Source: Rhodamnia argentea (lineage: Eukaryota > Streptophyta > Magnoliopsida > Myrtales > Myrtaceae). From it: 64,000 nt of DNA. The DNA lies in contig NC_063151.1 of assembly GCF_020921035.1 (NCBI RefSeq), positions 33,486,934-33,550,933 of the forward strand, read 5' to 3'. The notes beneath the pieces were generated by a model. It ran no database searches. It worked only from the letters and a program-made list of their open reading frames with translations, and was not told the origin of the DNA. The position numbers and the translations under genes are program-made. Below, piece by piece: positions 1 to 64,000 of this stretch (position 1 is the first letter of the stretch; each line of letters opens with the position of its first letter).

Positions 1-400
1 GAACGATACGGTTCAAATCCTTCATTACTTGAAGTCCGCTCTGGGAAAAGGACTCTTGTTTTCACGGAATGGGCATCTTGGAATTGAATGTTTTACGGAT
101 ACAGTTGGGCAGGGAGTCTTTTTGACAATAAACCGACATCATGTTATTTTACTTTTGTAGGAAGGAATTTAGTCACTTGGAGAAGCAAGAAACGGAAAGT
201 AGTAGCATTGTCAAGTGCAAAAGCCGAATTTAGGGTGATGGCCAAAGGACTTTGCGAACTTCTTTGGCTCAAGAGGTTGATGCCGAAAACTTGGCTTTGC
301 TCCCTTGTCTGAGACGAATTTGTTTTGTAATAATGAGGTGGCAATTGACATTTCTCACAATCTAGTATAGCACGATCGTATCGAGCATATTGAGGTAGAA
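1..400 (+). mobile_element. Ty1/copia retrotransposon fragment (RNase H end of pol)
   Basis: A fossil piece of a Ty1/copia LTR retrotransposon. The translated stretch around 110-290 carries the copia RNase H signature (LVTWRSKKRKVV, then ALSSAKAEF and ELLWLK). The following bases to about 390 still resemble the end of the domain. Only this distal part of pol lies in the window; the rest would be to the left. It is broken, with a few disruptions in the visible part. No LTR is seen on its right, so it looks old and truncated. Confidence 0.75.
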
Positions 401-960
401 AGACTTATAGAATTCCATCCCTTCAAAAGCTTCTTATTCCACTATTCTTTTCCCCCAAAAACTCTTCTATTCTTCAACATACACTTGTTTTCGACCTTTG
501 GTCGATTCTGTTTTTGATGGAGTTTCAAAACATTTAATTTTTACTCTTCTTTCTATAGGAAAATCATGCTTGCCCAATTCGAATTTTGGCGACCAAAGAT
601 GTGGATACATCTCAAGTCTTTCACATAATTGCTTATTGCGATATGCAAACAATAGGGACATCTAACCATACAAAAGCGAACACCAAATAAAATTTGATGT
701 GATCAATGTCGTCAAACATTCAAACTTTTACTCGTCCATTTAAAAAGATATTTGAATAAATTATTAATACAAACGCTCGACTATGTGACCGACCCGATAT
801 AGTATAAAAATCCGAGTCATTCCGGCAGAAGAATCATGAAAGCAACATGTTTTGAGGCAGTCAAAAGTCATAAAAAAATTTTGACATCGTCTGTCGTCAT
901 AAAACGATTATTAGAATAAAAAAGACTTGTTGGTAACAATCATAACCATATATTCCCAAA
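400..960. other. AT-rich spacer, nothing recognised
   Basis: AT-rich sequence between the copia fragment and the methylthiotransferase remnant. The only open frames are short and of unremarkable composition. No repeat, RNA gene or conserved protein was recognised. Confidence 0.4.
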
Positions 961-1268
961 AAACAGCTGAGAATGTAATTCATTTGGCAATGTGGCTCTT
1001 ATTTTGCTCGGTGCATAGCAGGAGAAAGAGCCAGCCGAAGTCCCCCTAATGTAATACGGGCCAAGCCTTCGAGAGGCACCCTTATTGCTAGGCTTTCTAA
1101 TCCTGTTCTCAGATAAGGGATCTCGCTAACCTCCCTGCTAGTTCCTGTGGCCCATAAGCTCACCGATTTCATGATCCTCTTCACCATTTTGGGCATTCCT
1201 TAAAAAAACAGCTGAGAATGTAATTCATTTGGCAATGTGGCTCTTATTTTGCTGGGTGCATTGCAGGA
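961..1268. repeat. 63-bp direct repeat pair flanking about 180 bp
   Basis: A block at 961-1021 (beginning AAACAGCTGAGAATG) recurs at about 1206-1268 with about two mismatches; the second copy ends in GTGCATTGCAGGA. The segment between the copies is open on the minus strand for 65 codons but is not recognised. The second copy abuts the truncation point of the methylthiotransferase remnant, so the duplication may be part of the rearrangement that cut that gene. Confidence 0.8.
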
Positions 1269-3773
1269 CAGGCACCTAAACAACCAACATTTATTGGGAG
1301 AATCTCGATAAACTTGTTTTTCCTCACCTGTTGCAACATAAGTTATGAGTTGAGTTCGATTCACAAAAGAAAGGAAATAGGAGCAACAGAATTTCAGATT
1401 TGAGGATATCGAAGCTACAAAGCACAAAAAGAAGTGCAGAATACAAAGCTGCTAATGACATATCCTCAAAAGAAACGATAACTAAGATTGCACTTGAATG
1501 TGAAAATTCCACCTTTGGATGGTCAAGTGTTGGCAATCTCTTACGGTGCAAAAGCCGCACCTCATGCCCTTTGAGAGTCTCTTCTACAACCTCAACGACC
1601 CTGTCAATTTGTTGGACGCCAACCATACTCACACCTTCAAGTTCTTTTAAATCACGACTTCCTTGAGGCACACAGCCTGCCACCACCAGTGGTCGTTTTG
1701 CACTTTTACATTTTGTTATCAGAGTTTCCATTGCACACTGACTTGGTGATTTGACTGTGCATCTGGACAAGACAGACAAAGCATAATTCTTATAAATATC
1801 CAACCAACAAAAAGTCCAGAAAACAATGGACGAACATGAAAAAACTTCAGAATGCCAACGATGTCAGTCAATTTATTCTGAGGAAAACATAGTCTAAACA
1901 AGAAATAGAAGTTAGAAGTAATTTAGTATGCATGAGTAGATAAGCTCATATTCCCATGAACTTTGACCTAAATAAGAACCCACAGAACTTGATAGTGATC
2001 GAAAAAGATGATTCTCACTCAAATTCGCACTTCTCAAAGTTCAGGATCATAACTCCATTCCATGTAAACCATCATCAGATTGAGATGTGTGGTGAAGCAT
2101 TTGCTTTGACAAAATAAGGAAGCTAAACATCAAGAAATTACTTTATGTACAAAGTACACCTAGTCAAGGACTCGGGTGACAAGCAGTTTTATAAAATCTT
2201 ACAGATTCTAACATCACAGATAACGTCCAAATCAAAAAGAAAATCCTACGACCTTCGAGTTTTATGATACAAATGACAGAGCGCTAGTCTTAAGACTCAT
2301 TTTTCTACTTTGAAAAGCTGAACAACCACTTATACAAGAAAAGAACTTGCCTAAAAGCATACATGTCATTCAAAATGTTTACATACATTACCAAGTTGGC
2401 TGGTGATCAACTCAATTCCAAAAATTTACACCTTCACTGTCTATTGGGTCTTCAGTTAATTCCTAGCACATCAAATTCAGACAATAAAAAGAAACAGCAA
2501 AACTTTCATGCAAAGAAGATCAAGGAAATAGGTTCTTTACGTTTTTATCAGCCAGGGATCTGCTTCATCAGGATTGTCACTTAAACAATATCCAAATGCT
2601 GACAGCTGACCGGCCATATATTCACTGTCACTCTAGAACAGTCATAAAGAATGTTAGAAAACTGCCACGGCAACAAATAATTTGCAGCAATTACCTGTCG
2701 TAGATTAGCATAACTTCCTCAAATTGAAAAATAAAAACAGGGAATTGATGAAATTTTTCCAGTTTATATGTTAAAGACAAAAAAAAATTATCAAAAGTAC
2801 AGAATTTCAGTAATCTACTATTTGGTGGTAGAAATCTCCAAATCAAGCTCTCTTAAATGGTTGTCAGCTACTACTCAAACCTGCCAATGCCGCGTTAGGC
2901 CACTTAAAAACCACCATTGCAAACAGATCGAACAAACTAATTACTGTGAATTGGCTATTAATTATAACGATGCAATTCCTCGTAATTAGCCGCCATCAAG
3001 TAATTTTTATAACTATTATATCAGTATTGGGAACAGTTCCGACATAATCACAGTCTCTCTTAAATGATGTTATTCCACAATCTCCAGCACCAAGATTGCT
3101 GACTGAAGACCAGACATTCCCCTTTACAGATTAGCAACCTCTATTGCCCTGATTACAGACCACCAACCCAAATATTAACTGAAAGATAATTTGCAGCGAA
3201 TGCCAAACTATCAAGCATTAAATTGCCCACATCCTTCCTCTGAAATTATTTCCACGCAGGTCGCTTTTTTTCCCCCATCTAAGAGTAGTTTATACCTAGC
3301 AATGAAGGCTCCTCTATCGCTGTCTTTCCAACTACGATATTCGATAATCTTCAGTTATTCAGGTAAATTCGAGTGATGGCTCATCAGTGAATTCTTCGAA
3401 ATCATCTTCCAGAATACAGACAGCAAAGTACTTGCCTGACTGTGCGAGCATCCAAAAGTTTTGATATATATTGTCTGCGGAAAAGGAAGCAGCTCGACTA
3501 AGAAGAAGAAGATGGCGCAGTGGCGACAGAGAAACCAAAAGTATCAGACCAAAAAAATCGGGAGAAAAATAGATACGAGACCTGAGTGCGAGGAATATTC
3601 GCTGAGTGAGAAGCGACTGAATCTTTGTCTAGAGAGCGCTTCTCATCCCCCAACTTATCAGGCCTATTGCGGCTCCTCTTAGGTTTTACTCCGACCGCCG
3701 TCAACGGAAGCCGAAAACCGGGAGGAGCTCCGCCTCCACCTCCTCCAGCCACCAGATCCTCAATGTCCTCCCT
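1269..3773 (-). pseudogene. CDKAL1/MiaB-like tRNA methylthiotransferase, truncated 5' half
   Basis: Remnant of the plant homologue of CDKAL1, a radical-SAM methylthiotransferase that makes ms2t6A in tRNA. Five exons can be read on the minus strand: about 3773-3582 (EDIEDLVAGG, GAPPGFRLPL), 3474-3436 (TIYIKTFGCSHSQ, with the first Fe-S cysteine of the UPF0004 domain), 2632-2541 (SDSEYMAGQLSAFGY), 1762-1513 (CTVKSPSQ, VVAGCVPQGSRDLKELEG, VGVQQIDRVVEVVEETLKGH) and 1327-about 1270 (FIEILPINVGCLGAC). Phases join cleanly. The intron after exon 2 has a GC donor (CAG|GCAAGT). Two defects mark it as dead: the expected ATG before EDIEDL is AGG at 3771-3773, with an in-frame TGA just upstream, and the protein stops inside the CxxxCxxC radical-SAM motif, so the catalytic core and TRAM part are missing. 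Family assignment is confident, pseudogene status likely. Confidence 0.82.
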
Positions 3774-3815
3774 TCGCTCTCAACCTCTTACCTTGACAGC
3801 GAAAGCAGAGGAAGG

Positions 3816-3821
<6 letters not shown>

Positions 3822-3857
<36 letters not shown>
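3822..3857. repeat. (GA)n microsatellite
   Basis: A run of GA dinucleotides just upstream of exon 1 of the methylthiotransferase remnant, where the 5' leader of the parent gene would lie. Confidence 0.9.
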
Positions 3858-3984
3858 ATTGGAGGTCTCGCCGGAGGACCTCGAGAGTTGCCTCTCCCCT
3901 TCGTTCCGCCGGTGCACAAATGAGTCTTGGATCTGAATCCGACCCGAATGCAACAGGATTTGGGTTAACAATGTAAACTAAAAA

Positions 3985-4725
3985 ACAATAATGACATTCA
4001 CAATCCCTTCTAAACCATTTAATGAAAGGTCTGCCGTCATTTGACCAAAAAAAGTTCTAGTGTCAAGGCTAACAAGCATAAAAATTGGAAAAAGTCAAAA
4101 TAAGGAATTGAAGTGTGCTTATTTTTCTCAAATAAAAGTTCAGAGTGGATATTATTTTAAATAAAAGCAGAGAGTACCCTTTTTATTTCGAAAAAAGACC
4201 TGATTTAGAGCACTTTCATCATTTATTTTATCTTTCCTTTTTTTCTTTATTTTTTCCTCTGGTTCTTTCCCATCCTTTTCGCCGGTCGTCGGCTTGAGAT
4301 CGGCCACCGACAAGGGCAGCCTCACCCCGCCCAACCTAGGCGACCTTCGCATGTGGCCATTGAGACGAGGCCGCCCTCAACGGCCTTGAGGGTCGACCTT
4401 GCTCGATCGGGAATGGGCCGCCCTCGTTGTGGCTGGCCCTTGCCGGATTTGGGCGAGGGTCGCCTCATCGCGACCGATGAAGGCTTGGGAGAGGTGCCCT
4501 AGTAGTTGGCCGATCCTAGGCCAACCACCGGTGAAAAGATAAGAAAGAAAAAAAAGGAAAAAATGAAATAAATAAATAACGAAAATGCTCCTAGTCAGGC
4601 TCCTCTTTGAAATAAATAGAGCACTTCATGTCCTTATTTAAAAAAAGACCCACTTGTTTAAAAAAATAAGAGGACTTCGGGCTCTTATTTAAAAAAAAAT
4701 TCAAAATAAAAAAGTCACTAATTTC
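3985..4725. mobile_element. Palindromic foldback-like element, family B, with GC-rich core
   Basis: AT-rich arms flank a GC-rich core at about 4260-4530. The left arm (about 4095-4185: AAATAAGGAATTGAAGTG, then TTATTTTAAATAAAAGC) reappears inverted and degenerate in the right arm (about 4590-4700: GCACTTCATGTCCTTATTT, GGACTTCGGGCTCTTATTT). The left arm also matches the inverse of the right arm of the element at 30.6-31.1 kb. No open frame of note, so it would be non-autonomous. Superfamily and exact ends are unknown. Confidence 0.55.
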
Positions 4726-7700
4726 GCTTGTCGGGATTGACTTTTAATTTGTTTCTCAATCGAATCTGTGGTTCACAAGCTTCAAACTTTTTTCAACCCG
4801 AAATACCAAAAACTTTTTACGGCAGATCGGAATTGACATGTAAAATTTCAACATTTTTTTATAATTTAAATAGTAAGTTTAGATTAGCCCGAAAGTCTAA
4901 AAGCAATTAAAGTGGCCGATGAACTAGTGCTAGCCATTTTAATAGATAAACTGAAAATAAAATTTGGCTTATTAATCTGCTTATGTTTAGACAGACAGTG
5001 TGACAGGTTATTCAGTTTTACTGTGTTCTTTTTTTTGTTCTCCCAAAGCGGCCCAAAAAATATATGAAAAAAACAAAAAAAAAGTGAAAATCAACAGCCG
5101 GGTCATCTAAGAGATCACTCTACCCATTTGCAAAACCTCAGCATTGTGGCTCTCCATCTCAGCATCGTTTTGGAAGGGATCCGCTGCCAATCTCTACCAT
5201 TCAAACGAGAACAAGAAGCCGAAATCATTAAGAAAAAGCGGGGCAAGCAGCCGCCCTACTTGCCAGTCTGTGAACAGTCGCTTCTGAATTCTTTACCTGG
5301 CATAATTCCGCATAATGCCTGTAGATCTCGCTATTCTCTCGTCTTGATCACCAAGCAGCGTTCCACTATACCAACCGTTAGCTTCATTTACGGTTGTTAT
5401 CTCAAGGTACCTAAAGATCAAAGCTCATAATTGATCAAGAAGTGCCATATTAATGGATTTGCATATGCAGACACATGTAAGCTGTACATGCAACTAAACA
5501 AGCACACACTACGTCATTTTCTTTCATCGCTATGCTTCCTATGCAATGCAGACACATTCAAGTTGAATATCCAAAATTTTCAACTGTAAACCAATTAGGT
5601 GTTTGAGCCCTCAATGGGAGGCAATCCGCTACATGCAGGTTTGGATCTCTTTCGATGGTTGGATAAAAGAATCTCCAATCTCCCTCACCCTGGTTGACTT
5701 CAAGTTATCTACCAGCAGAGTTCCAAGGAATAGTGAGAGGATGGATGAATTTGGTTTGTTTAAGGACACAGCCTGGTTAATTCCAGTCATCTGGTGAAAA
5801 TGTTCAACCAGGATTTTCTGGTTTCTGTACATGAAGATAAAGTTGGTTTGGCTCTATAAGCAGGGAAATGTCTAGGGATTCAGCTGGCAATACTTGAGTT
5901 TTGAAGGATGTGCTTCCCTTGTCCCTGGTTTATGCATTTGACGGGGCATTGAAGTTTTCAGGAAACAGGACAGCCCCTCCTTATGGTATCCATCCATCGC
6001 TTATGGTTTTTATAATGCGTTGGCCAAGAGGAAGCTCTTGGTTGTGGATATGACAAATCTCAGGGCTCTCTCCCTTTCTTGCTTGAGGGCCAAGATCAAC
6101 TGGGTCATTATCAAATTGGTAAAAGCCAAAGCGTGCAACCCACACAAAGCAATAAACGCTCACAGGAACTTATGTCCATGCAGGTGCCGATGGGAGACTA
6201 AACAAAAAAGTTCAGAAAGAGAAAGGAGGCACCTTTGGAAAATATGTTCTTCACCAACATCCCTGAGAAAAAATAGCAGACTAAGATCACATAAAGCATC
6301 AGCTCCAGCCTCATCTTCGGATATTCCTTTTGAAATTTCATTTGCAGTAACTTTGGGTGCAGAGACATTTTCCTCAAATTTTCGCCGCCCAAAAAGCCAA
6401 TTTGGACTTTTAAGCTGTATCTCACTGCACATAACCAGTTCATTCACCCTGATTAGCATCTACCATAGTGCCAGTTCTGTTGCAATTGTCTATGGTACTT
6501 AATTCCAGCTTGACATTTCAATATGACCAAAAGTTTATATAAATGAGAAGGTCGAAGTCTACGTAAATAAAAACTAACCAAAATTATTGACATAGTATCC
6601 TCGCTTATGAGATACATACGCTGCATCAGGTGCCACACCGGTAGTACCAGAAGAACCACTGGGACGTGGATCAGGTTCACTGCATAATCTAGCGTTCTTG
6701 ATTGAACTGCATGCCTTTGCAATCAATTTATCAAAGGAAGTCAATTTTATCCGAGAGTAGTCTTCCTTGCAAGCAGGAACAGGCGCCAAAGAAATTCCAG
6801 CTTTACCTCCAGGCCCTGGTAAAGCTCTTGGGCTCACACATTGAAAGAAAAACAAAAGAATTCCAATATATAAGTGTGAGATCAACAGTGCAACTGTTCC
6901 TGTTGCCAAAAAGTGGATATAAAGAACTTATGTAACAGCAAGCATCAAGAGTGGCATCGATTATCTTCTGGTCTTTATAGATGTGCATGTAAGGTGTAAC
7001 ATACATGGACTGGAAACAATATAAAAAATTGCCCATATGAGCATGCCAAATGTGCTCATGTTACCTGTAAAAGTACGCACTGTATGAAATGCAGCATAGG
7101 TTTTTTCTTTATGCCTTCTTGGGCAAAAGTAATGTATAGTTCACATCCTAAATATTTTACCTTTCATCGGGAAAAAATTCTGCAAAAAGCTAGTTTTCCC
7201 TCTTGTGGCTGGAAATAACCTAAAAATCTGCTCCCCAGAAAACCCAAAAACACCGCTTCCAGAGAGCTGAAGTTGGGAAAGAAAAGAATGGCCAACTATT
7301 CAGAAAGACAGATATTAAGATGGCAAGTCATCAAGAGGTGCAATATTAAAAAGATAAAAGCTTCCTAGAGTTCTAAAGATAGGATGGCAAGTAACGCAAA
7401 GTAAAAGCCCAATAAAAGAGAATGGAGGATGAACAAAAAAATCCCCTTAATTACACTTCTTATCCTCTAGTTTCAAAACCGAAGCTCTGTACCGACTACC
7501 CGCTGTTTTAAAGAACACTTTGCATCCTCCGGTTTTTATGATTTTCCTAACAATTTCCTGATGGTGCAAGAGTCCGAGGAGTTAATAGGTTTTTCGATAT
7601 ATTATGTGTGCGGTGTCATGTCTGGAAACTATTGCCCGCAATGCGAATGTAAGGGAAAGTTGAGGATCCTTTTCTCAATTTTCCTGGAATAGTGGGAATC

Positions 7701-8459
7701 ATAACATATATGACATATAAAACAGAACTAGAGAAAGGAGCAGTAAGTACAAGTTAATTGCATCTTGCTTTTCGCTATCAGTGTAGGTGTTACTGTAATA
7801 TCTTTTGATGGACTTGAGAAACTCTTTGGATTGGGTGGTAGCCTTCCACTTCCCCTGCCTCTCTGTGAACACCTGAGAAAGAAGAATTAGCACCAGTTTT
7901 CTAAATGGAATAAGAAGGCAATACATGAGCTTGAGCACATTGATGAGATTCTGCACCAACTTAAAAAAGAGAAGATTACAGTGTAATGAGCTTCAGAACC
8001 ACCTTACTGTTGCGCGAGAGCATCACATATGCTCTGATACATATCCATTAGTGCAGTTGCAATGCTACTGTTAGGATCCAATATCGGCATGTCTGTCAAA
8101 CCCATTGCATGAAGTTGGTGGCCTAAAGCTTCCAAACCGTAAGCATATTGAGCATCAATTGTGCGGTCCAAACACTCAATGCAGTTGGTACGCAGAACAC
8201 CACTTTGGAAATGGGGGTTTTCCCGTCCATGACCATCCTCCCTGCTATTTTGACTGGACTCAAAGTCTCCCTCATCTCGATTATTTCTGATATCTAGATT
8301 TCCATTGCTGTTTCCGACCCTAGAATGATCCCACGATTCTGATCTAAGATCTCTCAGAGAAGTATCCCTGCAATAAAAGCAATGAGCCATGAAAAGTAAA
8401 AAAGCACACAAGAACCTACAAAAAGAAATTTGAAACAACGACAAGGAAAAGGGTCCTCC

Positions 8460-9540
8460 AATTAGCTAGTCCATATAAAACCAATCCTACATGTCTAGAC
8501 AAACTTTTTTATGTTTAGCTCTTTGGCCTTGAAAAAGTAATTGTAACGAGAACTACAGCTACAACTCAATTTTCAACACTTGAAAAGGCCAAAAGCAGAT
8601 GGATACATTAAAGCAGGCATGTCTGCACACCTTAAAAAGAACTCTCTAGCGAAGCCGCTAGTTATAACAATATAAATCCAGATTCTATACTTTCAGTAGG
8701 GGAATTCGCTGAAGTTCAACTAAAAAGCCAAAAGAACCCTAATATTCGCATAATGGCTCTCTGTATTATCGAAAGATTGTCCTGTCTTTTCCCTCTGAAT
8801 CATTAAAAAAATCACCAGAGGTGTGCAAAAGTAGCTCTAAAGACTGCAAACAATGTGAAGAGTCTCAATTGTGCCTCCTTTTGTAGTTTTTGATCAACTA
8901 ATCTTGTTCAAGAAAGTAACAAGTTTAAAAGTTATGATTTCATCACTTTTGAATGAGGATTCCCTTTAAAGGAGCTATTTTTGCAATTGCCAAGTATTCG
9001 CTTTCTACCGTTATTAATGAGTATGAAACAGCAAGTTCATGTTTGAGGTCAGATATATGTGATTCTTTTCTTGGAGGCAACGATTGACATTTGATTGTGC
9101 AAAAAGGTGGTCGTCCTAATCTTTATGACTAACGATATTGTCTGAGATAATATCTCTAGTTCGTAGAATCTCACAATCTTAGAATGACATTTGAATTTCG
9201 GACACCCGTCAACCCAGTTAAGCAAGTGATTTTAACTATGTTGTCTCTTCCATCCTCAGAGCATTTTTCTTATTGCAGAAAAAAAAAAGGTCAAGGAATT
9301 CCACGCAAAAAAATCTCCTATGTGAACCTTCTTGTGGCAAGGAACTAATGCTCAAACACAAGTAGCCTACAGCAGTAATTTGCCATCATCTACTACAATC
9401 CGAAACCCCATACGACCGTGCTGCGTTAAATTTGCTTCTAACAGTCAGATAATCATGCAAGGTAATATAAAAAAACGATGACGATTAGCAGGCATAACTG
9501 AAGTGCTTTGATAAATACTCGGAAGCTCTTCATATTACAA
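8460..9540. other. Intronic AT-rich stretch of the SAC remnant
   Basis: Sequence between the SAC exon ending near 8370 and the foldback element at 9.5 kb. The exons that should follow FAK (family motif SKSANVL, GFYFSGKP) were not found here, so part of the gene is missing or too decayed to read. Nothing else recognised. Confidence 0.35.
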
Positions 9541-9544
9541 AATG

Positions 9545-10370
9545 GAGTTAAATTTGCTCCTAAAAATTTCATGTTGTGCATTTAAGTCCTGAAATTTGTC
9601 AACTTCGTGGAGTTTAACTCTTTCCATTATCTTTGTCCAACCAACGCATATCTTCTTTTTATTTTTTTTTTCCTATTAAATCTTATGTGGCCATTAGCAT
9701 TGTGATGAAGCATTCTCGACACAAAAACGAAGTCGTTTCCCTGCACCGCATATCTGAAAAGTACAAAAGTTTACAACTTAAAATTTTAACAAATAAGTTT
9801 AAAACATTAAAATTGAAAGTAAAATTAATCTTGAGATCAAATAAAGGCCGAATTAAAAAAAAAAAAAAAGACTGCAAGAGTTCTAAGGACATTGGCGGCA
9901 GTGCCACAATTGTCGCCTAATCTCACCTGACCGGTGGCGAGGTCCCGATTGTCCTCGCCGGCTTAGCGGCGGCGCTTGGCGCCATCCTTACCGTGCCGGC
10001 GAGCATCGGGACTCACGCCCCTTTCTTGGCGGTGGCGGGGACACGCAGGCCTTCGCGACAACCTCGACAAAGCGGGGGCGCCACGACATTCTCCGCCTCC
10101 AAGCAATTTTTGTTATTTTGATTTTGCTTTCGCTTTTGAATTTATTTTCCGTTTTTTAGCTATACTCATTCTCAGTTTTTTTTTTTTTTAAATGGTGTTA
10201 AAATGACGTTTTGAGTTCAAGGAATGAAAAAGTGATTAAAATAGCCATATCTGTTTACATAATAAAAATGCCAAGTGGCCCTTTCCATCGCTTAAAATTG
10301 ACAGATTTCACCGAAGAACTCAAGTGCGCGAAGTTGACAAGTTTTAGGAATTGTGTTATAGTTTCCCCCA
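9545..10370. mobile_element. Foldback-like element, family A type, in a SAC intron
   Basis: The left arm (about 9545-9635: AGTCCTGAAATTTGTCAACT, TCGTGGAGTTTAACTC) is mirrored by the right arm (about 10,280-10,370: CGAAGAACTCAAGTGCGCG, AAGTTGACAAGTTTTAGG). Between them lies a GC-rich core at about 9915-10,095, bounded by poly(A) and poly(T) runs. It starts within about 15 bp of the donor after the SAC exon reading FEKFAKR (GAAGAG|GTATTT), so it lies in an intron. No transposase reading frame. Ends are approximate; no target duplication was found. Confidence 0.5.
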
Positions 10371-10610
10371 CTAAATACCTCTTCGCAAATTTTTCGAAAT
10401 CCCAGTGGACTAAGAAAAGATGAATCTCATCTGAAAGGATGTGGTTCAAATACCCAACAGCATTTGTAAACTCACGTCTAAGCATCATTTCCACAGGCCT
10501 TGCCTTCTCTCAAAAGTCTGCATTTTAGCACAGAAACCAGTTCTGCAAAACAGGTGGATTTCATATATTAATATTCAAGGGGGAAACATTGAGAAGATCA
10601 GCATACACAA

Positions 10611-10632
10611 GCCTCTCTCTCTCTCTCTCTCT
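10611..10632. repeat. (CT)n microsatellite
   Basis: About eleven CT/TC units within the SAC remnant region. Confidence 0.85.
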
Positions 10633-11486
10633 CACTGTCCCTATGTTAAAAAACATATAACAGATACCTCTAAGAAATGACGTATGCACATCGACTCAAC
10701 ATTGGAAATATTTTCTGACCAGAAAAAACATGGGAAATATTTACTAATACAAATCTTTTCCTTCTTTTCAACAATAAAATTGCAGGATGTGTCAACTTTT
10801 CATGCTTCTCCTGCTTGCTTAAGAGATTAGATGAACTTGGGCACCAAAATAAAACACATAAAAAAAAAATTGAAACATAGGAAGGAATGCCAAAGACAAA
10901 TCGACGTTATGAAATAAAAATTTGTGAATAACCAAACAGGACAAAGGAAGGGAACCAGTTCATCCGAGCAGCAAACTTATGCAGCGTCGAACCGCTACCA
11001 CAAGAGCAGAGCAAAGACATGGAGTGAAAAGGCGAAGACAATGAAGCAGCATGGGAAAAGCAGGCAATAGATCATTACAAAAGATATGAATAGACTTTCT
11101 AAATGCAAGATAAACCAAATTTTAGACTGGGCCAAATTCTGCAAAGTAAGGAAAGAAGAGAGGTAATGAAAAGCTGGATACCACAACATCAAGCTTTGGG
11201 CATCCACGGAAAAACGGTTAGGTGAAGGAAGGGGAAAAAAGGCATACACAGAAGTGGAGAGAGTGAGAGAGAGACCTTAATTAAATTGAGCATGATCATT
11301 GGGTTACCATCTCTTCACCATGTCCTCAAAGTGCAAGCTAGTGGCCTCATATGTAGGATCATACCTCTGTACTGCATGAAAGGTATTGAGGATTTTTTTA
11401 AAACTAACATCTGTTGATGCCAAAAAGATGGGAAATACCAATTCCAATTTCTCATCAACCGAGGTAGACTTGCATCAGATTCAGCT

Positions 11487-11566
11487 AAAGAATCTCTCTA
11501 GCTTCTTGCATCAATCTTGTTATTTGGTTTACTGGGAATCTCTCTAGCTTCTTGCATCAATCTTGG
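11487..11566. repeat. Short direct repeat, about 30 bp twice
   Basis: The string AATCTCTCTAGCTTCTTGC with the bases after it occurs twice, about 46 bp apart, at the upstream edge of the SAC remnant. Confidence 0.8.
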
Positions 11567-11569
11567 CCG

Positions 11570-12320
11570 GTGGACTTGCGCGTGTGACGAGGGATTCGTC
11601 AATTTTGAAGGCCAGGAGCAATCAGTTATTTGTAGATGATGTTTAAGTTTCCTTTTCCCCACATTTTCCGTTGGGTTTTTCATGTTTGAACTTTTTGGAG
11701 CAGAGGTATTATTTGGTTGGGAGGTATTATACAGTGGCTTTGTGGGCACGATGTTTGATTCTTTTGCTATTCTTGGTCGTAACTAGAAAGTCACGTCTCT
11801 TGTTATTTTATCATTTCCCATTTAACTCCAGTCCTCCATTTTCCTGTCCTTGATTGTTTTCTTTCTCGTTTGTGACCCTCTTCTTGGCCATATTACGTTA
11901 AACTTATCATACAGAGTCCCCCAGTTCAGTGCATAAAACTTGCTCCAGTATGATTTTAGGAGTTAAAAAGGACCGTTGCCTAATGAACGATTCGGTCGGG
12001 GAAACCACTTTCAGATGAAGAAAGGGCACGGAGCGCTGCTGAAGGAGACGGGCGAGCTCAACACGTCATGAAGAGTGGATGCTTGTGCAACTATTTACAC
12101 CGCTGATGAAGCGCGGCGGCACGTTCGGCTGTCTCCAAGCTAAGTCTGGCAAGTGCTCGAACGGTCTCGATAGCTAGCCGCCGGAAAAACAAGTGAAACA
12201 CACGTTGAAATCACGAGGGCTTTCATCCCAAGGATCTGTCCCAAATAGGAGCTTGAATTTCGAAATAACTTGCAACAAATTACAATCTTGTTATGTGGCC
12301 AATGCAGTTTCACAACGAAC
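11570..12320. other. Spacer, nothing recognised
   Basis: Mixed-composition sequence with only short open frames. No family, RNA gene or clear repeat recognised. Confidence 0.35.
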
Positions 12321-12323
12321 GAG

Positions 12324-12524
12324 ACCCTAAAAGAGCCTCTCATTCGTGCCCATTTCTCCTAGTTCATAACACAAAATTGAAGGAATAAATGACTTGAAAA
12401 AAAAATTGTTAGTACGATGCGAAGATTTAATATGTTCTCTGAAAATAAAAAAAAGTTTAGGACGCGCATGGCAATACTTTTGAAGTAGAATTCCACTCCA
12501 AAAGTGCTTTTGGAGCAATCCGTT
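12324..12524 (-). repeat. 200-bp dispersed repeat, copy 1
   Basis: In reverse complement this reads CTAACGGATTGCTCC, then a direct-inverted CCAAAAG/CTTTTGG motif, then CATGCGCGTCCTAAACTT, and ends AGAGAGGCTCTTTTAGG-like. The same sequence occurs in the opposite orientation at 25,456-25,640, with its tail displaced to about 25,860-25,915. One end abuts the large inverted repeat starting at 12,524. No coding capacity, so a non-autonomous element is the likeliest reading. Confidence 0.7.
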
Positions 12525-14446
12525 AGGAGACTAATGATTTCACCATCTCATATGCATTTAAATCAAAAGAAGAATATAGCGGCCGATAGAATACAGTCCT
12601 GCGTGCCTTGAGGTGGAGTTTGAGGTTGCTGAGGTTTATGCATAGAAAGTCGAGCTTCATATTTCTATTTCAAATTGTTTTCTATCATCTCGTAGAGCTG
12701 ACAAATGTTGTCTCTCCATTCTCTCTCTCACCTTCCATAGCATCTTTCTTTTGGCCTGAAATTCTTTATCACTTCCAAATTCCTTTCCTCACGGGTGGAT
12801 GCGACCACCCCGGCTTTTATATCCATGTGGTTCTACTTAAAAAAATCAAAATTGACGAGAGTTTTATTAAACAAACATGGAGCAGTGATTTGTCAAAAAA
12901 TTAAATAGATTAGAGATTGCTCGGATAAAAATATACATATGCGAGTAGCCATTAATGGCTAGACTTCGCATATTTCTTTTTGCTCACTTTTCATATGCTT
13001 GAAATTCTATTTCTGATATTCCGTCGTCAAATGTCTTTCCTAACCATCTTGGGCCATAACCGCCACGCCTTTTAGGGTTATATGGCTCAACTAAAGGAAA
13101 AAAAAACAATAGATAGATATCCGTGAGTGTTATATGGCTCAACTAAGGGGGAAAAAAAACAACGGAATTAAATCATAGACTCTTGCTAAGATAAAATAAA
13201 TATACATGTAGCGGTAGTACACGCTCAAAACGTCAAGGTTTGCTCTTAAAGCGTTAGCTTGATCCAAAGAGATCCTAGATCCAAAGCGTCAACCATAAAT
13301 GGTCGAGGTAGAGTAGATCTTCATTGTGGCTTCTTCTGGGCTGTGCAAAAAGCAATATATAAATTGCAATTGATCTTTTTTTTACAATGTGGTCGTGAGC
13401 TTCATGACTGCCACTGTCTGTTTGAGCTTGAAACATGATAAAGTTAGTTCATTTGTTTCCTCGCCGAGCATATTACCGAGGCCGGTGCTATACCCTGTAC
13501 TCTCCATGCGCTCATCTCGTGTTCCATTACTAAACAGACAGACAGTGGCAATCATGAAGCTCACGACCACATTGTAAAAAAAAGATCAATTGCAACTTAT
13601 ATGTTCCTTTTCGCACAACCCGGAAGAAGCCACAACGAATATCTACTCTGCCTCGACCATTTATGGTATCTAAGATCTCTTTGGATCAAGCTAATGCTCT
13701 AAGAGCAAACCTTAACATTTTGAACATGTACTACTGCTGTATGTATATTTATTTTATCTTAACAATAGTCTATGATTTAATTCTGTTGTTTTTTTCCCCT
13801 CATTTGAGCCATATAACGCTTATAGATCTCTATCTATTTTTTTTTTTCCCTCGGTTGGGCCATATAACTCTAAAAGGCGTAGAGGTCATGACCCAAGATG
13901 GCTAGGAAAGAAATTTGACGACGGAATATCAGAAATAGAATTTCAGGCGTATGAAATGCAAGCAAAAAGAAAGATGCGAAGTCCCGCCAATGATAATAGC
14001 TACTCGCGTATGTATATTTGTATCTTAGCAATCTCTAATCTATTTAATTTTTTGACAAATCATTGCTTCATGTTTGTTTAACAAAACTCCCGTCAATTTT
14101 GATTTTTTTAAGTAGAACCACATGGATATAAAAGCCGGGATGGTCGCAGCCACCCGTTAGGAAAGGAATTTGGAAGTGATAAAGAATTTCCGGCCAAAAG
14201 AAAGATGCTAAAGGAAGGTGAGAGAAGTAAGAAGAGAGAGAGTGAATGGAGAGACAGCATTTGTCAGCTCTACGAGATGATAGAGAACAATTTGAAACAG
14301 AAATATGAAGCTCGACTTTCTATGCACAAACCTCAGCAACCTCAAACTCCACCTCAAGGCAAGCTAGCTAGGATTGTATTCTATCAGTCACTATATTCTT
14401 CTTTTAATTTAAATGCATATGAGATGATGAAATCATTAGTCTCCTT
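12524..14446. repeat. 1.9-kb inverted repeat, two arms of about 0.9 kb
   Basis: The left arm, about 12,524-13,425, is mirrored by the right arm, about 13,532-14,446, with a loop of about 106 bp. Examples: GGTGGAGTTTGAGGTTGCTG at about 12,611 pairs with CAACCTCAAACTCCACC at about 14,338, and GGTCGTGAGCTTCATGA at 13,391 pairs with TCATGAAGCTCACGACC near 13,555. By eye the arms agree at about 90 percent over most of their length with small indels, so the duplication is not brand new. Both arms carry fragments of open frame (for example QLYEMIENNLKQKYEARL on the right arm, +) that match no family I know. No target duplication was found. If transcribed across, it would fold into a long hairpin. 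Confidence 0.9.
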
Positions 14447-14449
14447 ATT

Positions 14450-14845
14450 CTCTTACCAAGCACAATGTTACAGTTGGCAACTTCCTCCCGATAACCATTC
14501 CTACCTTCCTTTAAAAGCTTCAACTTTTCACCATAGGCTTGCTCTCCTTTGTCAGTTTCTTCCAAGAGAGATGACTCGGGAATGGTGCGATGGGTAATAG
14601 GATGCCTGAAAATAGAGCAATGAAAATTTTAGACCAAGAGATATTACCATATAAGGAGAAGCATTACTCGACCATCTTGGAATATTCAATGCATTAGCTA
14701 GCTTCATAAGGGAAATCATAATATCCTTAATTGGTTGGCATCACGTCAATTATGTTTCCAACATTGAATTTGTACTACATAGGAAGAGGAAGTTCCTTTT
14801 CCTTGGCAAAGCACAATCCATCGCTTTGGCACTTGGAAAAACTAT
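14450..14845. other. Spacer between the inverted repeat and the tandem array
   Basis: No gene, RNA or repeat recognised beyond short open frames continuing out of the inverted repeat. Confidence 0.35.
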
Positions 14846-14846
14846 A

Positions 14847-16325
14847 AGTACTGTATGAGCCATTTGCTGAATGTGAATTCAGAGCTTCCCTAGCCAGTGC
14901 ATGAGTTGCCTCACAATAAAATCTTAACCAGCATACAGAGGTCTAAAGATAAACAGGAACAAAGTACCAACTACATCAAGTGCTACTCCATTTAAGGCTC
15001 AAGGGAAGATTGCAACTTCATGCAGGAGCATAGGAGAATATTTTAAATTATTCATTTTTTGAGTACGGTAGTTGAGTTTCGTTCTGTTGTTGGGTTCCTT
15101 TTTGGTTCTTTCTTATGTTTAAAGAGTCCAAGTGGTACTAGTTTTACTTCCTAAGGTAGGAATCCTACTAATAAAGGGTCTTTATGCCTATTCATTAGTC
15201 TTGAAAGGCTGTTTTCACATTAGAGAGCATTCTTCATTGTTGGGTACAGTTTCTCTCAAGGGACTTGTTCTTTCTTATTTGATATACACAATCAATTCCT
15301 TGCTGAATTTCCTGCTTAATCATACTGTTAACTTGCCTCTATCTTTTCATCTAAAGTTATTATTTGGTTTTTCTATTAATGACTAGTAAGTACTGTATGA
15401 GCCATTTGCTGAATGTGAATTCAGAGCTTCCCCAGCCAGTGCATGAGTTGCCTCACATCTTTAGATGTTAACTAGCCTACAGAGATCTAAATAGATAAAC
15501 AGGAACAAAGTACCAACTACAGTTAGTGCTATCTCCATTTAAGGTCCAAGAGAAGATTGCAACTTGATTAGTCTTGAAAGGTTGTTTTCAGATTAGAGAG
15601 TATTCTTCATTGTTGGGTACAATTTCTCTAAGGGGACTTGTTCTTTCTTATTCGATATACACAATCAATTCTTTGCTGAATTTCCTGCTTAATCATACTG
15701 TTAGCTTGCCTCTATCTTTTAATCTAAAGTTTTTTTTCTTTTTTCTTTTTCTATTAATGACTAATAAGTACCGCATGACCCATTTGCTGAAAGTGAATTC
15801 AGAGCTTCCCTAGCCAGTGCATGAGTTGCCTCACAATAAAATCTTTAGATGTTAACCAGCCTGGAGAGATCTAAATAGTTAAACACCAACAAAGTACCAA
15901 CTACAATAAGTGCTATCTCCATTTAAGGCAAAAGAGAAGACTGCAACTTGATTAGTCTTGATGCATGAGCATAGAAGAATATTTTAACTTATTTATTTTT
16001 CGAGTACAGTAGTTTGAGTTTCATTCTGTTGTTGGGTTCTTTTTTGGTTCTTTCTTATGTTTTAAGAGTTCAAGTGGTACTAGTTTTACTTCCTAAGGTA
16101 GGAACCCTACTAATAAAGGGTCATTATGCCTATTCATTAGTCTGGAAAGGTTGAATTCAGATTAGAGAGTATTCTTCATTGTCGGGTACAGTCACTCAAG
16201 GGACTTGTTCTTTCTTATTCGATATACACAATCAATTCATTGCTGAATTTCCTGCTTAATCATACTGTTAGCTTGACTCTATCTTTTAATCTAAAGTTAT
16301 TGTTTGCTTTTTATATTAATTACTA
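14847..16325 (+). repeat. Tandem array of about 540-bp units, three copies
   Basis: Units begin with a GTACTGTATGAGCCATTTGC-like motif at about 14,847, 15,387 and 15,765. The first and third units are about 540-560 bp. The second is about 378 bp because it lacks a roughly 160-bp segment present in the others (ATTTTAAATTATTCATTTTT through GTCCAAGTGGTACTAG). All share TTGTTCTTTCTTAT and CACAATCAATTC blocks. Several open frames of 80 codons repeat from unit to unit, but the encoded peptides are hydrophobic and unrecognised. They are probably not genes. Confidence 0.85.
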
Positions 16326-17078
16326 AAAGACAGGCCATTCCTATGTCATTTATTCAAGACATTGCGTTGTTTTATGAACTTTTTATGCAGGGGACGATGA
16401 GAACTGGCTCGTTTTCGTTGCAAATCCAAAGTCCTTCCCTAGCAAGGACAAACTTATCTCGAGTTCCATAGAGATACTTGCCAAGGTGGTTGGGAGGTCA
16501 ATGGTTGTGTGTTGGTTCTTGAGTGTTGCGTGTTCGGTGTTGGTTCTTAGTCATTGCTAATCTCTTTCATTTCGTCTAATCACTACTGCAGGGAGCAAGC
16601 GAGACATAGAATCTATTCAATCGCAATACGCAGCTATTTTTTCCTTGGGTTCAGGGCATATGTGCCCAAGCATCTTCTGGCCAAACTCCAGAGTAAGATT
16701 AGAGTTAAATTTTTATGAAGCGACGGTAGCGAATCAGTTATACCTGTTAATTAGTGCTGTTTTTGTTAAACAGATCTGCCATGGGTAGGAGTTGGCGTAA
16801 GATGTCTCCGTCTGGACACCATCCATTGAAAGATGGGCTTGCTGCAACTAACTTTTTTGCTCGTCATGCTCTCCTGTGAAGCAGTGAAGCAACAGTGAGA
16901 TAACATAGGTTCCTTACAAATGTAACAGAGATAGTATAACTGTCAAGGGTACTCCAGAAAGTCTAGATATTTTGGCTCAAAAGGAGACTCCATAGGGATG
17001 CATACAGTCAGCATCAATGCTCTAGGGTAAAGATTCAGCGAATTTCCAGGTAAATGAAGTATTCAAACCTGACACATG
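16326..17078. other. Spacer with an exon-like + strand stretch
   Basis: After a TTTATGCAG acceptor-like site the + strand at 16,392-16,500 reads without stops (DDENWLVFVANPKSFPSKDK), but I recognise no family and see no continuing exons. Around 16,830-16,880 a segment resembles 21,920-21,965 in the IDM1-like remnant (GATGGGCTTGCTGCAACTA), showing a local partial duplication. Confidence 0.4.
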
Positions 17079-17086
17079 CCGCAGAC

Positions 17087-17336
17087 TAGAGGTGGCCAAA
17101 TGGACCCGTGGGCCCGGAACCGGCCCGTTGACCGGCCGGAACCGCCGGTTCCGACCCGTTTTTTTTTTTTTTTTAAAGGGAGGAGGCCAGGTGAAAAGAG
17201 CAATTGGGCCTTGGAACCGGCGGTTCCAAACCGAAACCGGCCCGGAACCGGCTGTTCCAAACACGGAACCGGAACCGGCCCTTCAAGGGCCGGTTCTGGT
17301 TCCACCTTTTTTAGGAACCGGAACCGGCCATGTCTA
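17087..17336. mobile_element. 250-bp hAT-like non-autonomous element with 8-bp target duplication
   Basis: Begins TAGAGGTGGCC and ends with the inverse of TAGACATGGCC, giving 11-bp imperfect terminal inverted repeats (9 of 11 match). It is flanked by a perfect 8-bp direct repeat CCGCAGAC at 17,079-17,086 and 17,337-17,344, the target-site size of hAT transposons. The interior is packed with GGAACCGG and CCGGTTCC sub-repeats and a T tract, with no transposase. The subterminal repeats fit hAT transposase binding arrays. It lies just downstream of the IDM1-like remnant. Confidence 0.88.
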
Positions 17337-19509
17337 CCGCAGACACATGCAGCAGATCTTAACTCGTCATCTTTCTCCCTTGAGAAAGTTAAGCCTTGCA
17401 AAATCTGACCTAAATATCACCAAGAAAAGGAATGACAATTAATTAGAACGGTATGGAGCAAATACGGAGATACCTCATTGGGGTGGACAATGCATGACAA
17501 GAAGTCTCACAAAGTAAACCCAGAAAGTTGAATATGTTTAAGCTTTGCAAGTAAAAGAATAGGAAGAGCGAGACAAGCAAACTTACCCCCAATTATATAG
17601 AACATGAGGTATCCTATCTATTCCTGTTCTTGGGTTCAGCGTGGAGACAAAACATTCCTCCATTATAGTCAGAGCAACAGCCAGTTTCGAGTTGCATCCT
17701 GCCTTAAGAGCAAACCCTTTGGCAGAACGAACCTTCTGGTCATCGTGAATGCATCTAAGCAGAGTCCAATAGAACCCATCTTCAATATGGTTAGCGAGAC
17801 CAATACGAGAATGAAGACCAGAGTAAACCTATCCGCAGAGTTGACATATATGTCAGTCAAAGCAAACAGAATTGGAAGACAGAGAGCGTTTATAACCTTT
17901 TCGACAGATTAGGCAACCTCATAAAATCTCTCATAAATCTAATAACGCAGCGAAATGGCAAGGTAGCTTGTCTCTTTGAAGATAATATTCTCTTTTTTGG
18001 GTCCAAACAAAGTCGTACTTGAAGGATAAGCCATGTTTGAAAGAGGCACTAAATTCAAAACAAAATGAGCGGTAGAAAACTAGGTGCTCATTACCTCATG
18101 ACAACCTTCACCACAAAACCAGCCGTCAGTTATCTCCAGGTCTACATTCTTTTCCTTCATGCATGACTCATGATCTGTTCATACAATCATTGTTATCAAA
18201 TGAAGTGCTTAAATTAGACTTAAAAAGTTGCCAGGAGAGGCGTCACGGATTGAATAAATATACCAGTCCACGATAAATGTACTTTTTAAAAGTAGACATT
18301 TATAATTGTTGCTGTATGGATCAATAATGGAACGAAAGATTCAAGCATATTTGAGTCTTCAAAATGACCAATGAAGAGAATACTCAAACCAAACAACACT
18401 AACGAGGTATATTTTTTGCTCACCCGGAGATAGTTTTGTTCAAGCTCCAGACTTAATGCAAAAGACTGTACACAGTCGTTTCACCAGCAGAATTAGCATT
18501 ATTTCGACCTAAGTGCCATTCATTGTAGCAACCAAGTTCCTAAGGACGGACAGAACTGCATTTAAGCTATTTTTCTTGAAAAATTAAAATAAAACTATCC
18601 CTGAAGATGATAGCGTTCTCTTTTTATGTGTAAACCAGTCCTGCTAGACAAGCCCACCTCCAAAGACTAAGCTAATATACCTATTTCACAATTCAACTGA
18701 ATCATTAAAGTTTCCATCAATTTTCCAGTTGTTTCCAAACAAACAGAGAACAAGACATTCGATAACAACAGTTTGGAATTATTAACTTATCAACAACTAA
18801 TCAGTGACAAACCCCAGCTTAGAATTCACATGATTACTGAAGCTCATTCATCCAGTGTCAAACATTTAACAGCTATTCAACTGTTCTCGAAAAATTGAAG
18901 CTTTGGCTCGACATTTAAATCCCAAATCAGTCTAGGTTCTAATCAATGCGTAATATTTTTAGATCCACGCACATCACAAAAACCACAACTAAAAGAGAAG
19001 AAATCTGTATTACATTTGTTTTCACACTGCAAACACTTCAGCGCATCATTAGGCTTAAACTCCTCGCCTCTATAGCTGGAACTTGTATATGAACATACTT
19101 TGATATAAGTAAAGTTCCTGATCGTGGTATATGTTTGCTTGGCCAAAAAGAGAGGATTTGTTATGAGGTTGTACACCTTGTCATTCCACAGTTTTAAAGG
19201 GCAGGAGTTGAGGAACCAACCAAAGAAGCAAATGTGTAACAGACACATGACATACCTCTGTCAGCAAGCGAGCTTGATGGAAAGTAGAGGGACAGTTGTC
19301 ATAGCAAATCAATTCACCCCCATCACCACAGATTCCACAAGAATCATCATTTGGATCATTGTTGTCAACTTGCACATTCGGCCTTCCACTTTTCCCCAAC
19401 TCATATTCAGAAGACCAGGCCTCAAGTACACACAAGGCAAATGGCCCACCTGATTCCATGAAAAGGTTCAAGCATGGACGATTCTTCTTGAACCCTGCAT
19501 GAACCTTGA

Positions 19510-19671
19510 ATTGAGAAACTGATAGCACCATAGTACAGCACCCGCAAATGATACCATTCCAAGTGACCTTACCATCCTTCTTCACGGTATTGTGAGAAAC
19601 TGATAGCACCATAGTACAGCACCCACAAATGATGCCATTCCAAGTGACCTCACCATCCTTCTTCCCGGTAT
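19510..19671 (-). repeat. 81-bp tandem duplication inside the IDM1-like exon
   Basis: Two adjacent copies of 81 bp, about 95 percent identical, each encoding KDG(K/E)VTWNGIICGCC and MVLSVS. The length is a multiple of three, so the reading frame is kept; normal family members have one copy. Confidence 0.9.
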
Positions 19672-20155
19672 TGTCTTTAAGATCACGTTATTGGATAACA
19701 TCATTAAGAGAAATTACTCCAGAATTTATCAACCATGACAACACAGTTCTAGCACCTAGCAAGGAACTCCCATCCATTGAGGGCTTGCCCCCCTTCCCGA
19801 AATTCCTCGGAAGCAACCTGCATGCACCCTTCTGCCTCTTCAGCATCCTTCTAGCCCTTTGTCTGCGACACTTGGTTTAGGTGTAGATTTGGAAGCACTT
19901 CCACCAACTCTTGGTTTTTCATTGTCGCTGAGACAAGCAGCACACCATCTTCGATATCACACTTTCTTTTCTTTGATCTATTTTCCGAAGTGTCATCGGT
20001 TTGCTTGCTTGCATCATCCGAAGAAGCTTGATTTTGCTCCTCCTGCTCGAGTAGCTCAAGCCTCAGTTGAGCTACAATAAAAAAACGGGAGACATGGCCA
20101 GGGCGACGGCTGCCCTCGCCGGCGTCCGCGAGGCCGGTCCTCGCTCGGGCAGAGC

Positions 20156-20931
20156 GAGAAAATATTGCGTACCCAGGGGTAACGCTGACGTGGTCCTCAT
20201 CGCCACTCATCCTGCGACGCGTGTCGCACGGGCCCATCAATATTAAAAAGAAAAATTTCTCTCTTCACGAACCCCTTTTTTCTCCCTGTCTTACCCCATC
20301 TCTCCTCCGCCTGACCTCGATGACTGGCGCACTGCTCGGGATGAGCGGCTGAAGGTTCATCCATCGCCGTCGTCGGCGTCCTTCGGGCAGATCAGATCGG
20401 CTCTGTCAGCGATGGCGGCGAGGGAGGACTGCTCGAGTCCTTGATGAAGCTGAGGGCGACGACAAGGGGAGGGATGAGGGCTCTCAAATTTGCAGGTGCC
20501 ATGGCCTCTCGCGCTCGAGCTTTAGCTTTGGGTTCGCCGGCCACCGGAAAAGCTGCCTTTGGCCATGGCTGCTCGAGCTCGACTCGAGCAGCCATGGCCG
20601 CTCGAGCTCGGCTTCGGCCATCTTCGTGAGGCGCACGAAGGGAAAGGGATCAATTGGCGGCGAGCCCGTTGCCGGAGACTCCGAATCATGCTTTCCGCCG
20701 CAGCGGGCAATGGCGGTGGCTCAAGCTCGAGGTCGGAGAAGGGAAAAGGGGTCAGGCGGAGGAGAGAGGGGGTGGGAGGTCGGAGAGGTCGGAGAGGTCA
20801 CGAGGAGGAGAGACGGGGAAGAGAGAGGAGAGTTTCTTTTTCTGAAAAGTGGGCCCCTGCGACACGTGTCGCACGATGGGTGGAGTAGGTATTTGCTGAT
20901 GTGGTTCTCCGACGGTACCTAATATTTTCTC
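20156..20931. mobile_element. TIR element with about 80-bp terminal inverted repeats
   Basis: The left terminus (20,156-20,235) begins GAGAAAATATTGCGTACC and ends CGACGCGTGTCGCACGGGCC. The right terminus (20,851-20,931) in reverse begins GAGAAAATATTAGGTACC and ends CGACACGTGTCGCAGGGGCC. Long TIRs starting with GAGA suggest a Mutator-like non-autonomous element, but no 9-bp target duplication could be matched. A GC-rich stretch at 20,085-20,155 may belong to it or be a separate insertion. The interior is GC-rich and purine-rich, with a perfect 17-bp inverted repeat at 20,561-20,599 (GGCCATGGCTGCTCGAG on each side of a 5-base loop). It sits within the IDM1-like remnant. Confidence 0.72.
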
Positions 20932-21972
20932 CTTGCCATCCACACCCACATGGGACACTGCTCTGAATCCTTCAAGGGCAACACTTAAAACACTTTCTGA
21001 ATAAGCAGGATAATAATACAGGGCATGGCCAGATGAAGTGCCACCACCAGGACCAGGAGCTACTTAAAACACTTGCAGATTTTGCTCCCTCGAGAGTAAT
21101 GTACAGTTGCATTGGTAGTTTGAATGATAGGAGGGACGCCACTATCAGCCCTACGAAAAAACACCCCAGTCAAAAAAGTCAGACGACTCCCAACAGTTAT
21201 TTGCAATGCCATATCCCGAGGAAAAGCCACTGCTGGATTGCTTTGCAGAAGCAAAGCAGTGCCCATCAACATCCGTCACCTCACTTCCGCAGGCCCGAGA
21301 TGAATCACCAAGGAAACCTGAAATTTGGCTCGCAGTGAACAGGTCTACACAGATATCATTTTTATTCGCGGCCGGAGCAGCACGTCTTTTCCTGTTCCTG
21401 TCGGTGAGCAAAACTTGGTCTTTCTTGTACTTCTTCACCGTTTATTAGGATACCAATCTTCTTATCAATGAACATGACCGCCACAAAGGGATCTAAGAGA
21501 TTCCGGCGATGAGCCAATGAGTAGGACAATTCTGATTGATTTACTTCTTTCTCAATATTCGACAACAACTTTGTCAAATCCCACAGGAAAAAACTGAAAT
21601 CATTCCATTCTTTACTCTCATCTTCCTGCACCAAAGAACATTGATTGGCCAGTGACATTTGGCCACATGATACCCACGCTTTAGAGAATTCACGGAATGA
21701 CCTCCCCGCAGATGATCGAAATTTGTACTCCGTGTAACTTTTACTAGGTCTTTGATGCATGGTGATAAGCCATCCTGCTGCATAAGTAAGTGAAAAGCAT
21801 GTTGATGGAGAAAACTTCGAGGCTCCTTCGCAATGGAAGAACCGTCAGATACACTAAGTTGGGAAAAATCACAAGCAATTGGCCTTTTGTCAGCATGTAG
21901 GGGACTTCTCGGCAACGTTGGCAGATGGGCTTGCTGCAACTATTCTATCTGCAATGCTCTCCTGCGAAGCAG

Positions 21973-22226
21973 GTGAAGTAATAGCTTTCTTTACAACAAA
22001 TTTCATACTACCATTACAATTTGAACGTGTAAATCTACAGTTTGAACTACTAGTATTTCCCACACAGGCTTCATTAGATACACTACATTAAGAACCTCCT
22101 TAAGCAAACGTGAAGCAAGAGCTCTCTTTACAGCAAATTCCAGACTACCATATCTGTAAATCCACAGTTTGAAGTACTAGCATTTCCCACACAAGCTTTC
22201 ATTAGATGCACTATATTAAGAAGCTC
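21973..22226. repeat. Degenerate tandem repeat, about 120-135 bp twice
   Basis: Two neighbouring blocks share AATCTACAGTTTGAACTACT / AATCCACAGTTTGAAGTACT, then AGCATTTCCCACACAAGC-like sequence and AAGCTCCTTAAGCAAA-like ends. They lie just upstream of the first readable IDM1-like block. Confidence 0.75.
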
Positions 22227-22389
22227 CTTAAGCAAAAGTCTCAGTCAAGCCCACGTAAGGAGCAAAGGATAAGCCGTCACAGCATTGGGAAAAAGTTGGA
22301 AAACTTCCTTAAATGACACCGAGAAATCGCCATATGCTGATATTTCTAGATGCCTATTTAAGCTTGTCAGAAGACATTGATGAGAAAAC

Positions 22390-23228
22390 ATGCCAGTTGC
22401 TTCTGAGAGCCACCAAACTCGCAACTACTTCTGCTGAAAGGGCATAGAATAGACCATAAGCATGGAAGAAGTATTCTTTCCCTAGCAAATCGGCCAATGA
22501 CTCATACCTGCACATGAAGAATGGTCCAACCACATTATAAACAAAAAGAAAGACAAGAATGTAACAAGGGACACTGATTGCTGGTCATAAGCAAGCGCCC
22601 TCAAACATCTTTACTTGAGCTTCTTCCTAACTTTCCTGAGTAATTTTCTGACAAATTACATGACTGCTCAATCAGTTTCACAGTAGAGAGAGAACTTGCG
22701 AAGGTTCCAGCTCAAAGATGAAATTTTCCACATAGATTGAACTTCGAAGAGAATCTCAGAACATTTGAACATGGAGAAAACGTGGAAAGTCATCGACACT
22801 AACTTCCCGAAAGATATAATTGCTATATGTTAAAAACTTCAAGATGTTTAACTCTTTTTCACAACATGTCATGACAGGAATTAAAAGTGAACAAATACTA
22901 ATAAAGAGGCAATGGATTCCAAGACGATACAAGAGTTCTCTCAAAGAAGATACAAGGCAAAGCATTCCTACAAGAACAATATAATGGTCCTCTTGAAGAA
23001 GAAATGTAAAGAAAAACATGTAACTAACCATTTAGTGCGAAAGACGGAGTGAATAAAGAGCAGAGGCAACAGCGGGCTGTGGCGTGGCATCTCAAGCAAT
23101 GGTAACCGGACCCCAACATGACGGCAGCCTCTGCAACCTTTCCTCGTACTGCGACGTATCGCCGACAGCGACGTCTCCACATCGTCGTCGTTCTTCTCCT
23201 CCAATGACGACTTCTCCAACCTTGTCAT
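22390..23228 (-). CDS. Unrecognised coding-like exon pair
   Basis: Two minus-strand blocks look coding. One, about 23,228-23,032, opens with ATG and reads [20 protein letters not shown], then [20 protein letters not shown] and IHSVFRTKW, ending near a donor-like GTTAG. The other, about 22,508-22,390, follows a CACATGTGCAG acceptor-like site and reads [20 protein letters not shown], then [21 protein letters not shown] do not recognise the family. They may be the first exons of an unknown or decayed gene. Joining and phase were not established. Confidence 0.3.
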
Positions 23229-23624
23229 TGTCGGATATTCATTAGAGAGTTGGCTACTTTTGGGATTACAGTTCTGTATTTGTGGTAGGTGATACGCATG
23301 ATTATCTCTTTCGGATGGATTTTTCAGAATTACGTGGTAGATTCCTGCGAGAACTTATCATATGCCAGTTGTTACTATTAAATTGTTGTTACAATAGGCA
23401 GGAGTTGGGTTTATTGCTTTGATACAAAAAATAAACTCTGCTCTGCCATAGAACTACGAACAAGAATTCATCTAGAGAATGCAAAAGCATTGTCATCTCC
23501 AGTGAGGAAGTAGGCACCTTCTTATGGGTTCCGACTTGTCGAGTGCAGCTGCAGCAGCGGTCATGAATTCCAGGTCAGCTGAGCTTTTATAGACTAAGGA
23601 TTGGCGAGCCCCGGAAATGCCAAT

Positions 23625-24240
23625 TCTTCCCCTATGATGTCTTCAACCATGTCCAACTGAAGCTCCCTTGATGCTGAAATTGGATTGGGGCGTCCAAGGA
23701 GATGCGTTGAATAAGCTGAGGGAAGCTGCTTCCTTTAAGATGAGAAGCGACACTACAGCAGTTGCTAATACTGTCTCGGCAGCAGCGACGGCTGATGAGC
23801 CAAATATTTCTTGAGTCAATTCATGGGTTAAGGACGTGTCTCCCGCGGAGGACGTGATCTTCGCCGCAGAGAAAGGACAACGTGCTTCTCGGGAAGACAT
23901 TCGCGAAATGCTTTGGGTGGAGCAGCTATACAGAGAAGTGCGGCTTAAGATCGCCGCCACAAGTCGGTTGCTTGATGATACTGACCAATTGGTATTCTTT
24001 GCATTTGTTTTGATGTCAAGGTAAGAAGCTAAAAAATTCCAAAAATAGCGGGATCATGTTGCAAAAGCTATAGCAACTCCCAAGTCTTTCAAAACACCAC
24101 CTGAATCTGAAGGTGGGAAGCTACTGGATATCTTGCAATTTAGCTTTATCCTGATAAAGCAAGCAATTGTTGATTTCGGTAGACTTAAATTGCAATTAGG
24201 GAGAAGCGTTGCATGTCTCTATCTACCTGACTGCTTCACA
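23625..24240 (+). pseudogene. Unrecognised + strand gene fragment
   Basis: Three consecutive stretches have protein-like composition on the + strand: about 23,650-23,812 (LDWGVQGDALNKLREAASFK, VANTVSAAATADEPN, then an in-frame TGA), 23,830-24,000 (SWVKDVSPAEDVIFAAEKGQ, EDIREMLWVEQLYREVRLKI) and 24,058-24,240 (PKSFKTPPESEGGKLLDILQ, SVACLYLPDCFTMN). The stop after DEPNIS interrupts the frame, which then resumes. This suggests a decayed gene. The family is unknown to me. Confidence 0.35.
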
Positions 24241-24439
24241 ATGAACTGACATTACCAATAAAGAGAATACAACACTCGTAGAGACTGAGAGCATAAGAAA
24301 TCGCGATAATGCATTCATCTGTTTCATCAAAGGACCACACCTCTAATTCCTCAGATAGATCCTTCACCTTGTCTGCAATCTCTCTTTTCGCGCAGCTAAG
24401 GTATAGGAGAAACAAACAAGTCACAGTAAGCATTGTTTC

Positions 24440-25450
24440 TGTTAAATTATACTAAAATTTTCGTATCGCAAATCCTGCTAAATTAGAGATCCAGAAACAC
24501 ACCCATATCAAACACCTCGTCCAATCTCTTTGATGTTCTCGAATCTCTAAATTGTGTACTAATATTGTTTCTATTAAAATTATAGTGTGAGTGTATAATT
24601 ACTTTTGATTCAGCGATCCGATAATTACGTCGCCGTAGAAGCGGATATACAATGACGTTAATAAGGAAAATAAGAAGGCATAGAGACCTAAAGAAGATGA
24701 CAGCACAGCTAAAATCAAAAGCTCAACTTCATTAAGACTTCTCTTCTAGATTCCCCACTGTTGTGCTTTCTTTCGTCTCTTTTGCTTTCCTAAGGGCTCT
24801 TCTCAAGCCTAGAATTATAAATAAATATGTCAAAGTGAGCAGTGATTCGGCACCGCCACGTAACCAATCTACATTAGATAACGAAGGAACATACTGCACT
24901 TTTGCTGCCCCATTTTGCATGAAGATAATGCAAAAAGTTTAACATCAGACATCAATATATCCTCAAGAGAAAAATGCCAATTAACCGAAACCAAGGGAGA
25001 AACCACCACATAATCCAGCTAGGACTGCTCGGTTGAGGTGAAGCCATGGAATATGAGATGAAGAAATCAGTCCAGCGGAAAAAAAAAGGCCAACTTAAGC
25101 ACGGCTAAATTAAACTTCATCAACTGAACAATGTATCATGCTGAACTCGACCAATTGATGGAAGAATCCTAAGGAAGTTTATAAGAATTAAACATGTAGT
25201 AGTCCAGATACTACTGATGTAGCCAATTACAGCAGTTACCCAGAGAGAGGAGTAAATCGGAGTGAGAAAGAAAGGGAAAAAAATGAACTTGATTGGTTCA
25301 CAAGAGGGATTGGGGAGCACACTTGAGTACTGAATACTTGTATTAGATGGTGAAGCAGGCTAGAAGCTCGACATTCCAAAAGTAATCTCATCTTAGCTCG
25401 AAAATCAAAATGCAAAGCACATAACCAAACGAATTTCTGCTTCAGAAGTT
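24440..25450. other. Spacer, nothing firm
   Basis: AT-rich. A minus-strand piece at 24,400-24,250 (AKREIADKVKDLSEELEVWS) looks coding but is isolated and unrecognised. Nothing else supported. Confidence 0.3.
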
Positions 25451-25455
25451 GGGTT

Positions 25456-25915
25456 ATCTAACGGATTGCTCCAAAAGCACTTTTGGAGTGGAATTCTACT
25501 CCAAAAATGTTGCCATGCGCGTCCTAAACTTCTTGTTATTTTCAGAGAACATATTAAATCTTCACATCATACTAACAATTTTTTTTTTCAAGTCATTTAT
25601 TCCTTCAATTTTGTGTGACCATGTGGGTAAATTCAATGCACATCAATTACTTGTGTATCTCTTATTAAAAGTGCCCTTTTTGGTCACCACTATTTGTAGT
25701 TTTTAAGTAACATTATTCTTCTTCTTTCTTTTTGGTTATTGCATTGGAGGAAACTTCAAATTCATCGTCCATAATAGCAATACACAGTTTAGAGAATATC
25801 TTAAATCTTCACAACACGTTAACATTTTTCTTTTCAAGTCCTTCACGCCTTTTTATTTTGGGTTATGAACAAGGAGAAATGGCCATAAAAGAGAGGCTCT
25901 TTTAGGAAAATTGTA
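25456..25915 (+). repeat. 200-bp dispersed repeat, copy 2, expanded
   Basis: Opposite-strand copy of the repeat at 12,324-12,524: CTAACGGATTGCTCCAAAAG through CAATTTTGTG at 25,456-25,615. The distal end (AGGAGAAATGG, AGAGAGGCTCTTTTAGG) appears only at about 25,880-25,915. The intervening part repeats the middle section a second time (GAGAATATCTTAAATCTTCA at about 25,793), so this copy is internally duplicated. It ends about 220 bp upstream of the UGT start codon and so contributes to its promoter region. Confidence 0.75.
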
Positions 25916-26065
25916 GTTTTTAGCTTCTCGCGATCACGTGAAAAGAACAGTTATGCATTTATACCTCGTTGAAAACAAAGAAAGACTTTGCTTTTCCTAA
26001 TTACTCGTGTAATAAATGAGGACCAAACCTCATTTCAATATCTCCCAACGCCACATCTCCCTTTA

Positions 26066-26076
26066 CTTTTATATCA
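26066..26076 (+). promoter_or_regulatory. TATA-like box of the UGT gene
   Basis: CTTTTATATCACC at about 26,066-26,078 is a plausible TATA box. Transcription would begin near 26,100, giving a short leader to the ATG at 26,135 and excluding the in-frame ATG at 25,988. Confidence 0.5.
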
Positions 26077-26134
26077 CCGCCACCTTGCACATTCAAGTGA
26101 AGTGAAGTTGTCTCCAACCCGAAGAGCCACAACA

Positions 26135-27598
26135 ATGGAGGGCACCATCGTCCTGTACACATTCCCGGAGATCGGCCACGTCATCTCCACGGTCGAGCTC
26201 GGCAAGCTTATTCTCCACCGCCACGGCCACCAGTTCGCCATCACTGTCCTGCTCACCATTGGCTTCGGCGACTCCCCGAGCATCACCTCCTACATCGACA
26301 CCATCTCTCGCTCCCACCCTTCCATCTCCTTCCGCCGCCTCCCTCCCGTCTCCGTTGACCCGGCCAACCCGCCTCGGAGCCACGAGGCCGTGGCTTTTGA
26401 CTTCATCCGCAAGAACTCCGACGGTCTCCTCCAGTCGCTACTGGACATCTCTACTGCCTCCACTGTGAAAGTGCTCATCATTGACTTCTTCGGCACCTCC
26501 GCGGTGCCCATAGCGAAGGCGCTGAACATCCCCACGTACTACTTCCTCACCTCTGGCGCCTCTGCGCTCGCCGCATTCCTTTATTTACCAAGACTTTTCG
26601 AGCGCTCAACTAAGAGCTTCAAGGACCAGGCTGGGGTCGTCCTGGATTTCCCGGGCCTTCCGTCTTTGAAGGCAACCCAGATGCCAGAGCCGACCCTCGA
26701 TCGGGACGACCCGGCCTATGGGGAGTTATGCTATTTCTGTGACCACCTGACCAAGGGGGACGGGATTCTGGTAAACACGTTTGAAGCGCTCGAGCCGAAG
26801 GCAGTGGAGCTCATCGCCAGTGGTGTGTGCGTCCCGGACGCGCCAACCCCACCGGTGTACTGCATCGGACCCCTGATCGGGGACGAGTCATCACGTGCCA
26901 GCGACAGCATTGTCAGCGGGCAGCAGGATTGCCTGTCTTGGCTGGAGAAGCAACCGATGAAGAGCGTGGTCTTCCTATGCTTCGGAAGCCGAGGAAGGCT
27001 CTCGGCCGAGCAGATCAAGGAACTGGCAGTCGGACTCGAAAAGGGCGGTCATCGGTTCCTATGGGTGGTGAAGAACCCGTCCAGCCACGATGGTGGCATC
27101 GGCGATGTGGACTTGGAGGCGCTCATGCCGGAGGGTTTCCTGGAGAGGACCAAGGAGAGGGGGATGGTGGTGAGGTCATGGGCGCCGCAAGTAGCGGTGC
27201 TGAGGAAGGAGGCCCTGGGGGGTTTCGTGACGCACTGCGGGTGGAACTCGGTGCTGGAGGCTGTGGCGGCGGGGGTAGCGCTGGTGGCGTGGCCGCTGTA
27301 CGCGGAGCAGCACATGAACAGGAACTTCCTGGTGCAGCACATGGAGATGGCGATCGGGGTGGAGCAGCGGGACGGCGACGGGTTCGTCAGCGGGGACGAA
27401 GTGGCGAGGGCGGTGAGAGAGCTGATGGAGTCGGAGCGAGGGAGAGAGCTGAGAGAGAAGAGCTGGGCGATGAGAGAGAAGGCCGCGGAGGCTCTGGGAG
27501 ACTCCGGATCGTCCACGACGACTCTGGCCGAGTTGGCCCGGGCATGGAGCCGCCTCCCGAAGCCAATGAATTCTATCCAATGCGCCTCCACCGCATGA
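26135..27598 (+). CDS. UDP-glycosyltransferase, UGT88 type (487 aa, intronless)
   Basis: Family-1 glycosyltransferase moving a sugar, usually glucose from UDP-glucose, onto small phenolic acceptors such as flavonoids or phloretin; cytosolic. His15 in the N-terminal PEIGH motif and Asp117 in [10 protein letters not shown] are the expected catalytic pair. The 44-residue PSPG sugar-donor box spans residues 349-392, from WAPQVAVL through THCGWNS to PLYAEQ; the final Gln fits UDP-glucose use. Overall sequence resembles the UGT88 group ([40 protein letters not shown]). The ATG at 26,135 has a good context (ACAACAATGG); an in-frame ATG at 25,988 would add 49 residues but lies before the TATA-like box. 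Oddities: [10 protein letters not shown] instead of the usual LCFGSxGxFS, and AAGVALVAW where GVPMVAW is common in the PSPG box. Frame is complete and GC-rich compared with its neighbours. Acceptor cannot be named. Confidence 0.93.
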
Positions 27599-27899
27599 GG
27601 AGAGAACTCACGAGATGTGAGGGTGGATGTCAGTTAAGTTTCGATCGGAGTATCATAAGTTGTGGGTGTCTGCTCTGGTTTGACAACGTTAATGGGTGGT
27701 TGACGTTTCGTTTATGTTCCTGCTTTCGGTAATGTATCGTTGGAAATGTCGTTTTAAGCCTTAAGGAGATGTTTGATAAAGGTCGGGGGTCTGCATGGTG
27801 TGCTCGATCTACGCATCATCATACCCTGTTTGCATTCATGCGGTGACCATATATATTCCAAAGAAAGGTGGCACGTAAGAACTCAAAGATAATTACTGC

Positions 27900-28335
27900 G
27901 GATAGTTTTAAATCCTTTAATTAGATTAATTTAGTCTTAAGTATTTTCACATTTGTATCAATTTAGTCATATGTGGTTAAAAAAAAAATCAAACATAGTT
28001 GCAACAAAAATTGCTAACGCGGATGGTGATGATCGTCAAGCCTTGCTTCACCCTGCCTAGGCCGCCTTGGCCTAGGTGAGGATCGGCCTAGCCTAGCTAG
28101 GGGGCCTCGCTGATCATTGGCAAAAAAAAAAAAAAAAAGGAAAAATTCAAAATACTATTTAAAAAATTATAAACAAAAAAAAGAAGTCCATGCTAAATCC
28201 GGTAGTGTATAGTACTAAGTGATTTTTGACCTACATTGATCGGATGAACGAGCTGATCCTATTGCAAAATGATTTAAGACCGAATTGATATCATTAACAT
28301 AATAGATTTAAGAATTTTTTTTTATAGTTTTGGCA
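27900..28335. mobile_element. Foldback-like element, family A, copy with GC core
   Basis: The left arm (about 27,908-27,970: TTTAGTCTTAAGTATTTTCA, TATCAATTTAGTCATATG) and right arm (about 28,228-28,325: GATTTAAGACCGAATTGATA, ATAATAGATTTAAGAATT) are inverted relative to each other. A GC-rich core at about 28,010-28,120 (AGGCCGCCTTGGCCTAGG) lies between poly(A) tracts. No coding capacity. It follows the UGT gene by 300 bp. Confidence 0.6.
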
Positions 28336-28339
28336 ATCC

Positions 28340-29295
28340 TAACGAATTTGCATTTTCATTTCACCAATGTCTCTTATAGCAAGATGAGTCGATAGAATAC
28401 TAAATATTAAATCGTTGTTGACACTTAAAAATCGGCTCGGGTTTGAGAAAGCCAGAACACCCAAGAAGCATCTTTTTTGTTCAATTTATCTTTTATTCGC
28501 ATGGTTACTTCCTATCCGGAATTGCCACGATAGCCCAATTATACATCAAAGCCGAAGATCCAAACCTTCAATGAAAGATCTTTTGTCACGAAAATTTACA
28601 ACAAAGTAATCGCGTTTTCATCTAATAGCTTGAACTTCTAAAGCAGTTTACGGTGATTTCATAAGACATCACACGATATCGTAGTAGGAATTCCGGCTTC
28701 AAATCTTTTCAGTTCTCATTTGCTTCCTCAATTAAATATTTTCATCCTTAAAAATGTGTTTTTATCTAACAATTTAAGATTTCAAAATAATTAACAATCA
28801 CGAAATCTAACCGTAAGTGCACCTCGTACGTGGGCTCGACCTCATCACAAGCTGACGTCTGCATGTCTTCCCCGCGCATTGCGTTCGCACAAAGACGCAC
28901 GTTGGTTCGTTTATACACGTAGCTAACACCCTTGCGGGGCTCTCGCTCTTTTTCTCGTCCCCCGCATGCACTGGCTATCGATTCTCCGCTCCACCTACGT
29001 TTATTGGTCTCCAGCGAATCAATCTCATTTTAGTGCTCTCGGTCCACGGGACACCATGGATTGCCCACCCCTTGCTCCGACACGTCGGGCAATACGCTCA
29101 TTTTTGGCAGATTCCGTGGACGCGACGTGTTTAGCGTAGGAAGAAAATGCTTTTCGACAAGATCTGTTAGGAACGCCGTAATAAATTTATCCGTAGAAAA
29201 GATTGATGCCGTCATCCGAATCCACACCGTCTTTCTCTCCTTTCAAAAACCATTTTTGTTAGCAATCGCGTCTCCAAGAGTTTAGCGAAAATGCA
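28340..29295. other. Spacer, nothing recognised
   Basis: Only short open frames, including a 65-74 codon pair on opposite strands near 29,050-29,280 with no recognisable product. No RNA gene or clear repeat. Confidence 0.35.
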
Positions 29296-29304
29296 GGGAA
29301 GATT

Positions 29305-29745
29305 ACCAAAAATGTCCTAAATTGTTTGACGGTATGGTCCTAGACCTTTTAGTTATATCGATATAGTCCTAAACCTCTTGACGATTTTTCAATTCGGTCT
29401 TAAAACTTTCAATTATGTCAATTTCGTCCTAAACTTTTTCACGATTTACCAATTTAATCCTAAACATTTACATTATGTCAACTTAATCCTAAATCTTTTG
29501 AAATTATGCCAAATTAATCCTAAATTTTTTTGAAGTTTTGCCATTTTAGTCCTAAACTTATTATTTGAGTAATTGACCGGAAGAACTAAATTGACAATTT
29601 GTTAAAAGGTTTAGGACTAGTATGACAAATCACTAAAATACTTAAAACTAAAATTGCATAATTTAAAGGTTTAGGATTGAATTAGTATAAGCATAATAAA
29701 TTTAAGATTTTCTAGATAATTTTCTCCAAAAAAGAAACACGGGCG
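29305..29745. mobile_element. Foldback-like element, family A, short core
   Basis: The left arm (29,305-29,560) is made of repeated units of about 35 bp, each with a TCCTAAAC or TCCTAGAC word and a TNAATTTNGTCC-type follow-up. The right arm (29,600-29,740) has the inverse, AGGTTTAGGACTAGTATGAC and AGGTTTAGGATTGAATTAGT. It has the same arm language as 34.24-34.95 kb but almost no core. Non-coding. Confidence 0.65.
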
Positions 29746-29781
29746 GTAGGCTCAGGCCGACAGTTGCATCCACATCCTAGG

Positions 29782-30412
29782 TAGGGATAAGTGGTTCTAG
29801 ATTCCTTACGGGTTCCACCCGGAACCCGAAACATACCCGTTGGAACGGGTTTCTCATTTTTTGGAATCTGGAACCTACCCGTAATACTTTGAAACCTGGA
29901 ACCTACCCCGTCACGGGTTCTAGGGTCGGTTCCAAGGTACCCGAGAACCTACCAATTTCTTTTATTTTATTTTCTTTTTTCATTTTAAGTTAAGTAAAAG
30001 GAGAGTGAACGCTACAACACCTAAGAAAAAGTGGAGGTGAGTGGTTTTAGGTTTTGTACATGTTACATTTAGAACCCGAAACCAATAAATTAGAACACAT
30101 TTACCATTTTTTTGAACCTGAAACATAAAAATTTGTTTGGCTCCAGATTATACACTTATCATCGAATGCCATAGAACATTGTAGGACCGTGCAAAAACAT
30201 ATACCAAGAAAAATATAAAAATTTATTTCGGGATCTAGGGTCCGGGTTCCAAGTTCCAGTTAGTGGAATCTGAAACCTACCCGTTAGAACAGGTTTCACA
30301 ATTTTTGAAATCTAAAATCTACCTTGCATACCTTGGAACCTGGAATCGGACCGAATCCTACAGGTTCCGATTTCAAATTCTCGATTTTACCCCGAAACCA
30401 TGCTCACCCCTA
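29782..30412. mobile_element. 631-bp hAT-like non-autonomous element with 8-bp target duplication
   Basis: Starts TAGGGATAAGTGGTTC and ends with the inverse of TAGGGGTGAGCATGGTTTC. Target-site duplications ATCCTAGG (29,774-29,781) and ATCCTGGG (30,413-30,420) agree at 7 of 8. The interior repeats GAACCCG, GGTTCC and GAACCTACC words, like the 17-kb element. No transposase, so mobilisation would need an autonomous hAT elsewhere. The adjoining family A element lies directly to its left. Confidence 0.85.
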
Positions 30413-30609
30413 ATCCTGGGAAGACAATCTCGTAGGGTCACATCTCCAGATGCTGGAAATTCGAGGCTAAAAGAAGGTAGATATAGCCCAACGGGGTGCG
30501 CGGTGCATGTTGAGCCAAGGGTTAGGAGATCGAGAAAGATTAAGCTGTGGCTCGCTCCCCCGCATGTGCCCAAGGCCTAAATTATTTTTATTTCTTCATA
30601 TAAAGACTT

Positions 30610-31105
30610 GAAATAAATTGATTCAAGTAAGGGCCAAGTACCCGCAACACTTTCAAACAAAGGCTTGACTTAGTTGGCCGGCTAAATGTTTTGACTGATC
30701 AACGGTATTTTTGTTCGAGTAAATTTTAATTATAATTTTTTTTTGTTTTCTCACTTCTTATTTTTCTTTACTACAGCCGGCAAGGGTCGCGGCCCTTGCC
30801 CGGATATGGTGAAGTGGCGGCCTCGCCTATGGCGAGCAAGGGTGGCCTCGCCCGGTCCTCTCCGGGCATCGATGTGCTCGACCATTGCCGAGATTAGCCA
30901 CCGGCAAAAAGAAAATAAAAAATTATTTAAAAAATCAAAAAATAAAAAAGGTGAAGGACGAAAATGCTATTGACCATTTGAAAGATTTTGCTTGCTGTTA
31001 AGACTAACATGACCACTCCGGACGCTTATTTAAAATAATAGCCACTTCGTGACTTTATTTGGGAAAATAATGACACTTCAATCCCTTATATAAAATTTTT
31101 CTTAT
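30610..31105. mobile_element. Foldback-like element, family B, second copy
   Basis: A GC-rich core at about 30,775-30,905 (GGCAAGGGTCGCGGCCCTTG) is followed by a right arm at 30,990-31,090 (GCCACTTCGTGACTTTATTT, GACACTTCAATCCCTTATAT) that is the inverse of the left arm of the 4.0-4.7 kb element. The left arm at about 30,595-30,665 is much decayed. Non-coding. Confidence 0.5.
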
Positions 31106-31109
31106 GTTC

Positions 31110-32560
31110 GTTGTGCCGACATAATATTAAAACATGAACGAAAGAGAGATATCACGTATAGAGGCCCGATGTTACCATTGAACTTAATAGTAGCTTGAGG
31201 TGAAAGTCGCGTGGAGCTCAATTTGCTCCACACAACATGCCCTTTAATTCTTTGTCTTTGACAAAAGAGTTTGGTGCCTATGAAATGTACCGTTCACGAG
31301 TTCATTGTTATGAGTTAAAAGAGGTACCAAGAAAAGTAAGGGATGATCAATTTCCAGGTGGATTATTTCCCAACCAAGCGTCGAGAAAAAACCGAGGATC
31401 ATCTATTCTTTACTCAAGACTAAGTTTCGGATTGGTCGGTTTTACGTCGAAAATGGGCCTATTTAAGTGTGCTCATCGGCTCTGTCCGAATTTCACTTAT
31501 GACTTCCAATACTCACTTTCGAGAAGAAGCACTTCATTTAAGTTTCGAAAAAGCAGTCATATTAGAATCTGAACGTCAAAGTTTGATTATTTCGAAACGT
31601 CTCGAGTACTTCGAGCCCAACAAAAAAAAAAAAAATCGAAAGCGTGAGTTCCAACATCTATAAAATGTCGAAATTCAAAAGCAGAAATCATCCTATCAGC
31701 ACAAAATTTACAATTTCTAAACCTAAAATTGCACAGCGGTTCATTTGGTTAATTGAATGTTCATAGGTGTTGAAGCTATATCCGTTTCAGTTCAAAAATT
31801 TTCTCAAGTTCGTTCGGGATCCAGCGGGAGCCGTCGGCCCATTAATGTACAAAAGCTGGGCTTGAAAGTGGGGAAACAGCGCAAATTCAAAAAGGCTTGG
31901 GCCTGTAATGTTGGTTTCATCTCAATGCCTTGTGGAGAACTTACCATTGAAAACTCATCACTATGTAATTTCGGTGGTTTATTATTTTGCTTAGCGTTAT
32001 AAACATTTGGTCTTTCAATTTCTACATAATCATGCCACGAAAACATGATTCTTGAATTCATTTATTTGCTATGGTAGGCAAAAAGAGTTTATGAATTGCT
32101 AATCACACCCATTAATAGAGGTAAGAACAACAATATGAAAGGCGGGAGAAATCCAATTTTGACTCGAGTATTCTTGAAATTACGAATTAAATCGATCGGA
32201 TTATTTCTCTAGTCGAACAACATTCAATGTGTCTAAATGTCTATATCTTGATCATTCTACTAAAATATCCCGATTCTGAATCAGAATTAGAAATTTAAAT
32301 AGAACATTCGGGAAATCAAGAATTAAATCGATGAAATCGCTTCTTAGCTTGAACTGGACTCGAAGCCCATTTCGACAAAGAAAGCTATGACGTGTAAAAT
32401 TACTAAGACGATTATATATTTTTTTTCTTGAGAAGAACATATTCGAGTATAATACGGTGTTTAGTGTGTCCTTCCAATTAATTAATCGGTTAATTAACAA
32501 AAGGGCTGGATCGATGACATTAGAATAGAATCGACGAACACAGCTAAGACTCGCTCGATG
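31110..32560. other. Spacer, nothing recognised
   Basis: Open frames of 64-111 codons occur at 31,237-31,663 (+) and 32,252-32,569 (-), but their products have no recognisable motif. No RNA genes or strong repeats seen. Confidence 0.35.
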
Positions 32561-32566
32561 TCCGTC

Positions 32567-32579
32567 CACTTATAAAAAT
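32567..32579 (+). promoter_or_regulatory. TATA box upstream of the small membrane protein gene
   Basis: ACTTATAAAAATA at about 32,567-32,579. A start site 25-35 bp downstream (near 32,605) would leave the ATG at 32,603 at or before the transcript end, which favours the ATG at 32,738. Confidence 0.5.
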
Positions 32580-32737
32580 ACTGCGGCTCATGTGGGCTTC
32601 GAATGCTTCTCTCCCAACCCAAAGCCACGCCTTCCCCTTCCCTTCCCCATGACCCTCGGTCGCCCCATGGGTGCCCCCGCCACCACCGCCCTCCGACCGC
32701 GATTGGCCGACCGCCCGTGTCACCGACGGCGAGGATC

Positions 32738-33142
32738 ATGCTAGCCGTCGCGACGTGGCTCCGCGCCCGCCACCGGAGCCGCCGCTGCCTGCTGCTGGTG
32801 CTCTGCTCCCCGCTGCTCGTCCCGCTGCTCTGCGCCGCCTTCCCCCTCCTCTGCGCGGCCGAGCTCTTCCTCCGGCTCTGCTGCCGGAAGAGGAGATCGG
32901 GGGACGAGGGCGGCGGCGAGGAGGAGGAGGAGGAGGAGGCGGCCGCGAGGCTGCGGAGATGCGAAGAGGGGCGCTGCGGCGGCGGCGGGGAGAGTGAGGT
33001 AGGGGTGTTGCTCCAGAGGTACTTGGAAGATCAGCTGAGACTGGTGGGAACTGTGTACGAGTGCGGGGACGATGGCGATGGCGACGGCGACGACGGGGAT
33101 GTCGGGTTCCTAGAGAGTTGTCGGAGTCCTCTCCTCGCTTGA
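32738..33142 (+). CDS. Small one-TM plant protein of unknown function (134 aa)
   Basis: Intronless frame from MLAVATWLRARHRSRR. Basic residues are followed by a strongly hydrophobic segment (residues about 17-45: CLLLVLCSPLLVPLLCAAFP and on), then a basic stop-transfer RKRR and an acidic glutamate run. The C-terminal part has LRRCEEGRCGGG, VGVLLQRYLEDQLRLVGTVY and an Asp-rich stretch. This layout (signal-anchor, RRCEEGRCG-like motif, QRYLEDQL) recalls a family of small uncharacterised plant proteins, but I know no assigned function. An upstream in-frame ATG at 32,603 would add 45 low-complexity Pro/His residues. Very GC-rich. Likely an endomembrane or plasma-membrane protein; that is inference from the one TM segment. 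Confidence 0.72.
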   Translation: MLAVATWLRARHRSRRCLLLVLCSPLLVPLLCAAFPLLCAAELFLRLCCRKRRSGDEGGGEEEEEEEAAARLRRCEEGRCGGGGESEVGVLLQRYLEDQLRLVGTVYECGDDGDGDGDDGDVGFLESCRSPLLA

Positions 33143-33149
33143 GTTTGAT

Positions 33150-34100
33150 TGGTAGATAGGATTCGATTTGGTGGGGTTTGGGATTTTTTTTTTTTTTTTT
33201 TTTGCCCTTTTTCCGTTTTTGGGTATTTCGATTTTGCTCAGTTTGTCTATGAATTTACCTCTCTGTACATGATGAAATGCTGATTAAAGGCGGGTAATCA
33301 CAGAAAAAAGAAGAAGCGAGATTGCCCTTTGATCAAGCGCCCTCTTGTTTGTTATGTTTTGCTTTTCTCTCCTCATTGATTGAATGTGAAATGAAATTTC
33401 GACAGTTTCTTGAACTTCTGACTTCGAATCTCTCTCTCTCTCCCTCTCCGAGTCCAATCAAGAATGGTCATCTTCCTTCTGCCGTCCATAAACAGAAATA
33501 ACATAATGCTCTGCTTGCAGGATTCTCGCTCAAATTCTGTCACCATGTGCATTGCCTAGTTTGGAAACTTTGACGGTTCGCTCTCGCACGTTGAGCCAAG
33601 AGGCGATCAAACCACTACAAATTTGTTTCGTACCGGTACAACTCAGGACGTATGAGGTTGTTTATGAATTTGTTAGGACTAGACGAGGGATTTGAGTACT
33701 GTTTATAGAGTTTTTAATCATGCCCTCTTATAACCGATTGGGCTCAATTCGGCCCATACAATATCGAGGCCATATTAGATAGGTTTAAAAAAAAAATTAT
33801 TTTATTTTATTAGATCAACTTCGTGAACGGTGTAAATTACAATCTCAATTAATGTAAGCCCACGTTAGGAAAATTCGTATAGATGATGCTTGAAAACTTG
33901 AGGGAGACCATCAAGATCGAACGCTTGAAAGGATCCTAATGCGATTCGACACGCACTTAAATCAGAAACATACTACGGTGAGGACGTGAGGAGAATTGGG
34001 TAGCAGCATCCGACTTCCTTTGTTAAGAAGAACTCGGTTTTAATGATTTGCGCATAGCTTTCTTCGATGTGTCGACACAAATAGCTAATAAATAGCTGTA
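33150..34100. other. 3' flank and spacer
   Basis: Begins with a long T tract (33,187-33,203) in the likely 3' untranslated region of the small membrane protein gene. The remainder is AT-rich with no recognised feature. Confidence 0.35.
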
Positions 34101-34102
34101 TG

Positions 34103-34180
34103 GGATTGCTCGGATGGTTAGAGGTTTCGTTTTCCTTACTTGAAGTCTAGATTTGAATTGTCATATATGCATTCCGCGTC
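34103..34180 (+). repeat. Possible tRNA-derived SINE remnant
   Basis: GGATTGCTCGGATGGTTAGA resembles a tRNA A box, and about 30 bp later GTCTAGATTTGAATTGTC resembles a degenerate B box (usual GGTTCGAATCC). The spacing and phrase fit a tRNA-related SINE head. No tail or target duplication was identified, so this is tentative. Confidence 0.3.
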
Positions 34181-34242
34181 GGGTCCGATCAAGGGCATTG
34201 ACATATTTACTTCTTAAGTACCAAGAGTACACGGTGATAGGG

Positions 34243-34945
34243 GAAAAATTACCAAAAAATTCCTAAACTTATTGCAATTGTGTCAATTCAATCCTAAACT
34301 CTTTTTTTTGCGTCAATTCAATCCTAAACATTTTGTATTCATGTCAATTCAATCCATTTAGCCGGCCGATGCTAATGTGGCAAAATTTTAATAATATTTA
34401 ATATTTTTTTTCTCATTTCCCCCTTCCACCCCCGTGGCCTGTGAGCTATGTCGGGCGAGCATTGCTAGAGCTTGCCTATCGCCGATGGGGGCTTTGCGAC
34501 CATCACCTAGGCCGGGCGAGGTCATTGTGGCCTCGGGTGAGGCTAGGCTCTCTAGGGTATCATCGGCCTCACCTACGACAAGCGAGGCCATGCCCACCTT
34601 CATCACGACCCCGGCAAGGTTGGGCTTGCTGGATTTGGGTGAGCCGGCGGTCGGCGGCGAGAGCTTCACATCCCTACCCGGTGGGTGGCGAGCTCTGGCC
34701 ATAGCTCGCCGACCACTCGGGGAAGGGGGTAAAATTGAGAAAGAAGAAATAAAAGAAATAAAAAAATATTAAATATTATTAAAATTTTTCCATATCGGCA
34801 CCTGTCAATCAAATGAATTGTAGTGGCGTAAATATAAAAGGTTTGAGATAGAATTGACAAAAAAAAAAGATTTTCGGATTAAATTGACATAATTATAATA
34901 TGTTTATGACTTTTTCAATAATTTTTTTTTCAATAATAAGCAAAA
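34243..34945. mobile_element. Foldback-like element, family A, full copy with GC core
   Basis: The left arm (34,243-34,360) has three tandem units with TCCTAAAC and TGTCAATTCAATCC. The right arm (34,835-34,945) has the inverse (GTTTGAGATAGAATTGACA, TTAAATTGACATAATTATA). The core at 34,430-34,745 is GC-rich, with GAGGCTAGGCTC, GCGAGGCC and GGCGAGCTCTGG-type words, bordered by AATATTTAATATT-type AT tracts on both sides (34,387-34,405 and 34,765-34,795). The core's open frames (about 110 codons in several frames) are by-products of its composition. Confidence 0.7.
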
Positions 34946-34949
34946 CTCC

Positions 34950-36120
34950 CCGTCACTATGACCTTTGAGTTTGCGATTTGTGAAGATGTGAAAATGAATG
35001 TTTTTGGCGTTTATCATAGAAATGGAAATTTCGATCATTCAAATTACGGATTTTAGGCACAAATTGCAAACTAGAGATTCTAAAGTTTGAGGATGCAAAG
35101 CGAATCAACGAAGAAGTTGAGGAAAAGGCCAATTCAGATTGGAGAGAACAAAATATCGAATTTCGATGAGATTAATTTCCTGAGGTGTTATGTAAATTAT
35201 TTTAATGAATATGCACATAATCACTCAATCCCTATCTAAGTTTATGATTCATCAACGCCCTCGATGCGCAATTTTTTGCGGTGATCCGCCTTTTTGTTTT
35301 GTTCTTTTTGTTCAAAATTGATGTCTTGTCTGAAAAATGGCATTATATTTGTTGAAGTAGCTGCGGGCTTAAAATAAATTAAATAATCCTGAAACTAACC
35401 TTATTTCCAAATTGAATTATGAGGCCAGTAGTGGAAACCAAAAACTACATTAGTTTGAATTTTTTTGAGTGCCTTCGTTTACTGAAAAAATGAATAATTT
35501 TAAAAATATATTTTTAAAGGCGATCGTTTATGTCGCTTATAGAAAATAATGAATGAGAAATAATTTTAAGCGATATAAACGATTATTTTTAAAAAAATGT
35601 TCTTTATTTTTCATGAAATAAAATGTATGGTAAAAGCAAATTCTCTGTGAAAATAGATCCGTTTCTAAAAAAGAGAGTCGTTGAAAAAAATTTTGCATGA
35701 ATTCGAGTCCAATTGATCGGTTCCGTCCGGTCACGTCACAGCATTTTGAGCTCATTTCGATCTTAGGGATCACGCGTTCGAGTCGGGGATGAACGTCGAA
35801 ATCTCCTAGCTCGGGAAAGAAATGCACCGTCAATGGGGTTCATGGTGGCAAGTGACGCATTCCAGTAGTTGACTGTTGAGTGCAGACCTGATTTCCACGG
35901 CGATTCCCCATCGTGGAGCAGACCTCGATGCGCTCCCCAAGGTCACTCGTCGCCTTCTAAACCTGCGAAAGAGGACGACACATCGCTAGTCGAGTCTCGT
36001 CGTTTATTGGCCATCAAATGAACAGCCCGACAAGCATGCTAATAAAGAACGATTGTTGTTCGGGACCCGGACGAAGACGAACAGAGCAGTTGCAAAGAAA
36101 GCAAGAATCCTCTCCGCTGA
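34950..36120. other. Spacer upstream of the first transporter gene
   Basis: AT-rich. It includes an imperfect hairpin at about 35,524-35,594 (CGATCGTTTATGTCGCTTA against TAAGCGATATAAACGAT) set in A/T-rich flanks, a possible MITE fragment like that at 49.25 kb. The last 200 bp would hold the promoter and leader of the transporter gene. No TATA box is called. Confidence 0.4.
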
Positions 36121-36130
36121 CGCAACCCCG

Positions 36131-39035
36131 ATGGGCCCACCCGATTCTTCCGGCGCCTGTTCGCCGGAGGGAGAGCTCCCGCTCCTGGGCGGCGACATCG
36201 TGGACGGCGCCGTCGACTACAAGGATCGTCCAGCTCGCAGATCCTGCTCCGGCGGGTGGAGATCTGCGGCCTTCATCATCGGTAAAAGAGTTGAGAAAGC
36301 TTTTGTTGCACTGATTCGCATGAAAGGCGTGATTACGCCACGTGGGTGTCGGTAAAGTTCGAGTCTTTTGATGCCGTGTGCTAATTGGCCAGGCGTGGAG
36401 GTTGCCGAGCGATTTGCGTATTATGGGATATCGGCGAACCTGATTACCTATTTGACGGGCCCGCTGGGGGAGTCGACGGCGACGGCGGCGGAAAACGTCA
36501 ACCTGTGGTCGGGGACGGCGTCTCTGTTGCCTCTCCTCGGTGCCTTCGTCGCCGATTCTTACCTGGGACGTTACCGAACCATCATCATTGCTTCTCTCGT
36601 CTATATTTTGGTTCGTTCCAATCTTCAATCATTTCTTGTCGTGATCATAGATTTGGAGTTTGTCGAAATTGTTAAGAGTAATTAGGTGAATGTAGCTGAA
36701 ATATGTTTTGTTCAGATTATAGTGCCATTTACCTTTCTTTTTGGCAGTGATAAGTGCTTCTTGCAATTGAAACGAAAACTTCCCAACAATTTTTGTGAAA
36801 AGCAGTTGACTGAATGAAATTATCTTGAATGAACACGAGAGAATACTATTGGAAGAGTGCTTGAAACTCAACAAGCAGGCAGGCCCAATTCATTCTGCCA
36901 AGACTATGAACTGCAGAAAAGAAGTACTTTTCCTTTTGTGGGCGAGTGTTGTAAAGAATTGAAAGGAAAGGAAAAGGGGAAGTCACCCAGAAGTTCTTTT
37001 TTGACAACTGCGTTAAGGACACAAACTTTACCCAGAAATTGTGGGGAGTTTTGGGTTGTTTTTTGGGAGAGGGGGGGGTGTTGTGTGGTGGGTGGTGGGG
37101 TGGTGATAGAGAGAGTTCGGTCCCAGTTGAGCACATTGCTGGAAATCTGCTTGACTTACCGAAAGTAGCCTTGCATTACATGTCTTACTTGCAATCCTTT
37201 TCGAGGTGGCTGATGTTTAAAGAAGATTAGGAACCCAAGATTTCTCTAAGTGATGATGGCCCTTTGTAGTTTATGCACACAGGTTTATGCACACAGATAC
37301 GTGTTTAAATCTTCTTCTTTCATGTTTAAAGGGTAGCAGACTGAGATTGTTGTGAAATTTGTGGCAGGGACTGGCTTTGCTGACTCTATCGGCTGTCCTC
37401 ACTTCTCTTGGCACATCTGAATGCCAAAACACCACCAGGATAACATCCTGTTCATTCTCTAAACTCCATGCCATCTTGTTTTTCTTCTCTCTCTATATGG
37501 TGGCTGCTGGACAAGCTGGCCATAAACCATGTGTTCAAGCTTTCGGGGCAGATCAGTTCGACGAACAAGACCCAGTGGAGAGCAAAGCTAAAAGCTCTTT
37601 CTTCAATTGGTGGTATTTTGGCTTATGTGCAGGAGCCACGGTAACATTTGTGGTCATAGTTTACATTCAAGACAACCTCAACTGGAGCCTTGGATTTGGC
37701 ATTCCCTGTATTATAATGGTGGTCGCTTTGGTCATTTTCTTGATGGGGACGAGGACTTATAGATTCAGCAACCGAAGTAATGGAAGGAGCCCATTCATAA
37801 GAATTGGCCATGTTTATGTTGCTGCAGCTAAAAATTGGAGGAAGATTGCTCCATTGTTGCCTAGTGAAGAGGAAGCTTTAGAATTGACTCCAGAGAATTA
37901 CAAGCAATTCGAGTACTAAATTCATTGATGCCTTTAGTTTTTTTCTCTTTTTATTTTTCTTGCCAGTAGCACAAATTGCAGCGTCTTCTAAGCTCAAGGT
38001 TCCTAGCCTTAAATGGCCTCTTGGTGGCAGGTTCAATGCACTTTAAATATTCGTCTTAGAAAGCTCAGCTGACTAGTTATCCCACTAAATTCTGCTTGCC
38101 TTTGATACAGCAGTGACTAAACTAGGAACTAATGCTAGATGTTAATATCACTTATTTCTTTTTCATTACTTGTATTAGCTCGAGGTCACTTCATGCCTAC
38201 ATATTCCAGACTCAATTTGATCTCTCTATCTTGCAGGTTTCTAAACAAAGCTTTGATTATAGCAGATGACTCAAAAGAAAACCAAACTAGTGCTGACGAT
38301 GTTGAGGAAGCAAAGTCCATACTACGGCTTGTTCCAATATGGCTGACAAGTCTGGTATTTGCCATTGTCTATGCACAAACCTCAACCTTCTTTACGAAGC
38401 AAGGAGCCACAATGGACAGAACCATCTTCCCAGGCTTCGAAATACCAGCTGCATCACTCCAAGTATTTACAGGACTCGCCATTGTCATCACTATCCCGAT
38501 ATATGATCGGGTTTTTGTCCCTATAGCGAGAAGTTTAACCAACAAACCCTCTGGAATCACGATGCTGCAGAGAATAGGGGCCGGGATGTTCCTCTCGATT
38601 CTTGGTATGGTCACTGCAGCCCTAGTTGAAACGAAAAGACTGGAAATTGCCCGAGAATACGGGCTGGTGGATATACCAAATGCCACGATTCCGATGAGCG
38701 TGTGGTGGTTGGTTCCCCAATACGTGCTTTTCGGGCTCGCTGAAGCTTTGACCATGGTTGGTCTGCAGGAGTTCTTCTATGATCAGGTCCCCTCTGAATT
38801 AAGGAGCGTTGGAATGTCGCTTTACCTTAGTGTTATTGGTGTAGGGAGCATTCTAAGCAGCATCCTTATCTCAATCATCGAAGCAGTGACTGGTAGTGAC
38901 GGTTGGTTTTCGAATAATCTTAACAAGGCGCATCTCAATTACTTCTATTGGCTGCTTGCCGGGATTGGTGTAGTTGGATTAGCCTTATTTTTCTGTTGCG
39001 CAATGACATACATATATCGGCGGAGGGCAACCTGA
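36131..39035 (+). CDS. NRT1/PTR family (NPF5-type) transporter, gene 1 (570 aa)
   Basis: Proton-coupled MFS transporter of the NPF/POT family; NPF5 members move nitrate, peptides or other small solutes, some at the tonoplast. Exons: 36,131-36,281, 36,393-36,610, 37,368-37,912 and 38,237-39,035, all GT-AG, total 1713 nt including TGA. The proton-coupling ExxER motif is intact (Glu53-Arg57 in [12 protein letters not shown]). Other family blocks: [83 protein letters not shown] and the final [17 protein letters not shown]. Twelve membrane spans are expected, with a loop around residues 260-320 spanning the exon 3/4 joint. An in-frame ATG at 36,053 would add 26 residues but lacks family support. 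Its tandem partner lies 1.0 kb downstream. Substrate cannot be read from sequence. Confidence 0.93.
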
Positions 39036-39039
39036 TGAT

Positions 39040-40030
39040 CGGCATACAATGATTGAAAATAGTACTAGAATGAACAGAATGCTTTTCTCCTCTTTCCTCT
39101 TTTCCTCTCGAATTAGCTGTCGCCTCAGTGTACTTTTAATCGGACATTATTTTCTTCAGGGCATGAGTTGGTGCAATCCTGGAGAGAAGTTACACGAATA
39201 TGTAAGTTGATTTGTATTTGTAAGTCAATGATTCCCTAGTAGTCCATGAAAGTGGCTTCCTGGCTTGAGTTTCCGGAAAGTTGTATTAGTTAGCAGAAAA
39301 TTGAGCTGGTTTGCCCGAGAACATGAGCCAAATACATGTCAACTGCTGCATCATGCCGGCTTGCGCAGGGCCTGCTCAATTTAGGGCCGATATCAGGCGG
39401 TTTGTCCAAGCTATAGGACTGAATTCGAAGGGACCTCATGGTAAGTATTTTGTGAAGATCTTTCTGCTAGCGAATTGGAGTTGTGAAGTCTGCAGAAAAG
39501 CTGTCACTGGTGCTGTGCATTTGTCTCTTGCAAACTACACAGCCCAGTTCAGCATTCCTGACCCTCTAATTCGTTCTAATCTAATCTAATTCAATGATTT
39601 GAGAATTAGATGTGAGCACTGAGCATCATTGGGTTTCCTAGGAAACAACAAACACAAATGTCCATCATCATTCAATCCGATTCCTCTCACTATTCTCTTC
39701 CATTGAAACGAACACCCTTCTGAATTTCTCCTTGAAATAAAGAGTGAACATTTCAGATTTTAGACGTTGGAAGAAGAAGAAGAAGACGACATTTTAGAGA
39801 CGTCAAAAGGTTGCCACTTTCCACATAATTTGTCTTTTTTCGAGAGATTTTTTTGAGTGTTCCATATGACTCAATTGACAGGCCATCGTCGTGTTAGAGC
39901 ACGCAAGCTTTCCGGATGACGCAAGCGAACGACGACGCCCCAAATTGTCCGAACACGTTCTCAAGAACAAACGAACGTGAACCATTGGAAAGTCCTTGAC
40001 TTTATCTATTGTGAGTCCTCGGCTGCTGTA
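39040..40030. other. Spacer between the two transporter genes
   Basis: The 3' flank of gene 1 and promoter of gene 2. A 92-codon open frame at 39,311-39,589 has no recognisable product. No repeat recognised. Confidence 0.4.
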
Positions 40031-40038
40031 GCTGGACG

Positions 40039-43000
40039 ATGGGAACCACACCCACCTTCTTCGCCGCCCACTCTGATGATGCCGAGACTCCCCTGCTCCG
40101 AGACGCCGTCGACGGCGCCGTCGACTACAGAGGCCGTCCCGTCGCGAGATCCGCCTCCGGCGGGTGGAGATCCGCCGGTTTCATCATCGGTAACTCGGCT
40201 TTTTTGTCGCCGTACCCTTCTTCCAGCGACGAACGACGAGTGTTTGATGATTGTACGCTGATCGAGGTTGCTATTTTTTGTGTTTCGTTCAGGGGTGGAA
40301 GTGGGGGAGAGGGTCGCGTACTACGGGATCTGTTCGAACCTGATAAATTACTTGACGGGGCCGCTCGGTCAGTCCACGGCCGCGGCGGCGGCGAACGTGA
40401 ACGCGTGGTCGGGCACGGCGTCGCTCTCGCCTCTAGTTGGGGCTTTCGTCGCCGACTCGTTCCTCGGCCGCTACAGGACCATCGTCGGTGCTTCTCTCCT
40501 CTACATCTTGGTTAGTTTCTCTCTCTTATAGATGGATTCGATTGCTATTGATGTCTAGTGTAAACAATTAGACAACAAATCAATCAAAGAAGGCGTCTTT
40601 GATTAGAAACTGGTAAAAGATCTTCCCAGTAGTTTTCCTGCATCATCTACGTATGGACACTTGTTGGATTTGTTCTGAACACACAGAAAATAACAAATGG
40701 ATTGTACTGGTTTTACTTGACCTACTCTCTCTACTAAAGCTCAGCTCTTTTGAGTGATTGACTTCTAAAATTGAGTGAAAAATATTGCATAGACTCTGTC
40801 CATGGAGACTAACCTGATCGTATCTATTGAATGTGTATGCGCCACACTGGTAACCATAGGATGAATGGCTACAATGACCTTGGTCTATAATAACTTATGC
40901 AAAGTTGAGTAACCTATTTGCGTTACAGTGGTTGAGCGAGTGGAATTTCTTATTTTTCTCTCCGTGGGCTACATATGTCACTACGATAGCTACGTGACCA
41001 GAAGTATATGAAGTTCATTTAGCAGTCTTTTGTGATTGCTCTCGGTTTCTACAAACTGTTCATTTAGCAGTCTTGTTCTGTATTTCTTAATTTAAAGATA
41101 CTTGGAATAGGGGTCAACTTCAACGGACTTCTGTCTGTAAAGCTCTGATATGGCCATAACATACTGCAGTTTACAAAGCATCATCAATTCACTCCATATA
41201 TATTTGGGAGAATGACAATGTTTTCTCGGTTCCACAAATGATGCAGGGGCTAGGCTTGTTGACTCTCTCAGCCATGATTCCGTCTTCCGGTACAACTGAT
41301 TGCCAAAGCAATGGCACGATTCAAACCTCTTCTTGCTTTCCCCCTCTCCACCAAGTGGTGTTGTTCTTCTTTTCTCTGTATCTGGTAGCATTTGCACAAG
41401 GAGGCCACAAGCCCTGTGTACAGGCATTTGGTGCTGATCAGTTCGATGGGCAAAATCCAGAGGAGTGCAAAGCCAAAAGCTCATTCTTCAATTGGTGGTA
41501 CTTTTGCATGTGTGGGGGAATGTTAGTAACGCTTCTCATCCTGAACTACATACAGGACAACCTTAACTGGGGTCTGGGATTTGGAATACCTTGCGCTTAT
41601 ATGGCAGCCGCTTTAGTTCTTTTCCTGCTCGGTACCAAAACATATCGCTATAGCTTCAAAAATGATGAGAGAAGCCCATTTTTGAGGATCGGTTCTGTGT
41701 TTGCTACAGCAGCTAGGAACTGGAAAACCACCACAATGGCATTAGTTGCCGAAGAAGAATCTCGTGGAACCTTGCCTTATGAAGGATCTGGCCAATTCAA
41801 GTAAGAGGGCGATTTTTGAAATACTATGAAGCAATTTACTAAACTGGGATTTCCAGCGGTATCTCCAAAAAGTTTGGTGTTTACTAGACCCTCATTTCTT
41901 TTGGTTATATGGCACACTGTTAACATAAGGATATAGGGCTGTGGTAATGGAGTCTATGTCATAGAGTACTATGTGTTTTAGCATTTGTTAATCAGAATCA
42001 TTTTCTACTCCTTAACATCAAATGCTGATTTTTTTCACCGTTACTATTAAATTATCTCACATTGATTGACCATGGGTTGTTTGGTTCTCTATGTGGTCGC
42101 CCTCAACCTAATAGTTGAAACTTTTGGTTGGACCTTCCAACACTTAGAATTATTTTGACTTGAATGACTACTCATGACAGTCATTTGATCTGTTCTTATA
42201 CTTTTCACGCATTCATCTCACAAAGGATGTCCACAGGAGATTGTGCGACTTAAGAGTCACGTTCGCTTCGTGTACTGTATAGGGGGTACCATGTTTGTGC
42301 CTCTTCTCATTAAAAGTACTCTGTATAAAGAACCACAGTGATGGCTAATGGTGACCACGACAGGATGAATGCATGCAATTTCCAAGATACTTGATCTTAG
42401 CTGAATGCCATCTAGCTGTCATTTAAGTGTCTGGATTTGTGGCGGATTCTAGATCAGCTGATTGATAACTAGGAAAAGAACATTGATCACCGTTTTGTCG
42501 GGAAATGCAGTTTAGTCCGTCAATGAGATATTTTCCCTTTACATGCAAACTATTGTATGGACACTTTTCATGGTCATTTATAGTGCAAGGACTTTAATTA
42601 CGAAATCCACACCCACCTCAGTGTAAGATGACAGACTTCCTCTGCTTGTGATTTCCATCTACTAACTTCTTGCCCAAGATATTACCTTGATAATATTACA
42701 TCGTTGAACTTAAACAGGTTCCACTAACATCTCAATATGGATAATCTCTGTGGCAGGTTCCTCAATAAGGCCTTGCTATCGTCGGACGGTTCAAAGGGCG
42801 ACGGCAAGGTTTGCACCTTTGGTGAGGTGGAAGAAGCGAAGTCAGTATTAAGACTCACTCCAATATGGGCGACAAGCTTGGTTTATGCCGTAGTATTTGC
42901 TCAGTCCTCTACTTTTTTTACCAAGCAAGGAGTAACTATGGACCGATCCATCACACCTGGATTCGACGTTCCACCCGCGTCACTACAGTCCTTCATCAGT

Positions 43001-43573
43001 CTTTCAGTCGTCCTGTTTATTCCCATCTACGACCGCGTGTTCGTTCCTCTAGTGAGAGGTTTTACTCAAAGACCCTCTGGCATCACGATGCTCCAAAGGA
43101 TAGGGACTGGGATGTTCTTATCTGCTGTTTCTATGGTGGTCGCCGCACTAGTCGAGATGAAAAGACTCGAAACTGCTCGAGAACACGGACTGGTCGATAA
43201 GCCTAACGCGACTGTTCCAATGAGCGTGTGGTGGCTGATTCCTCAGTATGTCTTGTTTGGGATCTCGGACGTGTTCACAATGGTGGGTTTGCAAGAGTTC
43301 TTCTATGATCAGGTTCCAAGTGAGTTGAGAAGCGTGGGCCTTTCCTTGTATCTCAGTATTTTCGGTGTCGGCAACTTTCTCAGCAGCTTTCTCGTGTCTG
43401 CCATAGCGGAGGCGACCGGAGGCAACGGGAGAGAGAGCTGGTTTGCCAATAACCTCAACAGAGCTCATCTAGATAACTTTTATTGGCTCCTAGCCGGGCT
43501 AAGTGCATTGGAACTGGTCGTCTATCTGTATTTTGCTAAATCTTATATCTACAACAGGTCAAGTACAACATAA
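40039..43573 (+). CDS. NRT1/PTR family (NPF5-type) transporter, gene 2 (579 aa)
   Basis: Tandem paralogue of gene 1 with the same four-exon plan: 40,039-40,189, 40,293-40,510, 41,247-41,800 and 42,757-43,573, total 1740 nt including TAA. Exons 1 and 2 are exactly the same lengths as in gene 1 (151 and 218 nt). The ExxER motif is intact (Glu53-Arg57 in [12 protein letters not shown]), as are [65 protein letters not shown] and [17 protein letters not shown]. It differs from gene 1 mainly in the N-terminal tail, exon 3 end and C-terminus. The last intron is near 950 bp against 320 in gene 1. Both proteins look functional. Divergence in the termini hints at different regulation or targeting, which is inference. 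Confidence 0.93.
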
Positions 43574-43579
43574 GATGCT

Positions 43580-44195
43580 CTGCTTTCACAGCTGTAATAT
43601 CAAAGCCAGTTTGATAATGTACCATCATTTGGGGATACTTCTGTGAACTGCTGTAAAAAATTTGCATGGTGTTGAAAACTTAGTACCAGAGAGATGTGAA
43701 TTACTCTCAGGTGTCATAGATTAGAAATTACAGTTTGAAAAAGATTTTATGTGATGGCAATTGTCGGTGCTAGTTCATGATTTGGTTCCTGGATTTGCTG
43801 AATTCGCCGAGAGGCTTATAAGTTAGCAGAGAATTGGTTTTGGCCCTCACGAGTAACATAACTATTAGCCCCCCCGACGTGCTCTGTCCATAAGCTCTCC
43901 AATGAGCCAAACCAGTGGAATCGCTGATGCCGCGGATTTCACCACCCATCTCCTCAACTCCCCTGGTGGGTGCCTTTCGTTTCTTCCCGCGAAAACCCTT
44001 TTGCCGTGACGATAATGTGGCATCTTCCCGGGAGATTAATGATTTTTCGCGGAATCTTATGCCAAGAATTTGGCCACTGATTATGAGGATATTGTCACAA
44101 AGTCAGACCTATACCGGACTTCATATATACCTCTGTCAACTCTCTTCGATCTTCTTTACCAGCGCCTGTCTCGCTTCATCTTAATTGTCAAAGGA
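43580..44195. other. 3' flank of transporter 2, nothing recognised
   Basis: Untranslated or spacer sequence. An 89-codon open frame at 43,915-44,184 has no recognisable motif. Confidence 0.35.
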
Positions 44196-44199
44196 AAAC

Positions 44200-44327
44200 G
44201 GGCACCAGACAAAAAGACACGCACAGTTCCGGGATGAACATTGAAGGACAGAAAGAACCAACACGCACCAGACAAAAAGACACGCACAGTTCCTGGATGA
44301 ACATTGAAGAATAGAAAGAACCAATGA
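44200..44327. repeat. 63-bp tandem duplication
   Basis: CACCAGACAAAAAGACACGC and the following bases, through GAACATTGAAG and AGAAAGAACCAA, occur twice head-to-tail with only a few mismatches. Confidence 0.9.
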
Positions 44328-44329
44328 AA

Positions 44330-46300
44330 ATGTCGTTATTTAAGAAAACAACCGCTATAATCATAAAATAAGATCGTAGTTGGAACGTGGCCCCCAAAAT
44401 CCACCTAAAGATACGAAGGTGTTGCTGACTGCTGACAGCCTCTCGGGGCCCACATATTCGCTGTCGCCTGCAACAACTATATTTGCTTAGCTAAGCTAAA
44501 ATCTTACTCAGTTCTTGTTAAACACGTTCAAAAGTGGGTCGATAATCTTTTTAGATTTGAAGTTCACAGCTAGGCGTCATCTTCAACGTTAGGACCATAT
44601 TGGTTGAGGCTGGCCATCAGTTGGTCGAGGTCGAATCCTATACTGAAAAAATATTTAAAATATATTAAATTAATACTTCTATCTAACAACTTAAACTTCT
44701 AAAACCACAAAATTTCACATTTGTGATGCACATGAATTGACATAGGATTCTAGACGTATATGATAGTATAGTCGAGCCGGAAGCTCGCGGCACGTAAAAA
44801 GAAAGAAATATAGAGACAAAAGCAATGGGAGTGATAGTGATGATCGAAGAAACTAATCACGGTTTTTTTTTTTTTAATCCCGAAAGTGTTGATGATGAGT
44901 TTCGCAACATGGCACATTTTTAGAATATCATTATTGGGTGAAGAGAAAAATCCCGTGTTTTCTTATTCGGAATGGGATGTTATTATTAATTGTCCTCCAA
45001 GTCAGAGCTTTTCGATAGGCAAGAGGTTATCGTGCACTGCGATCGCAAACGATATAAGATGAAGGACAGGAAAGTAATTCTATTTGTTTTGGTTACTAAT
45101 CGAGACTTAAAACTAAATTAAATTTTTTTAGAAGTCCCAAAAGCGAATTACAAATTTAAATCAAAATGGTGTCTAAATATAACCTATTGGTTTATTATGC
45201 AGATGGATTGTGATAATGAGTCACGATGTGTCTACAGGCTGTCTTCAGCAAATGCCCTATTATCTACACAAGTTGGCGCCGTGCACCAAATCTCATGACA
45301 GTTATTATTGTAATAATGAAAATATTTAGCATTTGGACATTTTTGTTGTTGGTCTAATAGCATTCGGACATTACTTTTGGGAAAATAGTATTCTAACAAT
45401 CCAATATCCTCCTCTCATTTTACTCGTCAAGACAATCACTATGCACGTTTTCAAGGCTATTTGAGGACGAGAAATCGACACTTTCATTCAAATAATAAGA
45501 AACGCATCAATGAACTTGATGATTCTATGAGCTAAATACTTAGTGTTGGAACTACCGTTGCCCGTTTTAGAAGCTTTAGAAATTTAAACGCATATGAATA
45601 CGTAATTTACAATTTGGATCCGATATATTTTCCGCTTGAAATAACCCAACCACATATAATCTTGCAGATGAAAATGGAACTTCTTTTATCATCATAGTCA
45701 TGAACTTTTACAGCTTAAGTATATGTTTAAGTGGGTATTTTCCTTTTAACTCTCGTAACTTTGAACAAGCATTGACTTTTCTTATTTCGATTTTGATTTG
45801 GTTATAGCCACATTCTAATCGCAATTTCCAACATTTGAAGGGAAAATCATTCTCATGATCACTAAGGGGTATTAACGAAATACTCACAAATTTCATCAAG
45901 AATAGCTGTTTACAACTTCTTCTTCTACTTTTTTGGTGAAATCAAAGTAGAGGAGAGAGAAATCGTTTCGATTGAAAGACGTAAATGTGCCACAAGGGTT
46001 GATGAAATCAACATGGACTCCATACTATAAAAAGCGAATATAAGGTGGAGTGGAATGAAATGATTGACTTGAGTCGCTGGAAAAAGTGACAAGGAGAGAG
46101 TGACAGGAATGCTATGGGCCCCACAGAAAAGGAGAGGGGGGGCCAAAAGCAGGTCCAAATTAGAAAAATATGGGAGTGGGGCCCAAAAAGTAAAAGAAGT
46201 CGATAATCTGAGTTGGCTCACCTCCTCCCAACAGACTGTCCCTTTCCCGAGAAATCCCGCGCTCACCAACTCCGAGTTACAAATACGAACACCTCCCTCT
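44330..46300. other. Spacer and promoter region of patellin A
   Basis: AT-rich DNA without recognised genes. The final 80 bp hold a CTTCAT hexamer run (about 46,306-46,330) and a (CT)n run (46,362-46,380) in the probable 5' leader, common in plant 5' UTRs. Confidence 0.4.
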
Positions 46301-46392
46301 ATTCCTCTTCATCTTCATCTTCATCTTCAGCCCCTTTCCGCTTCATAAACCAAGACAAAATTCTCTCTCTCTCTCTCTCAAGTTCGACGCTC

Positions 46393-48647
46393 ATGGCTGA
46401 GGACCCTCAGAACACACCTCCCGCTTCAGAAACGCCGGCCCCGGCGGAGGAAGTTGTGGTGGGGGTGGTTCCGTACGTGCCGCAAGCAGCCGAAACACCC
46501 GCCGCCGGAAAAGAGCCGCCGCCTTCGGAAGCCGCCGGAGAGGACGGGCATAAGGTCCCGGAGGGGGAGTTGGAAGAGAAAATCGTGAAGGCCTCCAGGT
46601 TCGCTTCCTTCAAGGAAGAGACCAACGTGGTCGGGGAGCTCCCGGAGGCCCAAAAGAAGGCCCTTGACGAGCTCAAACGCCTCGTCCGGGAGGCTCTGAA
46701 CAAGCGCGAGTTCACCACTCAACCATCACAACCGCCTCCTAAGGAAGAAGAGAAGAAGGAAGACAAAGAGGCGGTGAAAACGTCCGCCGATGGGCCTTCG
46801 AGGCCTGAAGCCGAGGCAGCCACGGAAGTGCCGCCACCCGTGCCAGTGGAGGAGGCGGAGGCGGTGGTGATCATCCAGGAGGTGGTGGAGAATGTGACTG
46901 CGGTCGAAGAGGATGGCGCCAAGACACTCGAGGCCATCAAGGAGACGATAGTCGAGGTGTCCATAACTGCCTCCGCCGGAAAAACAGAGGAGGCGGCGGC
47001 TCCGGCTCCGGCTGCGGCCATAGAAAGCAAGAAAGAAGCTGAACCCATGGCAGAGCTAGAGGAGGTGTTCATCTGGGGAGTCCCGCTCCTCGGCGACGAC
47101 GAGAGAAGTGACGTCATCCTCCTAAAGTTCCTGAGAGCCAGGGACTTCAAAGTGAAGGAGTCCTTCGACATGATCAAGAGCACAGTCAGGTGGCGCAGGG
47201 AGTTTGGCGTCGACGGCTTGCTCGAGGAGGACCTCGGCACGGACTACAACAAGGCGGTGTTCATGCGCGGGCTTGACCGGGAGGGCCACCCGGTGTGCTA
47301 CAACGTGTACGGCGAGTTTCAGGACAGGGAGCTGCATCAGAAAGCTTTCGGAGGCGAAGAGAAGAGGAAGAAGTTCCTCAAGTGGAGGATCCAGTTCCTG
47401 GAGAGAAGCATCAGGAAGCTCGACATGAGCCCCGGTGGCATCTCGACGGTAGTTCAGGTGATTGACCTGAAGAACTCGCCAGGGCTTCTCAGGAGGGAGC
47501 TGAGGAAGTCCACTGGCCAGGCTCTCCAGATTCTTCAGGACAACTACCCTGAGTTTGTAGCCAAACAGGTAAGACATGGTATTATACGTCAACCTCCCAT
47601 AACTGTTTTGTCTTCAGAATGCGAGACATACCATAACTTTGTCTTATAACACAATGAAGGATGCATAATGTAGGTTCGTTTTCCTAGCTATTTCCCTAAC
47701 TGATTAACATGTTCTCGGGGACGAAATCATGTACACGAACTTCGATGCGCCGACTATGTCAGCTCGAAAACCTCCAACAGAGTCTGACGACTCTGTCTTA
47801 TATTGAGTGAAGGTGTTCATCAATGTTCCATGGTGGTACCTGGCCTACAACAGGATTATCAGTCCTTTCTTGACGCAGAGGACCAAGAGCAAGTTTGTGT
47901 TTGCAAGCCCATCAAGAACTGCCGAGACACTCCTCAAGTGATTCCCTTGTTCTGGTTTCTCTTTCATTTTCTCGATCATCACTTGCTGTTTGGTCAATGT
48001 GGGCCTCTGAAACACCTTCATAACGATCTGTCAGAAGAATTTCTCAGTCTGATTCTTGATGATGAAACCAGATACATAGCGCCCGAACATTTGCCGGCGC
48101 AATATGGCGGGCTAAGCACGGAGGAAGAGCAGGAGTTCACGGCTGCTGAACCAGCTACAGAGGTCGCAATCAAGCCGGCAACCAAGCACATTGTCGAATT
48201 CCCCGTTGCCGAGGTAGGCTATTCTTCACGTCAATTACAAACTTCGTCAACATTTGTATTTATTTCTTCTTCTAAACAACCTAGAAATGATCTCAACCTT
48301 GGTTGGTCAGACGTGATGTGCTCTATTCTTGTGTTGTCAACTGTTTTGTGAAATGAAAAATACGGTGTAATGTGCAGACATGCCTTGTGGTCTGGGAGGC
48401 TAAAGTGGTGGGGTGTGACGCGAGCTACGGGGCCGAGTTCGTTCCGAGTGCCGAGGGTTCCTACACCGTGATCGTGCAGAAGACTAGGAAGATAACTCCG
48501 GCCGACGAGCCCGTCATCTGTGGCCGCTTCAAGGCCGGGGAACCGGGCAAAGTGGTGCTCACGATTGACAATCAGTCCTCCAAGAGGAAGACGCTCCTTT
48601 ACAGGTCCAAGACTAAGGCCTGCTCGGAAGACCAATGCCCTTGTTGA
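46393..48647 (+). CDS. Patellin A (Sec14/CRAL-TRIO plus GOLD, 570 aa)
   Basis: Phosphoinositide-binding membrane-trafficking protein of the patellin family, known at the plasma membrane and cell plate. Exons: 46,393-47,568, 47,813-47,937, 48,072-48,213 and 48,378-48,647 (1713 nt with TGA). The long N-terminal part (residues 1-220) is acidic and rich in Glu, Pro and Ala, with the patellin block ASFKEETN. The CRAL-TRIO N region starts near VFIWGVPLL (about 225), with LLKFLRARDFKVKESFDM; the lipid-binding domain follows (PVCYNVYGEF, FLERSIRKLDMSPGG, ILQDNYPEFVAKQ, VFINVPWWYLAYNRIISPFL). The GOLD domain begins around YIAPEHLPAQYGGL and includes TCLVVWEAKVVGCDASYGAE. Exon 2 is joined at AA|A (Lys) using a GTGATT donor. 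It ends in Cys-Pro-Cys, unlike patellin B. The PATL3/5-like length suggests that subgroup, with less certainty. Confidence 0.92.
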
Positions 48648-48649
48648 TC

Positions 48650-49240
48650 AGTAACTTGGATTGCTTTTAGCAATGCGTTTTTTTTTTTTTTTTTTTGAGT
48701 CAGGCTTTTCTCTATCTCTCCATCGTTTTTCATTTTTGAAATATTTCAATTGTATTTGCCGATTTAAATATGTTCTATTTTTGTTCTGTCTGAATTCAGG
48801 AAAGGGAAATACTTTCTTATCGATATGAGTATAATCTCAATCGTAGATTCACATATCATCATCGCATGTTTTGCATAAAAGCACTCATTGATTGAGAGAT
48901 TGTCTTGTCAAAAATACCTGACAGTACTATAAAACTGTCGGACTGTTGTTAAATCCAATTGATTATTGTGAGGACTTCTTTACACTTCTTATTATTGAAT
49001 TTTTTCGGAATGGTTTGAACCTGTATAAACTAAACTCTGCATGCCTTTCTCTTTAACTTTATCAGCTGATAAAGCCTCTTCACTTCGCTCCTTTTCAGCT
49101 GCCTCGCTTTCTTTTGCCCTCTGCATTTGCATTATGAGGGGTGGGGACATTCTCAAGCAATCATTCCATAATCCCCGGTTCACATGACTCGTCGGATCAT
49201 GCGAGTTCTCACTCTCCACGTAAAACTATCGCTTAATTTA
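48650..49240. other. 3' flank of patellin A
   Basis: A T tract at 48,680-48,697 and AT-rich sequence of the probable 3' UTR, then spacer. Nothing else recognised. Confidence 0.35.
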
Positions 49241-49244
49241 TTTT

Positions 49245-49790
49245 GGGAAAAATAAATAATTTTAAAAATTATTTTTTAAAAATTAATTATCTATATAGTT
49301 TAAAACTCCAAATTGACTAATTTTTTTTATCACAAAAAACCTTAAACTGGTATACCCGTGACAAACTTATCACCCGTTAAATTACTGAGTTAGATAGCTC
49401 ATGATCGTAGACGAGTGTACCGATTTGAGAATTTTTACTCTTCGTTTATCACTTGTGTGCTAGTTTGGGATTTTTGTGGTATTAAGTAATTTAACGGAAA
49501 CTAAGATATGTTCTATTTGTCACAAGTGTACCAGTTTAAAATTTTTTATGATAAACATATCTATTTGTGATAAATTTATCAAAAGTGTACCACTTTAAGA
49601 TTTTTCGTGGTGACCCTTTGAAATAATTAGCCAATGATTTCTTTTGGCATTATCGATAATAATAATATGTCTAACATTTTGTGAGTAATGAAAATAGTTT
49701 TCTTTCATTCATTTTTGTATGTAATATAAGCGGTCATTTTTTAAAAAAATATTTTTCAAATAATTTATTTCCTGCCAAACAAATGCATCC
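49245..49790. mobile_element. Foldback-like element, family C
   Basis: Outer arms are AT-rich inverted copies (about 49,245-49,285, AATAATTTTAAAAATTATTT, against 49,740-49,775). Inside them, the left part (TCACAAAAAACCTTAAACTG, GTGACAAACTTATCACCC at about 49,330-49,375) is mirrored by units on the right (TTTGTCACAAGTGTACCAGT at about 49,515 and AAGTGTACCACTTTAAGATT at about 49,580). Non-coding, with no GC core. Confidence 0.55.
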
Positions 49791-49794
49791 TACA

Positions 49795-50165
49795 TGTCTG
49801 ATGTTAAAAGATCTACTACGTTGGTGCATTTTGAGAGCTGACGAGATAAGCTTTGGGTGATGGATAATTACATTGTTGAGAATTTTTATGAACTCATATA
49901 AGGAAAGAGCAGACCAATCCCATTCTATTTGGCCCTATAGATTGAGAGAGTATGAGTTTTGATGGTCGATGATTTTAAGAAGATAGCAATTTATGAACAT
50001 TTAAGGAAACCTACTGACTATAATTTGGTGTTAAACTTTATGTATTATTGCCAATTCAATCATAAACATTTCAATTGGACAAAGTTAGACCTAGAAAAAG
50101 CTTTGCTAGGATTTCCTCCACCTTTCCTCTTCCCTTGGAAAAATAGCTGCCAATCTGCCTTCGAG
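49795..50165. other. Spacer, nothing recognised
   Basis: AT-rich, with a single 72-codon open frame that matches no family. A TGCCAATTCAATCATAAAC phrase at about 50,049 recalls a family A arm. Confidence 0.35.
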
Positions 50166-50180
50166 GGAGAGAGGTAGGGA

Positions 50181-50231
<51 letters not shown>
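50181..50231. repeat. (CT)n microsatellite
   Basis: About 25 perfect CT units, the longest dinucleotide run in the window. Confidence 0.95.
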
Positions 50232-50232
<1 letters not shown>

Positions 50233-50805
50233 TGGCCTCTTTGAAGCTTTCATTTTGTTTATGTGAATAAATTTATGCAACTAATCTTGAGTGAAAGTGA
50301 AGATTAATTTGGTCATCCATCCAGTCGATAGCCGCCAATGAGGATATTCATGACGTTGCTCCACAACATCTCCAAGATTAAGTTGATATTCTCTCCCGAT
50401 TTAGACTTAGGTCAAGTTTTGGGAATTTTACTCTCCCAAACTAGATTTAAATATAGATCTAGGAGTTTTCCATAAGTATTATATCTGTTCTTTCAACATA
50501 TTCATGTTGGTGTCTGCACGACAATGTTGATGAGGAAGTCGAACTTAGACGTGCACCACAAGCCGTTGTAAATGGAGAGAGAGATATCAGCATGTGCTTA
50601 TCACTAATTCTAGTGATCGATCGCCTAAGTTTTACAGTGATAGATTTATTTTGGGGGGAGGAGAGTGTGTTTTTAACTACAAATTATGCTTTATTATTTA
50701 CTTTCTAGCTTTTGATTTGTTCGGAAGTTGTTTGGAATTTGGTAAAATTGGAAGATCTAATTCTCAAACTGTTATTATGATATGAATGTCATCTTTGTTT
50801 TGACA

Positions 50806-52270
50806 AAAAAAAAAATGGACAAATTTAGTCCTAAACTTTTTGCATTTATACCAATTATGTCCATCCGATCAATTTTGATAGAAAATCACCGACATGGACG
50901 CCGGTCGTTCTATGTAGAGTCATCAATATGGGTGTTTGACCCACTTTTTAACCCACTTTTATTCAATTGGGTCACATATGTGTTAGTAGATAAAAATGAG
51001 TTTAGACTTATAAAGCCTATTCAAATATGGATTTTAACTCAACTCATTTTCGACCTATTTTTCGCCATGGTTGCACCTTCCCTAACATCACTTGTAAATG
51101 GGCCTCAATCATATTAATTTATATTTTTATTTTTTAAAAGTTTTTCTTTAAGTAAAAGAAAAAAATTAAAAAAAGTAAAAACTATTTTGGAACGCCGCTA
51201 CCGCCATCACCCGGGACCAACGCCGCTACCGATTGCTAACCGGAGACGTGATGGAAATTTTAGCTACGAGAACAAAATCACTTGGACTATGCATATATGA
51301 GTTCAAATCGTGATGGAATTTTTAGTTAAGAGAACAAAATGAAAAAAATCCAAGGTGGAAAAGTTGATATTGCACACAGCATATATGTGTGCCAAATTCG
51401 ATCCGAGCTCATCTTTGTCCAATCGGGCTGTTATTGGCACGACAATATTTATTCCCGCCTTACGAAATTAAATTTTCCTCGTGAGAATTAACTCACCGGC
51501 GAAGTGGGGACTGCCATGCTCCCCTTCAATAGAGTAATTGGAAACGAGTTTTCCTTTTCCTATGAGAATCAGTCGGAGGAAATATGTTGACTCGTGTCGA
51601 TGCAAACTTGTTCCGGATGCATTCGCCAATCGGGGGTGGCAGTGGGAGGGCAGAGGTGGCGAGGAGTGGGGGGCGATGGTAGGCGGTGGCAGGGGGCAAT
51701 GGCAAGTGGCTGGTAGCTGTGAACGGCAGCGGGCAGAAGTGGCGGACAACGGGTGATAATAAAAAAGATATTTTTATACAAAAAAAAATCTTTTTTAGAA
51801 AATTTTAAAAAAAAATCAATTGCATGAAAATGTTTTAGCAATATTTTTTTTCTTAATAAATTATAAGAAACAAATATTTCATAGTTTGGTTTTTTTTTTG
51901 TCACATCATTATTTGGTTAAATATAGAAGTTTTCAAGTAATACAAGTTGGGTCGGGTCAACTATATATCATTAAATTAAATCTTGTATGAAAATAAATCA
52001 AAACGCGTTAAATGGGTCGAACAATATTCGATCCGGCCCAAACCCGACCCGACCCATCCATTTGATACCTTTAGTCCTATGTGGCAAGACATCATTGATG
52101 TGAATAAATTTTATAATTTTTAAATAAATTTTTTTAATTTTGTATTTCTTGTCTTCTTTTTTTTTTTTCCTTGTTTTTTTCATTGTTGCTTGTGAAGGTC
52201 GCGGCTCTCGCCTAGACCATCGCAATATCCAGCGAGGCCAACCGTCACCCAAGCGAGTGTTAGCGGTCCG
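50806..52270. mobile_element. Family A foldback element interrupted by a hAT-like element
   Basis: The left arm at 50,813-50,885 (TTTAGTCCTAAACTTTTTGC, ATACCAATTATGTCC) runs into GACATGGACGCCGGTCG. The sequence resumes at 52,074 with GTCCTATGTGGCAAGACATC, poly(T) and a GC-rich core (52,190-52,270, GGTCGCGGCTCTCGCC). Removing the 1159-bp insertion restores a typical arm-to-core transition. The right half is missing after about 52,275. Confidence 0.6.
50915..52073. mobile_element. 1159-bp hAT-like element with 8-bp target duplication
   Basis: The left end is TAGAGTCATCAATATGGG and the right end in reverse is TAAAGGTATCAAATGGATGG. It is flanked by GTTCTATG (50,907-50,914) and GTCCTATG (52,074-52,081), 7 of 8 identical. 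Subterminal GACCCA, GGGTCG and CCCGACCC repeats are typical of plant hAT elements. The interior carries no recognisable transposase, so it is non-autonomous. Confidence 0.8.
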
Positions 52271-52284
52271 CCCTAGGAACTAAT

Positions 52285-52980
52285 CAACGTTGATGTTCTA
52301 ACATTAGTTGTGGATTAGGTTGTGTCGAAAAACGACATTCACTATACTTAGGTAGTCATAATGTGTTGCTAGAGACCGCTTTTGGGCACTTTGCTAATGT
52401 CTAGTGAACCTATAGGGTTGCACACAATAGCGAACCGAGTTTATATTTTTCTCGTGCCTTGATCTACTTAAGAAGTAGATTTTAATTTATTCTCTTATTC
52501 TAAATATCTACGCGATCGTGCGTGTTATGAGATAACAAGAAACGCACGATTGGAGATAGACGGTTTGGCGGGCCCGAGCCACCCGACCCCACTTCTTTTA
52601 TTGCGCGTAAATATTGACACGTATATAAAGACGTGGAAAAACCCTAGAGAGGTGGATGAGAATAAAAACGCAAAGAGCCATTCTCTATTGTGAGATCTTT
52701 GAGAGAGTCTCGAAGATTAAAAAGGCAATCAAAGAGGAGAAGTTCCAAGATCCGTAAGCTAGCACTTGGATCGTTGGAGACTTCAATTCACGTGTGTGGA
52801 TACCGGTAGAGGCGCAACACTTAGGGCGTTAATCTAGACACAACGGTTCGTCAATTTAACTTCGATTCGCAAAAGGTACGCCTTGAACTTCGATTGATTT
52901 CAATATACGCATGGATCCTGTCTAGGGTTTTGATTTAGACTTATATTCTGCTGCGTTTTGACAATCCCGAAACCCTATCA
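52285..52980 (+). mobile_element. LTR-like fossil, probably a copia solo LTR
   Basis: The segment opens around TGATGTTCTAACATTAG, holds a TATATAAAG box near 52,623 followed by a leader-like region, and closes in TGCTGCGTTTTGACAATCCC ... TATCA, the usual style of plant copia LTR 3' ends. No primer binding site or pol follows on the right, so it looks like a lone LTR. Old; broken or solitary. Ends are uncertain. Confidence 0.35.
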
Positions 52981-52984
52981 GCGA

Positions 52985-53585
52985 GGACTTTCAGTTTATT
53001 TTCAACCCCCCCGTGACAAATACTTTCATGAATTTTTCAAAGCTTTAACAAAGAAACGCAACGTGAGAACAAAACGACATGTACCATTTCGCCGATCACA
53101 AACTTCCATCCTTGGAAAGTTAATTGGGACAACTAAAAGTGCAAAATCGAGAAAGCACGCAATTATAAAATTTCGTGCTTCTGATTTGAGATCAAGTTAA
53201 AAGTGTTCTAATGTGCTGGAAACTGACTTAGAAAACAAATTTACAAAATGCGAAGGCGAATTCTGGATTCAATACGAAATTGGCTAAGTACATGGTACAT
53301 TTTGATGTACCCTTTGACACAATTAAGACATAGTTACTTCATAGAATCAACTCGGAATTCGAATTTAGCTCACCAAATACTTCCGACTAGTAACTACACC
53401 TACATCACAGGCGATTATGTACCTATTTGGAGGAACCTGCGTCATCGAACGAGATATACTTGACCTGTTACAGTCATCAATAGTATTCTTCTTGACAAAT
53501 TTTTCACCTCGCAATGTCTTAACTTTGCAGCAATCACAGCAAAAAATTGAGCGCAGTGAAAGAAAATGCAATTGTTCATTCAAGT
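52985..53585. other. Spacer, nothing recognised
   Basis: Open frames of 71-80 codons at 52,958-53,463 have no recognisable product. No RNA or repeat called. Confidence 0.3.
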
Positions 53586-53589
53586 TTTA

Positions 53590-54015
53590 TATAAGAGATA
53601 AGTGCACTGGAAAACTCAAAATTTGTCGCAAAAATGCAATTGAGTCTTGAAACTTTTAAAAGTGTAATTTAATCCTAAATCTTGTCACAAAAAATATAAT
53701 TAAGTTCTAGAACTTTCGAAAAGTGCAACCAAGTCTTAGAACTTGTCGAGTTGATGCAATCGGATCTTAAAACTTATTAGCATTTTTCGTTTGTCGGCCC
53801 ACAAGTCCCAGGTTAAGGTGGATCCGGACATATGAAATGACTTGATTGCACTTCTTGAAAGTTTAATTTATTAGCATTTTTTGTTTGTTAAGTTAGATGG
53901 AGTTAATAAAATGATTTGATTGCATATTTTGAAAGTTTTACAATTTGATTGTGCTTCTTGAAAGTTTTAGAACTCAATTACATTATCGTGACAAGTTTTA
54001 GGACTTCAAATATAC
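53590..54015. mobile_element. Foldback-like element, family A, long-arm copy
   Basis: The left arm (53,600-53,790) contains four units such as TGCAATTGAGTCTTGAAACT and TGCAACCAAGTCTTAGAACT. The right arm (53,835-54,010) has the inverse, TGATTGCACTTCTTGAAAGT and AGTTTTAGAACTCAATTACA. TTATTAGCATTTTTCGTTTG on the left recurs as TTATTAGCATTTTTTGTTTG on the right in the same direction. There is hardly any GC core. Confidence 0.65.
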
Positions 54016-54019
54016 TTAT

Positions 54020-56750
54020 CCTCTTATCTCTTTTATGCGAAGAGAAGGAGTTGGTGGGAGGAAAGCAAAAGGTCAGGCTAGGGATGATGTCAACATATGC
54101 TTTCTTCCTCGTTGGTCCCAACCAGAGGCGTCGCCAACATGAATTGTCGCCAAGGACGAACGAGGTTCGCGACAAGGGAGAGGAAGCCAAGTTTGGTGGC
54201 TAATCATACTCTCCACCAACCCATTTAACTGAAAAAAAGATTAGATTGGGACGACGCCTGCTCTGTTTTTGCAGGATGGACGTGCAGCGTCCCCTTTAAT
54301 CGCGCATGCTAGCACCTAATGATGTTGGTATGTGTAGAGTTGCGAAGAAGAAAGCTAATTTTCCTTTCTTTTTTTTAATGTGGAAACCAGAAGAGGACCA
54401 CTGAATTCGTGCGTAGAGCCGCCTCGCCGCCCCGCCGCAGCCGTTTAACGTTCGGTTGTCTTCCTGAACGAGTGAAGCAGAGATAACCTTAATGTTGTCA
54501 CTGCATAGCGTTCGTCCATCATCGTTCTATCTTAAAAAAGAAAGAGAACATTCAAAGGCCATGCCAAATTGCCAACTTATGAAGCGCTTTGGAGACGATT
54601 TCGATCCCCGTTGAGCTGCACCAGACTACTCTTCTTCCCCTATTACAATTCAAAAGGGTCGGAGTAACTCGCGATGTGACCGACCAACGAATCGAGAAGC
54701 ATACCCACACGGTCAACTAGAAACGAGATTCACAACACGCTATCCTTTAAATAACTACGCCGCATCATTATCGTGACGCCGGTGCATCCGTCATGTAAAA
54801 TACTATACCACATAAATTACTTTCCCCGTCCTTCTGTACGATCAAATAATATCAAAGGGTAGATACTAACTCTAAACACATCACGATCACTTCTCTTCCT
54901 ACAAAAAAGCTGAGACCACCTCAATGAAAACGAATGCGATAGATCAAAGAAGCAGACGAACCAACCCAAGTAAATGTCTGGCAGTGAAGACAGATTTCGG
55001 GACCATGCTGTTTGTAATCCCGAATGAAAGTCGAACGTTGCACGGTCGGAACATTAAATGCAACAATCCAGTGAAATGGAGAAGGCAATCTCAGTGCCTC
55101 TCAGAGTGCTGCTAACTATTTGATGCCGGTTTTTTTCCACTCCAAACATCACAACCCTCTAGACAATGTTCTCGGGTGAATCCATCCCTGCACTTGAACA
55201 ACTGTGAGGGAATTCACATAGGCTCCGCCACCTATGCATAGGTCAAGTGAACCGGTGACGGGTGCCTAGATCCGTTCGAAATTCCCGACAATTTAGACAA
55301 TCACTAACTACATCACAACTTCTTGTGAGAGAATCTTATCATTAAGCTACGAATTCCTGGAAGACACACAATCGAACGCAAGCAAGCTCAACCAAGAACA
55401 ATGTGACAGCAACTGAAGACCGGTTCTTACCTAAAAGATGCACTGCGGCCACATCAAGCAGATGCCATCTGGTCAAAAAGGTGAAAGCGGTAAAAACCAG
55501 CACTCCATATAATAAACTCGAATAATTCAACCACTTCCATTCGGCTTCTCCACGCAACAGCACGAATCACCGAGGGTTGAGGGAGATCAAGAAGGCGGGA
55601 GAGATGCGGCCTCATCGAACACACACAAGTATGCCAAACAAACACAGACTGAAAAGACGGCACTCCAAAAAGAACGGGGAATGTGGAAAATGTAAAATGC
55701 TGAAGTCGGAAGCTTGGGAGGAACCATAAAAGTACTCCGATAAAGCCCTCGAAGCGCTGTAATAAAGCCTGAATAAGCAGATCTACAAAGGAAACATCCC
55801 AAGAAAAACCTTTCTCATCACGGGACAGAGTACACAAATTTACATGTTCCCCACTAACAACCAAAACAAGCATACCAGTATTTACATGTTCAAAGCATCA
55901 GAACCAGCAAGAAAGATGTAAAAACTGCATTCAATTCAGTCATCTAGAAAAAGGAGAATGCTTCTTCCCAAGGTACATGAACTAAGCAAAGATCAACACA
56001 CGAAACAACACGATGGCACGAATAGATCAATGCAATAGCAAATAGAAAGCAGCTCCACATTAAAACGGATTCATCCTGAAGAGCTCCAGAATACTCTTGA
56101 GAAGGAAAAACCGAACCATGCCTCTCACCAGGAACTTTAAACGTAGAGATCATTATACCAAGATTATCAAGATTCCTCCAACCGACTACAAAGGAGTCAC
56201 TCTAAAAAGTGGAAGTCTGATAAATTAGATTTGAACACTAAAACCTGTAAGTTACTCGTAAATGGCGACCTTGAAAAAACGCATCTGCCAGCACCTACTA
56301 GTTCTGACACATGTCAACTTCAAGCACATTACATTCATGCACATCAAGAGCAAATGCAAACCATATTCAACAGTGAATAGAACAAAAAACAATACAGATG
56401 CCACACTATACACTAGTGTCTCCATGGCGACATCTTCCCACCCTCCCTAAAGTTCACACCCTCACCTAGAGCATCCAACATGGTACTCCAAATTCAAATT
56501 TTTCCAGATCACGCCTCTCATCGCCAGGAGGGGAAAACAAGGAATGACAACCATGTGGGGAAAAGGGGCCTAAAAAAAGATAAAACCCAAACCTCAAAAT
56601 CCAAACCGATGAATTATTTAAAACAAAATGAAGACATGACATATAATTTACAAGGATTGACCATCGATCAAACTTTTCTCCACGAGAGAGGACGAACATG
56701 AGCATCAGAAACTTCTTACTCCCCAATATACACGAGAATATATCGTGTTT
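54020..56750. other. Long spacer downstream of patellin B
   Basis: About 2.7 kb between the last foldback element and the patellin B stop codon. Composition is more even than other spacers and AC-rich on the + strand. The longest open frame (139 codons, minus, 55,454-55,873) is rich in Phe, Trp and Leu and matches no family. The right-hand end would include the patellin B 3' UTR. A non-coding transcript cannot be excluded but is not supported. Confidence 0.35.
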
Positions 56751-56756
56751 GGTTAA

Positions 56757-58593
56757 CTATGATTGATTTGGTAGGCCTTCATCACCCAATAGGTCAATCT
56801 TGAACCTGTAGAGAAGCTTCTTCTTCTTTGAGGTTGGGTTATCAACTGTGAGCAACACTTTGCCAAGCTCCAAAACTTTGAAGGTTCCATGCACCACCGG
56901 CTCATCCGCAGGTGACATCTTCTTGGGCTTCTGGATATTAACTGTATATCCACCAGAGTTAGGCACAAACTCGGCACCATAACTGACTTCCCACCCAACA
57001 ACACGGAGCTCCCAAACAATAACACATTTCTGCATTTCAAAGAATCTCAGTCACCAACACTAGCATGAGTAATCCATCCACTAGTTTTCTCATCACATAT
57101 TCTGCAGAATATAGAATTAGAAAAACAGCATCCACAACAAGCAGAACTCAAGTATAAGATTGGATGAAAATATCTGTTTATACCTCATAGATTATGATTT
57201 CCACAATTTGTTTGGTCCCGGGCTTAATTGTCATCTCGGTTGCAGGGTCAGAAACAGTAAATTCAGGATTGCAATCACAATAATCTACACTCAAGCCGCC
57301 ATACTGCACTGGGACTTGCTCAGGAGAAATGTACCTGCCAATCATACAAGCACAGTGTTTCGAATGTAACAAAGGCTCCAGAAGGAAACAATTACAACGT
57401 AATGAGTTCAAACGCTTTTGGATCTATTTACTTGAAAAGCATCTCCGCAGTTCTCGCAGGGCTTGCGAACACGAACTTGCTCTTGGTCCTCTGGGTCAAG
57501 AAAGGGCTCATCATCGCGTAAAATGCCAGATACCACCAGGGAACATTGATAAACACCTAACCAAGAACCCCATCATAACCCACAAAATTCATCAATTCAA
57601 ACAACAGGACAGCTGAACATAGCTCATCAACCATGAAATCAACGTGTAACCGCAACGTACCTGCTTGGCCACGAACTCGGGATAGTTGTCCTGAAGCATC
57701 TGGAGAGCCTGCTTGGTGGCGATCCGGAGCTCACGCTTCCCCGGTCCCGGAGAATTCTTCAGATCGCTCACCTGAAAAATGGTGCAAATGCCACCCGGAT
57801 TGAAATCGAGCTTCCGGATGCTTCTCTCCAAGAACTGCACCCTCCACCGCAAGAACTTAGCCCGCTTCTCATCGTCGCCGAACGTCTTCTGATACAGCTC
57901 CTTATTCTGAAACTCCCCATAGACGTTGTAGCAGACGGCATGGCCCTCCCGATCGTGGCCGTGCATGAACACGACCTTGTCAAGATCATCGCCGAGGTCT
58001 TCGTCCACGAGGGCGTCGATGCTGAACTGCTTTCGCCAGTGGACCGTGTTCCGCAGCATGACGAACGCGTCCTTGACCTTGAAGTCACGAGCCCGGAGGA
58101 ACTTGAGCAGGACGACGTCCGTCCGCTCGTCCATGAGCAGCGGGATCCCCCAGATGGAGACTTCTCCGGCGGAGACGGAGGTTTCGCCGGTTTCGGGTTC
58201 TTGCTCCGGGGTTTGCTTGGAGAAAAACGTGTTGGTGTTGAGGGCTTCCTGGACGAGCTGCTTTAGCTCCTCCAGAGCCTTCCTCTCGGAATCGGAGAGA
58301 TCGGCGACCTTGTTGCTCTCCTCTTTGAAGGAAGCGAAGGACTGAGGAGGGAGCTTCTGCGGCTCGGCTGGCGCCTCCAGCTTCTGAGTGGCGTCAACAG
58401 AGACCACAACCTCCTCGTGGGTCGGCGGCGATTTCTCGAGCGGCTCGGACTCCACCGCCGTGGTGGTCGTCACCACGGCCGACGGAGGCGGGGGCAGCTC
58501 TCCTTGCTCCGCCGGAGCATGCTCCCTCGGCGGCTCCGCCAGTGGGAACTCCTCCGTCGCTTGCGGCGGCGGCGTCGCGGCTACATCGGCCAT
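56757..58593 (-). CDS. Patellin B (Sec14/CRAL-TRIO plus GOLD, 493 aa)
   Basis: Second patellin, on the minus strand: exons 58,593-57,661, 57,556-57,432, 57,334-57,184 and 57,029-56,757 (1482 nt with stop). Exon 2 is 125 nt in both patellins, and the AA|G (Lys) joint before YISPEQVPVQYGGL matches patellin A. The N-terminal tail is shorter (about 140 residues) and acidic, with the block FASFKEESNKVADLSDSE. The CRAL-TRIO part begins at SIWGIPLL (about 146) and includes LLKFLRARDFKVKDAFVM, AVCYNVYGEFQNKELYQK, FLERSIRKLDFNPGG, MLQDNYPEFVAKQ and VFINVPWWYLA. The GOLD domain includes KCVIVWELRVVGWEVSYGAE and ends LLYRFKIDLLGDEGLPNQS. It probably binds phosphoinositides and acts in vesicle traffic like its family. 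Length suits a PATL4/6-like member, but subgroup is uncertain. Head-to-head with MIC10. Confidence 0.92.
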
Positions 58594-59566
58594 TGCTGGA
58601 AGATTCCCTTTTTCTTCTTTGGGGGATAAGGCTGATGACGGATGGAGATGGGCTTGGCGGAAAATGGTAATGGGAGGTTTTGCAGCAACAAGACGAGAGA
58701 GAGAGAGACAGAGAGATGCTTTCTTTTTGAGGTGAAGGTGATGACAAATGAAGATGATAGTTCCAGACTAGGTTGGGGACGTGAAGTGGGGGCCTTCGTC
58801 TCGACCAGTCGGTTCGGTTCACTGTGGCGTTTATGTTCCGAGTGAGCACTGAGCAGACGGTCACAGTGACAGTGACGGTGACGGTGACGGTGACGGTGAC
58901 GGTGACTGGAGAGCTCTGGAATCCTATGTTTCGGCGAAACGGTCAAAGACCGGACCGTCGCTTTTGTCCCGTTGTTCCCCTTTGTGTTTTTCCTCGTTCT
59001 TTGTCAGAACAAACGGAGGAGCCAAAAAGTCTGCCTCCTTGTCTCCGGAAGCACGTGGTTCTCCCGGAGGTTAAAATGTGTTCTGCCGAGTGAACCCCGA
59101 AAGTTTTCAGATGCTACCCCATCATTATGAGCCCACTCCATCGGACACCGTTGGACTTGTGGGCCCCGCAAGGTGCAACGGTTCAAGCAGGGCCGGGGTG
59201 GGGGTGGGGGGATTTACGATTATTTATCGACCGCAGGGCTGCACGCGTGACGGGGGGTAATTGAGGTAAATTTGGATGCTACATGGGCCAAAATAGAAAT
59301 TGAAAGAATGGAAGAGAGAGAATCTGAGATGGAGCTCTAAACTGGTGGGCCATCGAGGGCCCAGTTATTGCGGGCTCGGAAAAGGCCCAAGAACGGAGGT
59401 TCGGGCAAGCCCTAGTAAGATTGCAGGAAGTAGGAATAGGAGGAGGGAGGAGGAGGAAGAAGATTAAGATTGCGATTGCATTAGCAAGCAATTGGCTCTC
59501 TCCTGCGGTCCGTCGAATCCATTTCGCGATTGTTTCAGCGGGGAAACGAAGAGAGGGACGACAGCT
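58594..59566. promoter_or_regulatory. Shared upstream region of patellin B and MIC10
   Basis: A 973-bp region between two divergent start codons, so it must hold both promoters and leaders. It contains a (GA)n-type run at 58,696-58,713 in the probable patellin B leader and a GGTGAC hexamer array at 58,863-58,911. No TATA box is evident near the MIC10 start. Confidence 0.6.
58863..58911 (+). repeat. GGTGAC hexamer array with five TGACG motifs
   Basis: Seven consecutive TGAC hexamers (two AGTGAC, then GGTGAC units), of which five read TGACG, the core recognised by plant TGA-type bZIP factors. It lies about 270 bp upstream of the patellin B start codon and 660 bp upstream of MIC10. Confidence 0.85.
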
Positions 59567-62500
59567 ATGATGGCGGAGGACAAGAAAGAGATCGTACCAA
59601 CTAAGTACGACGTGGACGCTAAGTGGGACCGGTGCGTCGATCTCACCGTCCGGCGATTCTTCTACTCTTCCTTGGCCGGCGTCTTCGGCGGCCTCCTCCT
59701 CTTCAGTACGTGCCCTCCCCCCCCTCCCCTTCGTTCTTCTGTTTTGTATCGTTCCGGATACCTGCAGTGACTGATTCGTCTTGTGCGCGCGAGACAGATT
59801 CGTACGAGGGTGCGTGTGTGCGTTTCGTTGCAAATGTGTCTGCTATCGCCGTGTTTTTCCCCGGCACATCACCAGTATTCTCGAATATTGTTCACATTTC
59901 TGTCTGGTGATCGCTTTTTGGTGAACTGGAGTTCTTTTGGATAGATGAGGTCATGACTGTCTTTGGCTCTCTCTTTCAATTTTGAGGTTCGGAATGTTTC
60001 TTCGTTGATGGAATTTCAGTTCTTCATCTCCCAACTTAGGATGTATTTTTTCATTTCAGCGGCATTTTCAAGAAGTAGAAATGGATACTGAATTCTGTGT
60101 TAGCATGTACATGGGTGCTTGTGCCTCTATAGAGCTCACTGTTTTTGTCGTGACAGGGAGCCCCGTGGCTAGATGGTCATCTCTAGCTTTTGGTGCTGGT
60201 TTGGGCATTGGGTCTGCTTACACAGAGTGTTCTCAGAAATTCAATGGATTTCCTACAAAGCCACCTACGAAGCCGCCTCCCAAGGCATCCGATGTTTCTG
60301 CTCATGAGACAGTAGTGGAGTCATCTCCTCAGGTCTCATTCTTTAAATTTTAACTCTATAAGATTTTGTTCTTTTAAATTTCTCTTTTAACATCACGCAA
60401 ATTGCTTTTGTTTGCTTTTCTTTTTGTGTGCATGACAGTTAATTGTTATTTTGATCAGCTAATTCTGTGCTATTGGTGGGATATAGTAGTAGGGGATGGA
60501 ATGAGGTAATGTATTATCATTCTTTTGTAGCATGCGCAGCATCTCAGGATGCATAGCAAGGACAAATATAACATTACCATACCAAGGGTTTTCTTACTTT
60601 TTTACTTTCCCACATGCCCTCAGGCTATGTAGGCAGAGTGCTAGTATGTACGACATTCATGACTGACTTTGCATTCAGACCTTTCTGGGCATTCCATGTG
60701 GCTAATAAGCAACAAGCCAAATTTACATCGTAGGATACAAACTCCTAAGGGCTTAGCATTTGAAAATGGTCCTGATGGACGTTGCAAGGTGTTTGCCCAA
60801 TTTAAATATTTGAATTTATTTATCTTGTTCTAATTTATAAGATCGAATGTGTAATTTATACTGTATCATATGGAACTTGTAACTGGTTGAAATGTCAATT
60901 ATCAATTGTTATGAACTTATTCTAATAGGCGTTACAACTCACTTAAAGTTGTGTGCTTATAATAATTTACTATTGAAGTGAGTGGTTCAACACTTCTATG
61001 AGAGTACAGTCGAAGATGGAGATTAGTTATAAAGGGACATTAAGTGATTTTGTGATGGTAGGAGGCATGGAATGGAGTTAGTTATAGAGCCTGCATTTGG
61101 TGAAGTGGATCTTTGGAGTGGCAATTAGATCTGCTTTAAGTTATCTAGTAAAGTATACTTAGTTTTGGTAACTGCCAAAAGAGGATGGCTTGGTGAAAGA
61201 TTTTTATGGTGCAAAGGCAGTGCTGAAATGTGAATCATGTCATCTATCACTGTTCTTTGATAAATCATACCAGGAGCGTGATGGTTAAGCTAATGGGTGT
61301 CCCCTGGTTAACGTGGTTGACAGTGGTAGGAGAGCTGAGGGATGAAATGGTATTTGTTGTTGTGAGGAAATGGGAACATGAATTAGTTCGTCCTCTTTCT
61401 TTTCTGGGTTTATTCAGAAAGAAAAATACATGGAGTCTTTTGAGGGAGAAGAGTCCTTTCTTCCATATGGTTTGTTTGGTCATGTAATAGGATCTGTCCA
61501 AAGGGTTCTATCCCCTAAGGGTTTATTTTGTGTTAGTTTTTTTTTTTTTTTCCCTTTTTGTGGGTAGTAACCACCCATTGCTGTGGTGCCCACAAACAGA
61601 GCATTTATGTATGAAGATTGTCATGTTCTTTTACTGTATATTCTGCTTTGGTGTTGTGGTTTGTTTGGTTAGTTTGCTTAGTTTGCTTATATGTCTTTAT
61701 TCCTTAAAAGGAATCTTATAGGACTTGGTCAACAAGAGCATAGTTTAAAGATTAGGATGTGATAGATGTGATAGAGGATGTTGCCGCAATGCCTATCAAG
61801 TATAAGTTTGAGTTAGCAGTAAGCACTAAGAAAGCATCATTTATATTTCGTTGGATGTATACATGAGATGCTATAAATTGGTAGGATTACTGTGCCCTTC
61901 CTTTATGTGTCTGAGCTGCCGGCAGAGATCCAAATTTGTTCCTACCAATTTAGACGAGAGTTTATGTTTCTTGGGTAGTATAGGAGTTCCAGTTCAATGT
62001 ACAAAATGTCATATTTCTAATGCGGCTTTCTTGGCTGCCCACCAGTCAAATTTGATGCCAGTGAATCGACCGACCTTAACCTTATTTTCCTTTTTGAGAC
62101 TGTATCGAAAAAGTTGGTACCTATGCGTATGCTCCGAAAGCTGACTGTCTATGTTGGTAGATATTCTTGATCAGTGGGATGAAATTTTCTGACTTTCTTC
62201 ATTATGTTTTCCTCTGGGTTCCATGTCATACTTTTGGGTAATAATCATTCATACCTGTTCTATCGTATTGCCCACGAATGCTACTAGGAAGGGACTTGAA
62301 TGTATTGTTTGTGTATATTCAGGGGTTTTCTTGTGAATTTTGTATCATGGATCTTATATCAATGCATGTTCTTCCCTTCTACTCTGCTATAGAATCGTAG
62401 GTTCCAGATCCTTTGAAGGTCCATTTCATTATACTCGTTGACTGTTATGTGAAGTTAGTCTTGACGTCTATAGTCTTCTTAATTGCCCGTGCATGCTCCT

Positions 62501-63154
62501 AGATAATTAAATCATATTGTTGTTCTTCTTCATTTTCTCATTTCATTTCTCAAACTACTTAAGACTCTTGACTTATGCGTTCTTGGGAGTAAGTTAGAAT
62601 GGGTATGTGTCCAGGCGATCAAGAAGGCTTGGGAATTAAAAGTAGGAATGTTTCAGAACATCTAAAACTGATAATGTCGACCGAGCAATTTTGATTTATT
62701 GAATCCAGACCAAGATTGAAGCAGAAAATGCGTCAATCAATAGAAAAAATAAAACAGAATTTCTAGTTAATAATTGACCAGTTTGGTTTCCGCTTGGAAG
62801 AAAAACAAAGCCAACTTATTCATTTTGGTTTTGATTCCATTTGTTCCTGGATTAAACTTTACTTTGAAGCAGAACTTTATTTGTGTCTATTTTCTGTGTA
62901 TAAGATAATTACTTCTAGCTACAAAATCATTTCATTTTTAAGTGAAAAGAACGCTCATGAAAACGGAAATATCGTTTCATTTTGGACTCTTTATTCATAT
63001 ATTAAGTTGATTTTAAATTGGGCATGTGAGAACATCTTATTAATGGCGTTATCAGACCATATTATTTTGGTTTAGGGTGCATGTTTAAGTTTATTGTTTT
63101 CTCTGTTGACTAAATGTTCTTCTTTCAAATCTTCTATAGGAAGGGCAAGACTGA
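59567..63154 (+). CDS. MIC10: MICOS subunit MIC10 (109 aa)
   Basis: Mitochondrial inner-membrane protein that oligomerises to bend membranes at crista junctions as part of the MICOS complex. Exons: 59,567-59,705, 60,157-60,332 and 63,140-63,154, all GT-AG. Residues 1-27 are a polar start (MMAEDKKEIV, YDVDAKWDRCVDL). The first membrane segment holds SSLAGVFGGLLLF, and after SPVARW the second holds LAFGAGLGIGSAY with the glycine GxGxG motif used for oligomerisation. A proline-rich tail follows (PTKPPTKPPPKA). Two ATGs lie in tandem; the first is chosen, and the second would give 108 aa. The third exon supplies only Glu-Gly-Gln-Asp before the stop, after a 2.8-kb intron. Reading on into that intron would instead end in VSFFKF. 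Confidence 0.88.
60340..63130 (+). other. 2.8-kb intron 2 of MIC10
   Basis: T-rich on the + strand, as plant introns are. Open frames inside it are short and without recognisable domains. No nested gene, tRNA or clear transposon was seen. Confidence 0.6.
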
Positions 63155-63697
63155 GGACATCTACGACCTCGAATACACTCGATCTGTTGGACGGAGTTTT
63201 CTCAAATTGAGATTGTCGTTGGCCTTTTTTCCCCTGCTAGGGCTTTCGCTATGTGCTCCTAGCATGGTCTCCATGATGAAAGCTGTTGCAAATTTTATAA
63301 TATGATTGTGTACCTCCCATTTTCACCCTGAAACTGAAATAATGGCTTTACATCATGTTGTGAATTTTGCATTTTCCCCCCTCTGATATGATTTAAGAGA
63401 CAGGTGTTCCCCTTCCAATTTTGTGGAGCAACGTCTCTGAAGTCCTGTTATTTGCAAACTAGGACTTTAGTTGCTGGGAGCAAGTACTAGGTCCTCCCAT
63501 GAGTAGCATATCATCATTTAATTAAGGAGAGAGTAAATCTAAGATGAGGAATCTCACAGATTGATCCATACTGAAAAGTTACATTGAGCACCAAGTTGCC
63601 AAGGAGATTGATGGCCCTCCGCTAGCCCCTTGGGTCTGTCACTGCATATCAACATCCTCACATCGTCCACCACCGTGAAGCAAAACTATACACGCTC
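63155..63697. other. Convergent 3' region of MIC10 and the hydrolase
   Basis: About 540 bp containing both 3' ends; nothing else recognised. Confidence 0.5.
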
Positions 63698-64000
63698 CTA
63701 AGATGAGTTACCCGCGACTAGCTCATCATCCAGCCAGCTCCTCATGACCAGAAATGCCTGTTCTGCATCTTTATCTTCGTCCGGAGAATTGGGCTGGTGA
63801 GCAAATCCATGACCTCTTCCTTCGAAAATCACTACCCTTGATCCTCTACCGATACTATTCTCAATATCCCTCAACAAACTCACTGGACAAAGTGGATCTT
63901 CATCCCCTGAAATAAACAAGATCGGCACATTTATATTGCAAGCCGTGGATCTGTCGATCCTTGTACCGTAGAAGGAGACTCCAGCACTAAAATGATTGGA
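63698..64000 (-). CDS. Dienelactone-hydrolase-like alpha/beta hydrolase, C-terminal 100 aa (partial)
   Basis: The frame runs in from the right edge and ends at TAG (63,698). It reads HFSAGVSFYGTRIDRS, then VPILFISGDEDPLCPVSLLR and IFEGRGHGFAHQPNSPDEDK, ending SWLDDELVAGNSS. The Asp in SGDEDPL and the His in GRGHGF are the last two members of the alpha/beta hydrolase catalytic triad. The nucleophile would be upstream of the window. Plant relatives are annotated as dienelactone hydrolase or carboxymethylenebutenolidase family, with substrates mostly unknown. It is convergent with MIC10. Confidence 0.85.
   Translation of the reverse strand, partial: SNHFSAGVSFYGTRIDRSTACNINVPILFISGDEDPLCPVSLLRDIENSIGRGSRVVIFEGRGHGFAHQPNSPDEDKDAEQAFLVMRSWLDDELVAGNSS

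Follow-up and report, generated by a model that had tools for sequence, protein, structure and literature searches.

The window, by which we mean the whole stretch of 64,000 nucleotides that was analyzed (C2:33486934-33550933), carries a large inverted repeat at 12525-14445 (Table 1). Downstream lie a tandem pair of peptide-transporter-like (NPF) genes at 37356-43573 and two Sec14/patellin-like genes of opposite orientation at 46207-58767, both pairs named by eye from open frames only. At 8004-8465 there is a minus-strand open frame without a Pfam match, which we take to resemble part of a SAC-type phosphoinositide phosphatase. Transcription of the repeat through this neighboring SAC-like gene was considered and rejected: a search for the Syja_N domain gave 24 matches, none of them inside the window. 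The nearest lies at C2:33450532-33456047, about 31-36 kb before the window start, and the gene found there is perhaps the source of the 8004-8465 frame. Scans for bacterial-type promoters (8 found, 7.5 expected, i.e., chance level) and terminators (4 terminator-like structures, 2.1 expected) use bacterial models that are uninformative for a plant.

Structure of the inverted repeat

The stretch 12525-14445 is a genuine inverted repeat. It matches its own reverse complement from end to end (blastn, 85.1% with gaps counted, E 0.0), and its arms are built of six collinear inverted blocks (I1-I6), the innermost pair being separated by 110 nt. When the exact arm ends are used, the arms are 90.9% identical over 886 aligned columns; a wider alignment gives 90.07% over 896 columns, with 63 transitions, 26 transversions, and 6 gaps that total 39 bases. 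A preliminary description of this DNA had put the arms at about 0.9 kb, their match at about 90 percent, and the loop at 106 bp, which was right to within a few bases, and the arm alignment that it had proposed as a check confirms the repeat. In grasses, intergenic DNA changes at 1.3e-8 substitutions per site and year. At this rate, which may not be that of the host, the divergence of the arms (K2P, 0.108) would place the duplication at about 4 million years ago.

Table 1. Features of the inverted repeat and its flanks (window coordinates)
Feature	Position	Strand	Basis
Left flank, 95% identical to window 25616-25458 (minus strand)	12369..12526	+	Homology ends at the arm boundary
Left arm, inverted, probably the derived copy	12525..13424	-	Block list and arm alignments; neither junction is continuous in the relatives found
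25-nt stretch identical to the C8 transporter exon, potential silencing site	13389..13413	+	Genome-wide pattern search
Loop (110 nt); on the minus strand, rest of the presumed WAT1-like exon and start of the intron	13425..13534	-	87% to C8:21531329-21531430
Fragment of a presumed WAT1-like EamA transporter gene	13429..13582	-	86% identical to the C8 gene; exon part 4 bases longer than in C8, frame shifted
Right arm, probably in the original orientation	13535..14445	+	C8 match spans the inner junction; C1 and C2 relatives span the outer junction
161-codon open frame without a recognized domain, spanning the outer end of the right arm	14112..14597	+	Dinucleotide shuffles, domain searches
Stretch collinear with C1:35138518-35139423 (77%), across the outer arm boundary	14411..15279	+	Alignment of the C1 relative

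Next to the inverted repeat, 14844-16326 holds several overlapping tandem copies, 87-89% identical by blastn except for one block at 70%. One more locus with this tandem unit was found, on C1, and the unit has no outstanding reading frame.

Copy number, direction of duplication, and transposon readings

We searched the genome to which the window belongs (346.7 Mb, 74 contigs). The left arm used as a DNA query found itself, the right arm, and a 64-bp stretch of C8; the right arm, at E values up to 10, found itself, the left arm, and a 45-bp stretch of C8. These counts of three matches each are lower bounds, because the searches score the best candidates only and skip very common words. By contrast, the left flank gave 26 matches, so at least its dispersed repeat was visible to the searches. 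Beyond these C8 stretches, the arms had no potential off-target elsewhere in the two arm searches, which would miss short matches. Hundreds of arm copies with shared ends, which according to the preliminary description would mark a foldback transposon, did not appear in the genome-wide DNA searches, nor did the several copies with shared ends that characterize foldback elements and MITEs. As far as these searches reach, the repeat does not seem to be a transposon family.

The relatives of the two arms differ in how they meet the arm junctions. On the inner side, C8 homology crosses the junction of right arm and loop without interruption (13582 to 13429), and the junction between the left arm and the loop has no C8 counterpart. 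On the outer side, the C1 relative goes on for 834 bases past the end of the right arm, and a relative at 6.87 Mb of C2, which matches 14411-14465 and, more weakly but collinearly, 14322-14382 and 14158-14304, spans position 14445. The left flank has its copy at window 25616-25458, where the sequence runs on into something unrelated. The junctions of the right arm are continuous in C8, C1, and C2, and homology breaks off at the outer end of the left arm. The simplest reading is therefore that the right arm is the original and the left arm its inverted copy, a direction that rests on three relatives, of which the one on C1 overlaps the arm by just 35 bp. The relatives on C1 and C2 also have in common 66 further bases that are absent from the window, which places an older rearrangement at 14410.

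The last ~78 bases of the left flank (12449-12526) belong to a dispersed repeat that contains a palindrome around CTCCAAAAG/CTTTTGGAG, and 23 of the 26 left-flank matches lie outside the window. As 21 of these 23 end at 12515-12524, the left boundary may lie at that repeat's own end. The C1 relative of the right flank has its own inverted repeat (C1:35137884-35138757), with arms of ~330-355 bp set 186 nt apart and 76-90% complementary by block, so that two inverted duplications occur in this low-copy family.

Could the locus be a DNA transposon of the gene-fragment-carrying or foldback type, either Pack-MULE-like or Tourist/Harbinger-like with a TTA target duplication? Tourist/Harbinger-like elements prefer TTA targets, and TTA stands on both flanks. 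The chimeric makeup of the locus, to which a captured transporter exon and its intron sequence belong, would also fit, as would the left boundary, no more than 10 bases from where the dispersed repeat ends. Moreover, a search for a 31-base arm-end pattern at a tolerance of 3 mismatches gives three places: the two arms and, with 3 mismatches, C2:6.87 Mb. However, this end-like relative is homologous beyond the supposed end, the C1 relative likewise extends past it, the genome DNA searches gave no further arm copies, and a comparison of the two flanks (32 bases up to 12526, 31 bases starting at 14445) shows no shared exact direct word of at least 5 bases. The TTA pair is not a target duplication if, as the alignments indicate, relatives continue across the right end. 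A Tourist-like element, suggested by the TTA flanks and the C2 match to the end pattern, was rejected on account of this homology across the boundary and the lack of a longer exact flanking duplication. The original remark that neither transposon ends nor a target duplication are visible thus holds up, TTA being the only candidate and the C1 alignment arguing against it. On these sequence comparisons, the transposon reading appears largely refuted, and we regard it as highly improbable.

A transporter gene as the source of the loop and the inner arms

The gene-derived part of the repeat consists of the loop and the inner ~48 bp of each arm (13376-13425 and 13536-13583), and it is for these arm segments alone that a homologous gene elsewhere, as expected of an hpRNA locus, was found. 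The matching C8 site lies in a transporter gene whose exons we picked by eye, and it comprises one exon together with the beginning of the next intron. The last two introns of the gene have GT/AG ends. The joined exons match the Pfam family EamA at 7e-13, with 49.5 bits where 28.2 are required; the last three by themselves, with 26.7 bits, narrowly miss this cut-off. The gene presumably belongs to the WAT1-like (UMAMIT) family; its protein had no match in the PDB. Used as a protein query, the C8 exons gave 30 matches, of which 2 are the window's own fragments; related exons are numerous on C6 and C5, occur at two other C8 positions and on C11, and appear as single matches elsewhere. The gene at C8:21.531 Mb appears to be the nearest relative of the window's fragment, because the DNA searches with arms and loop point there. 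Given the retained intron sequence and the 4 extra bases, the fragment is a frame-shifted genomic capture and not a processed copy.

The preliminary description had proposed that the locus could silence whatever its arms came from, and the complementarity that this would need is present as a perfect 25-nt match to the C8 gene. The right-arm counterpart of the 25-nt stretch (13546-13570) has 1 mismatch. With up to 3 mismatches allowed, the 25-nt pattern occurs at three places in the genome, namely both arms and C8, and a reversed control gave none. Hence, the site would be specific to the C8 gene if silencing happens. In the left arm, 30 of the 21-mers in 13376-13425 differ from the C8 exon at no more than 3 positions, and 5 are perfect; the right-arm counterpart has 28 such 21-mers, none of them perfect.

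The outer arms

The DNA and protein searches of the genome gave no intact parent for the other ~860 bp of each arm. The arms had been described as holding coding-like pieces. In favor of this, the 161-codon frame exceeds the longest frame in all 500 dinucleotide shuffles. Against it, the differences between the arms in 14112-14370 fall on codon positions 1, 2, and 3 in numbers of 3, 8, and 4, which gives no indication that a protein has been under constraint since the arms were duplicated. The left-arm counterpart of the frame is interrupted by stops. Besides the window, one relative of the coding-like piece was found, at C2:6.87 Mb, with 41% protein identity (E 0.007) and one stop; one parent search gave an extra match at E 0.84, and another gave the arms and one match at E 0.73 only. 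Among Pfam families, none scored above its cut-off with the arm peptides (UQCC2_CBP6 reached 18.3 and 16.2 bits against 27.9), and an arm peptide had six chance-level matches in the PDB (E 0.59-0.77). A search for a single-copy parent gene of the whole arms, which had been suggested at the outset, was unsuccessful, the part that traces to C8 being ~48 bp per arm and the loop. The original reading as an inverted gene duplication survives in modified form: this is a duplication and not a transposon, and its source gene was found for a part of the arms and not for the whole.

Predicted hairpin and decay of the arms

The locus has the long near-perfect inverted repeat and the short spacer of an hpRNA locus. 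The potential for a long hairpin RNA, noted earlier from the repeat itself, is borne out by the predicted folds of both strands, which have about 850 arm-arm pairs: the plus transcript folds at -1330 kcal/mol with 843 pairs and helices of up to 55 bp, and the minus transcript at -1373 kcal/mol with 863 pairs and helices of up to 80 bp. For either strand, this energy is about two to three times that of 12 random stretches from window 16500-64000 (-425 to -682), which were matched by length only and not by base composition.

The arms may nevertheless be inert debris, the product of the same inverted duplication that was never transcribed and has been decaying neutrally in intergenic DNA. The 10% divergence of the arms fits neutral decay. 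For the plus transcript, the 63 transitions comprise 26 G-U changes, which keep the pair, and 37 A-C changes, which break it (p 0.21), and so give no sign of selection for pairing. The absence of codon-position bias in the open frame and the tandem and dispersed repeats in the surroundings point the same way. The extent to which the arms still pair, in long helices, speaks against it. We consider inert debris a possible explanation, though not a probable one.

A test for a methylation-like mutation pattern gave mixed results. The ratio of transitions to transversions is 62:19 for the arms. Two local tandem comparisons have 21:26 (p 0.0005 against the arms) and 16:17, and the C1 comparison has 65:35 (p 0.10). 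CpG depletion is weaker inside the arms than in the adjoining sequence.

A young microRNA gene that arose by inverted duplication of the transporter would explain the unique 25-nt perfect target site. Foldbacks of miRNAs are short, however, and the 1.9 kb of this locus, with a stem of 900 bp, far exceed their length; nor does the region 12000-15000 have an Rfam match at E values up to 1. The locus does resemble the model of Allen et al. 2004, as cited in the available part of PMC3086885, in which young MIRNA genes arise from inverted duplication of their target genes: it too has an inverted copy that includes part of a protein gene and is complementary to that gene. It departs from the model in that only the loop and ~48 bp per arm are gene derived, most of the stem having no intact parent that we could find. 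We judge a microRNA gene to be very unlikely.

Discussion

The best explanation, in our view a moderately probable one, is a single-copy local inverted duplication that would give rise to hairpin siRNAs if transcribed. The structural origin by inverted duplication of a chimeric segment is its firmest part and very probably correct. In the history that we propose, a chimeric segment would have formed first, joining low-copy sequence with a coding-like piece to a captured fragment of the WAT1-like gene, and would then have been copied back inverted beside itself, leaving the 110-nt spacer. A transcript across the locus would fold into a hairpin of ~900 bp. A transcribed stem of this length is an expected substrate of Dicer-like enzymes in plant RNA silencing, and these enzymes would be expected to cut the hairpin into a mixture of 21-24-nt siRNAs. 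Such siRNAs may quite possibly be made in some tissue, which we put forward tentatively. Most of them would match the locus itself alone, and siRNAs cut from the inner ~48 bp might in addition target the mRNA of the C8 transporter.

Whether such an effect has consequences is more doubtful. Measurable silencing of the C8 gene is unlikely. The locus as a live trans-silencer, with inner-stem siRNAs repressing the C8 WAT1-like gene and the outer ~860 bp, of unrelated origin, serving merely to attract Dicer, is decidedly unlikely. Most likely, this is an ordinary inverted-duplication locus of a known kind, with a capacity for hairpin siRNAs if transcribed. If siRNAs are made, the locus would be instructive, since the direction of duplication, the source of the spacer, and the unique target site can all be read from its sequence, and it would allow one to ask how a chimeric inverted duplication becomes a regulator of a gene that supplied only a minor share of its sequence. 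If no siRNAs are made, it would be a well-resolved piece of ordinary genome debris.

The locus is not named in the available parts of the literature on plant inverted repeats, hairpin siRNAs, and Pack-MULEs, supplements excluded, which is a weak negative. Pack-MULEs, as far as the available part of PMC3310237 describes them, resemble this locus in carrying inverted repeats and a captured genomic fragment of a cellular gene, here an exon with the start of its intron. They have target duplications of 9-11 bp; the locus has none, no terminal family was found for it, and its relatives span its boundary. Another parallel is offered by the long inverted repeats of rice (PMC7649420, available part), probable hpRNA precursors of small RNAs, which coincide with small RNAs of 21, 22, and 24 nt; one example has arms of 1.3 kb and a 343-bp spacer. 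In a case on rice chromosome 12, a cultivar that lacks the inverted copy has almost no such reads (PMC7649420). For the rice repeats, small RNAs were measured and vary with the repeat between cultivars; at this locus they are a prediction, and its arms are shorter and ~10% diverged. What the rice repeats and this locus have in common are arms on the kilobase scale, a short spacer, and the potential to form an hpRNA.
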